NCBI RefSeq assembly: GCF_024362525.1
Contig: NZ_CP101458.1
Coordinates: forward strand, 2,852,001-2,916,000
Length of the DNA: 64,000 nucleotides
Source of the DNA: Natrononativus amylolyticus
GTDB taxonomy: Archaea; Halobacteriota; Halobacteria; Halobacteriales; Natrialbaceae
Direction of reading: 5' to 3'
The position numbers were made by a program, and so were the translations under genes. A model generated the notes under the pieces. That model did not search any database and was not told where the DNA came from. It worked only from the letters and a program-made list of their open reading frames with translations. This document shows, in pieces, positions 1 to 64,000 of the stretch; the stretch's first letter is position 1, and every line of letters begins with the position of its first letter.

Positions 1-577
1 GGTCGGCGAACACAGACGCGACGAACGCGCCCAGGTTCTCGATGTCGAGCACCTGCAGCGGCTCGCGGGGCTCGAGGCCCATCGCCAGCGTGCCGTCTTC
101 GATCGACTCCCGGAAGCCCTCGAAGTTCTGCATGAAGAACACGGGGCGGACGACCGTCGCGGGGAGCCCCAGGTCGTCGATTCGCTCCTCGAGTTCCCAC
201 TTGGAGTCGAAGTGGGAGATGCCGGTGTCGCGCTCGGCTCCCCCCACAGAGGAGAAGACGAGGTGGTCGATTCCGACCTCGTCGGCGAGTTCGAGGACGT
301 TCGTGCCCTGGGAGACCTCGCCGTCGTAGCCGTGCTCCCAGAAGTTGGTGACCAGGAAGACGCCGTCGGCCTGTTCGACCAGCGGCTCGAGGCTGTTCTT
401 CTCGGCGAGGTCCGCCTGGACGACTTCCGCGCCTCTCTCGGCGAGTTCGTGCGCTTCGGGCTTGTTCTGATCGCGGGTGAGCGCGAGGACCTCGACGTCG
501 CGCTCGAGGAGTGCGTACGCGACCGAGCCACCCTGGGTGCCGGTCGAACCGGTAACGAGGACAGTGTCTGCGGACAT
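1..577 (-). CDS. NmrA-like NAD(P)-binding reductase, C-terminus cut by window edge
   Basis: The reading frame starts with ATG at 577 and runs leftwards off the window, so about 192 residues are visible. The N-terminus carries the nucleotide-binding glycine motif GSTGTQGG that marks NmrA/HSCARG-type atypical short-chain dehydrogenases. It is followed by the alternating helices and strands of a Rossmann fold and by the motif FSSVGGAERDTGI. Proteins of this family bind NAD(P) and act as redox sensors, quinone reductases or isoflavone-reductase-like enzymes, so the substrate cannot be named. The gene stands alone on the minus strand. The missing part is the substrate-binding C-terminal third. Confidence 0.85.
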   Translation of the reverse strand, partial: MSADTVLVTGSTGTQGGSVAYALLERDVEVLALTRDQNKPEAHELAERGAEVVQADLAEKNSLEPLVEQADGVFLVTNFWEHGYDGEVSQGTNVLELADEVGIDHLVFSSVGGAERDTGISHFDSKWELEERIDDLGLPATVVRPVFFMQNFEGFRESIEDGTLAMGLEPREPLQVLDIENLGAFVASVFAD

Positions 578-635
578 AGCGGGACACCTACCAGCGGGAG
601 CCACAAGAAGCTGATACCCTCGAGTGCAGCGGGGG

Positions 636-1280
636 TCACTCGAAGCACTCGAGTGCCTCGCCTTCGAAACGTGGGTCCGGCTCGAATTCGGGGTCTGGAG
701 AGGCGCGGTCGCTCTCCGCCCTGAGGACGACCCGGTCGTCGACGGAGTACGTGACTCGCGTCTCCCACTCGTCGCCAGCAGATTGGGAGCCGTCGTCGTG
801 GTGGATGGCGCTTGCGATATCGTAGACGAGCGAGACGACGACGCGTTCCTCGCCGTTTCCAACCGCACCGACTTGCGCCGCGGTGGGTTCGAATCCGAAC
901 CCGGCGGCGTCCTCTCGGTGGTAGTCGACGAACGCGTTTCGGCGGTGAGCCTCCTCGTACCGCGTCACGTACTCGAGGACGTCCTCGTGCGAGAGCGATG
1001 CGGGCGGCTCGGGATACTCGAGCGGCGGTATCGCCTCGTCGTCGGCCGGGGCCGACGGCGGTTCCGGCGGCGTTACCGGGCAATCGTAGGTGAATTCGAC
1101 CGACGACTCGAGCGGCGGCTCGGAGGCGGTATCGAACTCCGGCGGCGTCGCGTACTCGGTCTCGGGCGTCGCGTTCGCCCGGGAGGGGTCGTCGTCGGAT
1201 TCGATACTCGAGACGCAGCCGGCGACGCCGACGGACGCGAGTGTCACGAGGAGGGCGCGACGAGAGGGGGGACGGGACAT
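636..1280 (-). CDS. exported lipoprotein of unknown function
   Basis: This 214-residue protein begins with a twin-arginine stretch (SRRALL), a short hydrophobic segment and a lipobox VAGC near residue 22, so it is probably exported by Tat and lipid-anchored outside the membrane. Residues 25-90 are low-complexity, rich in Pro, Glu and Thr, as in haloarchaeal cell-surface linkers. The remaining part has a helix-strand pattern without a recognised domain. It lies downstream of ftsY on the same strand but with its own start. Function is unknown. Confidence 0.7.
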   Translation of the reverse strand: MSRPPSRRALLVTLASVGVAGCVSSIESDDDPSRANATPETEYATPPEFDTASEPPLESSVEFTYDCPVTPPEPPSAPADDEAIPPLEYPEPPASLSHEDVLEYVTRYEEAHRRNAFVDYHREDAAGFGFEPTAAQVGAVGNGEERVVVSLVYDIASAIHHDDGSQSAGDEWETRVTYSVDDRVVLRAESDRASPDPEFEPDPRFEGEALECFE

Positions 1281-1333
1281 ACGTTACCACCGTTCCGCCG
1301 CGAGAAAAGGTTCAGGGGATCGAACGGTTTCGA

Positions 1334-2635
1334 TCAGTCGTTTTCCTCGAGCAGCCGGTCGATCATCTCGTCGGGGTCGAAGCGCTCGATGTCGTCGTAG
1401 CCCTGGCCGACGCCGAGGAACAGAATGGGTTTGCCGGTGACGTGGGCCACGGAGATGGCGGCCCCGCCGTTCGAGTCGGCGTCGGCTTTCGTCAGGATCG
1501 CGCCGTCGATCGACGCGGCCTCGTCGAACTCGCGGGCGCGGTTGACGGCGTCCTGGCCCGCGACGGCCTCGTCGACGAACAGCGTCATGTCGGGACCGAC
1601 GACCCGGTCGATCTTCTCGAGCTGGTCCATCAGCCCCTCGTTGGTGTGCAGGCGGCCGGCGGTGTCGCCGAGGACGACGTCGACGTCGTTGGCCTCGGCG
1701 TACTCGACGGCGTCGTACAGCACCGCGGCGGGGTCGCCGCCCTGCTGGTGGGTGATAAGCTTCGTGTCGAGCGCCTTCGCGTGCTCTGCGATCTGCTCGT
1801 TGGCGCCCGCGCGGTAGGTGTCGCCGTTGGCCATCACGCACGAGTAACCGCGCTCCTCGAAGTAGCGGCTGAGTTTGGCGATGCTCGTCGTCTTCCCGAC
1901 GCCGTTGACGCCGGTGAAGACGATCACCAGCGGTTTGTCCTCGACCGCGATCCGCTCGTCGAAGTCGAACTGGCCGACGCTGATCACGTCGTAGATCGCG
2001 TCGCGCAGCGCCTCCTCGACGACCGCGCCGGTCGAGGTGGTGAACGTCCGGGTCTCGCCGACCAGTTCGTCGCGGATATTGTCGAGGATCTCCTCTGCGA
2101 CGCCCATCTCGACGTCGCTCGAGAGCAGGGCCATCTCGAGTTCGTGTAACGGCCCCTCGAGGTCCTCCTCCTCGATGACGAACTTCCCGCGGACCATCGA
2201 CTTGGCCTTCCGGCCGAAGCCGATCGAGTTGCCGTCGTCGTCCGCGTCTTCATCGGGCCCCTCGTCGGGCTCGAAGTCGGCCGCCGGTCGGTCCTCCTCG
2301 AGCGCTGGATCGGGGTCCACCTCGTGGGACTCGAGGTCGGCTTCCGTATCGTCGACCGTCGCACCCGACTCCTCGGGCGTCGTCGCGACCTCGTCGGGGT
2401 CGGTCGTCGAGGGGCGGTCGGCCCCGTCGGGTCGCTTCGGGTCGACCGGCTCGCCGTCGATCGCCTCCGCGTCTGACTCGAGTCCGTCGGGTTCGAGCGC
2501 CTCGTCGGTCGCCTCCGCGGCGTCCGGTTCGCCGTCCTCGAGTTCCTCCTCGTCGACCTCCTCGACGTTCTCCTCGGCCGCCTCCTCGGCGTCTTCGCGG
2601 AAGCTGCCGAGTTTCTCCTTCAGGTTGTCGAACAT
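1334..2635 (-). CDS. ftsY: signal recognition particle receptor FtsY
   Basis: FtsY is the SRP-receptor GTPase that docks ribosome-nascent-chain-SRP complexes at the membrane. The 433-residue protein has a long acidic A-domain (about residues 1-140, rich in Glu and Asp, typical of haloarchaea), a helical N domain and the SRP-type GTPase domain. Visible motifs are G1 GVNGVGKTT at about 242-250, DTYRAGA at about 272-278, DTAGRLH near 325 and TKADADSNG near 388. It follows pfdA with a 9-base gap on the same strand, the usual archaeal arrangement, so the two are probably co-transcribed. The conserved C-terminal end FLGVGQGYDDIERFDP confirms full length. Confidence 0.97.
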   Translation of the reverse strand: MFDNLKEKLGSFREDAEEAAEENVEEVDEEELEDGEPDAAEATDEALEPDGLESDAEAIDGEPVDPKRPDGADRPSTTDPDEVATTPEESGATVDDTEADLESHEVDPDPALEEDRPAADFEPDEGPDEDADDDGNSIGFGRKAKSMVRGKFVIEEEDLEGPLHELEMALLSSDVEMGVAEEILDNIRDELVGETRTFTTSTGAVVEEALRDAIYDVISVGQFDFDERIAVEDKPLVIVFTGVNGVGKTTSIAKLSRYFEERGYSCVMANGDTYRAGANEQIAEHAKALDTKLITHQQGGDPAAVLYDAVEYAEANDVDVVLGDTAGRLHTNEGLMDQLEKIDRVVGPDMTLFVDEAVAGQDAVNRAREFDEAASIDGAILTKADADSNGGAAISVAHVTGKPILFLGVGQGYDDIERFDPDEMIDRLLEEND

Positions 2636-2644
2636 CGTCTCCCC

Positions 2645-3100
2645 CTACTCGTCGGGATTCTGCTGGCCCTGCATCTGCTGCATCTGCTGTTGCATCGCCT
2701 GCTGCTGGAGCTGCTGGGCTTTCCCCTCGAGCTGTGCGCTCTCGGCCTCGAGGTCGGCGATCTGGTCGGTGAGTTCCTCGATGTCGTCGTCGAGGCGCTC
2801 CTTCTTGTTCTCGAGGGCGGAGACGGCGCCCTCCCGTTCGAACTCCGCGGCGTAGTCGGCGCCGAGTTCGACGATCGCCTCGTCGATGTCCTCGATCTCG
2901 GCGCGGACGTAGGCGCCGCCACCGAGGGGGACCTGGACGACCGAGCCGGTCTCGAGTTGCTCGAGAGCGGTGATCGCCTCGTCGACCTCGCCCTGCTCGG
3001 TGCGGACGGCCTCGACGCTGGTCTCGAGGGCCTCGATCTGCTCCTGAAGTTCCTGGAGCTGCTGTGAGAGTTCCTGGAGTTCCTGCTGGCTTGCGCTCAT
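2645..3100 (-). CDS. pfdA: prefoldin alpha subunit
   Basis: Prefoldin is the jellyfish-shaped hexameric cochaperone that captures unfolded proteins and hands them to the thermosome; two alpha and four beta subunits form it. This 151-residue protein has the alpha-subunit layout: an N-terminal coiled coil (residues about 5-45), a central beta-hairpin region with the conserved VQVPLGGGAYV segment, and a C-terminal coiled coil ending in a very Gln/Met-rich tail. It directly precedes ftsY in the same orientation. The Gln-rich tail is longer than in many homologues but the fold is clear. Confidence 0.95.
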   Translation of the reverse strand: MSASQQELQELSQQLQELQEQIEALETSVEAVRTEQGEVDEAITALEQLETGSVVQVPLGGGAYVRAEIEDIDEAIVELGADYAAEFEREGAVSALENKKERLDDDIEELTDQIADLEAESAQLEGKAQQLQQQAMQQQMQQMQGQQNPDE

Positions 3101-3259
3101 GACTAGGTCTGGGTCAGGCAGTCGGAAGAATCTTCCCTTCTATCGAAGTCGGCGGTCGGAGCGACGAATCGGGTTGTGAGCGACGAACCTCGAGCTTCGA
3201 GGGTGAACCGCGTGACCGGCCCGCGCGAGCCAAATCGGTTTTGCTCGCGCGACCGTACT

Positions 3260-3583
3260 ATGTTTCCAATGAGCGAACTCGAGCCGTCCGAACTGCTGCC
3301 CAGCGACCGAATGCAGCGCCAGGTTCTCGAGGGTGAGGTGACCCAGATCCACCGCGGCCACCGGTACGCCGAGCAGGGCGACACGTTCACCATCGAGGGG
3401 ACCGCCTTCGAGGTGACCGACGTCACCGAGCGCACCCTCGGCGACCTGACCGACGCGGACGCGCAGGCGGAGGGGATGGAGAACCTCGAGGCGTACGAGC
3501 GGCTGCTCGAGCGCGCCCACGAGAGCTTCGAGTGGGACGACGACAGCGAGGTCGTCCGCCACCGGTTCGAACGGCGCGAGTAG
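3260..3583 (+). CDS. ASCH-domain protein
   Basis: The protein has about 107 residues if it starts at the ATG at 3260; a second ATG at 3269 is also possible. An upstream in-frame extension to 3176 is Arg-rich and unlike the acidic body, so it was not used. The sequence resembles ASCH-superfamily proteins (PUA-like beta barrel, predicted RNA binding), with the typical pattern of a short barrel followed by the segment TLGDLTDADAQAEGMENLE and a charged helical end. It is transcribed opposite to its neighbours pfdA and tif6, so it interrupts the minus-strand ribosome-biogenesis cluster. A role in translation is plausible from fold and place but not shown. Confidence 0.8.
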   Translation: MFPMSELEPSELLPSDRMQRQVLEGEVTQIHRGHRYAEQGDTFTIEGTAFEVTDVTERTLGDLTDADAQAEGMENLEAYERLLERAHESFEWDDDSEVVRHRFERRE

Positions 3584-3661
3584 TCCGGCGACTCGAGCGG
3601 CCGACACCGAGAGCCGGGGCTCGACGCGAGAAAAGACGAGAACCGCAGTCGCGTACCGGCG

Positions 3662-4327
3662 TTACTCGAGGTAGCCCAGCGCGTCCTCGATCCGGCCGAG
3701 TTCGGGGCCGGTGGTGTCGTTGCCGACGACGTAGCCCGCGTCGTTTGCGACCAGTCCCGACCCCACGAGGGGCGCGCCGTAGTTGATCGTCCCGACGTCG
3801 GCCCGCACGTCGAGGACCTCCTCGAGGGCGTCGAGTTCGCCGTCGGTCGCTTTCGGATGGCAGAGCACGCCCCGGTTGGTCGCCACGGCGGCCGTGCCGA
3901 CGGTGCGGACGCCGCCGAGGTCGCCCCGCTCGACGGGGACCTCGAGGGCGTCCTTGACGATCCGGACCGCCTCGCGCGAGAGGTCCGCGTGGACGTACGC
4001 CCCGTAGTCGTTCGCGAGGACGACGTTGCCGGCGGCGTTGATGCTGCCCGGCAGCTCCGTGACGGGAACGTCGACGGCCTCCTCGAGGCGCTCGCGCTCG
4101 TACTCGAGGACGCGACTGCTGACGAGGAGGCCGTTCTCGTTGCCCGTCGCGAGCGCGCCGACGGTCGAGGAGCCGCCGACGGTCGTTCCGACGGCGGACA
4201 CCTCGAGTTCGTCGGCGAACGCCTCGACGACCTCGTCGTCGGCGTCCGGCCGGACGAGCACGCACGAGTCCGTCGCGCGGGCGAAGACGCCGATGTATGC
4301 CGATCCGGCGAATGCGGCGCGAAGCAC
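3662..4327 (-). CDS. tif6: translation initiation factor aIF-6
   Basis: aIF6 binds the large ribosomal subunit and prevents premature joining with the small subunit. The 221-residue length and the repeated pseudo-symmetric alpha/beta units, each carrying an NENGLLV / NDYGAYV / NRGVLCHP / NDAGYVV-like core, are the five-fold penton repeats of the eIF6 family. The stop lies 2 bases before the rpl31e stop-side boundary region, so it is tightly packed behind rpl31e (rpl31e ends at 4330). It is surely co-transcribed with rpl39e and rpl31e. Confidence 0.96.
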
Positions 4328-4329
4328 CG

Positions 4330-4608
4330 TTAGTCGGCGACCTCGGCCTCGACGACCGACTCGCCCTCCTCGTCGAAGCGGGCGGCCCGCACGCGGAGCT
4401 TCCGCGGCGGGTTCGCTCGCCCTTCGGACCAGACGGTCTCGTTAATCGAGGGGTCGAGTCGGATGGCGTCCTCGTCGACGGCGAACTGTTTCGCGAGGTG
4501 GGCGCGGACGATCTTCATCGCCGCGTTCGCGGCCTCGTGGTTTGCGCCCTTCTTGACGTCGCGGAGGGGAACGGTGACGACGCGCTCCTCGAAATCACTG
4601 GCACTCAT
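4330..4608 (-). CDS. rpl31e: 50S ribosomal protein L31e
   Basis: The 92-residue basic/acidic protein matches archaeal L31e: the N-terminal segment with [24 protein letters not shown], then [15 protein letters not shown], then the [12 protein letters not shown] region. L31e lies near the polypeptide exit tunnel of the large subunit. The gene sits between rpl39e (2-base gap upstream) and tif6 (2-base gap downstream) on the same strand, the conserved archaeal order. Confidence 0.96.
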
Positions 4609-4610
4609 GA

Positions 4611-4763
4611 TTACTCGTCAGTGTCGTTGCGCCGCCAGTTGCGTCGCTTCGGGTTTCGCTGGACGTTCATGTCGGTCTTCAGCATGACCCACGCGGGAAC
4701 GCGGCTGTTCTGGTTCTCGAGGTGGGCCAGGCGCTTCTTCTTGGCCTTCGATTTCTTACCCAT
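4611..4763 (-). CDS. rpl39e: 50S ribosomal protein L39e
   Basis: This very short gene encodes 50 residues starting [19 protein letters not shown] and containing PAWVMLKT and the Arg-rich [15 protein letters not shown] end, the hallmark of L39e, an unfolded basic protein in the exit tunnel. The start ATG is at 4763; the frame is open far upstream to 5957, but that extension is antisense noise of the neighbouring Tat protein gene. It is the first gene of the rpl39e-rpl31e-tif6 unit. Confidence 0.96.
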
Positions 4764-4873
4764 AGTGGCCGGAGGTAGCCCGCGCTGGCTTAAAATCTTG
4801 TCCATCTCGAGGAACCGCCGTGAAACCGCTCTCCGGCGCCGTAGCGGCCGGTCGGCCGGTTTCGGGTCGCGGC

Positions 4874-5878
4874 CTACGCGTACCAGGCGATCGTCGTCGC
4901 CCGGTGGCGGGTGTCGTAGGCGTCGAGCCCCTCGCCCGTGAGCCGTCGCACCCGCAGGTCGTCGTACAGCGTCGAGTGGGTGTAATCGAGGAACGTGACG
5001 GGGACGACCAGCTCGTCGTCCTCGCGGAGCGCGCTCGCGAGGATCGTGTAAACGTGCTTGTGGCGGTCGTCCTTGACGAACCCCCCGACGACCGGCGCCG
5101 TCTGCTCGAGGGCGGGAACCGCCTGGAGCGCGTCGACCGACCGGCGGGTGAGCTCGTAACAGAACAGCCCGGTGTCCTCGCCCGCGAGCATTGCCTCGAA
5201 CGACGTCTCGGACTCGAAGCGCGAACGGAGATCCCGCGCCCCGAACAGCACGTTGTCCTCGACCGAGCCGGCGACGTAGCGCGGGACGTCGTAGCTGGTG
5301 TGCTCGCGGAACCCCTCGACGAGCCCCTCGGCGACCGCCATCGGATCGCGCGGGTCCGCCCCCGAGAACGCCTCGACGGTCGACGGCTCGGCCGACCGGT
5401 ACCCCCGCAGCGCCGAGACGGTGTGCGGGCGCGCGTCGCCCGCCGAAACCCGCTCGAAGAAGGCCGGGTAGCTGTCGTAGACGAAGCGGACGTCGCCCGC
5501 CTCGAGCGCCGACAGGTCCGCGACGAGCTCCTCGAGGGGGCCGTCCGCCAGTCCGAGGTCGTCGTCGACGACCGCCGCATCGGCGGGGTCGGCCGTCGCC
5601 CACTCGAGGTTGGCGACGGACTCGTCTGTCTCGCGGTCGACCGCCGAGACGGCGCCGTCGCGCTGGAGGAGTCGGTGCGAGTCGAGCGTGGCGACGTCCT
5701 CGCCGGCGGGACCGAGGCGCTGGGCGACCAGCGGGTCGAGATCCTGACGGGTGAGGTTCGTGCCGGTGAACCGATCGTAACCGAGGACGACGTTGTAGAT
5801 CGCGGTCCCGCCGCCGAGGGCGGTTCCGCCGCCGACGGCGCCGGCCAGCAGCTGTCGGCGCGTCAGATCGGTGTCCAT
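4874..5878 (-). CDS. Tat-exported protein of unknown function
   Basis: The 334-residue protein begins with [20 protein letters not shown], a twin-arginine signal with a Gly/Ala-rich hydrophobic core but without a lipobox cysteine at the cleavage site, so it is probably released or retained by the uncleaved helix. The body is soluble, with no second membrane segment and no domain I recognise. Aromatic motifs such as [10 protein letters not shown] and [14 protein letters not shown] look conserved-protein-like. It is alone, 110 bases upstream of rpl39e on the same strand. No function is proposed. Confidence 0.72.
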
Positions 5879-5953
5879 TCAGGTCGACTGATTGGTTCCC
5901 GGAACGAAATGTGTTTCGTCGCACCAGCGGCTCGCCGAAATCCGTCCGACGGC

Positions 5954-6511
5954 TCACTCGAGACGGAACCGCTCGAGCGTCGAGTACACCGGCCCCTCGT
6001 CGGTGAGGGTGCTCTCGGTGAGTCGCACCTCCTCGACGCGGAACGCGCCGATCGTCGGCTCGCGCTCGCGAACCCGCTCCTGGACGAGCTCCTTCCCGTC
6101 GGCGTGTTCCATCCGGGCGAGGGTGACGTGCGGGGTGAACTCGTGGGTTTCGGGATCGAACCCCATCTCGACCGTGCGGTCCTCGAGCGCCTCGTGGAGC
6201 CGCGTCAGCTCGTCGCCGCCGGCCTCGAAGCCGGCCCAGAGCACGCTGATGTACTCGAGGCTCGGGAACACGCCGAGGCCGCCGACGCGGGCGGTGAACG
6301 GGTCGACGTCCGCCTCGGCGACGCCCGCGGCGAGTTCGCGTTTCAGCTCTGGAAGTCGGGTCTCGGAGACGTCACCCAGGAATTTGAGGGTGACGTGGGC
6401 CTGGCCGGCATCGGTGAAGTTCAGCCCCTCCGCCGCCGAGAGCGTGTCCTGGACGTCGCCGACCGCGTCCGTGAGTTCGTCGGGGAGGTCGACGCTGACG
6501 AACAGTCGCAT
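5954..6511 (-). CDS. thpR: RNA 2',3'-cyclic phosphodiesterase
   Basis: This is a 2H-phosphoesterase of the LigT/ThpR type, which opens 2',3'-cyclic phosphates at RNA ends. The 185-residue length is standard. Both catalytic H-x-T signatures are present: HVTLKF near residue 39 and HVTLAR near residue 125, separated by the expected 85 residues. The start [13 protein letters not shown] matches the first strand of the family. The gene is divergently arranged with the TPR gene at 6609. Confidence 0.94.
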
Positions 6512-6608
6512 GAGCGAGGGTTCGACGGCCCCTCGCTTGAAGCTGTGGCCGGCGGCCCCCTCGAGTCGGGACGCAGCCCTTAACAGTCGTCGCTGCGAAG
6601 AACTGACA

Positions 6609-7379
6609 ATGACTGATCGCGAGGACGACGCGGACCGCCGTCACCGGTTCTCCGAGGGTGCCGGCTTCGAGGAGTCCTACGAGGAGTTCGACCTCGACCC
6701 GCCGGAACTCGACGTCGACCCCTCGCGGGTCGACCCCGTCGACTCCCGGGTTCTCACGGACTTACTCGACGAGCACAACGTCGGCAGCGACGACGTCGAC
6801 GCCGAGGAACTGCTCGACGTCGGGCTGAACTACATGGGGATCAACCGCTTCGAGCAGGCCACCGAGGCGTTCGAGCGCGCCGCCCGGTTCGCCGACGACG
6901 ACGGCGTCGCCCAGGAGGCCTGGGTGAACAAGGGCGTCGCCCACGCCGAACTCGAGGAGTACGACGAGGCGATCGGCGCCCACCGGGAGGCGCTGCGGAT
7001 CGACGACGAGAGCGAGCACGCCGCCAGCGCCGAGACGAACCTGGCCTACGCGCTCTGGGAGTTCGGCGAGACCGCCCAGGCCCTGGAGCACGCCGAACGG
7101 GCCGTCGAACTCGACGAGCGGTTCCCTCAGGCGTGGTACAACCGGGCCTTCTTCCTCTCCGAGCGCGGCCTCGCCGAAGAGGCGCTCAACTGCATCGACA
7201 ACGCCATTCGGCTGGGCCAACGAGACGCGACGGTGCTAGAGGAGAAGGCGCGCATTCTCGAGGAACTCGGCGAGTACGACGAGGCCGACGAGATCGCCGA
7301 GGAGGCGAACGAACTGCGCGAGCGGGCCGAAGAGCGACTCGTCGAGGAGCGCGAGCAACGCCAGCACCAGCGGGAGTGA
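6609..7379 (+). CDS. tetratricopeptide-repeat protein
   Basis: From the ATG at 6609 the protein has 256 residues. After an acidic N-terminus of about 65 residues it carries at least four TPR units (for example YMGINRFEQATEAFERA, GVAHAELEEYDEAIGAHREA, AYALWEFGETAQALEHAERA, FLSERGLAEEALNCIDNA), which form a protein-binding superhelix. The C-terminus is a Glu/Arg-rich helix. The frame is open upstream to 5892, but that part is antisense to thpR. The DUF424 gene begins 5 bases after its stop, so both are probably one transcript. Confidence 0.9.
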   Translation: MTDREDDADRRHRFSEGAGFEESYEEFDLDPPELDVDPSRVDPVDSRVLTDLLDEHNVGSDDVDAEELLDVGLNYMGINRFEQATEAFERAARFADDDGVAQEAWVNKGVAHAELEEYDEAIGAHREALRIDDESEHAASAETNLAYALWEFGETAQALEHAERAVELDERFPQAWYNRAFFLSERGLAEEALNCIDNAIRLGQRDATVLEEKARILEELGEYDEADEIAEEANELRERAEERLVEEREQRQHQRE

Positions 7380-7384
7380 CGAGT

Positions 7385-7699
7385 ATGAGCGCGACCGATT
7401 CTCGACTCCTGGTCACCGAACGCGAGACCCCCGAAGGGCTGTTAGTCGCCCTCTGTGACGACGACGTCCTCGGGCAGACCTTCGAGAGCGGCGAGTTCTC
7501 GCTGACGGTCACCGAGGAGTTCTACGGCGGCGAGACCGTCGACGAGACCGCGGCCGTCGACAGCTTACAGCGGGCGGCCGTCGCCAACATCGTCGGGACG
7601 CGGGCTGTGGACCTCGCGATCGAAGCCGACATCGTCGACGAGGCGAACGTCCTCGAGATCGGCTCGACGGTACACGCACAGTTCCTGCGGATGGGCTGA
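7385..7699 (+). CDS. DUF424-type small archaeal protein
   Basis: The gene encodes 104 residues from ATG 7385, five bases after the TPR gene. The sequence fits the archaeal DUF424 family (about 100 residues): an N-terminal strand region LVTERETPEGLLVALCDDDVLG, the segment FSLTVTEEFYGGETV, and a C-terminal part with the motif NIVGTRAVDLAIEADIVDE and VLEIGSTVHAQFLRMG. Family function is not established; gene neighbourhoods in other archaea suggest a link to translation, which I recall but cannot check here. Confidence 0.85.
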   Translation: MSATDSRLLVTERETPEGLLVALCDDDVLGQTFESGEFSLTVTEEFYGGETVDETAAVDSLQRAAVANIVGTRAVDLAIEADIVDEANVLEIGSTVHAQFLRMG

Positions 7700-7841
7700 G
7701 TCGAGCGAACGGGAGAAGTGCCCTTTTCCGCGGCTGCGGGTCGCGAGGAGAAACGCGGGGGCCGTTCGAGTGCCGGGCACAGGACTTTGGCGCTCGTTAC
7801 CGTGGTACTCAGAAACGCGCGGCGCGTTGGTGATTCGAACG

Positions 7842-9239
7842 ATGGAGAGCGTCAACCCGGCAACCGGCGAGGTATTCGAAACGTACGACGACCACACCGG
7901 CGGCGACCTCGAGACGATCCTCGACGACGCGGTTTCGGCCACGGAGTCGTGGGCCGAGACGGGGATCACGGAGCGCCAGCAGCTGCTCGAGCGGGCGGGC
8001 GAGATCCTCCGCGACCGGGAGGACGAGTACGCCGAACTGATCAGCCGCGAGATGGGCAAGCCGGTCGACGAGTCCCACGCAGAGCTCGAGAAGTGCGCGT
8101 GGGTCTGCGATTACTACGCCGAGCGAGCGGGCGAGTTTCTCGCGGACCGGGCGGTCGGCAGCGAGGCGAACGCCCGGACGTTCGTCTCCTACGAGCCGCT
8201 GGGGGTCGTCCTCGCGGTGATGCCCTGGAACTTCCCGTTCTGGCAGGTGTTTCGCTTCGCCGCGCCCCACCTCACCGCCGGCAACGTCGGCCTGCTCAAG
8301 CACGCCTCGAACGTCCCGGGCTGCGCGCTCGCGATCGAGGAGGTGTTCCGCGACGCCGGCTACTCCGACGGCGTCTTCTCGACGCTGCTGGTCGGTTCCG
8401 ACGCGATGGAAGACGTGGTTCGGGACGACCGCCTCGACGCGGTGACCCTGACGGGAAGCGAAGGGGCCGGGCGAGCCATCGCCGAACAGGCCGGCAACGA
8501 ACTGAAGAAGCACGTCCTCGAACTCGGCGGGAGCGACCCGTTCGTCGTCCTCGAGGACGCGGACCTCGAGGCGGCGGCCCGTACCGGCGTCGCCGCCCGA
8601 ACGATCAACTCGGGGCAGTCCTGCATCGCGGCCAAGCGGTTCGTCGTGGTCGACGACGTCTTCGAGGAGTTCCTCGAGCGGTTCGTCTCGGAGATGGAGT
8701 CCCTCGAGGTGGGCGACCCGCTGGAATCCGGGGTCGAGATCGGCCCGCAGGCTCGCGAGGATCTCATGGAGGACGTCCACGAGCAGGTCGAGGCGAGCGT
8801 CGAGGCGGGGGCGACCCTCGAGTGCGGCGGCGAACCGCTGGATCGCGACGGCTGGTACTACCCGCCGACGGTGCTCGCCGAGCCGCCCCTCGACAGCCCC
8901 GCAGCCGAGGAGGAGGTGTTCGGCCCGGCTGCGGCGGTCTTCCGCGCCGCGGACGAGGCGGAGGCGATCGAGATAGCGAACGACACCCGCTACGGACTGG
9001 GCGGGTCGATCTGGACCGACGATCTCGAGCGCGGGGAGCGACTCGCCCGCGAGATCGAGGCCGGCTGCGTGTTCGTCAACGAGCTCGTGAAGTCCGACCC
9101 CCGGCTGCCGTTCGGCGGCGTGAAGGCGTCGGGCTACGGCCGCGAACTCGCTCGGGAGGGGATTCGCGAGTTCGTCAACCGGAAGACCGTCTGGGTGCAG
9201 TCGGCGGGCGAGGACGACGACGTCGTCGCGACGGAGTGA
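7842..9239 (+). CDS. NAD(P)-dependent aldehyde dehydrogenase, succinate-semialdehyde type
   Basis: The 465-residue protein is an ALDH-superfamily enzyme oxidising an aldehyde to the acid. It has MPWNFPFWQVFRFAAP (Rossmann/oxyanion Asn), LTGSEGAGRAIA, LELGGSDPFVVLEDAD with the general-base Glu, and GQSCIAAKRF with the catalytic Cys. Its length and the start ESVNPATGEVFETY are those of the succinate-semialdehyde dehydrogenase branch. ATG 7842 was chosen because the 24 in-frame upstream residues precede the family start. The acetolactate-synthase-like gene starts 14 bases after its stop, so the two are an operon. Actual substrate is uncertain. Confidence 0.92.
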   Translation: MESVNPATGEVFETYDDHTGGDLETILDDAVSATESWAETGITERQQLLERAGEILRDREDEYAELISREMGKPVDESHAELEKCAWVCDYYAERAGEFLADRAVGSEANARTFVSYEPLGVVLAVMPWNFPFWQVFRFAAPHLTAGNVGLLKHASNVPGCALAIEEVFRDAGYSDGVFSTLLVGSDAMEDVVRDDRLDAVTLTGSEGAGRAIAEQAGNELKKHVLELGGSDPFVVLEDADLEAAARTGVAARTINSGQSCIAAKRFVVVDDVFEEFLERFVSEMESLEVGDPLESGVEIGPQAREDLMEDVHEQVEASVEAGATLECGGEPLDRDGWYYPPTVLAEPPLDSPAAEEEVFGPAAAVFRAADEAEAIEIANDTRYGLGGSIWTDDLERGERLAREIEAGCVFVNELVKSDPRLPFGGVKASGYGRELAREGIREFVNRKTVWVQSAGEDDDVVATE

Positions 9240-9253
9240 GGGGGAGATCACCG

Positions 9254-10837
9254 ATGCCAACAGCCGCCGATCTGCTCGTCGACTGCCTCGACGCCGAGGG
9301 GGTCGAGTACGTCTTCGGCCTGCCGGGCGAAGAGATCGAGGAGCTGCTGTTCTCGCTCCGGGATTCGCCGATCGAGTTCGTTCCGACCCGCCACGAGCAG
9401 GGGGCGGCGTTCATGGCCGACGTGCACGGTCGGCTGACCGGCGACGCGGGCGTCTGCCTCGCGACGCTGGGCCCCGGCGCGACGAACCTCATCACGGGCG
9501 TCGCCGACGCCCAACTCGACAAGAGCCCGCTCGTCGCGATCACCGGACAGGGCGGTCGCGAGCGCCTGCACAAGGAGAGCCACCAGGCGCTCGACGTCGT
9601 CCGCGTCTTCGAACCCGTGGTCGAGTGGAACGCCCAGATCACGGACCCGGAGATCGTCCCCGAGTCGGTGCGAAAGGCGTTCAAGCTCGCGGAGTACGAG
9701 AAGCCGGGCGCGACCCACCTCGAGTTCCCCGAGGACGTCGCCCGCGAGGGAATCGACGCCGAGCCGATCGCCGTCCGCGATCAGGTGCGCCGCCCGGATC
9801 CGGACGACGAGTCGGTCGAGCGGGCCGCGGCGCTGATCGCGGACGCCGAGCGACCGATCGTCCTCGCGGGCAACGGCGCGGTTCGGACCCGCGCGGCCGA
9901 CAGCATCCGGGCCCTCGTCGACCGACTCGAGATTCCCGTCGTCGCGACGTACATGGGCAAGGGCGCGATCTCCGACCGCGACCCGGCCTCCCTGATGACG
10001 CTCGATTCGGGCCCGAACGACGAGGCCGCCCGGGCGATCGAGCGGGCCGATTGCGTCGTCGCGGTCGGCTACGACATCGCCGAGCACGACCCCGAAGGGT
10101 GGAACCCGGACCTCGAGAAGGCGATCGTCCACGTCGACGCCGAACCCGCGGAGGTGTACCGCCACTACAACCCCGACGTGGAGATCGTGGCGGACGTCGG
10201 CGCGGCGCTGGGAGCGATCGACGACCGGCTGTCGTCGGACGCCTGCTCGCTGTGGTGTCGCGAGCTGCACGACCGCCTGCTCGAGTCGGCGACGGAACCG
10301 CCGGACGAAGACGACCCGATCACGGTTCGAAACGCACTTCCCCTGCTGCGCGACGCGATGGCCGACGAGGACGTGCTCGTCTCCGACGTCGGCAGCCACA
10401 AGATGGCGATCGCGCAGTCGTTTCCGGCCTACGAGCCGAACACCTGCGTGATCTCGAACGGACTGGCGAGCATGGGGATCGCCGTTCCGGGCGCGCTCGC
10501 GGCCGACCTCGCGGTCGACGCGAACGTCGTCGCGGGGACCGGCGACGGCGGCTTCCTGATGAACGCCGCGGAGATCGAGACCGCGACGCGGCTCGGCTGC
10601 GGGTTCACGATCGTCGTGTTCAACGACGACGACTACGGCCTCATCTCCGAGCAACAGGTCGCACACCGCGGCGAGCACGCCGGAACGACGCTCTCGAACC
10701 CCGATCTCGTTGGTTTCGCCGAGAGCTTCGGCATCGAGGCTCGCCGGCCCCGCACCTGGGAGGAGGTCGAGCGAGCGTTTTCGGAGGCGATCCCGTCGGA
10801 CGAACTGACGCTGATCGAGCTCCGGCTCGAGGATTAG
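9254..10837 (+). CDS. thiamine-diphosphate enzyme, acetolactate-synthase-like
   Basis: The 527-residue protein has the three-domain layout of ThDP-dependent decarboxylases. The N-terminal domain carries RHEQGAAFMADVHGR with the catalytic Glu and LGPGATNLITGVADAQLDKSPLVAITGQ. The C-terminal domain carries the ThDP motif GTGDGGFLMNAAEIETA followed by the ND of FNDDDYG. This resembles acetolactate synthase large subunit or catabolic AlsS. No regulatory (ACT) subunit is next to it, and the partner is an aldehyde dehydrogenase 14 bases upstream, so a catabolic 2-oxoacid reaction is as likely as valine synthesis. Confidence 0.88.
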   Translation: MPTAADLLVDCLDAEGVEYVFGLPGEEIEELLFSLRDSPIEFVPTRHEQGAAFMADVHGRLTGDAGVCLATLGPGATNLITGVADAQLDKSPLVAITGQGGRERLHKESHQALDVVRVFEPVVEWNAQITDPEIVPESVRKAFKLAEYEKPGATHLEFPEDVAREGIDAEPIAVRDQVRRPDPDDESVERAAALIADAERPIVLAGNGAVRTRAADSIRALVDRLEIPVVATYMGKGAISDRDPASLMTLDSGPNDEAARAIERADCVVAVGYDIAEHDPEGWNPDLEKAIVHVDAEPAEVYRHYNPDVEIVADVGAALGAIDDRLSSDACSLWCRELHDRLLESATEPPDEDDPITVRNALPLLRDAMADEDVLVSDVGSHKMAIAQSFPAYEPNTCVISNGLASMGIAVPGALAADLAVDANVVAGTGDGGFLMNAAEIETATRLGCGFTIVVFNDDDYGLISEQQVAHRGEHAGTTLSNPDLVGFAESFGIEARRPRTWEEVERAFSEAIPSDELTLIELRLED

Positions 10838-10912
10838 GTGAGAACCGCCTCGAGTGCGAAAGCGAGATGCTGCGGCTGCTTCGAGCCTCGCCGTGGATCG
10901 GCGGATCGCGCC

Positions 10913-11788
10913 TCAGAGATCGGTCTTCGTGAATCGGTAGTAGCCGATCGCGACCGGAACGACGAGCCAGAACAGCAGGACGACGATCCCGAACCAGTCC
11001 TGGAGGTAGAACGGTGCCTCGCCCGGATAGCGCTCGGCAGGGGTCATCGTGGCCGCCTCGAAGTCCTCGAGGCCGTACTGGAAGGCAAACGGGAAGACCT
11101 CACCCTCGATGACGCCGTTCGCCACGGTCGTGTAGGCCGACATGGGGTTGAACTGATCGACGACGAGGTACCACGTCGCGGGTTCGACCGGCGGCCCCTC
11201 GTCGTAGATGAGGTAGTACGGACCGGCCGTGACGAGTTCCCAGAGCGCGACGAACAGCATGTAGACGCCGACGACGAGCGCCATGGACTTCCCCCGGGTC
11301 GAGACGCCCGCGGAGGCGCCGACCGCCAGGCCGGCGAAGGTGGCCCCGAACAGCAGCGTGAGCGCGGCGAACCCGAGCCAGTCGACGAGCGGCACGGAGC
11401 CGAAAAAGACCGCTCCCAACACGAGGGCGAGAGCGAACGCGAGCAGGATCGCCGTGGCCACGACCGCCACCCGGCCGATCAGTTTGCCGACGACGACATC
11501 GGTCCGGTTCGGCGGCAGGCCGAGCAGGAGTTTGATGCTGCCCGACCGGCGCTCGCCGACGACGGCCATGTAGCCCGCAATGAGCGCGGCGATCGGAACG
11601 ATCGTCTGGAGCGGGAAGCCGAGAAAGCCGAGCACCTCGGCGGCTCCGGCGTCGGGGTCGACGTACCAGATCGCCGTGTACCCGACCGCGACGATGCCGA
11701 CGAGCAGCGTCACCAGCCCCCAGAGCAGCTTCGACCGGCCGGCGTCCTCGAAGTCCTTGCGGGCGACGGTAACGATCTGCGAGCTCAT
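10913..11788 (-). CDS. ABC-2 type transporter permease
   Basis: From ATG 11788 the protein has 291 residues and about six hydrophobic spans, e.g. LLWGLVTLLVGIVAVGYTAIW, TIVPIAALIAGYMAVVGERRSG, VVATAILLAFALALVLGAVFF and a final GIVVLLFWLVVPVAIGYY. The cytoplasmic loop GERRSGSIKLLLGLPPNRTDVVVGKLIGR is typical of ABC-2 permeases (NatB/Nos-type). The start overlaps the stop of the ATPase gene by 4 bases, so the pair is translationally coupled. The exported substrate is unknown. Confidence 0.92.
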   Translation of the reverse strand: MSSQIVTVARKDFEDAGRSKLLWGLVTLLVGIVAVGYTAIWYVDPDAGAAEVLGFLGFPLQTIVPIAALIAGYMAVVGERRSGSIKLLLGLPPNRTDVVVGKLIGRVAVVATAILLAFALALVLGAVFFGSVPLVDWLGFAALTLLFGATFAGLAVGASAGVSTRGKSMALVVGVYMLFVALWELVTAGPYYLIYDEGPPVEPATWYLVVDQFNPMSAYTTVANGVIEGEVFPFAFQYGLEDFEAATMTPAERYPGEAPFYLQDWFGIVVLLFWLVVPVAIGYYRFTKTDL

Positions 11789-12759
11789 CTCGGCACCTCC
11801 GCGTCCGCGACCACGGTATCTGCTGCGTTCGTCGGCCCGTCGGCGTCCCCGTCGCCGTTCGTCAGCGCCGTGAACAGCGACTCGAGCGAGACGTCGTCGA
11901 TCCGCACGTCGAGAACGCTCGAGCCCGCGTCGTCGAGCGCGATCACGACTCCCGCCTTCGCGGCCGGACCGGCGACCGCGCACTCGAGGACGTGGTCCGC
12001 AGCGGTGACGTCGGTGACGCCCGAAACCGCGGCGGCGGTCTCGCGGTAGTCGGCGGCGGAACCGGCGAGCGTCAGTTCCACCGTCGCGCCGCCGCCGACC
12101 GACTCGCGCAGCCCTTCGATGGTGTCGACGGCGACGAGTTCGCCATCGTTGAGGACGCCGACGCGGTCACAGACCGCCTCGACGTGCTCTAAGATGTGAC
12201 TCGAGAAAAACACCGTCGTCCCCCGATCGGCCTCGGCGCGGACGAGTTCCTGCATCTCGCGGATGCCGAGCGGGTCGAGCCCCGAAGAGGGCTCGTCCAT
12301 GATGAGCAGGTCGGGGTCACCGACGAGCGCCATCCCCGTTGCGAGGCGCTGGCGCATCCCCTTCGAGTAGCCGCCTGCAGGTCGGGCGGCGTCCTCGGGT
12401 TCCAGACCCACCCGTTCGAGAATCGCGTCCGGGTCGTCGTCGGCGTCTTTGGTTTCGATCGCGAACTCGAGGTGGCGACGTCCCGAGAGCCGCGGGTAGA
12501 CGTCGAACCCCTCCGGAAGCACGCCGACCCGGCGGCTGATTTCGTCGGGTTCGGCCTGCGCGTTGTGGCCGAGGACCGTCGCCGACCCCGCCGTCGGCCT
12601 GACGAAATCGAGCAGCATGTTGATCGTCGTCGACTTTCCCGCCCCGTTGGGTCCGAGAAAGCCGAACACTTCCCCGCGCTCGATCTCGAGATCGAGTCCC
12701 GATACCGCCGTTACGTCGCCGTAGCGCTTGACCAATCCAGTCGTTCGTATCGCAGTCAT
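11785..12759 (-). CDS. ABC transporter ATP-binding protein
   Basis: This 324-residue ATPase has Walker A GPNGAGKSTT near residue 38, the signature YSKGMRQR, Walker B LLIMDEPSSGLD and the switch His in SSHILEHVE. A C-terminal extension after residue 220 is typical of ABC-2 exporter ATPases of the CcmA/NatA group. ATG 12759 is preferred to the far upstream in-frame start, because the sequence before it is unlike coding and the family begins at MTAIRTTGLVKRYG. It energises the permease that overlaps its 3' end. Confidence 0.94.
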   Translation of the reverse strand: MTAIRTTGLVKRYGDVTAVSGLDLEIERGEVFGFLGPNGAGKSTTINMLLDFVRPTAGSATVLGHNAQAEPDEISRRVGVLPEGFDVYPRLSGRRHLEFAIETKDADDDPDAILERVGLEPEDAARPAGGYSKGMRQRLATGMALVGDPDLLIMDEPSSGLDPLGIREMQELVRAEADRGTTVFFSSHILEHVEAVCDRVGVLNDGELVAVDTIEGLRESVGGGATVELTLAGSAADYRETAAAVSGVTDVTAADHVLECAVAGPAAKAGVVIALDDAGSSVLDVRIDDVSLESLFTALTNGDGDADGPTNAADTVVADAEVPR

Positions 12760-12946
12760 CGGTGAATCGGTGACCGTCAGGTCACGGCCGTTGTCAGAAC
12801 ACTCCGGATAGCTGTACAATAATACTTGGTATTCTGCCGACAAAACCGCGAGCGGAATACCATCCGATACTCCGGCGAGATCGAGGGGATCGGTTCCGTA
12901 GCCAATCACCTATGGATTTTTGGTGTGTGCGGGGCTTGCAGTAGCC

Positions 12947-13783
12947 ATGAACTTGTCACCCACTGACGCGCTGGATCAACTCCGGCAGCCGGAGTACACT
13001 GGGGAGAATCGCTGTATCCCGTGTACCGCCGTCAACGCCGTCATCGCCGCCGTCATCGCCGGTTTCGTGGCAATCGTCTCGCCACCACTCGGCGTTCTTG
13101 CCCTCGTCCTCTCGGCGGCAGCGATCTACCTTCGGGGCTATCTCGTTCCCGGAACCCCCTCGCTGACCAAGCAGTACTTCCCGGACTGGCTGCTCGCAAA
13201 GTTCGACAAGGGCCCCGCCGTCGCCGGGATGCCGGAGATGGACGACTCCCACGGCCCCGACCCGCTCCACGAGCGGGAGGGCGCCCTCGACCCCGAGCGG
13301 ACGCTGCTCGAGAGCGGCGTGGTCGAGCCCTGCGCGACCGAGGACGACCTCTGTCTGGCCGACGGCGTCCGCGAGGAGTGGCGCGCGCGGATCGCCGGCC
13401 GACGCGGCGGCGACCGCCGCCAGCAGGTCGCCGACTTCCTCGAGTCCGAGCCCGACGCCGTCGAGGTGACGACGACCGACGACCACGTCGTCGTCCGCCA
13501 CAACGGCCGTCTCGCGGCCCGCTGGGAGTCCGACGCGGCCCTGCTCGCGGACCTGGGTGGGATGGACCTGCTCGCCACTCACGTCCCGAGCTGGGAGCAG
13601 TTCGACCTCGAGGACCGCAGCCAGGTCGTCAACGGGCTCCGGGCGTTCGTCGAGGACTGTCCGACCTGCGACGGCACCGTCTCGATCGACGAAGAGACCG
13701 TCGAGTCCTGCTGTCGCTCCCACGAGGTGTACGCCGTCACCTGCGAGGAGTGCGGAGCGCGCGTACTCGAGGTCGCCCAGTAG
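12947..13783 (+). CDS. membrane-anchored zinc-ribbon-like haloarchaeal protein
   Basis: The 278-residue protein has two adjacent membrane segments at about residues 25-65 (VIAAVIAGFVAIVSP and VLALVLSAAAIYLRG) preceded by a CIPC motif. The long acidic middle region is soluble. The C-terminus contains CPTC, CC and CEEC, which could bind zinc. No known function is recognised. It is divergently transcribed from the ABC exporter operon, with 187 bases between the starts. Confidence 0.78.
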   Translation: MNLSPTDALDQLRQPEYTGENRCIPCTAVNAVIAAVIAGFVAIVSPPLGVLALVLSAAAIYLRGYLVPGTPSLTKQYFPDWLLAKFDKGPAVAGMPEMDDSHGPDPLHEREGALDPERTLLESGVVEPCATEDDLCLADGVREEWRARIAGRRGGDRRQQVADFLESEPDAVEVTTTDDHVVVRHNGRLAARWESDAALLADLGGMDLLATHVPSWEQFDLEDRSQVVNGLRAFVEDCPTCDGTVSIDEETVESCCRSHEVYAVTCEECGARVLEVAQ

Positions 13784-13901
13784 CGGGCCGGTCCGCGAGC
13801 GGCCGGCTTCTGCGATAGCCCGACGATCGGCCGTTCGTTACCCCCGGTTCGGGCAGTGCCGACCGAAGGAGTGTTTTGTGTCGAACCCCTGCTAGACGCC
13901 A

Positions 13902-15191
13902 ATGAGCCAGCAGGACCTCGAGCCACTCGACGTCGAGGCGATCCGCGCGGAGTATCCGATCCTCGAACGGGAGTTCAGCGTTGCGTCTCCGACGCAACGA
14001 GCAGACGGCGAAGCCGTCGACGACGGATCGCAGCTCGTCTACCTCGACAACGCGGCGACGACCCAGACGCCCGATCCGGTGGTCGACGCGATGAGCGACT
14101 ACTACCGCGAGTCCAACTCGAACGTCCACCGGGGGATCCACCACCTGAGTCAGGAGGCCTCGATTGCCTACGAGGAGGCCCACGACTGCGTCGCCGAGTT
14201 CATCGGCGCCGACGGCCGCGAGGAGATCGTCTTCACCAAGAACACCACCGAAGCCGAGAACCTGGTCGCCTACTCGTGGGGACTGAACGAGCTCGGCCCC
14301 GGCGACGAGGTCGTGCTCACCGAGATGGAACACCACGCCTCGCTGGTCACCTGGCAGCAGATCGCCAAACGGACGGGTGCCGACTGCAAGTATATCGAGA
14401 TCGACGAAACCGGGCGTCTGGACATGGACCACGCCCGCGAGTGCATCACCGACGACACCGCCATCGTCTCGGCGGTCCACGTCTCGAACGCCCTCGGCAC
14501 GGTCAACCCCGTCTCCGAGCTGGTCGACCTCGCCCACGACCACGACGCGCTGGCGTTCATCGACGGTGCACAGGCCGTCCCCAACCGCCCGGTGGACGTC
14601 GCCGACATCGGCGCCGACTTCTACGCCTTCTCGGGCCACAAGATGGCCGGTCCGACCGGCATCGGCGTCCTCTACGGCAAACGACACCTGTTCGAGGAGC
14701 TCGAGCCCTACCTCTACGGCGGCGGCATGATCCGGAAGGTCACCTTCGAGGACTCCACCTGGGCCGACCTCCCCTGGAAGTTCGAACCCGGCACGCCACC
14801 GATCGCCGAAGCGGTCGGCCTCCACGCGGCGGTGGACTATCTCGAGGAGATCGGCATGGAGCGCATCCGTGAGCACGAAGAGATGCTCGCGACCTACGCC
14901 TACGAGCAACTCGACGCAGAGGGCGACGTCGAACTCTACGGTCCCGAACCCGGCCCCGACCGCGGCGGCCTCGTCGGCTTCAACCTCGAGTCCGTCCACG
15001 CCCACGACCTGGCCTCGATCATGAACGACCACGCGGTCGCCATCCGCGCCGGCGACCACTGCACACAGCCGCTGCACGACAAGCTGGGCGTGGCGGCGTC
15101 GGCTCGAGCCTCCTTCTACGTCTACAACACTCGAGAGGAGGTCGACGAGCTGGTCGCGGCCATCGATGACGCGCGTCAGCTGTTTGCCTGA
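13902..15191 (+). CDS. sufS: cysteine desulfurase SufS
   Basis: SufS removes sulfur from cysteine for iron-sulfur cluster assembly, using PLP. The 429-residue class V aminotransferase has the YLDNAATTQTP start, NVHRGIHHLS, the PLP lysine in FSGHKMAGPTG (K247) and the persulfide cysteine in IRAGDHCTQPL (C388), the short-loop signature of the SufS rather than the IscS group. A small insertion at residues 27-44 before YLDNAA is haloarchaeal. The partner SufU gene lies 3 kb downstream on the same strand with three unrelated genes between; sufBCD is not in the window. Confidence 0.96.
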   Translation: MSQQDLEPLDVEAIRAEYPILEREFSVASPTQRADGEAVDDGSQLVYLDNAATTQTPDPVVDAMSDYYRESNSNVHRGIHHLSQEASIAYEEAHDCVAEFIGADGREEIVFTKNTTEAENLVAYSWGLNELGPGDEVVLTEMEHHASLVTWQQIAKRTGADCKYIEIDETGRLDMDHARECITDDTAIVSAVHVSNALGTVNPVSELVDLAHDHDALAFIDGAQAVPNRPVDVADIGADFYAFSGHKMAGPTGIGVLYGKRHLFEELEPYLYGGGMIRKVTFEDSTWADLPWKFEPGTPPIAEAVGLHAAVDYLEEIGMERIREHEEMLATYAYEQLDAEGDVELYGPEPGPDRGGLVGFNLESVHAHDLASIMNDHAVAIRAGDHCTQPLHDKLGVAASARASFYVYNTREEVDELVAAIDDARQLFA

Positions 15192-15550
15192 CGCGCGAGG
15201 ACCTCGAGTGTCGAGGAGACGCGACCGACGCCGCGAGAACGGACGCGAACGCAGAACCGGCGTTTCCGAACGGATACACGATTCGCAGCCTGCGCCGATC
15301 CGGCGGAGCATGGGCGACGGTCACGGAGATCCGGACCACGCCGGACTCCCCCATCACGTCGAACTGCCTCCCGCCGACCTCGAGGCGTCCGGACCCGCCC
15401 GGACCCGACGGGGATCGAAGTCGAGGTGGTCGGTCCCGAACGACGGCGGTCGTCGCCCGAAACTCGGCGGAGAACGCGCGACCCGGTACGGCGTCACGGG
15501 TTCACGAACTGACCGAAGTTATTATTCAGATGCCACGTCTCTCACAGGGT
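15192..15550. other. intergenic stretch with promoter of the HTH gene
   Basis: This 359-base stretch between sufS and the winged-helix gene holds no gene I can support. An open frame beginning with ATG at 15310 runs through it and on into the next gene in the wrong frame; its composition is Arg/Pro-rich and it is not convincing. The right end carries the TATA-like TTATTATT at 15519-15526, centred 29 bases before the ATG at 15551, as expected for a leaderless haloarchaeal transcript. Confidence 0.5.
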
Positions 15551-16405
15551 ATGAGCGAGCCGTCAGAGGAAGGAATCCCGCCCGCGGAGGCGTTCTCGGT
15601 GCTCGGAGACGAGACGCGGGTCGCCATCGTCCGGGCGCTCGGCGAAACGCCGGGCGAGGCGCTGTCGTTCTCGGAACTGCGCGAGCGCGTCGGCGCCCGC
15701 GACAGCGGGGGGTTCAACTACCACCTGAACAAACTCGTCGGCTCCTTCGTCCGTCGTACCGACGACGGCTACGAGCTTTCCTACGCCGGCGTTCGGGTCG
15801 TCGGCGCGATTCTGGCCGGGGAGTACACCAGGCGCGGCTCCGCGGGCACCTTCGAACTCGAGTCCGACTGTACCGTCTGTGAGACGCCGCTTTCGGCGAC
15901 CTACGAGGACGAACGCGTGACGATCCGGTGTGTGGCGTGCGACGAACTGCGCTCGCGGTTCGGATTTCCGCCCGGCGGGTTCGAGAACCGAACCGTCGAC
16001 GAACTCACAGACGGCTTCGACCGCTGGCTCACTAACGTGATGTCGCTCATCGCCAGCGGCTTCTGTTTCAACTGCGCCGGGAAGACGAGCGGGCGGTTGA
16101 CCGGCGACGTGGAGCACTTCGGCGACCGGCCGGTCGGCGTCGAGTTCATCTGCGAGCGGTGCGGCGACCAGGCGACGCTGTCGGTCAACTCGTACCTGCT
16201 GTTACAGCCGGCAGTGGTCGCGTTCCACTACGAGCACGGCATCGACGTCGACGAGGCGTACGTCTGGAACCTCGAGTACGTGCTCGATGCCGACGTCACG
16301 GTGCTCTCGGAGGAGCCCTGGCGGGTCAACTCGGCGCTCGAGCTCGAGGGTGACCGCCTCGAACTCGTCCTCGAAGAAGACCTGTCGGTCTCGATAGCGG
16401 ACTAA
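15551..16405 (+). CDS. winged-helix (ArsR-like) transcriptional regulator
   Basis: From ATG 15551 the protein has 284 residues. Residues 8-75 form an ArsR-like winged helix (AFSVLGDETRVAIVRALGE, FSELRERVGARDSGGFNYHLNKLV). The rest is a haloarchaeal ligand/metal region with zinc-ribbon-like CxxC pairs: CTVCETPL with CVAC, and CFNC with CERC. Such two-part regulators are abundant in haloarchaea; the effector is unknown. The start fits the TATA element at 15519-15526, and the 7 upstream in-frame residues are probably not translated. Confidence 0.87.
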   Translation: MSEPSEEGIPPAEAFSVLGDETRVAIVRALGETPGEALSFSELRERVGARDSGGFNYHLNKLVGSFVRRTDDGYELSYAGVRVVGAILAGEYTRRGSAGTFELESDCTVCETPLSATYEDERVTIRCVACDELRSRFGFPPGGFENRTVDELTDGFDRWLTNVMSLIASGFCFNCAGKTSGRLTGDVEHFGDRPVGVEFICERCGDQATLSVNSYLLLQPAVVAFHYEHGIDVDEAYVWNLEYVLDADVTVLSEEPWRVNSALELEGDRLELVLEEDLSVSIAD

Positions 16406-16454
16406 CAGAACCGTCGTTCGGTTCGCCGCCCGGCAGAAATGTCGTTCTGCAATC

Positions 16455-16462
16455 ATATATGG
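16455..16462 (+). promoter_or_regulatory. TATA element of the MFS gene
   Basis: The AT-only run ATATAT within a GC-rich background is centred about 27 bases before the ATG at 16485, the spacing expected for an archaeal TATA box with transcription starting at or next to the start codon. Confidence 0.6.
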
Positions 16463-16484
16463 GGCCGGCAGCCGTCGTCAGCCT

Positions 16485-17747
16485 ATGCGACAACTGCTTC
16501 GGAATCCTGCGTTTTGTCGGCTGTTCTCGGGTCGACTCGTCACGAACGCGGGCGACAGCCTCTACTACGTCGCGGCGATGTGGCTCGTCTACGACCTCTC
16601 GGGATCGACGTTCTACACGGGGCTCGCGGGTGCGCTGACGCTCGCGCCCCAGGCGTTCCAGTTCCTCGTCGGTCCGCTGGTCGATCGGTGGTCGCTCCGC
16701 GCCATCCTCGTTCGAACCCAGGTGGCGCAGGGAGTACTGGTGCTCGCGATTCCGGTCGCCGCGTGGACCGGCTCGCTGTCGGTCGGAGTCGTCCTGCTCG
16801 TGATGCCGTTGCTCTCGATGCTCAACCAGTTCGTCTACCCGGCCCAGAGCGCCGCCCTCCCGCGAATCGTCGACGAGGAGGAACTCGTCGAAGCCAACTC
16901 GGCGTTCTCGTTCGCCTATCAGGGCGTCGACATGGTGTTCGTCGCGCTCGGCGGAATCCTGGTTGCGGTCGTCGGGGCGGTTTCGCTGTTCGTGGTCGAT
17001 TCCCTGACGTTCGCCATCGCGGCGGTGATCTTCGCCGGTATTCGGCTCCCGCCCACCGACGGCGGTACGGAGAGCGACGGTACGGCGAAGGGTAAATCGG
17101 TGGCCGCGGACTACCGCCGGAAACTCTCGGAGGGCGTCGGCTACGTCAGGGGGTCGGTTCTCGTCCCGATTCTCGCCGCCTCCGTCGTCGTCAACTTCAC
17201 GATCGGGGCGGCGATGGCGGTTCTCCCCGCGTTCGCGGACCTCCGCGGCGGGCCGGAAGCGTACGGAACGCTGCTCGCGGCCGTACTCGCCGGAATTCTG
17301 CTCGGTGCGCTCGTCGCGTCGCCACTGAAGCGGTTCGGCCTCGGACGGCTCAGCGTGGTCGGCTTCGCCGTCAGCGGACTCTGCTGGTTCGCCGCCATCT
17401 CTGCCCCGTCGATACGCGCGACCGCCGTACTGTTCTGTCTCGCCTGGATTCCCGTCGGCGTGACGAACGTGATCTTCGCCGCGATGGCACAGACGATCGT
17501 TCCCGACGGACTGCTGGGACGCGTGATGTCGCTCGTCGCGAGCGCCTCCGCGGCGGCCCAGCCCGTCGGGTCGCTGCTCGGCGGCATCGCCGGAGAAGCG
17601 GTCGGCAGTACGCTCGTCATTTCCGCCGTCGGTGCCGGGTTCTGTGCGCTCACGCTCGTCTACCTCGGACATCCGATGCTTCGGGAACTGCCGGCGATCG
17701 AGGAGATCGAACCCGAGCGGTACGGCCTGGGTCATCCGGCGGACTGA
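16485..17747 (+). CDS. MFS transporter (MFS_3/enterobactin-exporter-like)
   Basis: The 420-residue protein has about twelve hydrophobic segments and the MFS start FCRLFSGRLVTNAGDSLYYVAAMWLVYDLSGS, typical of the MFS_3 group that includes macrolide and enterobactin exporters. Other family marks are GPLVDRWSLRAILV (loop 2-3, D-R-x-x-R) and NQFVYPAQSAALPRIVDEEELVEANS. Substrate cannot be told from sequence. It is monocistronic with a leaderless-type promoter. Confidence 0.92.
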   Translation: MRQLLRNPAFCRLFSGRLVTNAGDSLYYVAAMWLVYDLSGSTFYTGLAGALTLAPQAFQFLVGPLVDRWSLRAILVRTQVAQGVLVLAIPVAAWTGSLSVGVVLLVMPLLSMLNQFVYPAQSAALPRIVDEEELVEANSAFSFAYQGVDMVFVALGGILVAVVGAVSLFVVDSLTFAIAAVIFAGIRLPPTDGGTESDGTAKGKSVAADYRRKLSEGVGYVRGSVLVPILAASVVVNFTIGAAMAVLPAFADLRGGPEAYGTLLAAVLAGILLGALVASPLKRFGLGRLSVVGFAVSGLCWFAAISAPSIRATAVLFCLAWIPVGVTNVIFAAMAQTIVPDGLLGRVMSLVASASAAAQPVGSLLGGIAGEAVGSTLVISAVGAGFCALTLVYLGHPMLRELPAIEEIEPERYGLGHPAD

Positions 17748-17893
17748 CCGTCCTCGAGCCCGACGGAGCGGCTCCGAAGACGCCTCGGCGGATGCGATAA
17801 CGGCCGCAAACAGCCGCTCCCCGTCATCTCGCAGGCGCACACCGGGGACTTATCAGTGAGAAGGCACTAGCCTCGCGTGCCGAGGTGAGAGCT

Positions 17894-18148
17894 ATGACAG
17901 AGACAGTGCTCGGATACCCGGATCGCGATCCGGATCCGCTGACGACGCTGGTCGAGGTTCTCACTGCGGCGACCCGGTATGACTTCGCGCTCGCGGTCAT
18001 ACCGCTGGCGTTCGTGGTTGCGGTGGTCGCCGCGACCGCGTTGAACCTGACGGTGATCCAGGCGCTCGTGCCGGCCGCCGTCATCGGGATCATCGTGATC
18101 GTCGACGCGTGCTACCTGAATCCGCCGGTCGAGCCGGATTCGGAATAG
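17894..18148 (+). CDS. small two-helix membrane protein
   Basis: The gene encodes 84 residues from ATG 17894 (a GTG nine bases upstream is also in frame). Two hydrophobic segments are visible: FALAVIPLAFVVAVVAATAL and ALVPAAVIGIIVIVDACYL. The short N-terminus before them is acidic. No domain is recognised; small two-span proteins of this kind are common in haloarchaea. It ends 116 bases before sufU. Confidence 0.65.
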   Translation: MTETVLGYPDRDPDPLTTLVEVLTAATRYDFALAVIPLAFVVAVVAATALNLTVIQALVPAAVIGIIVIVDACYLNPPVEPDSE

Positions 18149-18264
18149 TACGCAAACCACACCCGTTCATCGGACCCGACAGCTCGAGCGGCGGCGCTCC
18201 GTCGGTGTCCATCCCCTGCGGCGGTCGGAACCCTTTTTGGACGAGCGACCCTACGAGAGGCGTA

Positions 18265-18684
18265 ATGGGACTCGGCTCCGATATGTACCGACAGCAGATC
18301 CTCGACCACTACAAGAACCCGCGTAACTACGGGGAACTCGAGGATCCGACGTTCAGCCACGTCGGCGAGAACCCGATGTGCGGCGACGAGATCCGCATGG
18401 ATGTCCGCCTGGCCGAGGACGAGGAGACGATCGAGCGGGTCGCCTTCTCCGGCGACGGCTGTGCGATCAGCCAGGCCTCCGCCAGCCTGCTCTCGCTCGA
18501 ACTCGAGGGGAAGACCGTCGACGAGTTACTCGAGATGGACCGCGACGATATCGTCGACATGCTCGGCGTCGACATCTCGCCGATGCGGATCAAGTGCGCC
18601 GTCCTCGGCGAGAAGGTCGCCCAGGACGGGGCGAAGATCTACCAGGGCGAACTCGAGAGGGAGAAGACGACGACTGAGGACTGA
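18265..18684 (+). CDS. sufU: SUF-type iron-sulfur scaffold/sulfurtransferase SufU
   Basis: SufU accepts sulfur from SufS in iron-sulfur cluster biogenesis. The 139-residue protein shows all the family's metal/sulfur ligands: C39 with D41 in NPMCGDE, C66 in GDGCAIS and C111 in RIKCAVL. The start MYRQQILDHYKNPRN is the SufU/IscU signature. SufU-type rather than IscU is favoured by the insertion between the second and third cysteine and by the SufS gene 3 kb upstream. Confidence 0.95.
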   Translation: MGLGSDMYRQQILDHYKNPRNYGELEDPTFSHVGENPMCGDEIRMDVRLAEDEETIERVAFSGDGCAISQASASLLSLELEGKTVDELLEMDRDDIVDMLGVDISPMRIKCAVLGEKVAQDGAKIYQGELEREKTTTED

Positions 18685-18928
18685 TATCGTCTCGCGTTCT
18701 TTGCAGCAGCGCGGGACGGGCTTTCGCGGGCTCTGTCGAAACCCTCGCTGGGAAACACGACTAGTGAGTAGCGCAAGGCTGGATAGATACCCCACCGAAG
18801 TCACGCCCTCCGATTCGACGATGCGCTGTCGTGCTGGCCCGGCGTGCTGTCGACCCGAAAAGAACTGCGTATAGAGCGTGAATGCCCGGGTTAAAACGAG
18901 TGTTCTCGATTCGTCGTGTTCGGATCAG

Positions 18929-21193
18929 TTACTCTTTCGAGATGAAATCGACGTCCCGAAACTCGAACCTGGCCCCACCAGTAGCACTCTCCGACACCGT
19001 ACACGTCCAGCCGTACACGTCGGCCAACTCCCGGACGAACGCAAGTCCTAATCCGGTTCCGCCTTCGTCTGATGCCGTCGTGAATCCCGTTTCAAACACG
19101 GTGTCTCGGTCCTCACTCGGGATACCACATCCATCGTCCGCCACGTGAAATCCGTTCGGCGTGTTCCCTACCTGAACAGTGACGTCTGTGCCTCCGTGCT
19201 GGACCGCATTTTCGAAGAGATTTCTGAACAGATGTCGGAGGTACGTCTTGTCTCCTCGTATCTCGCCGTCGATCTCGAACTGGAGCGTTGCATCAGGTGC
19301 GTCCACCTCGCGCCAGGCGTCCCATGCCGCATCCGCGAGCGACACTAAATTCCGTTCACCAGCCGACGTCTGTCCGTGCGTCAAGACCAGCAGCACGTCG
19401 ATCATGTTCTCGATGCGATCGAACGCTTCGACGACGTAGTCCACCGCTTGCGGGGCCGTCTCAGCCGGCAACTGCTGGCTGTAAATCTGGCCGATCGTGA
19501 CCGGGTTCCGCAGTTCGTGGGCGATCATGCTGGCCAGACTCTCGAGGCGCTCGTTCGACTCCTCGAGATTGCCGATTGTCTCCTCGAGCTTCCACTCGCG
19601 TTGGCGGCGTTCGAGTTCGTACTTCACCCACTGTCCCATCAAGTGGTGGAACGTCCGTTCGATGTCCGAAAACCCGTCATCTCGCGGTTCGGTCGAAACG
19701 AACCAGAACGTTCGGTCGACGTCACTCTCTATTTCAAGGTACGTCCCGAGGTACGACCGCACGCCGAACTCGTCATAGCACAGTCTGCCCTCGAACCCGT
19801 CGCTCACAGGATCCGTAATCGGACAGGTCCCCCCAGTACTCGCAGGCACACTGCAGTACGTTTCAGAGAGTGGATACGGTTCGCCTGGGACGAGGTGTTC
19901 GTGCTCCCCGTTCATGACCTCGACCTCGAACCGATCACTCGCCGGCTCAGCGATGGCGATACCGCCGAGTTCCATGTCGAACCGTTCACAGCCAAGATCG
20001 AATACGGCCTGGAGCTTCTCCTCGAACGCCCGATCGGGGTCGGATGTGATCTGGTACAATCTCCGCTGGGCCCGTTCCCATTCCCTCCGTTCGCTCGTGT
20101 CGCGAACCACTGCGAGCAGGACCGGACGGCCGTTATGCTCCATCCGAGACGCGGAGATCTCTGTCGGAATTGTGCCCCCCTCTTTGGTTCGACACGTGAG
20201 TTCGTCTATCCATCCAGTGCCGTCCGCGAACACCTCCTCGGCGAATTCTCTGAACTCGTCGAGCTCGTCGGGGTGGACGTCGGAGGGGCTGAGGGTCAGC
20301 AATTCGTCGTGCGTGTAGCCGAGCATCTCGGTTGCGGCCGGGTTCGCGTCGACAAACTCGTCTGCCTCAGGGTCGACGATGAGGATGGCGTCGTGGCTGC
20401 TCTCGAAGACTCGCTCGAGGAACGCTTGTCGTTCCTTCAACTCAGTCTTCACCTCGGTTCGCTCCCGCAGCGTCTGCATCATTCGGTCGACCTTCGTCTC
20501 GACCTCCTCGGAGTCGAAGAACTTCTCGGGTGGTGTGTAATAGGTGTTCTGCGAGACGGTGTTGTCGGCGATAATGTGAGGGTGGGTCTTGATAACGTCG
20601 TGGATGATCGCTGTCGGGAACCGGTCTCGGCTGTACTGGCACATGACAACGTAGTCTTCGTCCTGGTAGAGCGGATTGAGCACGGCCTCGTACTCGACTA
20701 GCTCGTCGGCGCTCGTGTCCCCGTCCAGTGCCCACGTCATCTCCGCGGCCGCTCTGAGTCCCGTGTAGCCACCCTCGTCTTTCGCCTGTTCGAGTGACTC
20801 TTCCCAGAACGCGAGCATCGCGGTCCGATCGAACTCACCGGTTCGGCGGTACGTGTCCGCTGGCGTGAGGACAGAGAGCGCACCCGATTCGAGAACGGAG
20901 TCGACGTCGATACCGTAGTCCTGCATCGCCGAGAGGACGTCTTCCGTAGAATTGTCGTCGGCGACGTACAGACAACGCTCGCCACGTTCGAGGCCCTGAG
21001 AGATGAACGGGATAGCAGATGCAAATTGGTCTTCGTGGCTCTCGTAAATGAGTGCGAAATGATCGTTTGAATGCCTGTGGTCGTCGGAAGGTTCGACCGG
21101 TCCACGAAACTCCGGGCTCTGACGCAGCGCCTCTAGTCCGCTCTCACGGCCTAGTACTCTCCGCTGGTTGTTCCGGCCATCTTCCTTACTCAT
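18929..21193 (-). CDS. sensor histidine kinase with MEDS, PAS and GAF-like domains
   Basis: The 754-residue protein begins with a MEDS sensor domain (about 40-210; HFALIYESHEDQFASAIPFISQGLERGERCLYV). A PAS domain (about 265-375) and a GAF-like domain (about 385-530, with Cys residues) follow. The transmitter has phosphoacceptor H559 in MIAHELRNP, N-box RNLFENAVQHG, G1 VADDGCGIP and G2 GGTGLGLAFVREL. There is no membrane segment, so it senses a cytoplasmic signal. Its transmitter is close to that of the kinase at 42488. No response regulator is adjacent. It is convergent with sufU. Confidence 0.93.
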   Translation of the reverse strand: MSKEDGRNNQRRVLGRESGLEALRQSPEFRGPVEPSDDHRHSNDHFALIYESHEDQFASAIPFISQGLERGERCLYVADDNSTEDVLSAMQDYGIDVDSVLESGALSVLTPADTYRRTGEFDRTAMLAFWEESLEQAKDEGGYTGLRAAAEMTWALDGDTSADELVEYEAVLNPLYQDEDYVVMCQYSRDRFPTAIIHDVIKTHPHIIADNTVSQNTYYTPPEKFFDSEEVETKVDRMMQTLRERTEVKTELKERQAFLERVFESSHDAILIVDPEADEFVDANPAATEMLGYTHDELLTLSPSDVHPDELDEFREFAEEVFADGTGWIDELTCRTKEGGTIPTEISASRMEHNGRPVLLAVVRDTSERREWERAQRRLYQITSDPDRAFEEKLQAVFDLGCERFDMELGGIAIAEPASDRFEVEVMNGEHEHLVPGEPYPLSETYCSVPASTGGTCPITDPVSDGFEGRLCYDEFGVRSYLGTYLEIESDVDRTFWFVSTEPRDDGFSDIERTFHHLMGQWVKYELERRQREWKLEETIGNLEESNERLESLASMIAHELRNPVTIGQIYSQQLPAETAPQAVDYVVEAFDRIENMIDVLLVLTHGQTSAGERNLVSLADAAWDAWREVDAPDATLQFEIDGEIRGDKTYLRHLFRNLFENAVQHGGTDVTVQVGNTPNGFHVADDGCGIPSEDRDTVFETGFTTASDEGGTGLGLAFVRELADVYGWTCTVSESATGGARFEFRDVDFISKE

Positions 21194-21333
21194 TAAAAAG
21201 TAGATACCTAGTGGAAGTCCTTAACATTGGTCATTAGCAGGTCAGGTGACACCATCTCGCTGTCTCCCGTCAGTGATAGGCGGAAACTCGAGGCCGATCC
21301 GTCTCGATAGGCCGGCAGTCAGCGAGTCGATTC

Positions 21334-21891
21334 CTAGGGCGGCGACTCCGCGTGCGATTTGGGGTCGTCCGACGTCATGTAGACTTCGAGAACGCCGTTC
21401 TTGAACCAGGCTTGACTCATCTCGGGCGACTCCCACGGAAGGTCGACGCGTCCGACGACGGTGCCGGTCTTGCTGATGACGAGTTCGTTCGTTTTCGGGT
21501 TAACGCCGACGGAGAGATCGTCTTTGCTCGCGCCGGGAATATCGGCGATGACCATGAACTCCCCGTCGGCGAGACGAGTGTCGATCAAACAGTCGTCGGA
21601 CGCGGATGGGCTCGCCCGTTTCGTCCGCGTCCGATTCGCACGTTCTGCGCGCTGCTTTCGGCTCGTCCGCTTCCCGGTGCGAGACGGGCGCGGTCGAACG
21701 CGTCGACTCGAGGACGACGCACCGCCCGCGTCGTCTTCGACGAGTTTCCCCAGTCCGTCCGACAGCGATTGCAACCCCGCCTGAAGCGAGGCCTCGAGGG
21801 CGGCGCCGAGGCTTGTTCCCTTGCGGTGGCCGCCGGGCGGGGCGTTCGCCGCTTCACTGGTCTCCCGGTCGGTGTCGTCTTCGTCGCTCAT
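21334..21891 (-). CDS. GvpH-like Hsp20-fold protein
   Basis: From ATG 21891 this is a 185-residue protein. The N-terminal half is low-complexity, with an Arg/Ser-rich stretch at about 70-105. The C-terminal half (about 105-175) is an Hsp20-like beta sandwich resembling the gas-vesicle chaperone GvpH: FMVIADIPGASKDDLSVG, LVISKTGTVVGRVDLPW and FKNGVLEVYM. A TTG 48 bases upstream is in frame but gives an unlikely N-terminus. No other gvp gene is nearby, so a general small-heat-shock role is possible. Confidence 0.75.
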   Translation of the reverse strand: MSDEDDTDRETSEAANAPPGGHRKGTSLGAALEASLQAGLQSLSDGLGKLVEDDAGGASSSSRRVRPRPSRTGKRTSRKQRAERANRTRTKRASPSASDDCLIDTRLADGEFMVIADIPGASKDDLSVGVNPKTNELVISKTGTVVGRVDLPWESPEMSQAWFKNGVLEVYMTSDDPKSHAESPP

Positions 21892-22067
21892 GAACGTTCG
21901 TCCCTCCGTTCTACCGTGTCGAATGATGGCATCTACCAAGATAAAGCTCCGGATTCACTACTTTTTGTGATTCATCACTGGAGATATCTACCGAAAGGGA
22001 CTGTACGGCGTTTCGGTGACGACGTCGATGGGGCACGTCCGACAGAGGGAAAGCCGGCTTCGAGCGC

Positions 22068-23414
<1,347 letters not shown>

Positions 23415-23488
23415 GGCCGGGTGGTTGGAGGTGGGACGACAAAGGAGTACCGAGGTTCGATGGCGAGCAGGTTCGGGGTTGCCGTGTT

Positions 23489-24517
23489 TCAGAGGCGGTC
23501 GGCGACGTCCTCCGCGAAGTAGGTGAGGATCAGATCCGCGCCCGCCCGCTTGATCGAGAGCAGCGACTCGAGCGCCGTCGACTCGAGATCCAGCCACCCT
23601 TTCTCGGCCGCGGCGTGGAGCATCGCGTACTCTCCCGAGACGTTGTAGGCGGCGATCGGATGGTCGAACTCGCGGCGAAGGTCGCTCACGATATCGAGGT
23701 AGGGGAGGGCGGGTTTGACCATCAGCACGTCCGCGCCCTCCTCGACGTCGAGAGAAACCTCGCGAAGCGCCTCGCGGCGGTTCGCCGGGTCCATCTGGTA
23801 GTGGCGCCGGTCCCCGAAGGCGGGGGCGCCGTCGGCGGCGTCGCGGAACGGGCCGTAGAAGGCGCTCCGGTACTTCGCCGCGTAGCTCATCACCGGAACG
23901 TGCTCGTACCCCTCGCGGTCGAGCGCCTCCCGAATGACGCCGACCATGCCGTCCATCATGCCCGAGGGCGCCACCATGTCCGCCCCTGCGGCCGCGTGAG
24001 AGGTGACGATCCGCTCGAGAGCCGTCAGGGTCGCGTCGTTGTCCACCGTCACGGTGGCCTCGCGGTCGGCGGGGTCGCGTTCCGCGCCGCGGGCGGCGTG
24101 ATCGTGTGCCGTCTCGAGACCCGCTTCCAGGGGACCGCAGTGGCCGTGGTCCGTGTACTCACAGAGGCAGACGTCCGTGATGACGTAGGCGTCGGTCTCG
24201 CCCGTGATTCGACGAGTGGCCTCCTGGATCACGCCGTCGTCGGCCCAGGCGCGGCTCCCCCCGGGGTCCTTCGACCCGGGGATACCGAACAGCATCACCG
24301 CCCCCACGCCGGTCTCGAGTACCTCCTCGACGCGGGTCACCGCCTCCTCGACGGGCACCCGCTCGTGGCCGGGCATCGACTCGATCGGAATTCGCTCGTC
24401 GGTCGTCGCGTCGACAAACACCGGTGCGATGAGGTCCGACGGCTCGAGGCTCGTCTCGCTGACGAGCCCCCGGATGCGGTCCTGGCGGAGCCGGCGGGGT
24501 CGGTGGGTGAGGTCCAT
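23489..24517 (-). CDS. hemB: porphobilinogen synthase (delta-aminolevulinate dehydratase)
   Basis: HemB joins two 5-aminolevulinates into porphobilinogen. The 342-residue protein contains the zinc-type Cys cluster [14 protein letters not shown], the Schiff-base lysines in the segments [16 protein letters not shown] and [10 protein letters not shown], and the [10 protein letters not shown] motif. The start [14 protein letters not shown] is the family's. It is directly upstream of hemL, the preceding pathway step, so these two form a heme-synthesis unit. Confidence 0.97.
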
Positions 24518-24610
24518 ACCGGCACTATCGAGGGAACGGGCAAAAGCGGTGCGCTCGAGGCGCGAGTCGACGGGGACGGGCGACGGGTCGATCGGTGGAC
24601 GGCGAGGCGG

Positions 24611-25651
24611 TTACCGCAACCGGTCCGCGACCGACGAGGTGAACTCCGTCCGGGTGTCGCTCTCCCAGAGCTGTCTGGCCTTCGGGACGATCCCCTCCCG
24701 GAAGTACAGAAAGAGGACGATCAACAGCGCGCCGAAGACGGCGGTGCGCCACTGGCCGGCCTCCTGGAGGCGTTCGTTGAGGTAGATGATCACGCCGGCG
24801 CCGACGACCGGGCCGTACATCGTTCGCATCCCGCCGAGGACGAGCATGATCAACACCAGCACGTCGACGGCGGCGAACTCGAACATCGACGGGACGATGT
24901 AGCGCTCGGACTGGGCGTACAGCGGCCCGACGAGGCCGATGATCGCCGCGCCGGCGAAGCCGGCGACCGTCTTGTAGCGGACGACGTCGATGCCGACGGA
25001 TTCGGCGGCGACCTCGTCCTGGCGGATCGCTTTGAACGCCAGCCCGTACTTCGAGGCCATCAGGACGCGGTAGAGGACGAGCGTGGCGGCCAGGAAGACG
25101 AGCAGCACGTAGTAGAGCGCGACGAACGGGTTCCAGTTCAGCGTCTCGGTGAGAAACGTGACCTCGAGGCCCGTGAAGGCGAAGCCGGTGTTGCCGCCGG
25201 TGATGTCCCGCGCGCCGACGAAGAACTGCGTGAGCGCGAGCTGGAGGCTGAGCGTCAGGATCGCGATGACGATCACGGTCATCCCCCGCCGCGCGGAGAC
25301 GTAGCTCACGAGCAACCCGAGGGCGCCGGCGGCGAGTCCGCCGACGGGCCACACGAGCCAGGCGGAGACGCCCAGACTCTCGGCCAGCAGCGCGGTCGTG
25401 TAGGCGCCGATTCCCGCCAGCGCGCCGACGAACAGGAACAGCTGGTCGGTGTGACCGAAGACGAGGTTGAGCGCGACGGTGAGAATCGCGAACACCAGGA
25501 AGATGACCAGCAGGCGCGCCTGGTAGGTCATCCCCGCCTCGACGACGAACAGGGGTAACAGCGCGAGCGCACCCACGACCAGCGCGACGTCGCCGAACGA
25601 CCGAACCCGATCGAGGGGGCCGCTCGAGTCGGCTCGCTCCGGCTCGCTCAT
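24611..25651 (-). CDS. livM: branched-chain amino acid-type ABC permease LivM
   Basis: The 346-residue protein has eight to ten membrane spans and the LivM signatures: FAILTVALNLVFGHTDQLFLFVGALAGIGAYT, the cytoplasmic loop GLAFKAIRQDEVAAESVGIDVVRYK with the conserved EAA-like region, and LVLGGMRTMYGPVVGAGV. It lies 52 bases downstream of livH on the same strand. With LivH it forms the membrane channel; LivG/LivF are divergently encoded. Liv-type systems import branched-chain amino acids but also urea, amides and aromatic acids. Confidence 0.94.
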   Translation of the reverse strand: MSEPERADSSGPLDRVRSFGDVALVVGALALLPLFVVEAGMTYQARLLVIFLVFAILTVALNLVFGHTDQLFLFVGALAGIGAYTTALLAESLGVSAWLVWPVGGLAAGALGLLVSYVSARRGMTVIVIAILTLSLQLALTQFFVGARDITGGNTGFAFTGLEVTFLTETLNWNPFVALYYVLLVFLAATLVLYRVLMASKYGLAFKAIRQDEVAAESVGIDVVRYKTVAGFAGAAIIGLVGPLYAQSERYIVPSMFEFAAVDVLVLIMLVLGGMRTMYGPVVGAGVIIYLNERLQEAGQWRTAVFGALLIVLFLYFREGIVPKARQLWESDTRTEFTSSVADRLR

Positions 25652-25703
25652 CGTTCCTCCGGACGAGTGTCACGTTCGACTGAGGGAGTGGTGAGTGTCA
25701 TGA

Positions 25704-26561
25704 TCAGGCGATTTCGTTCGGTCGCAACACGAGTACGCCGACCGCCACGGCGAACAGGATCACCATCGAGACGTAGGCGCCGATGAAGTAGTTCCCGAAA
25801 GTGATCACGAGACCGAGCAACAGCCCCGCGGCGACGGTACCCTCGATGTTTCGCACGCCGCCGACGATCGAGACGATGATACCGAAGATCGTGAACTCGA
25901 AGGCGTCGCCGGGACCGACCGCCGACTGCAGGCTCCAGAGCAGTCCCGCGATCCCCGCGAGTACGACGCTGAGCACGAAGATGAGCGTCCGAATCCGGCG
26001 CGGGTTGATCCCACAGAGCAGCGCCCCGGTCTCGTCCTGGAAGACGGTTCGGGTCGCCTTGCCGAGGTAGGTCTTCCGGAGGAAGACGAACAGCGCGAAC
26101 AGGACGACGCTCGCGACCGCGACCACGAGCAGCGTCGAACCGCGCACGCTCACCCCGGCGACCGACTGCGACGGGACACCGTGGGGCAGCGAGTAGCCGA
26201 GCGGGTAGTAGACGTACAGCAGGCCGTCGAGGAAGATGGCCAGTCCCAGCGTCGTGAAGATACCGAGCAGGATCCGATCTTCCCCCTCCGAGCGGTAGAC
26301 GCTCGAGAGCAGCGCCCGGTCGACGCCGAGGCCGAGGCCGGCGACGGCGGCGACGCCCACGACCGCCGCGAGCGCCGTGTGGGGCACCATCGGCAGCACG
26401 ACGATGCCGGCGACGACGGCGATCACCGAGAACACGCCAAGCGAGAGGTTCAACACGTTCCCCAGGCCGAATACGAGGGTGATCCCCGCGCCGAGGAGCG
26501 CGAACAGCAACCCGCGAGCCACTCCGTCGACCGCCACCTCGAGGAGTGTTATCACAGCCAT
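25704..26561 (-). CDS. livH: branched-chain amino acid-type ABC permease LivH
   Basis: The 285-residue permease has the LivH features: ALLGAGITLVFGLGNVLNLSLG near the N-terminus, KATRTVFQDETGALLCGINPRRI as the cytoplasmic coupling loop, and the C-terminal FGIIVSIVGGVRNIEGTVAAGLLLGLV. About eight membrane spans can be counted. A TATA-like element on the minus strand at 26591-26600 (AAAGTATAAA) lies about 34 bases upstream of the start. livM follows, so livH-livM is one transcript divergent from livG-livF. Confidence 0.94.
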   Translation of the reverse strand: MAVITLLEVAVDGVARGLLFALLGAGITLVFGLGNVLNLSLGVFSVIAVVAGIVVLPMVPHTALAAVVGVAAVAGLGLGVDRALLSSVYRSEGEDRILLGIFTTLGLAIFLDGLLYVYYPLGYSLPHGVPSQSVAGVSVRGSTLLVVAVASVVLFALFVFLRKTYLGKATRTVFQDETGALLCGINPRRIRTLIFVLSVVLAGIAGLLWSLQSAVGPGDAFEFTIFGIIVSIVGGVRNIEGTVAAGLLLGLVITFGNYFIGAYVSMVILFAVAVGVLVLRPNEIA

Positions 26562-26590
26562 TGGTCTTTCTTACCATTCACCCTGCTCCG

Positions 26591-26600
26591 TTTATACTTT
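26591..26600 (-). promoter_or_regulatory. TATA element of livHM
   Basis: On the minus strand the sequence AAAGTATAAA stands out in the divergent livH/livG spacer, about 34 bases before the livH start at 26561. This spacing suggests a short leader of a few bases. Confidence 0.6.
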
Positions 26601-26703
26601 TCCGAACCCGTACGAGGCGGCAGCGTACGGTCACGCGGAGACGGCGGGGGGAGGGTGAACCGACCGTCTCGCTCGACGGTCGCGACGGCGGGGGCCGAGC
26701 CAA

Positions 26704-26712
26704 GTTATTTAG
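26704..26712 (+). promoter_or_regulatory. TATA element of livGF
   Basis: GTTATTTAG in the livH/livG spacer is centred 28 bases before the ATG at 26736, matching a leaderless start for livG. The two oppositely directed promoters are about 110 bases apart and could share one operator. Confidence 0.6.
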
Positions 26713-26735
26713 TGGTGGGAAGCAACCGGTGAGCC

Positions 26736-27458
26736 ATGTTAACTGTCTCCGAGGTCACGAAAACCTTCGGAGGACTCACCGCGGTCGACGACGTGAGCTT
26801 CACGCTCGAGTCCGAGGAGCTGGTCGGGCTCATCGGCCCGAACGGCGCGGGGAAGACCACGCTGTTCAACGCGATCAACGGCATCTCGCCGCCGGATGCC
26901 GGAACGGTGCGGTTCGACGGCACCTCGATCACGGGGTTGAAACCGAACCAGATCTGTCACCGCGGGCTCGTCCGAACGTTCCAGATCGTCCGCACGTTCA
27001 ACGAGTCCACCGTCCTCGAGAACGTCCTGACCGGCGCCGTCTTCGGGTCTGGTGCCGACCGGTCGATTCCCGAGGCCAGGGAGCACGCCCGGAAGTTCGT
27101 CTCCTTCGTCGGTCTCGAGGAGTTCGAAGGGACCGACGCGCGCCACCTCACGATGGCCCAGCGAAAGCACGTCGAACTCGCCCGGGGGCTGGCGGCCGAC
27201 CCGAAACTCCTGATGCTCGACGAGATCGGCAGCGGCCTCACCCCCCAGGAGATCGACGAACTCACGGCGACGATCGTCCGCATCCGCGACGAACTCGGCA
27301 TTTCGGTGCTGTGGATCGAGCACGTCGTCGAGGCGATCATGGGGAACACCGACCGCGTTCTGGTGCTCAACGAGGGCTCGCTCATCGCGGAGGGGACGCC
27401 CGCCGAGATCCAGGAGAACGACCGCGTCGCACAGGCGTACCTCGGTGATTCGGAGTGA
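26736..27458 (+). CDS. livG: Liv-type ABC transporter ATPase LivG
   Basis: The 240-residue ATPase carries Walker A GPNGAGKTTLFNAINGI, the LivG-specific ICRRGLVRTFQ-like segment (QICHRGLVRTFQIVRTF), Walker B PKLLMLDEIGSGLT and the switch histidine in LWIEHVVEAIM. The ABC signature is unusual: LTMAQRKHVELARG instead of LSYGQQR-x-LEIAR. Its stop overlaps the GTG start of livF by 3 bases, so the two are coupled. Confidence 0.95.
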   Translation: MLTVSEVTKTFGGLTAVDDVSFTLESEELVGLIGPNGAGKTTLFNAINGISPPDAGTVRFDGTSITGLKPNQICHRGLVRTFQIVRTFNESTVLENVLTGAVFGSGADRSIPEAREHARKFVSFVGLEEFEGTDARHLTMAQRKHVELARGLAADPKLLMLDEIGSGLTPQEIDELTATIVRIRDELGISVLWIEHVVEAIMGNTDRVLVLNEGSLIAEGTPAEIQENDRVAQAYLGDSE

Positions 27459-28168
27459 GCGACGCTCCGGCGGTCCGCGTCGAGGAGGTGAACGTCTCCT
27501 ACGGGGACCTCCAGGTTCTCTGGGACGTCTCGATGGAGCTCACCGAGGACGACCGGGTCGTCGCACTGATCGGCCCGAACGGTGCGGGAAAGACGACGCT
27601 GCTGAAGACGCTCTCGGGGCTGCTCGCCGTCGACTCCGGACGGATCGACCTGTTCGGACGGGACGCCACCGCGCTCTCACCCGACCGGATCGTCGACCTC
27701 GGGTTCGTCCACGTTCCCGAGGAGCGAAACCTGTTTACCGAGATGACCGTCGTCGAGAACCTCGAGATGGGCGCCTTTCGCCATCGAGACGAGTTCGAGG
27801 CCACCCTCGGGGAAGTGTTCGAGCTGTTTCCGATCCTCGAGGAGCGACACGACCAACACGCCGGCACGCTCAGCGGGGGCGAACAGCAGATGCTCGCGAT
27901 CGGTCGCGGGCTGATGGCTCAGCCGACGGTGCTGGCGCTCGACGAGCTGTCGGTGGGACTCGCGCCGAAACTCGTCGCGCGCGTCTTCGAGAAGGTCGAG
28001 GAGATCAGCGAGGAGACGACGGTGTTGCTCACCGAACAGCACGTTCACGAGGCGCTCGGCCTCGCCGACCGGGCCTACCTGCTCGAGAACGGGCGCATCA
28101 CGCTCGAGGACTCCGCGGACGCGCTCCTCGAGAGCGATCGGGTGACGGAGGCCTACCTGCGAGACTGA
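27455..28168 (+). CDS. livF: Liv-type ABC transporter ATPase LivF
   Basis: The 237-residue ATPase starts with GTG at 27455 inside the livG stop region. It has Walker A GPNGAGKTTLLKTLSGL, the LivF marks GFVHVPEERNLFTEMTVVENLEMG, a canonical signature LSGGEQQMLAIGRGL and Walker B TVLALDELSVGLAP, plus TEQHVHEALGLADRAY. Together with LivG it powers LivHM. It is convergent with the binding-protein gene, whose stop lies 26 bases downstream. Confidence 0.95.
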   Translation: MSDAPAVRVEEVNVSYGDLQVLWDVSMELTEDDRVVALIGPNGAGKTTLLKTLSGLLAVDSGRIDLFGRDATALSPDRIVDLGFVHVPEERNLFTEMTVVENLEMGAFRHRDEFEATLGEVFELFPILEERHDQHAGTLSGGEQQMLAIGRGLMAQPTVLALDELSVGLAPKLVARVFEKVEEISEETTVLLTEQHVHEALGLADRAYLLENGRITLEDSADALLESDRVTEAYLRD

Positions 28169-28193
28169 GGGTCGAACGGAACCGAGCCAGCGG

Positions 28194-29438
28194 TCAGGGC
28201 GAGTCCTCGACGAGCGGTTCGACGATCTCCGCATCCATCGGCTCGCTGCGGAACTCCTCCTCGAGGTGGAACTCGCCGTCGGGGTAGTAGTCCGGGCCGT
28301 CGGGCTGGAGGGTGCTGAAGATCGCCCTGACACCGTCGATCTCGCCCCACTCGTTGTACCGCAGCGGTTCGGCGAACAGCGTCTCGAGTTCGATCTCCCG
28401 GATCGCGGTCGCGATCTCCGTCGGGTCAGTCGAGTCGGCCTCCTCGATCGCGGTCGCGATCAGCTGGCCGGCGACGTAGCCGTACCCCTCGTGGGTATCC
28501 ATGCGATCGTCGCGCGCGTCGGCGAACCGCTCGGCGACGTCGGCGAACCGGTCGCCGAAGACGTCCGTCACGTGCAGGTGCGCGAACGTCTCGCCGGTTT
28601 CGCCGAGGCCCTCGTGGAGCACGCGCGGCGGCAGTCCGGCCCCCGTGGTGAGTTCGTGCTCGAGGCCGATCTCGCGGGCTTGCGTGTGGATCGAGATCGA
28701 ACCCGGCGGGTGGCCAGTCGCGACAAGCAGGTCGATGTCATCGGGCAGGTCCCGCAGGAACGGCGTGAAGTCGCTCTCGCCGAGCGGCGTGACTTCGATC
28801 GAGACGTCGACGTCGGGAAAGAACCGCTCGATCTGCTCTTCGACCGTCACCCCCCACTCGTAGTCGGCGACGATCGCGCCGACGCTCTCGTACCCCCGCT
28901 CCTCGATCAGGTCGGCCTGGGGCTGGAGGTCCATCGGCGCCGGAAGCGACCCCATCCGGAACGTATACCGCGACTCCTTCGTGTGGATCCGGTGGGTTCC
29001 CGCCATGTGGAGGACCATCGGGACCTCCATCTCCTCGGCCGTGATTCCGGTCCGGATACCGACGTCGCTCGAGACGGGACCCGTCATCGCAACGGCCCCC
29101 TCCTCCTCGACGAACCGCCGGAAGACCGTATCCGCCTCGCCGGCGTCGCTCTCGGTGTCGGTACCGACGATCTCGAGGTCGCGGTCGAGCACCCCGCCGT
29201 CGTCGTTGATCTCCTCGATCGCGAACTCCAGACCCGCCTCGTGTGCGGCGCCCCAGGGGGCGAAGTCGCCGGACAGCGGTTGCAGCGAACCGATAACGAT
29301 CGGGCCGTCGCCGTCGTCGCCGTCGTCCTCGCTGAGACAGCCGGCGACCAGCCCGGTCGCCGCCGCACCCGCACCCGCGAGAACGGTTCGCCGGTCGAGC
29401 GCGTCGGCCCGCCGTCCCCCAGACGTGTTGTATGGCAT
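28194..29438 (-). CDS. livK: Liv-type substrate-binding lipoprotein
   Basis: The 414-residue protein has a twin-arginine-like signal (DRRTVLAGAGAAATGLVAGC) with lipobox cysteine near residue 38, then the periplasmic-binding-protein type I fold: IVIGSLQPLSGDFAPWGAAHEAGLEFAIEEIN and GPVSSDVGIRTGITAEEMEVP. It delivers substrate to LivHM. Its gene is 83 bases downstream of the RidA-acyl-CoA dehydrogenase-MaoC operon on the same strand, which hints that the imported compound feeds a CoA-dependent degradation route rather than being leucine. Confidence 0.92.
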   Translation of the reverse strand: MPYNTSGGRRADALDRRTVLAGAGAAATGLVAGCLSEDDGDDGDGPIVIGSLQPLSGDFAPWGAAHEAGLEFAIEEINDDGGVLDRDLEIVGTDTESDAGEADTVFRRFVEEEGAVAMTGPVSSDVGIRTGITAEEMEVPMVLHMAGTHRIHTKESRYTFRMGSLPAPMDLQPQADLIEERGYESVGAIVADYEWGVTVEEQIERFFPDVDVSIEVTPLGESDFTPFLRDLPDDIDLLVATGHPPGSISIHTQAREIGLEHELTTGAGLPPRVLHEGLGETGETFAHLHVTDVFGDRFADVAERFADARDDRMDTHEGYGYVAGQLIATAIEEADSTDPTEIATAIREIELETLFAEPLRYNEWGEIDGVRAIFSTLQPDGPDYYPDGEFHLEEEFRSEPMDAEIVEPLVEDSP

Positions 29439-29521
29439 CGAGTGTCACATTGCTGCAACTCGAAAAAAGCCTTCCGGTGGCGTCGGCCATCAGCCCCGGC
29501 CGACGGGCAGGTGCGACCGGC

Positions 29522-29971
29522 TTACTCGTCTGCCTGCCGGCGTTCGACGACGACGAGGTCCTTTCGGGAGTGGACGAGGTCGCCGTCCTCGTTCGTCGCC
29601 TCGAGTGCGAACGTCACGAGCCCCCGCTCGTCGTTCCAGCGGTCTTTCTCGGCGACCGAGACGCCGACCGTCAGGCGATCGCCGGGACCGACGGGCTCGT
29701 GCCAGCGGAGGTCGTCGACCCCCATCGCGGCGACGATGGCGACCTCGTGGAGCACCGACTCCGCGAGGGGGCGCATACACATCGCCGCCGTGTGCCAGCC
29801 GCTCGCGATCAGCCCGTCGAAGTTCCGCCTCGCCGCCTCACTGTCGACGTGAAACGGCTGGGGGTCGTACCGCCGAGCGAACTCGAGGATCTCCTCTTCC
29901 GTGACCTCGACGGTGCCCGGCTCCCACGACCGGCCGACCTCGAGGTCCTCGAAGTACTGCAGCTCGGACAT
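29522..29971 (-). CDS. MaoC-family (hotdog) enoyl-CoA hydratase
   Basis: The 149-residue protein has the R-hydratase/MaoC signature FARRYDPQPFHVD with catalytic Asp and His (hydratase-2 motif), followed by GLIASGWHTAAMCMRPL, the typical substrate-tunnel helix. It adds water to an enoyl-CoA double bond. ATG 29971 is used; a GTG at 29977 would overlap the stop of the acyl-CoA dehydrogenase gene by 4 bases. Either way the gene is coupled to the dehydrogenase, forming a dehydrogenation-hydration pair. Confidence 0.9.
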   Translation of the reverse strand: MSELQYFEDLEVGRSWEPGTVEVTEEEILEFARRYDPQPFHVDSEAARRNFDGLIASGWHTAAMCMRPLAESVLHEVAIVAAMGVDDLRWHEPVGPGDRLTVGVSVAEKDRWNDERGLVTFALEATNEDGDLVHSRKDLVVVERRQADE

Positions 29972-29973
29972 GA

Positions 29974-31122
29974 TCACTCGTAGAGCCGATTTGCGACGAC
30001 GAGCCGGTTGATCTCGTTGGTCCCGTCGTAGATCTGGGTACCCTTCGCCTCGCGCATGTAGCGCTCGAGGGGGTAGTCCTCGGAGTACCCCCGCGCACCG
30101 TGGACCTGGACCGCCTCGGTGGCGATCTCCATCGCGGCGTCGGTGGCGAACGTCTTCGCCATCGCCGCCTCCTGTGTGATCCGCTCGCCCCGATCCCGGC
30201 CGTCGGCCGCCGAGAGGGTCAACAGGCGGGCTGCCTCGGTTCGAGCGGCCATGTCCGCGAGTTTGAAGCCGACCCCCTGGAACTCCCGGATCGGCTTGCC
30301 GAACTGCTCGCGCTCGCCGGCGAACTCGCGGCTGGCCTCGAAGGCCCCCTGGGCGATGCCGACGCCCTGGGCGGCGGTGCCGAGTCGACCGATGTCGAGG
30401 CCCTCCATGATGTACCGGAACCCCCGTCCCTCCTCGCCGACCAGGTTCTCGGCGGGCACTCGGAGGCCGTCGAACCGCAACTCGCTCTCGACGGCGGTGT
30501 CGCCCTCCATGCAGGGAATGTTCCGGACGACCGCGAACCCCTCACGCTCGCGGGGGTTCGGGACGCCGATGAGGCTGATTCCCTCGTGGCCCTCCCCGCC
30601 GGTTCTGGCGACCACGAGCAGGAAGTCGGCGACTGCGCCGTGGGTCGTCCAGATCTTGTGGCCGTCGATCACCCACTCGCCGCCCTCGTTTTTAGCTGTG
30701 GTCTCGAGGTTCGCGGCGTCGCTACCGGCTTCTGGCTCGGTGAGCGCGAACGCCGGAATCCACTCCCCGCGGCAGATCCGCGCCAGCCACGCCTCGCGCT
30801 GGCGGTCGGTGCCGAACTCGTAGATTGGATAGCCCACGAGCCCGCAGGCGATGTTGACCGCGCCGGCGGTGAGCTTCCAGGTGCGAGCGAGTTCCTCGAC
30901 GGTGATCGCGAACGAGCGGTAGTCCGCGCCGCCGCCGTCGACGTCCTCGGGGAAGGGGACCCCCGTGAAGCCAGCCTCGCCGATCAGTCGAACGAGATCG
31001 ACGGGAAACTCCCCCTCGCGCTCGTAGCGGTCGATTTCGGATTCGATCGTCCCCTCACAGAACTCGCGAACCTCCTCGCGGTGGGCCTCGTGGCGCTCCT
31101 CGAGTTCGAAGCGCTCGGTCAT
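29974..31122 (-). CDS. acyl-CoA dehydrogenase
   Basis: The 382-residue FAD enzyme has ALTEPEAGSDAANLETTAK, the FAD-binding IDGHKIWTTHGAVADFLLV, and the C-terminal AVQVHGARGYSEDYPLERYMREAKG. In the C-terminal base motif, where medium- and short-chain enzymes have Y-E-G-T, this protein has Y-D-G-T (D366), so the catalytic glutamate is replaced by aspartate. Start and stop overlap its neighbours (RidA-like gene upstream, MaoC gene downstream) by about 4 bases. A cyclic acyl-CoA substrate is plausible from context. Confidence 0.93.
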   Translation of the reverse strand: MTERFELEERHEAHREEVREFCEGTIESEIDRYEREGEFPVDLVRLIGEAGFTGVPFPEDVDGGGADYRSFAITVEELARTWKLTAGAVNIACGLVGYPIYEFGTDRQREAWLARICRGEWIPAFALTEPEAGSDAANLETTAKNEGGEWVIDGHKIWTTHGAVADFLLVVARTGGEGHEGISLIGVPNPREREGFAVVRNIPCMEGDTAVESELRFDGLRVPAENLVGEEGRGFRYIMEGLDIGRLGTAAQGVGIAQGAFEASREFAGEREQFGKPIREFQGVGFKLADMAARTEAARLLTLSAADGRDRGERITQEAAMAKTFATDAAMEIATEAVQVHGARGYSEDYPLERYMREAKGTQIYDGTNEINRLVVANRLYE

Positions 31123-31556
31123 AGCGCACCGGGATCGTGGTCGTCGTCCGGCCCGGCCGGATCGATCACGGCGAAGCCCTCCATCTCGATCAGCGCGTCC
31201 TCCTTGAAGAAGCCGCTCACCTCGAACAGCGCCATCGCGGGGTACTCCTCGACGTAGTCGGCGAAGATCTCACCGATTTCCTCCAGGTTGTCGCGGTAGG
31301 CATCGCGATCCGCGACGAAGACGTTCAGCTTGACGATGTCCGCACTCGAGCCGCCGGCCTCCTCGACGACCGCCGCGAGGTTCGCCATCACCTGTTCGAA
31401 CTGGCTGACGAGGTCGCCCGGGGCGACGATGTCGCCGTCGGGGCCCGACGCGTCCTGGCCGGCGAGAAAGAGCAACTCGCCGTTCTCGACGGTGAGGCCG
31501 TGGTTGAACCCCTTCGGGGGTGCGAGTTCCTCCGGCGTGACGATCTGCTTGCGCAT
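31119..31556 (-). CDS. RidA/YjgF-family protein, non-canonical active site
   Basis: The 145-residue protein has the trimeric RidA fold pattern: FNHGLTVENGELLFLAGQDASGPDG, a central helix with VMANLAAVVEEAGG, then KLNVFVADRD. Canonical RidA deaminases have P-A-R-x-x-x-E-V with an essential arginine; here the aligned residue is Met108 (P-A-M-A-L-F-E-V). It is therefore one of the Rid subgroups whose activity is not the classical imine hydrolysis. It is the first gene of the operon with acyl-CoA dehydrogenase and MaoC. Confidence 0.9.
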   Translation of the reverse strand: MRKQIVTPEELAPPKGFNHGLTVENGELLFLAGQDASGPDGDIVAPGDLVSQFEQVMANLAAVVEEAGGSSADIVKLNVFVADRDAYRDNLEEIGEIFADYVEEYPAMALFEVSGFFKEDALIEMEGFAVIDPAGPDDDHDPGAL

Positions 31557-31813
31557 GGGTCACACGTCGAAAGCGGCGGTAAAGAAGCTACGCCTCGTCG
31601 GGGCGATTCGACTCGCAGGAACCGCCCGAATCGGCCGGTCGAACCAGCCACCGCGGGTGGGACTGAAAGGGGACTGGCGCTCTCGCGGTGTTCTCACTGG
31701 CAGCCAAGCACTCGTCTGCAGACCGCGCTCCGGCGAAACACGCTTTGCCCCGGCGCGTGATCGAGAACTGTCATGCGCAATCCAGTGTTCGCTCGAGAGC
31801 CACGGAGGAACCC

Positions 31814-32581
31814 ATGCCAGTAACCGACGCCGACCTCGAGGGCCAGGTCGCCGTCGTCACCGGCGGCACCAGGGGAATCGGCCTCGCGATCTCCCGCACC
31901 CTCGCCGCCGCGGGGGCCGACGTGGTGCCGGTGTCGCGCACCGAGGCAGACGTCGAGGCGGCCGTCGAGGACGTCCGCGAGGCGGGCGGCGAGTCGCTGG
32001 TCGCGCCGACGGACGTGACGGACGCCGACGACGTGGCCGCCCTCTTCGAACGCGTCGTCGACGAGCTCGGCGGTGTCGACGTGCTCGTGAACAACGCGGG
32101 GATCAACCCGCTCGAGGGGATGGGCACCCCCGAGACCGTCGATCCCGAAGCGTTCGAGCGGGTCGTCGAGGTGAACCTCGAGGGGGCCTTCGCCTGCACG
32201 AACGCCGCGGGGGAGTACCTGCTCGAGGGCGGCGGTGCGGTCGTCAACGTCGCGAGCACGGCCGGCCTCGTGGGGATCAAGCGCCAGCACGGCTACGTCG
32301 CCTCGAAACACGGCCTCGTCGGGCTCACCAAGAGCGCCGCGCTCGACTGGGCCCCGGACGTCCGGGTCAACGCGGTCGCGCCGGGGTACGTCGACACGGA
32401 GCTGACCGAGCCAGTGCAGGAAAACGAGGAGCTGTACGAGCGGCTGCTCGAGCGCACGCCCGCCGGTCGGTTCGCCGATCCCGAGGAGGTGGCGAGCGCG
32501 GTGGCGTTTCTCTCGAGCGAGATGGCCTCGTTCGTCACGGGAGAGTGTCTGGTGGTCGACGGCGGGTGGACGACCCAGTGA
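31814..32581 (+). CDS. short-chain dehydrogenase/reductase (FabG-like)
   Basis: From ATG 31814 the protein has 255 residues, the classical SDR size. It shows TGGTRGIGLAISRTLA (cofactor), NNAGINPLEGMG (NNAG), the catalytic YVASKHGL with Tyr and Lys, and VNAVAPGYVDTELTE. The C-terminal VTGECLVVDGGWTTQ is the usual end. It reduces or oxidises a hydroxy/keto group, perhaps a hydroxyacyl-CoA of the nearby degradation route. The open extension to 31688 is not used. Confidence 0.92.
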   Translation: MPVTDADLEGQVAVVTGGTRGIGLAISRTLAAAGADVVPVSRTEADVEAAVEDVREAGGESLVAPTDVTDADDVAALFERVVDELGGVDVLVNNAGINPLEGMGTPETVDPEAFERVVEVNLEGAFACTNAAGEYLLEGGGAVVNVASTAGLVGIKRQHGYVASKHGLVGLTKSAALDWAPDVRVNAVAPGYVDTELTEPVQENEELYERLLERTPAGRFADPEEVASAVAFLSSEMASFVTGECLVVDGGWTTQ

Positions 32582-32841
32582 CCGGTAGAGCGGGGGTTCA
32601 GTTTCGTCATTTCAGATACAGGTGTGAAAGTCACGGTGAGTACAGGGATCTCAGGTATCGTTTCGCACCCCGCTTCGACGGGCCGAGTAGACGGTGACCA
32701 GCGAGTTGCCCACCTGGTTCGATTTTGGGTATAGATAGGACTGGCAGACAGTGCAGAGGCGGTGATCAATGAGCGTCCCTGCAGCCGCCTGCACTCTCGT
32801 TATTCCCCGGCGCAGGCTATACCGCTCGGAGTCCATTATGA

Positions 32842-33297
32842 GTGATACACCATCGAACAGACGATCAGAGCGAGATACCATCCAGTGTGGGCACTGAGAC
32901 CGAGACCAATCGTGATACGCTGAACACGGACGTAATGCAGTGGCTGAGCGCGCTCGTCGCGCTGGTCGGGCTGTGGCTCGTCGCCTCGCCCTTCGTCTTC
33001 GAAGCGACGGAGACGGCCGTATGGAACAATACTATGGTCGGGACGGCGATCTTCCTGCTCGCCGGGTACAACTTCTACCGCCTCTCGAAAGATCAGCTGG
33101 CAAGCGTCGGTATCGCGTCGCTGGCCGTCCTGCTCGGGCTGTGGGCGGTCATCTCACCGTACGTCATCGAGATGGGCAGCGACCAACTGGCGACGAGTAC
33201 CCTCGTCGCCGGGCTGGTTATTGCGGCGATTTCCGCCTATAACGCCTACGCGAACGGGAAGGCCGACGCGCCAGCCCACGGCCGTGCTCGTGCCTAA
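32842..33297 (+). CDS. SPW-repeat membrane protein, N-terminus possibly frameshifted
   Basis: The encoded protein has two SPW repeats, each with two membrane helices: ALVGLWLVASPFVF and LLGLWAVISPYVI. SPW proteins are small four-helix membrane proteins of unknown role, abundant in haloarchaea. In this frame the start is GTG at 32842 (151 residues), GTG at 32887 or ATG at 32935. In another frame an ATG at 32838 begins MSDTPSNRRSERDTIQ, a typical hydrophilic start of the family, and stops after 19 codons, so a one-base shift near 32885-32895 may separate the two parts. Confidence 0.75.
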   Translation: MIHHRTDDQSEIPSSVGTETETNRDTLNTDVMQWLSALVALVGLWLVASPFVFEATETAVWNNTMVGTAIFLLAGYNFYRLSKDQLASVGIASLAVLLGLWAVISPYVIEMGSDQLATSTLVAGLVIAAISAYNAYANGKADAPAHGRARA

Positions 33298-33514
33298 CTC
33301 AGTCAGTGATTCCCGTTTAGGTTTCTCGAACACACCGTCGTCCGAACGAGTTACGGAATAAGTAGCCCGCCCCGTGGCGGAGATGCGTAACCGTTCCATC
33401 CGCACGCGGACGTTGCACGGATAACCCTGACGCGGGATCAGCTCTCACGTCACGCATCCGCCCTCCCCCTCGAGTCGACGAAACGACTACAACGGGCCGC
33501 GGTGACGGCGGCAC

Positions 33515-34279
33515 ATGGTCAACGCAGGGTTCTCGATCGAGGACGGGATCGCGCGGATCGAACTCCAGCGCCCGGAGGCGCTGAACGCGGTCGACATGCC
33601 GACCAAACGGGAGATCATCGACCGCGTGCAGGCGTACAAGACGGACGACGACGTCCGCGTCGTCGTCTTCCAGAGCGAAGGGGAAACGTTCTGTGCCGGC
33701 GGCGACGTCAAGGAGGCCAGGGAGCGGGAGTACGCCCTCGAGCCCTTCACCGAGAGCTGGAACGAGCTGTTCGAGGCGATGATGGGACTCGGCAAACCCA
33801 CCGTCGCGCGGATCGACGGCTACACCCTCGGCGGCGGCTTCGACCTCATGCTTCACACGGACATCCCGATCGCCGCAGAAGACGCCCAGTTGGGCCAGCC
33901 CGAGGTGGGGCTGGGGATCGTGAACCACTTCTCGCCGCCGATGCTCCAGGCCAAGGTCGGCCTGACGAAGACGCTGGACATGATGCTGACGGGCGAAACG
34001 ATCAGCGGCGAGGAGGCCGACCGGCGGGGTCTCGTCGCCCGCAGCGTGCCGAGTGAGGATCTGGACGACGAGGTCGACGCCGTGGCAGAATCGCTCGCCG
34101 CGAAGAGCCCGCGGGTGCTCCGCAAGCTCAAAGACGGCATCTACGCCACCGCGGAGATGTCGCCCCGCGCGGGGCGGTCGTACCTCGAGGCGGTGTCGCT
34201 CGAGGCTGCCCGTGAGGATCCCGACTACGAGGAGGGCGTCTCGGCCCAACTCGAGGACCGCGAGCCGGAGTGGGAGTGA
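33515..34279 (+). CDS. enoyl-CoA hydratase/isomerase (crotonase) family protein
   Basis: The 254-residue crotonase-fold protein has RPEALNAVDMPTKREI, the oxyanion-hole segment ETFCAGGDVKEA, IDGYTLGGGFDLMLHTD and the catalytic-loop LGQPEVGLGIV with one active-site glutamate. The family hydrates enoyl-CoA, shifts double bonds or opens alicyclic beta-keto rings. The following alpha/beta hydrolase gene overlaps or nearly touches its stop, so they form a two-gene unit. An alicyclic CoA ring cleavage role is possible from context but not shown by a diagnostic residue. Confidence 0.92.
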   Translation: MVNAGFSIEDGIARIELQRPEALNAVDMPTKREIIDRVQAYKTDDDVRVVVFQSEGETFCAGGDVKEAREREYALEPFTESWNELFEAMMGLGKPTVARIDGYTLGGGFDLMLHTDIPIAAEDAQLGQPEVGLGIVNHFSPPMLQAKVGLTKTLDMMLTGETISGEEADRRGLVARSVPSEDLDDEVDAVAESLAAKSPRVLRKLKDGIYATAEMSPRAGRSYLEAVSLEAAREDPDYEEGVSAQLEDREPEWE

Positions 34280-34290
34280 CCCGGTCCCGG

Positions 34291-35154
34291 ATGGCAGTCT
34301 ATCGCTCACCGGCGGGGAGACGGGCGCTCGAGGAAGCCTACGCCGCCGCCCTCGAGACCCTCGAGATCGACGTCGACGAACGGTACGTCGAGACGCGCCA
34401 CGGTGAGACCCACGTCCTCCTGGCGGGACCGGAGAACGGCGCGCCCGTCGTCGTCTTCCATGGCGGCAACGCCACGAACCCGCTGACGCTCGAGTGGTAC
34501 AGCGGGCTCGCCGACACCCGCCGGCTGATCGCGCCGGATACGATCGGACAGCCGGGGTACAGCGCGGAGGCGCGGGTCGACCCCGCCGGCAACGGCTACG
34601 GCGAGTGGGTCGTCGACCTCCTCGAGGCGTTCGACCTCCGATCGGCCCCGATGATCGGCACGTCCTACGGCGGGGGCATCGTCCTCCGAGCGGCGGCGGT
34701 CGCACCGAAGCGAGTCGACCGCGCCGCGCTGGTCGTCCCGGCGGGGTTCGGAACCGGGCCGCTCGCGTCGATGCTGTCGGTCGTCGTCCCCGCGGTACTG
34801 TACCGGGTTCTCGGCTCCGAACGGCTGCTGGATCGCACGCTGGCGGCGATGGTCACGCAGCCGACCCCGGAGCCGATCGTTCGAGAGACGGTCGCCGCCT
34901 CGCTCCGGCACGTGAGCCTCGAGCGGGAGTTTCCGAGCGCAACCGCCGACGAACTCCGCGAGTTCACCGCACCGGTTGCGTTGTACGTCGCCGAGGACGA
35001 TCCGTTCTTCCCGCCCGAGACGGTCGCCCCTCGCGCCCGCTCCCGGCTGCCCGGACTCACGAAGGAAGCGGTGTTGGCCGGGGAGAAGCATCTCCTCTCA
35101 CCAACGGCTCGAGAAACAGTTACAGCGTCTATCGCCTCGTTCTTCGACGAGTGA
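34291..35154 (+). CDS. alpha/beta-hydrolase
   Basis: From ATG 34291 the protein has 287 residues; GTG starts at 34276 and 34270 overlap the upstream stop and are alternatives. It has the hydrolase features VVVFHGGNATNPL (oxyanion loop), GTSYGGG with the nucleophile Ser, LYVAEDDPFF with the acid Asp, and GEKHLLSP with the base His. It resembles C-C-bond hydrolases and esterases of the AB-hydrolase_1 group. It is coupled to the crotonase-family gene, so it may act on the same substrate. Confidence 0.9.
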   Translation: MAVYRSPAGRRALEEAYAAALETLEIDVDERYVETRHGETHVLLAGPENGAPVVVFHGGNATNPLTLEWYSGLADTRRLIAPDTIGQPGYSAEARVDPAGNGYGEWVVDLLEAFDLRSAPMIGTSYGGGIVLRAAAVAPKRVDRAALVVPAGFGTGPLASMLSVVVPAVLYRVLGSERLLDRTLAAMVTQPTPEPIVRETVAASLRHVSLEREFPSATADELREFTAPVALYVAEDDPFFPPETVAPRARSRLPGLTKEAVLAGEKHLLSPTARETVTASIASFFDE

Positions 35155-35221
35155 GCGGCGCAGACGCGAGATGGAGAGCGCTACCGACGGGCGGTTCGAA
35201 CCGGGTCGCGAGGCTCGAGCC

Positions 35222-35683
35222 TCAGGCGAAGAGCAACAGCGCAGGTATCGCGAGCAACAGGACGGCGAGCACCGTGAAAACGTGTCGCCACGTCCCGTAC
35301 GGCGGCTCCTCGGTATCCCCGTGTCGTCGGGCCCGTTCGTACCCGCCCCACGCCCCAGCGACGATCGCCAGCACCGCGAGCGGGGCGGCCGCGAACATGA
35401 CGAAACTCCATCCAACCAGGGTCGCGAACGCCCAGAAGCCGACGACGGTCCCGGTGATCCCGCCGCCCAGGAGCGCGTCCGTCGGCAGTCGCAACCACCC
35501 GCCCAGCAGCGCCGCTCCCAGCGCGATCACCGCGATCCAGGCGGACGGGAGAACGAGCGAGAGCGTCCCTCCGACAGTGCTGGTGGAATACACTGCCGTC
35601 AGTGCGTACAGCGATCCTGCCGGGACGACCGCCCCGAAACCGAACGCGATCCCGAACAGGACGAGATCCGGACTGTCGTCCAT
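35222..35683 (-). CDS. small multi-span membrane protein
   Basis: This 153-residue protein has four to five hydrophobic segments: LVLFGIAFGFGAVVPAGSLYALTAV, LSLVLPSAWIAVIALGAALLGGW, GGITGTVVGFWAFATLVGW with FVMFAAAPLAVLAIVAGAW, and a last VFTVLAVLLLAIPALLLF. No family is recognised. It is convergent with the alpha/beta hydrolase gene and stands alone. Confidence 0.68.
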   Translation of the reverse strand: MDDSPDLVLFGIAFGFGAVVPAGSLYALTAVYSTSTVGGTLSLVLPSAWIAVIALGAALLGGWLRLPTDALLGGGITGTVVGFWAFATLVGWSFVMFAAAPLAVLAIVAGAWGGYERARRHGDTEEPPYGTWRHVFTVLAVLLLAIPALLLFA

Positions 35684-35804
35684 ACTGAACGTCGTTCCGA
35701 CACGATCAAATAGCTGTCGTCAGTCAGGAATCGGGTCGACGGACCGTCTCACGCGATCGAATCGGTTCACTACTTCATCGTTTCGCCCGGTCGAATCGGC
35801 TCGG

Positions 35805-37001
35805 CTACTCCGGCACGAGTCGCACGAGCGGCGCGTCGGCGTCGTCCACCAGCACGTAGAGGTCGCCCGTTTCGGGGTCGACCTCGACGTCCCGAACTCG
35901 CCAGCCGCGCTCTTCGAGCAGCGGCTCTTCTTCCTCGACGTCGATCTCTCCGGGCTCGGTGCCCTCGACGCTGAACCGGCCGAGGTACTCCCCGGCGAGG
36001 TTGCCGACGAACAGGTCGCCCGCCCAGTCGGGGAAGGCGTCGCCGTCGTAGAAGGTCATCCCCGCGGGCGGGAACCCGCCGGTGTTGCACTCCCAGTAGT
36101 AGACCGGCGGGATCGTCTCCTCGAGTTCGTCGGGATCCTCGCCGACGGGGTCGTCGGTGCCGTACTCACAACCGTAGGCCGCGATCGGCCAGCCGTAGTT
36201 GCCCCCCGCCTCGATGACGTTGAGCTCGTCGCCGTCCTCCTCGCCGTGTTCTGACTGCCAGATCGCCCCCGTCTCCGGGTGGACCGTCATCCCCTGGGCG
36301 TTCCGGTGGCCGTAGCTGTAGATCGCGTCCTGGGCGTCCTCCTCCCCGACGAACGGGTTGTCCTCCGGGACCGAGCCGTCGGGCTCGAGGCGCAACGTCT
36401 TGCCGAGTTCGTTCGTCAGGTCCTGCGAGAGGTGGTCCGGGCCGAAGTCCTTGCGCTGGCGGTCGCCGGTCGTCACGTAGAGGGAGCCGTCCTCGCCGAA
36501 GACCGCCCGCGAGCCGTAGTGGCCGTCGCCGTCCAGGAACGGCTCGGCGACGAACAGCTCCTCGAACTCCGCGAGTTCCGGCGCCCCGGGATCGAGCCGT
36601 CCCCTGCCGACGTAGGTGGTCGACTCGCCCTCGTCGTTCGCGGCGGCGTAGGTCAGGTAGACCCACGGCTCCTCGTCGAACTCGGGGTGAAGGGCGACGT
36701 CGAGCAGGCCGCCCTGGCCCTCCGCGTACACCTCGGGGACGCCGTCGACCTGCCGGACGTCCTCTCCCCCGCGGTCGAGCAGGGTCAGCCGTCCCTCGAG
36801 TTCGGTGAGCAAAATCCCGTCCCCGTCGGGGAGAAACGTGATCCCCCAGGGGCTGTCGAACCCCTCGGCGACCGTCTCGAGGGCGGCCCCCTCGAGGTCG
36901 TCCTCCTGGGTCAGCCCTGCGAGACAGCCGGCGGCTGCGAGGGTGCCGACGGCGGCACCGGTTCGGACGAACGTTCGTCGGTCGAGGGAGGGAGGTGTCA
37001 T
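35805..37001 (-). CDS. PQQ-dependent aldose-sugar dehydrogenase-like lipoprotein
   Basis: The 398-residue protein begins with a twin-arginine signal (LDRRTFVRTGAAVG) and a lipobox AAGC near residue 24, so it is surface-anchored. The body is a six-bladed propeller of the soluble glucose/aldose-sugar dehydrogenase family: FDSPWGITFLPDG, GQGGLLDVALHPEF, SYGHRNAQGMTVHPETG, and SEHGEEDGDELNVI, with the calcium/PQQ-contacting segments. It oxidises sugars outside the cell if PQQ is available. ATG 37001 puts the signal at the N-terminus. Confidence 0.92.
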   Translation of the reverse strand: MTPPSLDRRTFVRTGAAVGTLAAAGCLAGLTQEDDLEGAALETVAEGFDSPWGITFLPDGDGILLTELEGRLTLLDRGGEDVRQVDGVPEVYAEGQGGLLDVALHPEFDEEPWVYLTYAAANDEGESTTYVGRGRLDPGAPELAEFEELFVAEPFLDGDGHYGSRAVFGEDGSLYVTTGDRQRKDFGPDHLSQDLTNELGKTLRLEPDGSVPEDNPFVGEEDAQDAIYSYGHRNAQGMTVHPETGAIWQSEHGEEDGDELNVIEAGGNYGWPIAAYGCEYGTDDPVGEDPDELEETIPPVYYWECNTGGFPPAGMTFYDGDAFPDWAGDLFVGNLAGEYLGRFSVEGTEPGEIDVEEEEPLLEERGWRVRDVEVDPETGDLYVLVDDADAPLVRLVPE

Positions 37002-37159
37002 GGGTAGAGGGCGTGGTACCGTGTGTGGTGTAGACGTCACTCACGACGGGATCGCACTTAGATACCGGGCCTGAAATCGTGAGGCGGTCGCCGCGGACAC
37101 CGAGCGGCCATCGCAGCCTCACGCGAGCGGTCCGAGACCCTTTCGATCGGTTCAGCCCG

Positions 37160-38800
37160 CTACTCCCGCTCGCGCTCGCGGAGCTTCGCCCGCTGGATCT
37201 TCCCCGTCTCCGTCGTCGGGAGATCGGTCACGTACTCGATCGCGCGAGGGTACTTGTACGGGGCGATGCGCTCTTTGACGTGGTCCTGGAGCGCCTCGGT
37301 GAGCTCGGCGCCCGGATCGACGCCCTCCTCGGGCACGACGAACGCCTTGACGAGCTGGCCTCGCTCGTCGTCGGGGACGCCGATGACGGCCGTCTGGTAC
37401 ACCTCCTCGCGCTCGAGCAGGGTGTCCTCGACCTCTGGCCCCGGAACGTTGTAGCCGCCGGTGATGATCAGGTCGTCCCGGCGGGACTTGTACTCGAAGC
37501 GACCGTCCTCGCGGTGGACGAAGATGTCGCCGGGGATGCTCCAGCCGTCGTGGCTGTTCTCGCGCTGCTTCTCGGGCCGGTTCCAGTAGGTGACGCCCGT
37601 GGGGCCACGCACCAGAAGGATGCCGGGCTCGCCCCGGTCGAGTTCCTCGTAGGTGTCGGGGTCGACGACCTTGCACTCGTAGCCGGGGACGGGGAAGCCG
37701 GTCGCCGTCGGGTCGATCTCGTCGTCGTGGCGGTGGCTGATGAAGATGTGGAGCATCTCCGTCGAGCCGATGCCGTCGAGCGGCTCGACCCCCAGGCTGT
37801 CGACCACGTCCTGGTACGTGCTCGGCGGGAGCGGCTCGCCCGCGCTCACCGCCCGGCGCAGCGAGGAGAGGTCGTACTCCGCGATCAGGTCCTCGTGCTC
37901 GGCGAGCATCTGGTTGTACGCGGTCGGGATCGACGCCAGGATCGACACCTCGTCCTCCTGGATCGCGTCGAGCAGCTTCTTCGGGGTGGGGTCCTGGATG
38001 ATCCGGGTCGTGGCGCCGAACCGGAGCGGGAAGGCGACCAGCATCCCGTAGCCGAACGTGAAGGCGATCGGCGCGTTGCTCGTAAACACGTCCGAGGGCT
38101 CGGGCTCAAGGCAGTAGCGGGCGTAGGTGTCCGTGATCGCCATCATCTGGCGGTGTGTGTGGACCGTCCCCTTCGGTTTCCCGGTGGTGCCACTGGTGTA
38201 GGCGATCATCACCAGATCGTCGCGGTGGGTGTCGGGCTCGGCGAGGTCCGTACTCGCCCCCGCCAGCAGGTCGTCGTAGGAGTGGTGGTCGTGGTCGATC
38301 CCGTTGTCCTCGACGACGACGATCTCCTCGAGCCCGTCGAGGCCGTGTTCCTCGCGGGCGATCTCGAGTTCGTCGAGCAGGTCGTCGTAGACGACGGCGT
38401 AGGAGGCACCCGAATTCTCGACGACGTAGCTGATCTCGTTCGCTCGCAGGAGCTTCATCGACGGGACGGTGATCGCGCCGATCTTCTGGACCGCGAGACA
38501 GGTGACGACGTACTCCGGTCGATTGGGAAACCGGACGAACACCCGATCGCCGGCGTCGGCGCCGAGCTCGAGGAGGGCGTTGGCGACCCCGTTGACCCGC
38601 TGGCGGAGCTCCTCGTACGTCAGCGTCTCCTCGTCTGCAATCACCGCCGGCTCCTCACCCCGGCCGGCCTCGACCTGCCGATCGACCATCTCGTAGGCCG
38701 CGTTCAACCGTTCCGGGTAGTGTACCTCGGGAACCGCGTGAAAGTACGTCGGCTGTACGTCCTCGTCGGGGAGGTTCTCGGTCGGAACGGTGTCCTGCAT
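37160..38800 (-). CDS. benzoate/2-aminobenzoate-CoA ligase-like acyl-CoA synthetase
   Basis: The 546-residue AMP-forming ligase activates a carboxylic acid to its CoA ester. It has the ATP motif YTSGTTGKPKGTVHTH, YGMLVAFPLRFGA, GIGSTEMLHIF, the adenylate motif PGDIF with YKSRRDDLIITGG, and the C-terminal lysine in TETGKIQR. The N-terminal YPERLNAAYEMVDRQVEAGRG is characteristic of the benzoate-CoA/2-aminobenzoate-CoA ligase group. With kynureninase and the anthraniloyl-CoA-type flavoenzyme in the same region, anthranilate is the likeliest substrate. A TATA-like sequence at 38827-38836 lies about 32 bases upstream. Confidence 0.88.
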   Translation of the reverse strand: MQDTVPTENLPDEDVQPTYFHAVPEVHYPERLNAAYEMVDRQVEAGRGEEPAVIADEETLTYEELRQRVNGVANALLELGADAGDRVFVRFPNRPEYVVTCLAVQKIGAITVPSMKLLRANEISYVVENSGASYAVVYDDLLDELEIAREEHGLDGLEEIVVVEDNGIDHDHHSYDDLLAGASTDLAEPDTHRDDLVMIAYTSGTTGKPKGTVHTHRQMMAITDTYARYCLEPEPSDVFTSNAPIAFTFGYGMLVAFPLRFGATTRIIQDPTPKKLLDAIQEDEVSILASIPTAYNQMLAEHEDLIAEYDLSSLRRAVSAGEPLPPSTYQDVVDSLGVEPLDGIGSTEMLHIFISHRHDDEIDPTATGFPVPGYECKVVDPDTYEELDRGEPGILLVRGPTGVTYWNRPEKQRENSHDGWSIPGDIFVHREDGRFEYKSRRDDLIITGGYNVPGPEVEDTLLEREEVYQTAVIGVPDDERGQLVKAFVVPEEGVDPGAELTEALQDHVKERIAPYKYPRAIEYVTDLPTTETGKIQRAKLRERERE

Positions 38801-39113
38801 GTATGGTACTCGCTACTATGGCTCACGGGTATAGTTCTACCGTCGGAACGCCCCCGTCCGGTGGCCTCCCTCCGCCGTTTACTGTCTACAATAGTCGCTC
38901 CATGGACACGATCGTCGGTGGGTGCAGATGTAGAGAGAGAGTCGCCGAAAGAGTACGTCAGAAGACCGAGTTATACACTGACGGAACGAGGTGTGACGTT
39001 GCCGCCGTGGGGGACAGAATCGTACCGGAGTCGGCAGCGGGCGACTCCTTCGTACACCGTGCCATGGTATGGCGGAGCGTAGGTTTATCTATCGCGCCGG
39101 ACATGTTCGACGC
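38801..39113. promoter_or_regulatory. divergent spacer between CoA ligase and trpB
   Basis: This 313-base spacer contains no convincing gene. It carries a minus-strand TATA-like element at 38827-38836 (AACTATACC) for the CoA ligase. For trpB a plus-strand element TTTATC at 39084-39089 is centred 27 bases before the ATG at 39114. An extra AT-rich spot, TTATACA near 38971, has no matching gene start. Confidence 0.5.
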
Positions 39114-40271
39114 ATGTCTCACGGCGACTTCGAAGGATACGGCGGGCGGCACGTACCGGAGCCACTCGAGGAACCGCTAGAGCAACTGGCGAACGCCTAC
39201 GACGAGATCGGCAAGAGCGACGAGTTCCAGGCCGAGTTTCGCGACCACCTCGCGGAGTACGCCGGTCGACCGACTTCGCTGTACCACGCGAAGAACCTGA
39301 GCGAGCCCTACGACGCCGAAATCTACCTCAAGCGCGAGGACCTGCTCCACGGCGGCGCACACAAGATCAACAACTGCCTGGGCCAGGCCTTGCTCGCGAA
39401 GAAGGCCGGTCGAGAGCGACTGATCGCCGAGACCGGGGCCGGCCAGCACGGCACCGCGACCGCGATGGTCGGCGCGCTGTTCGGTCTCAAGACCGAGATC
39501 TACATGGGAAAGAAGGACGTCGAGCGCCAGAAGATGAACGTCTTCCGGATGCGCCTGATGGGCGCCGAGGTCAACGAGGTGACCCGCGGCGGCGAGGGGC
39601 TGGCCGACGCCGTCGACGCCGCCCTCGAGGACCTCGTCGAGAACGTCGAGGACACCCACTACCTCGTCGGGAGTGTCGTCGGCCCCGACCCGTTCCCGCG
39701 GATGGTCCGTGACTTCCAGTCCGTCATCGGCGAGGAGGCCCGCGAGCAGTTCATCGACCGAACCGGCGGATTGCCCGACGCGGCGGTCGCCTGTGTTGGC
39801 GGCGGCTCGAACGCGATGGGGCTCTTTCACGCCTTCCGCGACGACGAGGAGGTCGCCCTCTACGGGGCGGAAGGCGGCGGCGAGGGGGCGGACTCGAGTC
39901 GCCACGCCGCCCCGCTGGCAGCCGGCAACGACGACGTCATTCACGGAATGAAGACCCGCGTGATCGACGAAGACGTCGAGGTCCACTCCGTCTCCGCCGG
40001 ACTCGACTACCCCGGCGTCGGCCCCGAGCACGCCATGTTCCGCGAGATCGGTCGCTGCGAGTACACCGGCGTCACCGACGACGAGGCGCTGGCGGCGTTC
40101 CGGAAGCTGAGCGAGACGGAGGGGATCATCCCGGCGCTCGAGTCGAGCCACGGCGTCGCCCGCGGGCTCCAGCTCGCAGATGAGGGAGAGCACGACACGA
40201 TCCTCGTCAACCTCTCCGGTCGCGGCGACAAGGACATGGAGACCGCGGCGGAGCTGTTCTCCTTCGAGTAG
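39114..40271 (+). CDS. trpB: tryptophan synthase beta chain
   Basis: TrpB condenses indole and serine to tryptophan using PLP. The 385-residue protein starts at ATG 39114, matching the TATA element, and has the TrpB1-type [11 protein letters not shown] start, the PLP lysine K84 in HGGAHKINN, the catalytic E106 in ETGAGQHG and the phosphate site GGGSNAMG. The usual HTGAHK motif reads HGGAHK here. No trpA, trpC or other biosynthetic gene is next to it, which is odd; the surroundings are catabolic. Confidence 0.93.
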
Positions 40272-40294
40272 TGCAGCCGCGAGGCGCTACCGCC

Positions 40295-41713
40295 TTACTC
40301 CTCCTGCAGCGTTTCCCCGTCGACGACGCGTCCGGCGAACAGCGGCGTCTCCGTCGGCCGATCCAGGACGAAAAAGAGGAACGGGCGATCGACGGTGAGT
40401 TCGACGCGATCCGGCGGCGCGCTCTCTTCCATCACCACGGCGGTCGCCGCCGCGGCCTCCGTCCCCAGTTCGTCGACCTCGACGAAGCTCTGGTGGATAA
40501 TCTCGGAGATGACGAGCCCGTTATCGCCCTCGGTCATTCCCGAGAAATCCGCGTCGCCGAACGCCCGCTCCATCCCGAGTTCTCGCATCGTTTCGACCAG
40601 GCTGAACTTCGACTCGATGTCGAACGTCGGCATCGCGAGCTCCACCTCCGGGCGGGAGGTTTCGCCGAGCAGCGTCGCGAGCCGGTCGACCGAGAACGCC
40701 GCTTCGAACGCGTCGAACTCGCCCGCTGCGGGGAGGACGATCACCATGCTCGTGTCGTCGTTCGCGTAGGGCAGTTCGACCAGCTGGTGACCGCCGATCT
40801 CGGCGTACGGTACCTCGATCGACTGGTGCATCATCTCGACCTCGGTTTCCTCGCCATCGAGGCCAGTGAACGGCGCCGGCTCCGTATCCTCCTCGGAAAA
40901 CGGGTACTTCCACATCGCCTCGAAGTAGATCGCGTTCGTCAGCACGAGTCTCGTGGAGGCGTCGATCGACCCCCCGGGAAGGAGGTCCTCGATCCGGTCG
41001 TTCGTCCGCTCTTCGACCCACTCGTTGATCCGCTCGCGGGCCTCCTCGGGCGAGCCCGAAAAGTCGACGAGTCGCATCCCGGCGCCGTAGTAGGCCTCGA
41101 GTAGCTCCAGAAATGCCTCGTCGAAATCGACCCCCTCCTCGCCCCACGTCGAGTTGGCCGTCGAGAGCTGGAAGGCGGGGCCGTCGTGGCCCTCGCCGGT
41201 CGGGTCGTCGACGTCCTCGCCGTCTTCGTTACGCCGGGCGAACTCGGCCTCGAGCGCGCCGAAGGCGGGGTGGAGGTCGTCGCCCTCGAGTTCGTACCGG
41301 AGCGCGTCGGCCATCTCCGCGGCGGTGTCGCCGCGGGCGCCCGCGTAGGTCATCGCCAGCGCGACCGAGACGCTGTACGGCGAGCAAAAGAGGTTGTCGT
41401 CGGGCTCCTGTTCGCGTAGCTGCGCGAGCAGGTCGAAGGAGAGCTCGAGGTTGCCTCGCACCTGCTCGGCCAGGGCGGTCTCGTCGATTTCGGGATCGGT
41501 GGCGAGCTCGAGCTGGGGGAAGTCGGGGACGTCGTACCCGTCGAAGCCGTTTCCGTCGCTCGAGCCGGCTGCGGAGTCGTCGTCATCGGCGTGGTCGTCA
41601 CCGGGGTCGTCAGAGCCGGTATCGTCGTCCGCGGGGTCGTCACTGAGACAGCCGGCTGCGCCAGCGAGGAGCGCGCCGGTCAGCGCGAGCACGGTTCGTC
41701 TGTCGGAGGGCAT
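40295..41713 (-). CDS. serpin, exported lipoprotein
   Basis: Serpins trap serine proteases by a suicide loop insertion. The 472-residue protein begins with a Tat-like lipoprotein signal (SDRRTVLALTGALLAGAAGC), then an acidic Asp-rich linker to about residue 55. The serpin core shows FCSPYSVSVALAMTYAGARG, LVLTNAIYFEAMWKYPF, the hinge ELGTEAAAATAVVM of the reactive loop, and the C-terminal RPFLFFVLDRPTETPLFAGRV. The small-residue hinge predicts an inhibitory serpin. P1 is near the Glu-Glu-Ser of the loop. A likely target is an extracellular subtilisin-type protease. Confidence 0.95.
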   Translation of the reverse strand: MPSDRRTVLALTGALLAGAAGCLSDDPADDDTGSDDPGDDHADDDDSAAGSSDGNGFDGYDVPDFPQLELATDPEIDETALAEQVRGNLELSFDLLAQLREQEPDDNLFCSPYSVSVALAMTYAGARGDTAAEMADALRYELEGDDLHPAFGALEAEFARRNEDGEDVDDPTGEGHDGPAFQLSTANSTWGEEGVDFDEAFLELLEAYYGAGMRLVDFSGSPEEARERINEWVEERTNDRIEDLLPGGSIDASTRLVLTNAIYFEAMWKYPFSEEDTEPAPFTGLDGEETEVEMMHQSIEVPYAEIGGHQLVELPYANDDTSMVIVLPAAGEFDAFEAAFSVDRLATLLGETSRPEVELAMPTFDIESKFSLVETMRELGMERAFGDADFSGMTEGDNGLVISEIIHQSFVEVDELGTEAAAATAVVMEESAPPDRVELTVDRPFLFFVLDRPTETPLFAGRVVDGETLQEE

Positions 41714-41842
41714 AGTAGACCAGCGGACGGCCACGGATAAACGCTTTCGGCAGGGTGAAATCGCCGTTTGAGCTTTGGTCGGCGGGAATTCGCCTGGAAG
41801 GTCTCGTCGAAACCCTTGGCCAGTGATAGCTTTCGAGGGTCG

Positions 41843-41920
41843 TGCTGACTAGACAGCGCGAATGTATCACGGGTTGAAAGTTGATCTGCGAAGGGGAGTG
41901 ATCGGTCAGTACAGGGATAC
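41843..41920 (+). repeat. dispersed repeat, copy A
   Basis: This copy shares with 42248-42316, 45032-45110 and (reverse strand) 46016-46153 a pattern of TGCTGA, GCGCGAATGT, CAC, TTGAT-TGCGA and GTCAGTACAGG in the same order. Identity between copies looks about 70-80 percent by eye. No coding function is supported, although an ATG within each copy begins similar short peptides. Confidence 0.6.
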
Positions 41921-41922
41921 AA

Positions 41923-42075
41923 TTATCGGTGTTCATTTCCCGGTCGTTCCTGATGCTCGGTTCCAAAAAACTTCTTCAGTGCCAGTGTTGTTCCGGCGTA
42001 TGACGCCGCCAAGACACCTGCGAGGAACAACACTCCGAAAAATACAGTGTAACTGAACAGAACTTCAAATACCAT
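41923..42075 (-). CDS. 50-residue single-span membrane protein
   Basis: This gene is very short and easily missed. From ATG 42075 it encodes 50 residues with one membrane helix (about residues 6-32, LFSYTVFFGVLFLAGVLAASY), followed by a basic-to-acidic hydrophilic tail ending in EHQERPGNEHR. An AT-rich element on the minus strand at 42095-42105 is centred about 25 bases before the start, a good leaderless promoter. The stop TAA lies next to repeat copy A. Composition is AT-richer than the chromosome. Function is unknown. Confidence 0.6.
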   Translation of the reverse strand: MVFEVLFSYTVFFGVLFLAGVLAASYAGTTLALKKFFGTEHQERPGNEHR

Positions 42076-42123
42076 ATCTAACAGGTGTATTTAGCTAATA
42101 AAAAGTGTTCTGACTGTCAAGTT

Positions 42124-42196
42124 CGCACATATAGTGAGCAGGTGGTCCACTGATTTCGGCGTGAAACAACCGAAGTTGTCGTGCTGCACTCATGCT
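42124..42196 (+). repeat. dispersed repeat fragment E
   Basis: This fragment matches 46069-46143 in the same orientation, with the shared blocks TAGTGAGC, TTTCGGCGTGAAACAA and GTCGTGCT. In the longer copy at 46016-46153 it sits inside the repeat between two GCGAATGT-like blocks, so it is probably a remnant of an internal segment of a once larger element. Confidence 0.6.
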
Positions 42197-42247
42197 CTGA
42201 GTCGATCACGCCCGTTCTGACAGCAGTTCGGTAGTTCGTTGCGTCTC

Positions 42248-42316
42248 TACTGAATAGATAGCGCGAATGGTGCACAAGGTTCTGGTTGATTTGCGACGGT
42301 GGAGATCGCTCAGGCT
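42248..42316 (+). repeat. dispersed repeat, copy B
   Basis: Copy B contains TGAATAGA, AGCGCGAATGG, GCAC, TTGATTTGCGACGG and GCTCAG in the order seen in the other copies. The remaining part of the intergenic stretch up to the kinase gene at 42488 shows no gene; it is AT-rich around 42340-42380. Confidence 0.55.
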
Positions 42317-42487
42317 AAGCAGTCACCGAAACGATAACCTATCTCCTGATAAATATCAAAAACGCATCCACACTATAGCATCTATCCATCACGGTGGACC
42401 GCTGTGGCTCTAGCCTGGAGTGGGGTAGAACAGACCGACTTCCGCAACCGGTAGAAGTAAACCAATTCTGGTGACATAGAATAATCA

Positions 42488-44857
42488 ATGAGCCTTGACG
42501 GACGACACTCCATAAACGAGGTGATCGGAGAAGTCACCCGAGGGTTGGTTCCGGCTATCACCGCAAACGAGATTCAACAACGCGTTTGCGAGGAGTTCGT
42601 AGCATCGGAGTTGTACTCCTTTGTGTGGATTGGGCGCTATAATCCGGAGAAAGAGGAGATTATTCCGGCAGCCTCCGCCGGGTTTGCAGAGAAGACGCTC
42701 AATGAGGTTCCCGCCAAAGAGGAACCACCTCCACAGGAACTGGCAAACGAGGTAGTGCGCACACGGGAGGTCGCGGTTAGACAGAATCTCATTGACGACC
42801 CTCCTTGTGAGGATTGGCGCGACCACGCCCGCAAACAAGACTACCAAACCTGCGCGGCCATCCCCCTCGTGTACGAAAAGACGCTATACGGTGTCTTGCA
42901 GCTGGCAACTACCCGGTCGCAAGGATTTGGGACGGCCGAGCGAGAATCGCTCGCAGAGTTAGGAGTAACGATCGCGTACGCCGTCGAGACTGCGGAGTCG
43001 CACGCGAATACTGATAGCACCGACCGCAAGGAAGCGGAGACAGAGCTGACGGGAGTGACCCCTGAGCCTGAACAGGAGCGGCGGCTCTACGAGACTATTA
43101 TCTCAAGTACTCCCGACCTTGTGTACGCGTTCGATCTCGACTATCGCTTCATATTCGCCAACGAGGCGCTGCTGGAAATGTGGGGTCAGACCTTCGAAGA
43201 GTCCATAGGAAAGACCCTGCGGGAAATTGGCTACGAGCCGTGGCACGCGGAGATGCACGAACGCGAGATTGACCACGTTGTAGAGACAAAAGAACCCATC
43301 CGCGGCGAGGTAGGGTTCGAGCATGCCGAACTCGGTCGCCGAATCTACGACTATATCTTTGCACCGGTACTCAACGACGAGGGGGAAGTCGAAGCCATCG
43401 CCGGGACAACGCGTGATATAACCGAGCGCAAGGAGGCCGAGGAGGCACTTCAGAAAAGCGAGGAGCGATTCCGAGCGTTGCTCGACGCCAGCTCGGACGT
43501 CGTGTATCGCATGAGCCACGATTGGAGCCAAATGCAATACCTCGAGGGGCAGGACTTCATCGCCAATATACAGGAACCGACCAGTGATTGGCTTGAGAAA
43601 TACATTCACCCGGATGACCGGGAGCGTGTCACGGAGGCCATCGACGAAGCGATTCGAACCAAGAGCACCTTCGAGCTGGAACACCGGGTAGACCAGGTCG
43701 ATGGAACTGTTGGCTGGACGTTCTCACGTGCGGTACCGATGCTAGACGATGGCGGAAACATCGTTGAATGGATCGGTATGGCGAGCGACATCACCGAAGA
43801 GAAGAATCGCGAACGCGACCTCGAACGGGCGCTCGACCTGCTCGAGAAAACCGAGCTCATCGCCGACGTTGGCGGCTGGGAGATCGACCCGGACACGATG
43901 GACGTGTTCTGGACCGACCACATCTTCGATCTCCTGGAGGTACCTGACGACGAGGAACCGCCGCTGGAGGAAGCGCTCGACATGTACCACGAGGACGACC
44001 AGCCGGTCGTCGAGGGCGCCGTCGAGAACGCGCTCGACTCGGGCGAGCCCTTCGACGTAGAGGTGCGGATCCGGACGGCCAGCGACGAGATCCGCTGGCT
44101 CCGGCTGCAGGGCGTTCCGGAGATCGATGACGGTGACACCGTGTCGTTCCGCGGAGCGGCCCAGGACATCACCGAGCAGGTTGAGCGCGAACGAAAACTC
44201 GAGGAGACGATCGACCAACTCGAGGAGTCGAACGAGCGCCTCGAGAGTCTGGCCAGCATGATCGCCCACGAACTGCGGAACCCGGTCGCAATCGGCCAGA
44301 TTTACAGCCAGCGGTTGCCGGCTGAGACGGCTCCGGAGGCCGTTGACTACGTCGTCGAAGCGTTCGACCGGATCGAGAATATCGTTGACGTCCTGCTGGT
44401 CTTAACGCACGGACGCGAGACCGTTGGTGAACGGACCCCGGTATCGCTTGTAAACGTAGTTCAGGACGCCTGGGATGAAGTGGACGCACCCGATGCAACA
44501 CTCCACGTCGATATCGACGGCGAGATACGAGGGGACCAGACGTACCTCCAGCACCTGTTCAGAAATCTCCTCGAAAATGCAGTTCAACATGGTGGCGCGG
44601 ACGTCACCGTTCAGGTGGGGGGTGGATCGAACGAGTTCTTCGTGGCGGACGATGGATCCGGGATCCCGGCTGAAAACCGAGATGACGTGTTTAAATCCGG
44701 GTTCACTACGACAGCCGATGAAGGTGGGACCGGGTTGGGGCTGGCGTTCGTCAGAGAGTTGGCCGATCTGTACGGGTGGTCGTGTGCAGTGTCGGAGAGC
44801 GCAGCCGGTGGCGCGCGGATCGAATTTCAGGACGTCGATTTCGTCTCGGCGGGGTAA
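42488..44857 (+). CDS. multi-PAS sensor histidine kinase
   Basis: The 789-residue cytoplasmic kinase has a GAF-type domain (about 10-170), three PAS domains (about 200-320, 325-445, 450-565) with connecting DITERKEAEEAL coiled coils, and a transmitter with phosphoacceptor H594 in MIAHELRNP, N-box RNLLENAVQHG, VADDGSGIP and GGTGLGLAFVREL. The transmitter is nearly the same as in the kinase at 18929. The first 1.2 kb use AT-rich codons, unlike the GC-rich last 1 kb, which suggests a chimeric origin. No response regulator is adjacent. Confidence 0.93.
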   Translation: MSLDGRHSINEVIGEVTRGLVPAITANEIQQRVCEEFVASELYSFVWIGRYNPEKEEIIPAASAGFAEKTLNEVPAKEEPPPQELANEVVRTREVAVRQNLIDDPPCEDWRDHARKQDYQTCAAIPLVYEKTLYGVLQLATTRSQGFGTAERESLAELGVTIAYAVETAESHANTDSTDRKEAETELTGVTPEPEQERRLYETIISSTPDLVYAFDLDYRFIFANEALLEMWGQTFEESIGKTLREIGYEPWHAEMHEREIDHVVETKEPIRGEVGFEHAELGRRIYDYIFAPVLNDEGEVEAIAGTTRDITERKEAEEALQKSEERFRALLDASSDVVYRMSHDWSQMQYLEGQDFIANIQEPTSDWLEKYIHPDDRERVTEAIDEAIRTKSTFELEHRVDQVDGTVGWTFSRAVPMLDDGGNIVEWIGMASDITEEKNRERDLERALDLLEKTELIADVGGWEIDPDTMDVFWTDHIFDLLEVPDDEEPPLEEALDMYHEDDQPVVEGAVENALDSGEPFDVEVRIRTASDEIRWLRLQGVPEIDDGDTVSFRGAAQDITEQVERERKLEETIDQLEESNERLESLASMIAHELRNPVAIGQIYSQRLPAETAPEAVDYVVEAFDRIENIVDVLLVLTHGRETVGERTPVSLVNVVQDAWDEVDAPDATLHVDIDGEIRGDQTYLQHLFRNLLENAVQHGGADVTVQVGGGSNEFFVADDGSGIPAENRDDVFKSGFTTTADEGGTGLGLAFVRELADLYGWSCAVSESAAGGARIEFQDVDFVSAG

Positions 44858-44962
44858 CCGGTCAGCATGCGACGAATTGCGGAATCTCGTTATGGCTAGA
44901 GGACCCCCACCCTCCGTTCATCACGTCTGCCAGCCACTGGGCAGGCCAATTACGGAGATTCG

Positions 44963-45000
44963 AAGAGAAAGCCTCGCCGTTCACGGCGGGGATGAATCCG
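44963..45000 (+). mobile_element. hairpin resembling an IS200/IS605-type right end (remnant)
   Basis: The sequence contains a perfect 8-base stem with one G-T wobble, CCTCGCCG-TTCA-CGGCGGGG, followed by ATGAATCCGAC. This looks like the right-end/guide-RNA scaffold hairpin that I recall from haloarchaeal IS1341-type (TnpB-only) elements. No tnpA or tnpB reading frame is left beside it. The kinase gene lies upstream, so if correct this is an orphan end. Confidence 0.5.
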
Positions 45001-45031
45001 ACAATAGAGCAGTAAACTACGAAAAGTAGTA

Positions 45032-45110
45032 TGCTGAATAGAGGGCGCGAATGTGGCACGGATTGAGGAGCGATCAACGCGGAAGGTCGAACGCTCAGTA
45101 CAGAGCATGG
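45032..45110 (+). repeat. dispersed repeat, copy C
   Basis: Copy C starts TGCTGAATAGAGGGCGCGAA and ends in GCTCAGTACAGAG. It follows the IS605-like hairpin by about 30 bases. With the inverted copy D at 46016-46153 it flanks the ATP-grasp-like gene, giving a segment of about 1.12 kb with inverted ends. Confidence 0.6.
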
Positions 45111-45151
45111 ATGCAGCAGCACCCTCTCTCTTCGGTACTTGAAGAAGTAGC

Positions 45152-45895
45152 TTACAGATTATCGGTGGGGAGACTCGCACGAATCGATTGGCAGAGAGCG
45201 GGTTCTACTCCACTATTCCGATAGCCTGCGGCGAGGTTGACGTCTACGGCCCAGAACTGGTCTTCGTCATCTTTGACAAAATCGACACCAACGCCTCGGA
45301 TATCGAGCCGGTTGACGAGGCGACGCAGACGGCGCGCGAGCATCGGTCTGGGGCGCACCTGATTCAGGAACCGTTTGGGGCCATAGAGTTTCGAAGTCAC
45401 ACGCTTGACCGCCGTCTGGACTCGCGTTCCATTATCGACAGCGTAGTACTTGTAATCGACAGGGTCCGTAGCGATCAGTTCTTGATAGAAGCCTCCCTCG
45501 CCGTTCAGTTCGACGTCACCATCCCAGATGTAGTAGGGTTTTGCGACGTACTCGAATTTGGGTTTCTCGAAGGTCATTTGGGGAGTGCGGAACCCGACCG
45601 CCTCGAGTGCCCGGAGTCCGATTAGCCGGGAACTTAACGCAACCGTCGCGATGAGGTTGTTCCACAGGGGCGTCCCCGTTCGCCGTGCAAACCTGAGCGC
45701 GGGGAGATTGTGCGGAAACACCTGCTTGTTAACGAGCAGAGCGACATCGTCGATATGACCTGGAGAAAGTTCGGATCGCGGATCGAAGAACTGAACCTCA
45801 TGTCCCGCGCCTCTAAGGCATCTAGCGATGGCAGTGAACACCGGCTGATCGTCATCACAGAGAATCCCAATCAGATCCGCGTCAGTTGTATCCAT
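45152..45895 (-). CDS. ATP-grasp-like (RimK-type) protein
   Basis: From ATG 45895 the protein has 247 residues. It starts LIGILCDDDQPVFTAIARCLRGAGHEV, resembling the pre-ATP-grasp domain, and then shows FEYVAKPYYIWDGDVELNGEGGFYQELI (ATP-grasp beta strands and glycine loop), YKYYAVDNGTRVQTAVKRV and VGVDFVKDDEDQFWAVDVNLAAGYRN, where D and N would bind magnesium. The family ligates a carboxylate to an amine or thiol. A minus-strand TATA-like element at 45921-45930 fits this start. It is smaller than most RimK proteins and the substrate is unknown. Confidence 0.75.
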   Translation of the reverse strand: MDTTDADLIGILCDDDQPVFTAIARCLRGAGHEVQFFDPRSELSPGHIDDVALLVNKQVFPHNLPALRFARRTGTPLWNNLIATVALSSRLIGLRALEAVGFRTPQMTFEKPKFEYVAKPYYIWDGDVELNGEGGFYQELIATDPVDYKYYAVDNGTRVQTAVKRVTSKLYGPKRFLNQVRPRPMLARRLRRLVNRLDIRGVGVDFVKDDEDQFWAVDVNLAAGYRNSGVEPALCQSIRASLPTDNL

Positions 45896-46015
45896 CGATA
45901 GCAGGTGTACGTGTGCCAGAGAGTATAATGCTGTGATACAGTCCAGAACCACCGGGTTCGAACGCCCGACCGATGGCAGTAGTGGCAGATCCCCACAGCG
46001 TGCAAAGTATGCGTC

Positions 46016-46153
46016 CTGTACTGACCAATCACTACCGTCGCAAATCGAGTCGAATTTCGTGCGACATTCGCACGTGTAGTGAGCGGATGGTTCACTGCTT
46101 TCGGCGTGAAACAAACGGGGGTGTCGTGCTACATTCGTGCCTGTATTCAGCAG
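46016..46153 (-). repeat. dispersed repeat, copy D (inverted, with internal segment)
   Basis: Read on the minus strand this copy runs CTGCTGAATACAGGCACGAATGT..., then a 75-base internal segment shared with 42124-42196, then GCGAATGTCGCAC... to GGTCAGTACAGG. It is inverted relative to copies A, B and C. Together with the promoter of the ATP-grasp-like gene it fills the 335-base gap between 45896 and 46230; no gene is seen there. Confidence 0.6.
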
Positions 46154-46230
46154 GTCCGTTTTGTCAGGTGATGAGGGTTCCAACAGCGCCGCCTCGAAAG
46201 GTTATGGCTTGCCACGTCGTAACACACGTC

Positions 46231-47049
46231 ATGTGTCACGCACTCGACGACATCGAGTTCCTCGTCGCCTCGAACCACCGCGTCGGCGTCCTCGAGGCGC
46301 TGAGCGAACGCCCTCGCGACCGGAACGACCTGCGAGAGGCGACGGGCGCGTCGTCGCCGACGATGGGGCGGGTTCTCGGCGACTTCCAGGACCGCCACTG
46401 GATCGAACGGGAGGGGCGAACGTACCGGCTGACCGCACTCGGCGAGTTCGTCGCGGACCGACTGGCGGCGTTCGTCGATTCGATGGCGGCCGAGCGCCGA
46501 CTCCGCGAGGTCTGGCCGTGGCTTCCCCACGACGCCCCCGGGTTCAGCCTCGAGCTGGTGGTCGACGCGGAGGTTTCGTACCCCGGGCCCGGCTACCCGT
46601 ACGAACCGATCGAGCGCGATCGTCAGCTGCTCGAGGCCGCAGAGCGGATACGAGGGTTCGGCATGGCGATGGTGAAGTCGAGCGCCCTCGAGGCCTACTT
46701 CGATCGCATCCTCGACGGGCTGGAGTGCGAGTTCATCTACCCGCCCGAGGTGTTCGAGGCGCTCCTGGCCTGGAACGCGGAGACGATCGCCGAAGCGGTG
46801 GCTCGAGATAACTACGCCGTCCTGCTATCCGAGAAACTCCCGAACAGCGAGTGGTGCGGGATCTGTCTCTCCGACGAGCGTCTCAGCATCTGCTGCTTCG
46901 AACCCGACACCGGCGCGTTGCGCGCGATCGTCGACACGGACGACCCGGAGGCGTGCGGGTGGGGCGAGTCGATCTACGAGCGGTACCGAGCGCGCGCTCG
47001 ACCGCTCGAGGAGGCGGACGACCTCGTCTCGACGGGATCGCCCCCGTGA
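46231..47049 (+). CDS. winged-helix regulator with FilR1-like middle domain
   Basis: From ATG 46231 the protein has 272 residues: MCHALDDIEFLVASNHRVGVLEALSE is the usual start of this haloarchaeal regulator class, followed by a winged helix (residues about 10-80, GASSPTMGRVLGDFQDRHWIEREG). The C-terminal 170 residues resemble the FilR1/DUF1724 effector domain. In-frame upstream codons to 45973 run through repeat D and are not used. It is the first gene to the left of the methyltransferase and tryptophan-degradation genes, so it is a candidate regulator. Confidence 0.88.
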   Translation: MCHALDDIEFLVASNHRVGVLEALSERPRDRNDLREATGASSPTMGRVLGDFQDRHWIEREGRTYRLTALGEFVADRLAAFVDSMAAERRLREVWPWLPHDAPGFSLELVVDAEVSYPGPGYPYEPIERDRQLLEAAERIRGFGMAMVKSSALEAYFDRILDGLECEFIYPPEVFEALLAWNAETIAEAVARDNYAVLLSEKLPNSEWCGICLSDERLSICCFEPDTGALRAIVDTDDPEACGWGESIYERYRARARPLEEADDLVSTGSPP

Positions 47050-47142
47050 CCCGCCGACGTCGGCCCCCGCTTTCACGCCGTGAAATATTTCACTAGACAG
47101 TTACAACTCCGCGCGCGGCGTCGGTTTTCGTAGTGAAGTACC

Positions 47143-47964
47143 ATGAGCGATCAGGCACGTCAACTGTCGGGCTGGCAACTAGAAGAGAACGCCGCGGAGG
47201 CGTACGAACGATACTTCGTTCCGGCCATTTTCGCCCCGTGGGCCGAACGGCTCGTCGAGGCCGCCGGTCCGCGCGAGGGAGATCGCGTCCTCGACGTCGC
47301 CTGCGGAACCGGCGTCGTAGCTCGATCCACCGTCTCGCGGGTCGGCGAGGGCGGATCCGTAGTCGGACTCGACGTGAACGAGGGGATGCTCGCCGTCGCG
47401 GAGAAGACCGCTGCGGACGTTCGGCCCCCGATCGAGTGGCGACGGGGGGACGCGACGGATCTGCCCTTTTCGGAGGGGAGCTTCGACGTCGTCTGTTGCC
47501 AGCAGGCGCTCCAGTTCTTCGACGATCCGGCCGCCGCGCTCGAGGAGATGCGCCGCGTCCTCGTTCCGGGCGGGCGCCTGGCGCTCAGCGTCTGGCGGCC
47601 GCTCGAGTACAACCCCGGTTACGTCGTACTGGTCGAGGCGCTAGAACGGCACGTCGGCGACGAGGCCGGGGCGATGATGCGCTCGCCGTTCCCCGAATGG
47701 GGGATCGCCGACCTCCGGGAAATCGTCTCCGAGGCAGGGTTCGACGCCGGGACGATCACCGTCCAGGTCGGATCGGTGCGGTACCCCTCGATCGAAGAGT
47801 TCGTGCGCCGGGAAGTCGCGAGTTCGCCGCTGGCCGCGCAGCTCGCCGACGAAGCCGTTCGAGAGCCGCTCGTCCGCGAGGTGGAGGGCGCGCTCGAGGA
47901 GTACGCCGACGACGAGGGCGTCGTCTCACCCATGGAGTCGTACGTCGTCACCGCCGGCCGGTAG
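47143..47964 (+). CDS. class I SAM-dependent methyltransferase
   Basis: The 273-residue protein has the Rossmann methyltransferase motifs: I VLDVACGTGVVARSTV, II GLDVNEGMLAVAEK, and IV-V DATDLPFSEGSFDVVCCQQALQFFDD, then EMRRVLVPGGRLALSVW. It resembles the UbiE/Methyltransf_11 family. The substrate is not predictable; related haloarchaeal proteins are annotated generically. It lies 93 bases after the regulator gene on the same strand. Confidence 0.9.
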   Translation: MSDQARQLSGWQLEENAAEAYERYFVPAIFAPWAERLVEAAGPREGDRVLDVACGTGVVARSTVSRVGEGGSVVGLDVNEGMLAVAEKTAADVRPPIEWRRGDATDLPFSEGSFDVVCCQQALQFFDDPAAALEEMRRVLVPGGRLALSVWRPLEYNPGYVVLVEALERHVGDEAGAMMRSPFPEWGIADLREIVSEAGFDAGTITVQVGSVRYPSIEEFVRREVASSPLAAQLADEAVREPLVREVEGALEEYADDEGVVSPMESYVVTAGR

Positions 47965-48016
47965 CGCCGGATCCACGGAGCACCCCGGGTCGGCGGTTGT
48001 TCGTCAGGGCGCCCGC

Positions 48017-48964
48017 TCACCCGAGTGCCGCCCGCATCCGCTCTGCGAGGTCGTCCATCGCCGCGTCGGCCGCCTCGACGGCGTCCGTGAGGCTCAGAAA
48101 GCCGTGGGCCAGCGACGGGTAGTGAGCGTGGTGGACGGGAACGCCGTCGGCCTCGAGTCGCTCTGCGTACGCGGCACCCTCGTCGCGGAGCACGTCGTGA
48201 CCGCCCGTGAGCACCGTCGCCGGGGCAACCCCGGAACAATCCGGCGCGCGCAGCACCGCCGTGAAGGGGTTCGCCGCGTCGACCGGGCTCCGGAGGTACT
48301 GGTTCCAGAACCAGCGCATATCGGCCTCGGTGAGCAGCGGCCCGTCGCCGTGCTCGCGGTAGGAATCGGTGTCGAAGGCGCGGTCGGTGATCGGATACAG
48401 CAGGAACTGGCCCGCGAGCGGGATCGTCCCGTCGGGACCGTCCGGGCGCACCCGCAGCGCCGTCGCGGCTGCCAGGTTGCCGCCGGCGCTGGTGCCAGCG
48501 ACGGCGAGGCGATCGGGGTCGCCGCCGAGGCTGTCGGCGTACTCTGCGGCCCACTCGAGGGCCGCGTGGGCGTCGTCGAGGGGTGCGGGAAACGGGTGCT
48601 CGGGCGCGAGGTGGTAGTCGACCGAGCAGACCAGACTCCCCGATCGCGCGGCGATCTCCCGGCAGATGTCGTCGGCCGAGTCCAGCGTGCCGAGGGTCCA
48701 GCCGCCGCCGTGGTAGAACACGACCGTCGGCGGGTTCTCGACGTCGGGGCGGTAGGCCCGGATCGGGATCGGCCCCCCGGGGCCGTCGATCTTCAGGTCC
48801 CGCACGGATCGCATCTCGGGGCCGCCGCCCGCCGAAAAGACCTCGTCTTCGACCCGGCGGGCGCTCTCGACGGCCATCGCGTGCCAGGGCGGCACGCCCG
48901 CCGCCTGGATCTCCTCGACGACCGCTGCAAGCTGTGGATCGAGTTCGTCGCTCGCGTCTGCCAT
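48017..48964 (-). CDS. HSL-family alpha/beta hydrolase, candidate kynurenine formamidase
   Basis: The 315-residue protein has the hormone-sensitive-lipase signature HGGGWTLG (oxyanion hole), the nucleophile in AGTSAGGNLAAATA, a GHDVLRDEGAAYAERL acid loop and SLAHGFLSL with the base His. Family members are esterases and, in animals, the N-formylkynurenine formamidase. The gene is divergent from kynureninase with a 157-base shared promoter region, so hydrolysis of N-formylkynurenine to kynurenine is the best contextual proposal. The motif alone cannot distinguish this from a general esterase. Confidence 0.85.
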   Translation of the reverse strand: MADASDELDPQLAAVVEEIQAAGVPPWHAMAVESARRVEDEVFSAGGGPEMRSVRDLKIDGPGGPIPIRAYRPDVENPPTVVFYHGGGWTLGTLDSADDICREIAARSGSLVCSVDYHLAPEHPFPAPLDDAHAALEWAAEYADSLGGDPDRLAVAGTSAGGNLAAATALRVRPDGPDGTIPLAGQFLLYPITDRAFDTDSYREHGDGPLLTEADMRWFWNQYLRSPVDAANPFTAVLRAPDCSGVAPATVLTGGHDVLRDEGAAYAERLEADGVPVHHAHYPSLAHGFLSLTDAVEAADAAMDDLAERMRAALG

Positions 48965-49121
48965 ACCCCCACGCTCGTCCCAGGGGGAGGTTAATCCACC
49001 GGCAGGCGGGCGGTCGGGCCTCGAGCGGCGCGCACGGTCGGTGGGCGAACGGCAACCGACCGCCCGTAGTACGAGGCGGTCGCGCCGAAACGTTCGTGTA
49101 GATTCCCCGTGAGGGTCGCAC

Positions 49122-50456
49122 ATGGACTCGAGTACGGGCGAGGACGGGGCGACGGAGCGCGATCACCGGACCGGTGCCGACTACGCCCGCGAGCGCGACG
49201 AGGCGGACCCGCTCGCGGCCTTTCGGGGTCGGTTCGACGTCCCCGACGCCCACTACATGGACGGCAACTCGCTGGGGCCGGTCTCCGACGCGGCGGTGGC
49301 GAGCCTCGAGCGGGCGGTCGAGGAGTGGCGCGAACTCGCCATCCGCGGGTGGACCGACGCGGAGCCGCCGTGGTTCTACTACGGCGAGCGGCTCGGCGAC
49401 GAGCTGGCGCCGCTCGTGGGAGCCCGCGAGGACGAGGTCGTCGTCGGCAACTCGACGACGGTCAACATCCACACGCTGATCGGCACCTTCCTCGACGCGC
49501 TCGAGCGCGGCGAGGTCGGCGAGACGGACGCTCGCGCCGTCTTAGTCAACGACCTCGACTTCCCGACCGACCACTACGCGATCCGCGCCCAGCTGCGCCA
49601 GCGCGGGCTCGACCCGGACGAGCACTGCCACCTCGTCGAGAGCCGCGACGGCCGGACGATCGAAACCGACGATATCGTCGCGGCGATGGACGAGGAGGAC
49701 GTCGGCATCGTCTTCATGCCGTCGGTGCTCTACCGCAGCGGCCAGCTACTCGACGTCGAGCGGATCACCGAGGCGGCCCACGAGCGGGGCATCCTCGCGG
49801 GGTTCGACCTCGCCCACTCGATCGGCGCGGTTCCGCACGAGCTCTCTGCGGTGGGCGTCGACTTCGCGGTCTGGTGTAGCTACAAGTACATGAACGCCGG
49901 ACCGGGCGCTATTGCGGGCCTCTACGTCAACGAGGATCACTTCGGGCTCACGCCCGCGCTGGCGGGCTGGTGGGGCCACCACAAGGAGACGCAGTTCGAA
50001 CTGAACCTCGAGTACACGCCCGCCGAGACCGCTGGCGCCTGGCAGATCGGTACGATTCCGGTGCTCTCCGCGGCGCCGCTCGAGGGTGCGATCGAGATCA
50101 CCCGCGAGGCCGGCATCGAGGCGATCCGCGAGAAGTCACTCGAACTGACCTCCTACCTCATTAGCCTCACCGACGAGCACCTGGCCGATCGCGGCGTTTC
50201 CGTCGGGACGCCGCGGGAACCGGAGCGGCGGGGCGGCCACGTCGCCCTCGAGCACGCCGACGCCTACCGGATCAGCCAGGCGCTGCGCGACCGGGGGATC
50301 GTCGTCGACTTCCGGCCGCCGAACGTGATCCGGGTCTGCCCGGCCCCGCTGTACACCGGCTACCGCGACGTCCGCGAGGTCGTCGACGCGGTCGCGGAGA
50401 TCGTCGACGAGGCGGAGTACGAGGAGTACGAGCGCCAGGGAGACGGCGTCACGTAG
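49122..50456 (+). CDS. kynU: kynureninase
   Basis: Kynureninase cleaves kynurenine to anthranilate and alanine with PLP. The 444-residue class V enzyme has YMDGNSLGP, VVVGNSTTVNIHTLIG, FDLAHSIGAVP and the PLP lysine K255 in WCSYKYMNAGPG, followed by the family mark GWWGHHKETQFE. The last residues RVCPAPLYTGYRDVREVV are normal, so the enzyme is full-length. It is divergent from the formamidase candidate and separated by 135 bases from the gamma-glutamyltransferase gene. Confidence 0.96.
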   Translation: MDSSTGEDGATERDHRTGADYARERDEADPLAAFRGRFDVPDAHYMDGNSLGPVSDAAVASLERAVEEWRELAIRGWTDAEPPWFYYGERLGDELAPLVGAREDEVVVGNSTTVNIHTLIGTFLDALERGEVGETDARAVLVNDLDFPTDHYAIRAQLRQRGLDPDEHCHLVESRDGRTIETDDIVAAMDEEDVGIVFMPSVLYRSGQLLDVERITEAAHERGILAGFDLAHSIGAVPHELSAVGVDFAVWCSYKYMNAGPGAIAGLYVNEDHFGLTPALAGWWGHHKETQFELNLEYTPAETAGAWQIGTIPVLSAAPLEGAIEITREAGIEAIREKSLELTSYLISLTDEHLADRGVSVGTPREPERRGGHVALEHADAYRISQALRDRGIVVDFRPPNVIRVCPAPLYTGYRDVREVVDAVAEIVDEAEYEEYERQGDGVT

Positions 50457-50591
50457 GTCCCCCGACCGGACGGACAGCTCGTCGGATCGAGGGGACGCCT
50501 TATCGACCGAGCGGGCGCGTCGCTCGAGGCGTCTTTCAGGGTCGGCGAGGGACCCCCAACCGATTTAGTCCGGACCGGTGTAGGGCGTTCG

Positions 50592-52358
50592 ATGACCACC
50601 CCACTCCGCCGACGCGAGTTTCTCGCGGGAAGCGGCGGCGTCGGACTCGCGGGCGTCGCCGGCTGTCTCGAGGCGGCGGAAGACGGTCCCGGGGCGGCGG
50701 ACGACGGAGCCGTCGAACACCCGAGCGCCGACGCCGCGGCGATCGTCTCCCAGCACCGCCTCGCTACCGACGCGGGACTCGAAGTGCTCGAGGGGGGCGG
50801 GACGGCAGCCGACGCCGCCGTCGCCGTCGCCTGTGCGCTCAGCGTCGTCGAACCCTGGTTCTCCTCCGCGCTGGGCGGTGGCACCTGGGCGCTGTACTAC
50901 GACGCCGAGGTCGAGGAGGTGACCAGCGTCGACGGCGTCGGCCCCGTCGGCGCCGAGGCGACGGTCGAGGACTTCGAAGAGCGGGCGGGCGACGACGGCA
51001 TCCACCAGGCGATCGTCCCCGGCGCCTGGGACGGCTGGATGCTGTGGCTCGAGCGCTACGGCGCCCTCGACCTCGCGGAGGTGCTGGCGCCGGCGATCGA
51101 CCTCGGCCGGGAGGGGTATCCCATCAGTCCGGAGATGGCGGGCTGGCTCGATCGAGGGGCCGACGAGATCGGCGATCGGTCGGCCGCGGCGGCGATCTAC
51201 GCGCCCAACGGCGAGTTCCTCGAGGAGGGCGACACCGTCTACCAGCGCGAGATGGCCGACACGTTCGAGTCGCTCGCCGAGGTCTACGCCGACCGCCTGG
51301 ACGAGGGCGAGAGCGAGGCGATCCAGGCGGCGCGGGACCACTTCTACCGCGGGCCGATCGCCGACGCGATCGTCGAGTACGCCGACGAGCACGGCGGCTA
51401 TCTCACCCGCGAGGACTTCCGGGGGTTCGAGGCGGAGATCGTCGAGCCGATCTCGATCGAGTACGGCGACGTGGAGGTGTACCAGAACCCGCCGAACAGC
51501 CAGGGGATCACCCAACTCCTGGCGCTGAACAAGCTGGCGGCCCACGACTTCTCCGGGCTCGAGTCCGACGACGCCGACGCCGTCCACGCCCAGGTCGAGG
51601 CGATCAAGCTCGCCTTCGCGGACCGCTATCACCACGTGGGCGACCCGGATCGGGTCGACGTCCCTGTCGACGAGCTGCTCTCCGAGGAGTACGCGGCGAG
51701 CCAGCGCGACCGGATCGAGATGGACGAGGCGCGGGAGTGGCCGATCGACTCCGGGATCGAGAGCACCGACGCCGACCACACAACCACGTTTCACGTCGTC
51801 GACGGGAACGGCAACGCGGCGGCGGTGACGACCAGCTTGGGCGCGCAGTTCCTCGTCATCGGCGACACCGGTATCCACATCAACAACCGGATGCGGATGC
51901 TCGCGGTCGATGAGGGCAATCCCAACCGACTCACCCCCGGTTACAAGGTGCGTCACACGTCGAACCCCTACATGGCGCTGCGCGACGGGCGACCGTACGT
52001 TCTGGGCGGGAACACCGGCGTCGACACCCAGCCCCAGGGCCAGACCCAGCAGTTCCTCCACGTCGTCGAGTTCGGCCTCGACGCCCAGGAAGCGATCGAC
52101 CACCCGCGGTTCGTCAGCACCGCGTTCCCCTCCACGCAGTACCCATACGAGTACGAGAACACCGTGCAGGTGGAGTCCGACTACCCGTCGGCGCTGATCG
52201 AGGAACTCGAGAACCGCGGCCACGACGTCGAGGAGGGGGGCTCGTTCGGCTCGGCGACGATGATCGTCGTCGACGAGGACGGAGACCGCGTGCAGGTCGG
52301 CGCCGAACCGCGGATCTCCACCGCCGAGGGACGAGTTTCGCCGCCGGACGAGGGGTAA
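50592..52358 (+). CDS. ggt: gamma-glutamyltransferase, Tat lipoprotein
   Basis: GGT removes or transfers the gamma-glutamyl group from glutathione-like compounds after autocleavage. The 588-residue protein has a twin-arginine signal (LRRREFLAGSGGVG) with a lipobox at VAGC near residue 27, then AIVSQHRLATDAGLEVLEGGG and NPPNSQGI. The autocleavage threonine is T397 in DHTTTFHVVD, where bacterial enzymes have TTHYS. The small-subunit GGNTGVDTQPQ region is also present. It is convergent with the dioxygenase gene; a direct part in tryptophan breakdown is not evident. Confidence 0.93.
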   Translation: MTTPLRRREFLAGSGGVGLAGVAGCLEAAEDGPGAADDGAVEHPSADAAAIVSQHRLATDAGLEVLEGGGTAADAAVAVACALSVVEPWFSSALGGGTWALYYDAEVEEVTSVDGVGPVGAEATVEDFEERAGDDGIHQAIVPGAWDGWMLWLERYGALDLAEVLAPAIDLGREGYPISPEMAGWLDRGADEIGDRSAAAAIYAPNGEFLEEGDTVYQREMADTFESLAEVYADRLDEGESEAIQAARDHFYRGPIADAIVEYADEHGGYLTREDFRGFEAEIVEPISIEYGDVEVYQNPPNSQGITQLLALNKLAAHDFSGLESDDADAVHAQVEAIKLAFADRYHHVGDPDRVDVPVDELLSEEYAASQRDRIEMDEAREWPIDSGIESTDADHTTTFHVVDGNGNAAAVTTSLGAQFLVIGDTGIHINNRMRMLAVDEGNPNRLTPGYKVRHTSNPYMALRDGRPYVLGGNTGVDTQPQGQTQQFLHVVEFGLDAQEAIDHPRFVSTAFPSTQYPYEYENTVQVESDYPSALIEELENRGHDVEEGGSFGSATMIVVDEDGDRVQVGAEPRISTAEGRVSPPDEG

Positions 52359-52392
52359 CGCGCCACCGTTCGTTCTCGCGGAACCCTCGCGC

Positions 52393-53550
52393 TCACACCT
52401 TGTGAGTGCCCGTCTCGTCCTCCATCTCGCCGAGGAACGACATGTAGTCGGTGCCGCCGGTGCCGGTCGTCTCGCCGGTCACCGCCCGGATGTACTGGAT
52501 GACCTGGCCGAAGTGGACCAGCCGGAACGTCTGGAGCGCCTCGATACAGCGGTTGAACGCGGCCGAAAGTTCGTCGTCGCCCTGTGCCGCGACGTAGGGG
52601 CGGACGTCGACGTCCGCGTCGAACGCCTCGACGACCGAGCGGTGTTTCTCGGGCATGTACGTCCGCATATCCAGCAGTTTTTCGATCAGTTCCGTCGTCT
52701 CGTGTTCGATCCCGAGAGTGGCGTCGATCGACGGCAACGCGCAGCTCTGGGCGCCGGAACCGCCGCGGTAGGTCTGTGCGCCCTCGAGTTCGCCGACGCC
52801 CTCGTACACCAGCTCGTCGAAGCCGTTGTAGTAGGGGCGGTACTCGGTGGCGAACGCGGTCGGCTCGTTCTCCTCGGTCATCCGGCGCATGATCGATGTC
52901 TGGCGCTCGAGGGAGTCGGCGATCGTCTCGAGGGCCGCCTCGAGAGCGGTCGGGTCGTCTCCACGAATCGCCGCCTGGGCGCGGGCGCAGGCGACCAGCG
53001 CCGGTCCGGCCGCGGCCTCGATGGCGACGTGGACGACCACGAACCAGCGTTCGTCCGCGAGGTCGGTGAACTGCTGGACGGTCTCTAAATTCCCGAGGAC
53101 GAGTCCCCCGTCGGGGTCGCGGCGGCGAAAGTTGTGCAGACAGAGCAGGTCGTACGAGAGGATCGGCTTCCGGCCGAGGCGCCTCGAACTGCGGTACAGC
53201 GGAACGGCCACGCCGGCGGGCAGCCGGTCGACGGGGTCGGCACCGATCCGGTTGACGTAGCCGCTCGCGAGGAAGCCGGAGAGCAGGCAGAGCCGGACGG
53301 TCTCGCGGTCGGAGAGCCCCTCGAGCAGCCCGTCGGGCGGCGTCTCGAGATCCTCGACGAGCGGTCGCAGTTCGCCCTCGGCGAGCAGCGACGGGAGCCG
53401 CTCGCCGAACTCGTCGAGGCGACGGAGGTACGCGTCCACGGCGCCGTCGCCGGCGGGCTCGAACCGCGTGAGCGGGTCCTCTTCGGGAAGAAAGCCACGC
53501 CGCTCGTCGATCCCGTACGCAGAGAGAACCGCCCCGCTCGTGTGATCCAT
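52393..53550 (-). CDS. indoleamine 2,3-dioxygenase family protein
   Basis: IDO opens the indole ring of tryptophan to N-formylkynurenine with heme and oxygen. From ATG 53550 the protein has 385 residues and the IDO (not TDO) motifs: SYDLLCLHNFRRRDP, AFATEYRPYYNGF with the substrate-contacting Phe and Arg, GGSGAQSCALPSIDATLGIEH, DMRTYMPEKHR, the heme-ligand histidine H346 in FRLVHFGQVIQYI, and GTGGTDYMSFL. A GTG at 53556 is an alternative start. A TATA-like AGATAAG lies about 31 bases upstream on the minus strand. The gene is divergent from the flavoenzyme operon. Confidence 0.95.
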   Translation of the reverse strand: MDHTSGAVLSAYGIDERRGFLPEEDPLTRFEPAGDGAVDAYLRRLDEFGERLPSLLAEGELRPLVEDLETPPDGLLEGLSDRETVRLCLLSGFLASGYVNRIGADPVDRLPAGVAVPLYRSSRRLGRKPILSYDLLCLHNFRRRDPDGGLVLGNLETVQQFTDLADERWFVVVHVAIEAAAGPALVACARAQAAIRGDDPTALEAALETIADSLERQTSIMRRMTEENEPTAFATEYRPYYNGFDELVYEGVGELEGAQTYRGGSGAQSCALPSIDATLGIEHETTELIEKLLDMRTYMPEKHRSVVEAFDADVDVRPYVAAQGDDELSAAFNRCIEALQTFRLVHFGQVIQYIRAVTGETTGTGGTDYMSFLGEMEDETGTHKV

Positions 53551-53802
53551 TACCACGGCGTACGGCCCCGACGCTCTTCAAACTTATCTCGCTCCGGACA
53601 CATCAGTGAACAAAGATGGTCGTCGACGGGAGTTTCTGCGACCGAGTGTGAGGAGTCGTCCTCGAGGCGCCAGAACTCCGTTCCAGTGCGCTTTCGGACT
53701 CGTTCGCCGCTGCTGTTGTACGGTCGGAGGCGTGGAAACGCGCGGCCGCAACCTCGAATAACCGACAGGTATACGGCAATCCCTCACAAGGGTCAGAGTA
53801 AC

Positions 53803-54657
53803 ATGCAGGTCGGAATCGGGTTGCCGAACACGCTCGAAGGCGCGGATCGGGAGCTGCTCCTGACGTGGGCCCGACGGGCAGACGAGGGACCGTTTACGAG
53901 CCTCGGCGTGTTCGATCGACTGCTGTATCGGAGCACCGAACCGCTGTCGACGCTCGCCGTCTGCGCCGGCGTCACCGAGGAAATTCGACTCGCGACCTCG
54001 ATCGTCGCGGGGCCGCTGCGAAACGACGCGCTGCTGGCGAAGGAGGCGGCGACGATCGACGCGCTCTCCGGCGGGCGACTCACGCTCGGACTCGCACTCG
54101 GGGCGCGCCGGGACGACTACGAGGCCGCCGGCGTCGACTACGGCAGTCGCGGCCGGCGGTTCTCGAGGCAGCTCTCGGAACTCCGTTCGTACTGGGAGGA
54201 CGACGAGATGGGGCCGGAGCCGGTCCAGGATGGCGGCCCGCAACTGCTCGTCGGCGGCGACAGCGACCCGACCTTCCAGCGCGTTGGGCGGTACGCCGAC
54301 GGCTACATTCACGGCGGCGGTCCGCCGCGGGCGTTCGAGAAACAGGCCAATCAGGCACGTGCGGCCTGGCAGGAGTCGGGCCGCCCCGGCGGCCCCGACC
54401 TCTGGGGCCACGGCTACGTCGCGCTGGGCGAGGAGGCCGCCGAGCGCGGTCGGGAGTACCTGCTCGACTACTACGCGTTCACCGGCCCCTTCGCCGAGCG
54501 GATCGCCGAGGGGTTGTTGACGACCCCCCAGGAGGTGCTCCAGTGTATCCGTGGGTACGCCGACGCGGGCTGTGACGAACTCATCCTCTTCCCGACCGTC
54601 GCCGACGAGGAACAGTACGACCGACTCGAGACCGTGATCGAAAACGAGTGGGGGTGA
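53803..54657 (+). CDS. luciferase-like (LLM) flavin/F420-dependent oxidoreductase
   Basis: From ATG 53803 the protein has 284 residues and the LLM TIM-barrel pattern: MQVGIGLPNTLEGADRE, FTSLGVFDRLLYRSTEPLSTLAVCAGVT, IRLATSIVAGPLRNDALLAKEAATIDALSGGRLTLGLALG and the typical SGGRLTLGL motif. Members use F420 or FMN. The gene is only 4 bases before the monooxygenase/reductase fusion gene, so it is coupled to it and may supply reducing power or act on a neighbouring intermediate. A TATA-like GGTATACGG lies 30 bases upstream. Confidence 0.9.
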   Translation: MQVGIGLPNTLEGADRELLLTWARRADEGPFTSLGVFDRLLYRSTEPLSTLAVCAGVTEEIRLATSIVAGPLRNDALLAKEAATIDALSGGRLTLGLALGARRDDYEAAGVDYGSRGRRFSRQLSELRSYWEDDEMGPEPVQDGGPQLLVGGDSDPTFQRVGRYADGYIHGGGPPRAFEKQANQARAAWQESGRPGGPDLWGHGYVALGEEAAERGREYLLDYYAFTGPFAERIAEGLLTTPQEVLQCIRGYADAGCDELILFPTVADEEQYDRLETVIENEWG

Positions 54658-54661
54658 TACG

Positions 54662-56809
54662 ATGGAGATCGCTGTCGTCGGCGGCGGGCCGGGCGGACTG
54701 TACGCGAGCCTCCTGCTCAAGAAGGAACACCCCGACTGGGAGATCACCGTCTACGAGCGCGACCCCGTCGACAACACCTACGGCTGGGGCGTCGTCTTCT
54801 CGGACGCCACGCTCTCGAACCTTCGCGAAGCGGACACCGAGAGCCACGAGCGGATCACCGACGCCTTCGTCCGGTGGGACCCCATCGACGTCCACTACGA
54901 CGACGAGCGCTTTCGCTGCGGTGGCCACGGCTTCGCCGGCATCATGCGCGCGGATCTCCTGGGCATTCTCCAGGATCGCTGTCGGGAGGTCGGCGTCAAC
55001 CTGCGCCACGAGGTGGCGATCGACGACCCCGAGGAACTGGCGGCCGAGGTCGACCTGCTGATCGGCGCCGACGGCCTCAACAGCACGGTCCGCGAGCACT
55101 ACGAAGACGGCTTCAAACCCTCCGTCGAGATGGGCAACGCGAAGTTCGCCTGGTTCGGCACCGAGAAGCCGTTCGACGTCTTCACGTTCGTCTTCCGGGA
55201 GAACGAACACGGCCTCTGGCGGGTCCACGCCTACCCCGGCCGCAAGAGCACGTTCATCGTCGAGTGCACCGAGGAGACCTGGCGCAACGCCGGCATGGAC
55301 GAGAAAGACGAGGAGACCGCGCTCGCGTACTTCGAGGAGCTCTTCTCGGATCACCTCGAGGGCCACGCCCTCGAGAGCAAGCTCTACGCCTGGCGGAACT
55401 TCCCCGTCGTCTCCTGTCGGACCTGGTCGCTCGGAGACGACGTCGCCCTCGTCGGCGACGCCGCCCACACCGCGCATTTCTCGATCGGATCGGGAACCAA
55501 ACTCGCGATGGAGGACGCCATCGCCGTCCTCGAGGGCGTCCGGGAACACGGCACCGACGGCGGGGCGGCGCTCAACTGGTACGAGAAGGAACGGCGGCCG
55601 CGCGTCGAGGGGCTCCAGGAGGCCGCAGAGCGGAGCCAGCGCTACTTCGAGAACGTCGAGCGCTACTGGCACCTCGAGCCCCGGCGGTTCGCGTTCAACC
55701 TGCTCACCCGGAGCGGCCGGATCTCGTATGAAAGCCTCAAGGTGCGCGACGTCGAGTTCGCCGACGAGTACGACCGCTGGTTCCAGCACGCGCTGGCGGC
55801 GAACCCCGGCACCGACGCGGTCCCCGTCGCCGCGAAACCGCCGCTGTTCCAGCCCCTCGAGTTGCGCGAGCTGACGGTCGAGAATCGCCTGACGCTGACC
55901 CGCCCGCCCGCCCACTCCGCGAGCGACGGCACCCCCTCGGAGAGCTATCTCGAGGGGCTGGCCGAGCAGGGCGAGCGCGGGCCGGGGCTGGTGCTAACCG
56001 ACCCGGTCGCCGTCTCCCCCGAGGGGCGCATCTCGCCGGGAACGCCGGGGCTGTACGAGGAGACCCACGCCGACGTCTGGGGCGACCTCGTCGCCGACCT
56101 CCGCGACGGGACCGACGCGGCCGTCGGCGTCCAGCTGTTTCACGCCGGGCGGCGAGGATCGATGCGACCGCGAGCCCACGGGCTCGACCGGCCGCTCCCC
56201 GCCGAGGAGGGGTGGGAGCTGTTCGCCCCCTCCGCGAAATCCTATACGCCCGGTGGGCGCACGCCGACGGCGATGGACGGCGACGACTGCGAGCGGATCC
56301 GCGAGGCGTTCGTCCGGTCGGCGGAGCTGGCCGAGGCGGCAGGTTTCGACTACGTTCAGCTTCACGCCGGCCACGGCTACCTGCTCTCGTCGTTCCTCTC
56401 GCCGCTCACGAACGAGCGCGACGACGAGTACGGCGGCGACCTCGAGACCCGCGCTCGCTACCCCCTCTCCGTGTTCGACGCCGTCCGGGAGGCGTGGCCC
56501 GACGAAAAGCCGCTGGGGACGGCGCTGCAGGCGACCGACTGGAACCTCAGCGGACTGAAGACGAGCGACTCGAGGCGGGTCGCGGAGATGCTGGCTGACC
56601 GGGAGTGTGACCTCCTCTCGGTCGTCGCCGGCCAGGCGACGTTCAAGGAGCGCCCGCGGTACGATCCGACCGTCCTCGCGGACTTCACGGAGGCGTTCAG
56701 AAACGAGGTACAGATCCCGGTGCTGTCGACGAACTACGTGACGACCTACGACGAAGTGAACACGCTCGTCGGCGCCGGGCGGGCCGATCTCTGTACGTTC
56801 AGCCGGTGA
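54662..56809 (+). CDS. 2-aminobenzoyl-CoA monooxygenase/reductase-type fusion flavoenzyme
   Basis: The 715-residue protein joins two enzymes. Residues about 1-370 are an FAD monooxygenase: VVGGGPGGLYASLLL, DLLIGADGLNSTVR and ALVGDAAHTAHFSIGSG. Residues about 385-715 are an old-yellow-enzyme barrel with LHAGHGYLLSSFLSPLTNER. This architecture belongs to 2-aminobenzoyl-CoA monooxygenase/reductase and salicylyl-CoA 5-hydroxylase. Context with kynureninase and the CoA ligase favours anthraniloyl-CoA, which such enzymes hydroxylate and reduce to a non-aromatic product. The C-terminus stops at GAGRADLCTFSR, some 50 residues shorter than relatives I recall. Confidence 0.92.
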   Translation: MEIAVVGGGPGGLYASLLLKKEHPDWEITVYERDPVDNTYGWGVVFSDATLSNLREADTESHERITDAFVRWDPIDVHYDDERFRCGGHGFAGIMRADLLGILQDRCREVGVNLRHEVAIDDPEELAAEVDLLIGADGLNSTVREHYEDGFKPSVEMGNAKFAWFGTEKPFDVFTFVFRENEHGLWRVHAYPGRKSTFIVECTEETWRNAGMDEKDEETALAYFEELFSDHLEGHALESKLYAWRNFPVVSCRTWSLGDDVALVGDAAHTAHFSIGSGTKLAMEDAIAVLEGVREHGTDGGAALNWYEKERRPRVEGLQEAAERSQRYFENVERYWHLEPRRFAFNLLTRSGRISYESLKVRDVEFADEYDRWFQHALAANPGTDAVPVAAKPPLFQPLELRELTVENRLTLTRPPAHSASDGTPSESYLEGLAEQGERGPGLVLTDPVAVSPEGRISPGTPGLYEETHADVWGDLVADLRDGTDAAVGVQLFHAGRRGSMRPRAHGLDRPLPAEEGWELFAPSAKSYTPGGRTPTAMDGDDCERIREAFVRSAELAEAAGFDYVQLHAGHGYLLSSFLSPLTNERDDEYGGDLETRARYPLSVFDAVREAWPDEKPLGTALQATDWNLSGLKTSDSRRVAEMLADRECDLLSVVAGQATFKERPRYDPTVLADFTEAFRNEVQIPVLSTNYVTTYDEVNTLVGAGRADLCTFSR

Positions 56810-56926
56810 CGGTGGCGGGGTCGGTCGTCCGGTCCGCCTGCACCGGGCACCGCCGCAGGCGCGACGAGTCGCAGAATTTGCCGACGCATAGGAGTCCTTT
56901 TCACCCCGCCAGACGCAGTGAGTACC

Positions 56927-58090
56927 ATGCTCGATTACGTCTCGCTCGAGGGCGACCTCGAGGAAGAAGAGCGGCTGATCCGGGATACGGCTCGCGAGTT
57001 CGTCGACGAACGGGTGCGCCCCGATATCGGCGACCACTACGAGAACGGCACCTTCCCCACCGACCTCATCCCCGAGATGGGCGAGATGGGGTTCTATGCA
57101 CCCAATCTCGAGGGTTACGGCTCGCCAGGCGTTTCCGAGACCGCCTACGGGTTGTTGATGCAGGAACTCGAGGCCTGCGACTCCGGATTGCGGTCGATGG
57201 CCTCCGTGCAGGGTGCCCTCGTGATGTACCCGATCCACGCCTACGGCAGCGAAGACCAGAAGGAGGAGTGGCTGCCGAAACTGGGCGAGGGCGAGGCGGT
57301 GGGCTGTTTCGGCCTCACGGAGCCCCAGCACGGTTCGAACCCCTCGGGGATGGAAACGCACGCCGAGCGCGACGCGGATGGCTTCGTGCTCAACGGCTCG
57401 AAAACGTGGATCACCAACTCCCCGATTTCGGACGTCGCGGTGGTGTGGGCGCGGGACCGCTCCGCCGACGATAACCCGGTTCGAGGCTTCCTCGTCGAGA
57501 CCGACCGCGACGGCGTCAGCACGAACAAGATCGACGAGAAACTCTCGCTGCGCGCCTCCATCACCGGCGAGATCGGTCTCAACGACGTCCGCGTGCCCGA
57601 GGAGAACGTTCTTCCCGGTGTGGAGGGGATGAAGGGGCCGCTCTCCTGTTTAACGCAGGCGCGCTACGGCATCGCCTGGGGTGCGGTGGGTGCGGCTCGA
57701 GACTGCTTCGAGGAAGCCCGCCAGTACGCCAAAGACCGAGAGCAGTTCGGCGGGCCGATCGGCCGGTTCCAGCTCCAGCAGGACAAACTCGCGGAGATGG
57801 CGACCCAGATCACCCTCGCACAGCTGCTGGCGTACCGCCTCGCGGAACTCAAAGAGCGCGGCGACCTCCGGCCCCAGCACGTCTCGATGGCCAAACGCAA
57901 CAACGTCCGGATGGCTCGCGACCAGTCGCGCGTCGCCCGCGAGATGCTCGGCGGCAACGGCATCACGACGGATTACTCGCCGATGCGCCACATGGCCAAC
58001 ATGGAAACCGTCTACACCTACGAGGGCACCCACGACATCCACACGCTGGTGCTCGGCCAGGATCTGACGGGGATCGCCGCCTACGAATAA
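56927..58090 (+). CDS. glutaryl-CoA dehydrogenase-type acyl-CoA dehydrogenase
   Basis: This 387-residue FAD enzyme matches the glutaryl-CoA dehydrogenase group: GFYAPNLEGYGSPGVS, LTEPQHGSNPSGMETHAE, KTWITNSPISDVAVVWAR, LSLRASITGEIGLNDVRVPEENVLPG, and the catalytic glutamate E366 in TYEGTHDIHTLVLG. Glutaryl-CoA is dehydrogenated and decarboxylated to crotonyl-CoA. ATG 56927 is used. The gene follows the fusion flavoenzyme by 117 bases on the same strand, which suits a route in which the opened ring is shortened to glutaryl-CoA. Confidence 0.93.
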   Translation: MLDYVSLEGDLEEEERLIRDTAREFVDERVRPDIGDHYENGTFPTDLIPEMGEMGFYAPNLEGYGSPGVSETAYGLLMQELEACDSGLRSMASVQGALVMYPIHAYGSEDQKEEWLPKLGEGEAVGCFGLTEPQHGSNPSGMETHAERDADGFVLNGSKTWITNSPISDVAVVWARDRSADDNPVRGFLVETDRDGVSTNKIDEKLSLRASITGEIGLNDVRVPEENVLPGVEGMKGPLSCLTQARYGIAWGAVGAARDCFEEARQYAKDREQFGGPIGRFQLQQDKLAEMATQITLAQLLAYRLAELKERGDLRPQHVSMAKRNNVRMARDQSRVAREMLGGNGITTDYSPMRHMANMETVYTYEGTHDIHTLVLGQDLTGIAAYE

Positions 58091-58121
58091 GACTGGAGGC
58101 GGCCCGTCCGCCGTTACGTGC

Positions 58122-58718
58122 TCAGTCGAGTCGAAGCGACTCGAGTCCCGCCTCGATCGCGTCGTCCCAGTCCGACGAGCCGCGAACGTCGCTCGGCGGT
58201 CTGGGCGGCTTCGGCTCCGCGGGGCGTGGAGCCAGCGAGCGCTGCCACCACTGCACGTCGTGCCACTCGCCGTTTTTGTAGCCGACCTTCCGGTAGACGC
58301 CGACGGGTTCGAACCCCATCGACCGGTGGAACTCGACGCTCGCCGGGTTGGGGAGCGCCGTCCCGGCGTAGACGTTGTAGTAGCCCTGGAGCTCCAGGGC
58401 TGCGAACAGCGATTCGTACAGCGCCCGTCCGACGCCCCGGCGGTGGTACCGGTCGTCGACGTACACCGACGAGTCGACCGACCACCGGTACGCGTCCCGC
58501 GTCCGGTGCGGACCGGCGTAGGCGAACCCGATCACGTCGGCGTCGTGCTCGCAGACGAGCCACGGATGGCGCGCCTCTGTCCGCTCGATTCGCCGCTCGA
58601 TCTCCGAACCGCTCGGCGGCCGCTCTTCGAACGAAACCGCCGTCTCCCGGACGGAGGGTTCGTAGATGCGCGCGACTGCGCCGGCGTCGCCGTGAGCCGC
58701 AGGGCGTATGTCGGGCAT
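58122..58718 (-). CDS. GNAT N-acetyltransferase (phosphinothricin-acetyltransferase-like)
   Basis: The 198-residue protein starts MPDIRPAAHGDAGAVARIYEPSVRETAVSFEE, the pattern of the Bar/Pat and ArsN1 acetyltransferase group, and has the acetyl-CoA loop YHRRGVGRALYESLF and the NPASVEFHRSMGFEPVG signature. A C-terminal extension of about 30 residues is Pro/Asp-rich. It would N-acetylate an amino-acid-like compound. It is convergent with glutaryl-CoA dehydrogenase. Confidence 0.9.
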   Translation of the reverse strand: MPDIRPAAHGDAGAVARIYEPSVRETAVSFEERPPSGSEIERRIERTEARHPWLVCEHDADVIGFAYAGPHRTRDAYRWSVDSSVYVDDRYHRRGVGRALYESLFAALELQGYYNVYAGTALPNPASVEFHRSMGFEPVGVYRKVGYKNGEWHDVQWWQRSLAPRPAEPKPPRPPSDVRGSSDWDDAIEAGLESLRLD

Positions 58719-58759
58719 GAGCCGTCGTACGGCGCTCGGGCGAATATCCCTTCTCCCGT

Positions 58760-59764
58760 CTACGCCACCGAGTCGATCGCGTCGAACGCCTCCCGAACGC
58801 CCTCGAGCCCTCGCCCCGCCGACAGCGCACACACCAGCAGAAGCCGCGCCTTCCACGCCGGCAGGTCGCCCCCACCGATGGCACCCGCCTCGAGCAGCGT
58901 CTGCGCCCCGCCACCGCCGCCGTAGACGCCCGCGGTGGTGCCGGCGTGACACCGCGAGGTGAGCACCACTGGCACCCCGCTGTCGAGGGCGGACTCGAGC
59001 GCCCCGCCCAGTTCGGCCGTCGCGTTCCCCAGGCCGGTTCCGGCGAGAACGAAGCCGTCGACGCCGGCCTCGAGTCCCGACTCGACCTGCCGGCCGTCGA
59101 CGCCCGCCGCGTTCGTGACGATCTCGACGCGAACGCCGGCGCCGACGGCCGCACCCTCGATCCGCGGCGCGTACCGCCCCGGCTCCCGGAGGAAGCGCAG
59201 TCCGTTCGTCGTCAGTTCGGCGATCGGCCCCGTCTCCGGGGACTGAAAGGTCTCGAGGCGGCTCGTGTGGCCCTTCACGACCCAGCGGGCGGCGTGGACG
59301 GTGTCGTTGAACGCGAGGTAGCTCCCGCCGTCGTCCCGAAACCGCTCGTGGGCGGCGGTGCGAACCGCCAGCGTGAGGTTGGTGGGGCCGTCGGTCCCCG
59401 GCTGGTCGAACGACCGCTGGGCGCCGGTGAAGACGACCGGCAGCGGGAGGTCGCGGGCGAGTTCGGCGAGGAACGCCGATTCCGCCATCGTATCGGTCCC
59501 GTGGGTGACGACCACCCCGTCGACGCCATCGTCCGCGGCGCAGTCGACCGCCTCGAGCAGGTCGGCGGCGTGCTCGAGGGTCAGCTGGAAGCCCGACACC
59601 TGGCAGACGTCCTCGACCTCGATCGTCGCGAACTCGTCGATCTCCGGGATCGTCTCGAGGAGGTCGTCGCCGGCCTTCGAGGGCGTCTTCCCCTCGCTGG
59701 CGTCGTCGCCGCCGGTGCTCGCGATCGTTCCGCCGGTGGTCAGGATCCGCACGCGTGGCTGCAT
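58760..59764 (-). CDS. L-asparaginase
   Basis: The 334-residue protein has both active-site signatures of the asparaginase/glutaminase family: TTGGTIASTGG near residue 10 with the nucleophile Thr, and VVTHGTDTMAESAFL with the second Thr and Asp. The C-terminal domain includes VLAGTGLGNA. It hydrolyses asparagine to aspartate and ammonia. It starts MQPRVRILTTGG, without a signal peptide, so it is cytoplasmic. It lies 41 bases upstream of the acetyltransferase gene on the same strand. Confidence 0.94.
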   Translation of the reverse strand: MQPRVRILTTGGTIASTGGDDASEGKTPSKAGDDLLETIPEIDEFATIEVEDVCQVSGFQLTLEHAADLLEAVDCAADDGVDGVVVTHGTDTMAESAFLAELARDLPLPVVFTGAQRSFDQPGTDGPTNLTLAVRTAAHERFRDDGGSYLAFNDTVHAARWVVKGHTSRLETFQSPETGPIAELTTNGLRFLREPGRYAPRIEGAAVGAGVRVEIVTNAAGVDGRQVESGLEAGVDGFVLAGTGLGNATAELGGALESALDSGVPVVLTSRCHAGTTAGVYGGGGGAQTLLEAGAIGGGDLPAWKARLLLVCALSAGRGLEGVREAFDAIDSVA

Positions 59765-59928
59765 ACCCCGATGGTCGACTCGAGGGAAAGTAGTCCCCCG
59801 TGGTTCGGTAAACCGGTACGGTTATCTCGCCGGCTTCCGTCGGACTGACACGTTCTCTTTCCCGGCCGGAGCGGTGGCGCCGTGCTGTCGGTTCCGGCCG
59901 GTCGCCGCACGTGACGCGGCGAATCACC

Positions 59929-60855
59929 ATGACCAGAGACGTACGCACGATCCTCGAGTCGACCGCCGCGGAGTACGAGCTCCGGGGCGAGCTACACGCG
60001 GTCCCGCCACACGCCGTTTACGAGGCGGTCGTCGACGGCCAGCGGGCGGTCTGTAAGCTCGCGCGCGGCCCCGAGGCCGATCCGGCGACCGAAGCCCGAG
60101 TTATGGAGCGCGTCCGCCGGGAGACGTCGGTTCCCGTGCCGGAGGTGCTCGATGTCGGTCCCGACTGGTTCCTCGCCGCCTGGCACGACGGCGTCCCCGA
60201 CGAGCCGACGGTCGGCGCCGAGCGCGCCCGTACGATGGGTGCCGGACTGGCGACGGTCCACCGCGAGACGACTTTCGAGGCGGCGGGCCACTTCACCACC
60301 GGCGGGACGGGAGGACTCGTCCTCGAGTCCCGCGAGAGCTGGCCCGAAACCCTCCGCGCGCTGGTCGCCGACTGCCGGCGATTCCTCGAGCCCTACGGCT
60401 ACGCCGGGGTGGCCGAGGAGGTGAGCGCGTTCCTCCGGGAGCGCCCCGACGCGCTCGCGGGCGCGGGCGAACCGGTGCTGATCCACGGCAACTACCTGCG
60501 AGAACACGTCGGCGTGGCGGGCGGAGAAGTCACCTGCGTGATCGACTTCGAGCACGCGATGGCCGGCGACGGCGAGTACGACTACTGGGCGACGGCGCTG
60601 CCGACGTTCGTCGGGGCGAACGCCCCCGGCGGCGACCTCGGGCGGCGGGCGTTCCGCGAGGGCTACGAGTCCGTCAGGCGGCTTCCCGACGGGTTCGATC
60701 GCCGATCCGGCGTCTACCGTGTCGTCCTCGGCGTGACCTACCTCCGCTCGCTGTACCTCCAGGGGCAGTGGGAGCGGCCGGCGGCGGATCGCCGCGCCGA
60801 GTCGTTCGCCGGGAACATCCGGAAGCGCCTCGAGAGGCTTCGGGGCCGCGGGTAG
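59929..60855 (+). CDS. phosphotransferase (APH/choline-kinase-like) homologue with altered catalytic loop
   Basis: From ATG 59929 the protein has 308 residues with the APH-family fold: a glycine-poor N-lobe with VCKLARGPEADPATEARVME, the linker, and the C-lobe. The catalytic loop usually reads HGD-x4-N, but here it is HGNYLREH (N188 and H193), so the catalytic Asp and the Mg-binding Asn are both changed; the later D206 in VIDFEHA is kept. It could be a pseudokinase or a kinase with unusual chemistry. It stands upstream of the MFS gene with 150 bases between. Confidence 0.85.
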   Translation: MTRDVRTILESTAAEYELRGELHAVPPHAVYEAVVDGQRAVCKLARGPEADPATEARVMERVRRETSVPVPEVLDVGPDWFLAAWHDGVPDEPTVGAERARTMGAGLATVHRETTFEAAGHFTTGGTGGLVLESRESWPETLRALVADCRRFLEPYGYAGVAEEVSAFLRERPDALAGAGEPVLIHGNYLREHVGVAGGEVTCVIDFEHAMAGDGEYDYWATALPTFVGANAPGGDLGRRAFREGYESVRRLPDGFDRRSGVYRVVLGVTYLRSLYLQGQWERPAADRRAESFAGNIRKRLERLRGRG

Positions 60856-60875
60856 TCGGCTGATCGGCGGAGTGA

Positions 60876-63056
<2,181 letters not shown>

Positions 63057-63135
63057 TACCGGACCGGTTCGTCCCGACCCGCATTCACCAGCGGCTCCCT
63101 GCGGGAAGCCAGTCGAAAGAAAACGAGAGACATCG

Positions 63136-63300
63136 TTACTCGGCGCGGTCGACGTCGACGCGCTCTTTGAGCGTCTCGAGGTCGTCAGCCTCGGCGAGTT
63201 CCTGTAACCGCTCGCGGAAGTGCTCCTCGCAGAGACCGACCTTGAGTCCGTCGGTCTCGGCGGCGAACGCAGCTTCGCGGTCACAGTAGTGACAGTTCAT
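63136..63300 (-). CDS. 54-residue zinc-binding-like protein
   Basis: The small protein starts MNCHYCDREAAFAAE, with CHYC followed by LCEEHF, so a C-x2-C...C-x2-H zinc site is likely, and ends in a charged helix. ATG 63300 is used; 21 further codons in frame upstream are unlike the family. I recall it as a small uncharacterised haloarchaeal family. It is convergent with the ferredoxin gene. Confidence 0.78.
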   Translation of the reverse strand: MNCHYCDREAAFAAETDGLKVGLCEEHFRERLQELAEADDLETLKERVDVDRAE

Positions 63301-63359
63301 GGGCGACCGTACGGAGCCAGACGCATTGAACCCTCCGCTATCGACGCGTCTGTCCGCTA

Positions 63360-64000
63360 TCACGGAAGCAGGAGGTGGCGGTACTCCTCCTTCGAGAGCC
63401 CGGCGACGCCCAGGCGGTCGTCGTGGGCGTCGCTGCCACCCGTCGCCAGCAGCCCGTGGTCGTCGATGGCGCGTTCGACCGGCTCGAGGTCGACCTCGCG
63501 GCCGTAGGGGTAGTGGAGTTCGACGGCGTCACAGTCGGCCGCCAGCGCCAGCGCCGCCCCCGTATCCGCGTAGCGCAGCGGGTGGGCGAGCGAGACGAGC
63601 GTGCAGTGGTCGGCGAGCAGCGCCCGCCCGTACTCGAAGAAGGGAATCTCGCGGGGGACGAAACACGGCCCGTCGTTGCCGATGAGGTGTGCGAAGGCGT
63701 CCTCGTAGTCGTAGTCGGTGCCGGGGTGGGCGTCGATCGCTCGCGCGACGTGCGGGCGGCCGAAACCGGTGTCGACGGCGAGGTCGAGGTCGATCCCGAG
63801 TCGCTCCTCGACGGCGTCGACGATAGCTTGTCCGCGCTCGCGGCGGTTTCGCTGAATCTCCGAGAAGGCGGCCTCGAGTTCGGGGCCCGGGTCGACGCCG
63901 TAGCCGAGCAGGTCGACGCGCAACCCGCTCTCGGCCTCGACGCGCAACTCGACGCCGTGGACGATCGTGACGCCGTCGCGCTCGAGCACCGGCTCGTCGA
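63360..64000 (-). CDS. PHP-domain phosphoesterase, N-terminus cut by window edge
   Basis: The frame is open through 64000, so the start is outside the window; a GTG at 63989 is internal. The 213 visible residues have the PHP-type features VTIVHGVELR (metal ligands), TLVSLAHPLRYAD and GLLATGGSDAHDD at the C-terminus, which with the missing N-terminal HxHxxxS make a trinuclear metal site. Such proteins include histidinol phosphatases and the 5'-3' RNase AM group. The length suggests the family of small PHP exonucleases or nucleotide phosphatases. Confidence 0.9.
   Translation of the reverse strand, partial: DEPVLERDGVTIVHGVELRVEAESGLRVDLLGYGVDPGPELEAAFSEIQRNRRERGQAIVDAVEERLGIDLDLAVDTGFGRPHVARAIDAHPGTDYDYEDAFAHLIGNDGPCFVPREIPFFEYGRALLADHCTLVSLAHPLRYADTGAALALAADCDAVELHYPYGREVDLEPVERAIDDHGLLATGGSDAHDDRLGVAGLSKEEYRHLLLP

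Follow-up and report, generated by a model that had tools for sequence, protein, structure and literature searches.

The window analyzed here, a stretch of 64,000 nucleotides from Natrononativus amylolyticus (contig NZ_CP101458.1, positions 2,852,001 to 2,916,000), contains genes resembling the upper kynurenine pathway, and raises the question of whether this haloarchaeon breaks down tryptophan and, if so, what becomes of the anthranilate formed. An initial annotation placed a candidate formamidase, kynureninase (KynU) and indoleamine 2,3-dioxygenase (IDO) in a single 5.5-kb block. All positions below count from the first letter of the window.

Extent and conservation of the locus

The hydrolase, kynU, gamma-glutamyltransferase (GGT) and IDO genes are all present with the coordinates first assigned, and a recount gave exactly 157 bases for the region between the divergent hydrolase and kynU genes. 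We note that the IDO reading frame has an additional in-frame ATG at 53550, and that a longer hydrolase reading frame reaches 49123, with an upstream extension missing from its homologues. However, the 5.5-kb frame (to 53550) proved too narrow: the conserved unit also takes in anthranilate-consuming genes and a transporter (Table 1). We consider it likely that the block forms the central part of an island of roughly 38 kb (24.6–62.2 kb) encoding a complete route from tryptophan via anthranilate and 2-aminobenzoyl-CoA to β-oxidation. This reading is built on gene content, protein families, key residues, synteny and co-occurrence; from these we infer the substrates, the reaction order and the roles of LLM, TrpB and the formamidase.

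Table 1. Features of the proposed island, with positions in the window
Feature	Position	Strand	Evidence
LivM-type permease, branched-chain/aromatic amino-acid ABC transporter	24611..25651	-	PF02653 103 bits
LivH-type permease	25704..26561	-	Translation and conserved position
LivG-type ATPase	26736..27458	+	PF00005, PF12399; cluster-conserved
LivF-type ATPase	27455..28168	+	PF00005; cluster-conserved
ABC transporter substrate-binding lipoprotein	28194..29438	-	PF13458 154 bits; conserved in L225, L226
MaoC-type hydratase	29522..29977	-	PF01575; in cluster in L028, L118, L119, L225
Acyl-CoA dehydrogenase 2	29974..31122	-	PF00441/PF02770/PF02771; cluster-conserved
Rid (YjgF/L-PSP) family protein	31119..31556	-	PF01042 72.5 bits, cut-off 27.3
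Short-chain dehydrogenase (SDR)	31814..32581	+	Family match; cluster-conserved
Crotonase-family protein (enoyl-CoA hydratase or ring-opening hydrolase)	33515..34279	+	PF00378 173 bits; cluster-conserved
Aryl-CoA ligase, proposed 2-aminobenzoate-CoA ligase	37160..38800	-	TIGR02262 379.4 bits, cut-off 375.25
Stand-alone TrpB (tryptophan synthase beta, TrpB1 type)	39069..40271	+	TIGR00263 540.7 bits, cut-off 392.45
Hydrolase, candidate kynurenine formamidase	48017..48964	-	PF07859 239 bits; head-to-head with kynU in 24 of 40 loci lacking IDO
Divergent promoter region common to hydrolase and kynU, 157 bp	48965..49121	.	ORF coordinates
KynU, kynureninase with bacterial-type L-kynurenine residues	49122..50456	+	TIGR01814; alignment to 1qz9, 7s3v
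GGT, Tat/lipobox-type N terminus	50592..52358	+	PF01019 392 bits
IDO, distal His at human Ser167 position	52393..53556	-	PF01231 242 bits
LLM-class flavin/F420 oxidoreductase, proposed substitute reductase for ABM	53803..54657	+	PF00296 114 bits
ABM, FAD monooxygenase fused to degenerate old-yellow-enzyme (OYE) domain	54662..56809	+	PF01494 and PF00724; PRK08255 model
Acyl-CoA dehydrogenase 1	56918..58090	+	PF00441/PF02770/PF02771
MFS transporter, end of block	60931..62178	+	PF07690 188 bits; homologue in same place in L018, L021, L022, L063

In related haloarchaea, a conserved block combines the kynurenine genes with a Liv-type ABC transporter, an aryl-CoA ligase, a candidate 2-aminobenzoyl-CoA monooxygenase/reductase (ABM), LLM, Rid, two acyl-CoA dehydrogenases, SDR, crotonase, MaoC and a stand-alone TrpB. 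Genome G087 has the gene order of the window from LivM through MFS; genome G164 has SDR-ECH-CoA ligase-TrpB-hydrolase-kynU-IDO-LLM-ABM-ACAD in a single 15-kb run, without GGT; and Haladaptatus species carry the same gene set in another order, on plasmids or second chromosomes. Because IDO is present in only 15 of the 293 genomes of the order, and kynU lies with it in one roughly 20-kb stretch in 11 of these 15 (our own genome counted), the arrangement is not due to chance. Synteny strongly supports a tryptophan-catabolic role for the locus.

All nine genomes of the order with an ABM of at least 61% identity also carry IDO, as only 15 of the 293 genomes do (hypergeometric 1.3e-13 by genome and 6.8e-6 by genus), and in all nine the two genes share a contig, often within 20 kb. 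ABM, IDO and kynU also occur together in the Halobacteriales MAGs QH_2_65_14 and QS_4_66_20, and in two Ardenticatenaceae/Ardenticatenia MAGs. Two genomes count against our explanation: the Halobacteriales MAG QS_1_69_70 has ABM but neither IDO nor kynU, and no LLM was detected in it, and genome G128 has the hydrolase, kynU and IDO but lacks ABM.

GGT, which the initial annotation left unexplained between kynU and IDO, was ruled out as a pathway member: no other IDO locus seen carries a GGT gene there. Since the IDO loci of relatives lack it there, it is probably a private insertion outside the pathway. The divergent promoter region, proposed earlier to allow joint control, does contain an 8-bp inverted repeat, CGGTCGGT-N12-ACCGACCG, at 49035–49062, but conservation of the repeat was not found and a common operator for hydrolase and kynU was rejected.

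Predicted route from tryptophan to anthranilate

The identities of KynU and IDO are firm. KynU scores 353 bits against a curated TIGR01814 cut-off of 246.4, and the PF01231 score of IDO compares with a cut-off of 26. Alignment with 1qz9, 3e9k and 7s3v indicates that KynU keeps the PLP-binding Lys motif (CSYKY-N-G) and bacterial-type substrate residues, with Trp and Gly-Thr at positions where the Pseudomonas and human enzymes differ. We take these positions to determine substrate specificity; the residues fit unsubstituted kynurenine, and hence anthranilate as the product. IDO retains the proximal haem His and the active-site Arg and Phe (motifs YMPEKHR and FATEYR), while the position of human Ser167 is His in all 19 aligned sequences. 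Tryptophan 2,3-dioxygenase (TDO, PF03301) had no match in the genome itself or in the 293 genomes, using a model that matched two bacterial controls, and was therefore ruled out as the first-step enzyme.

IDO would thus open the indole ring to give N-formylkynurenine, from which the divergent hydrolase may remove formate, and KynU would cleave kynurenine to alanine and anthranilate. Of the three steps of tryptophan breakdown originally proposed, those of IDO and KynU stand, as does the catabolic role; calling the hydrolase a kynurenine formamidase is a guess from its neighborhood.

Proposed activation and dearomatization of anthranilate

The aryl-CoA ligase is expected to convert anthranilate to 2-aminobenzoyl-CoA. 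It lies within the cluster in the f1 genomes, in Haladaptatus and in G030. It is barely above the TIGR02262 cut-off, and the benzoate-CoA ligase family spans several aryl acids, including 2-aminobenzoate-CoA ligases. ABM has the FAD monooxygenase-OYE fusion architecture of 2-aminobenzoyl-CoA monooxygenase/reductase; its match to the curated PRK08255 model is nearly full-length and under the cut-off (831 vs. 1078 bits). As in Azoarcus evansii, ABM and LLM together would hydroxylate and reduce 2-aminobenzoyl-CoA, giving a thioester that is no longer aromatic. The crotonase, SDR, MaoC and two acyl-CoA dehydrogenases may then carry out ring opening followed by β-oxidation of the chain; acyl-CoA dehydrogenase 1 has counterparts of 80–89% identity in the G164, G087, G128 and G030 clusters.

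Missing from the OYE half of ABM are the PM-Y motif, the Arg of VR(I/V)S and the C-terminal GR-phosphate motif, and the FMN and catalytic signatures are likewise lost in haloarchaeal and most bacterial ABM relatives. In a sample drawn with class-B (degenerate OYE) patterns, 49 of 55 class-B ABM genes have LLM immediately upstream, versus none of five intact (class A) genes. The loss of OYE signatures together with an adjacent LLM gene is a new observation. In the haloarchaeal lineage the OYE half has probably ceased to work as an FMN reductase. Because OYE loss goes with LLM adjacency and intact versions are without LLM, the pattern suggests that LLM provides the lost function, and that reduction in this lineage would be performed by LLM and not by the OYE half. 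LLM scores 131.9 bits against a cut-off of 166.9 for the curated F420 subfamily TIGR03619, and its best match among solved structures, a weak one, is an F420 enzyme.

The conservation of Rid alongside ABM extends across archaea and bacteria. The residue at what is presumably the E. coli catalytic Arg105 position is M, L, V, T or I in aligned cluster members, so that enamine hydrolysis is doubtful and a classical enamine deaminase was ruled out.

Alternative interpretations

Two of the enzyme assignments have competitors. The hydrolase could be an ordinary esterase, with formylkynurenine split by another enzyme such as the PF04199 cyclase on contig 3. It is a hormone-sensitive-lipase (HSL)-type alpha/beta hydrolase that passes NCBIfam LipP1, belongs to PF07859 and not to the PF04199 cyclase fold of KynB, and has esterases as its nearest solved structures; the genome does contain a PF04199 protein. 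We nevertheless judge this unlikely: the cyclase is beside none of the kynU or IDO loci examined and was ruled out as the formamidase on that ground, whereas among 40 further kynU loci, all lacking IDO, 24 have a hydrolase of this type head-to-head with kynU and no more than 1.5 kb away, and the eukaryotic formamidase is a member of the same superfamily. There is closer to an even chance, though still short of it, that the LLM protein represents an additional oxygenase or some unrelated F420 enzyme, with the OYE domain still carrying out the reduction through an unusual FMN site. Monooxygenases exist among LLM proteins, and many class-B domains retain the Tyr and at least one of the catalytic His pair; against this, the VRIS Arg, PM-Y and GR-phosphate motifs vanish together, nearly always beside LLM.

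For the pathway as a whole, it is improbable that the upper steps alone are real, with anthranilate excreted, used for tryptophan biosynthesis or serving as a signal, and with the ligase and ABM acting on salicylate, benzoate or another aromatic acid. The PRK08255 model is named salicylyl-CoA 5-hydroxylase/oxidoreductase, the ligase is of benzoate type, and in five haloarchaea without IDO a 45–47% identical ABM relative is found beside a CoA ligase; yet every genome of the order with a close ABM has IDO, on the same contig, IDO is 157 bp from the aryl-CoA ligase in QS_4_66_20, and an organism with its own trpCBA needs no kynurenine for anthranilate. A eukaryote-like supply of quinolinate for NAD synthesis, which would also use IDO and kynureninase, is very improbable indeed: the KynU residues are of the type acting on unsubstituted kynurenine, 3-HAO had no match in the genome in a search that lacked a positive control, and archaea make NAD by the aspartate route (PMC4217691).

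Comparison with known systems

The aerobic 2-aminobenzoate pathway of Azoarcus (Aromatoleum) evansii, with its 2-aminobenzoate-CoA ligase and 2-aminobenzoyl-CoA monooxygenase/reductase (PMC4539516), shares with the island the CoA ligase, the FAD monooxygenase-OYE fusion and β-oxidation enzymes. The archaeal system differs in being coupled to IDO and kynureninase, and in having a degenerate, C-terminally short OYE half with LLM alongside. The original A. evansii description reportedly also included, as in this island, a YjgF-type protein and the binding protein of an ABC transporter. The bacterial kynurenine-anthranilate route (TDO, KynB and KynU) has the same three reactions to anthranilate, whereas the archaeal locus has IDO for TDO and an HSL-type hydrolase for KynB. 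According to the account in PMC6221969 (citing Qu et al., 2017), a Cupriavidus 2-aminobenzoyl-CoA cluster for indole degradation likewise consumes anthranilate as its CoA thioester; there anthranilate is formed directly from indole, whereas here it would come from tryptophan by kynurenine, with indole possibly entering via TrpB. Haloarchaeal tryptophan catabolism is already known through tryptophanase, which gives pyruvate and indole with the ring intact (PMC3102087), in contrast to the proposed route, which would destroy the ring.

Ring destruction at the CoA-thioester stage has been described in a few bacteria, and the salt-loving archaeon analyzed here looks able to perform it. If so, this would be an archaeal ring-destroying tryptophan route beyond the tryptophanase, and its IDO one of few prokaryotic IDOs with a clear metabolic context. 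More tentatively, and with rather less than even confidence, we propose that the haloarchaeal/Chloroflexota-type ABM is a distinct dearomatizing system, in which a dead OYE is replaced by a separate, possibly F420H2-dependent, LLM reductase, and that its haloarchaeal wiring to IDO, KynU and TrpB would fully mineralize tryptophan and serine-captured indole via anthraniloyl-CoA. The close complementarity of OYE loss and LLM opens the reductive half of a poorly understood dearomatization to direct test in archaea and several bacterial phyla.

Transport and TrpB

The Liv-type ABC transporter may import the substrate, tryptophan. LivM lies beside the cluster, with order and orientation kept, in G087 (L225) and G030 (L226).

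TrpB has no TrpA beside it, and a canonical trpCBA is found elsewhere in the genome. It may feed indole and serine into the tryptophan route, and is within about 20 kb of IDO in nine of the 15 IDO genomes. It was ruled out as island-specific, as stand-alone TrpB proteins about 80% identical to it are widespread in haloarchaea; all that stands out is that it neighbors IDO in several lineages.

Core kynurenine genes and their surroundings

All of the features behind the earlier proposal of an upper kynurenine block were found in place on this 3.99 Mb haloarchaeal (Halobacteriales) chromosome when ORFs and coordinates were checked (see table). In profile searches, kynureninase (KynU) and indoleamine dioxygenase (IDO) exceeded the cut-offs of TIGR01814 and PF01231, respectively, by wide margins. 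Alignment with solved kynureninases shows that KynU has a Trp and a Gly-Thr pair, like the Pseudomonas enzyme, where human kynureninase has His and Ser-Asn. We take these residues to favour L-kynurenine over 3-hydroxykynurenine, and the sequence therefore leads us to expect anthranilate as the product. In IDO the proximal His is retained, as are Arg and Phe of the active site; the position of Ser167 in human IDO1 is His in all IDO proteins aligned (17 haloarchaeal and two Chloroflexota).

Features of the window
Feature	Position	Strand	Length
Rid protein	31119-31556
tRNA-Glu (ctc) call	31449-31541	+
TrpB	39069-40271
Serpin	40295-41734	-
ORF	45152-46183
Hydrolase, candidate formamidase	48017-48964	-
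Divergent hydrolase/kynU gap	48965-49121		157 bp
kynU	49122-50456	+
Gamma-glutamyltransferase (GGT)	50592-52358	+
IDO	52393-53556	-
LLM-class flavoprotein (LLM)	53803-54657	+
ABM	54662-56809	+	715 residues
Acetyltransferase	58122-58700	-

Next to IDO on the downstream side in the window lie LLM, then ABM, an FAD-monooxygenase/old-yellow-enzyme (OYE) fusion for which PRK08255 is the best whole-length model (at 831 bits, short of the curated cut-off), and finally an acyl-CoA dehydrogenase (ACAD). Upstream of the block are a benzoate-CoA-ligase-family protein scoring barely above the family cut-off, TrpB without TrpA, a crotonase (ECH), an SDR, a Rid protein, a second acyl-CoA dehydrogenase (ACAD2), a MaoC hydratase and a complete Liv-type ABC transporter; the canonical trpCBA is elsewhere in the genome. 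The block is interrupted by the serpin, a histidine kinase, the tabulated ORF, an HVO_A0261-type regulator, a methyltransferase and GGT, none of which was found in the relatives' clusters compared. The serpin of this archaeal host matches PF00079 (370 bits) and has a Tat/lipobox-like N terminus. The acetyltransferase, at 217.8 bits, exceeds the 210-bit cut-off of the model for ArsN1 family B, a family linked to arsinothricin resistance.

Conservation of the cluster

Among 293 Halobacteriales genomes, IDO occurs in 15, kynU in 132 and ABM (at least 61% identity) in nine; TDO was found in none of the 293. All nine ABM genomes contain IDO (p = 1.3e-13 by genome; 6.8e-6 by genera, a partial correction for kinship), and the association recurs in four MAGs beyond these, two from Halobacteriales and two from Chloroflexota. 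In genome G164, SDR-ECH-ligase-TrpB-hydrolase-kynU-IDO-LLM-ABM-ACAD form a single 15-kb run; MaoC, ACAD2 and Rid lie immediately upstream of it, and the cluster has no GGT. Genome G087 has the gene order of the window from LivM to the MFS gene, and G030, from another family of the same order, has ABM, LLM, IDO, hydrolase, ligase, ECH, SDR, Rid, ACAD2, MaoC and all five Liv genes. In Haladaptatus halobius, H. salinisoli, H. pallidirubidus and Halomicrococcus gelatinilyticus the set is arranged in different orders and lies on plasmids or a second chromosome.

Of the 132 genomes with kynU, about 118 lack both IDO and TDO (for example loci L062-L101). The hydrolase is often head-to-head with kynureninase in such haloarchaeal genomes, and lies close to kynU in this way in 24 of 40 IDO-less kynU loci; it is on this neighbourhood that its candidacy as the formamidase rests.

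Two classes of ABM

ABM falls into two classes, as seen in the window protein and at loci L118-L168 and L231-L237. We aligned 60 ABM proteins, a sample picked with patterns of the degenerate class that includes a few near-duplicates and under-samples the intact class. The OYE motifs PM-x-x-Y, the VR(I/V)S Arg and the C-terminal GR-P stretch are kept in five, from Opitutus/Opitutaceae, Rhodocyclaceae, an alphaproteobacterial MAG and Roseisolibacter; none of these five has an LLM gene upstream, although for two of them the contig ends about 0.9 and 1.1 kb ahead of the gene. In the remaining 55, the window protein among them, these motifs are lost and the sequence mostly stops shortly after the GRADL motif; in 49 of the 55 an LLM gene lies no more than about 140 bp upstream. 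It is likely that the OYE domain gave up its reductase role and that LLM, which may be an F420 enzyme, took it over. The six degenerate proteins with no adjacent LLM are from one MAG and five haloarchaea; the latter are distant paralogues (L231-L235, 45-47% identity) that adjoin a CoA ligase at loci with neither LLM nor IDO, and may be simple hydroxylases, possibly of the salicylyl-CoA type.

Proposed route

The gene set fits a route from tryptophan to β-oxidation. IDO would convert tryptophan to N-formylkynurenine, the hydrolase would presumably release kynurenine, and KynU would cleave this to anthranilate and alanine. The aryl-CoA ligase would then form 2-aminobenzoyl-CoA, which ABM would convert to a non-aromatic thioester, followed by ring opening and β-oxidation. 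For the steps past KynU, substrates were assigned by inference from co-occurrence and protein family; our model for ABM is the dearomatising step in Azoarcus evansii, where an ABM-type enzyme converts 2-aminobenzoyl-CoA to a non-aromatic thioester (PMC4539516). Within the literature searched, we found no description of a tryptophan-to-anthraniloyl-CoA pathway in archaea.

The stand-alone TrpB, a TrpB1-type paralogue, lies inside the tryptophan-catabolic cluster; single-gene TrpB is also common across haloarchaea outside such clusters. Because several lineages have TrpB next to IDO, in Haladaptatus as an additional copy, we suggest that it captures indole into the tryptophan route. The Rid protein is conserved together with ABM in both archaea and bacteria, although its canonical catalytic Arg is replaced by M, L, V, T or I. 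ARAGORN also calls a tRNA-Glu (ctc) antisense within this conserved gene, which is probably a false positive.
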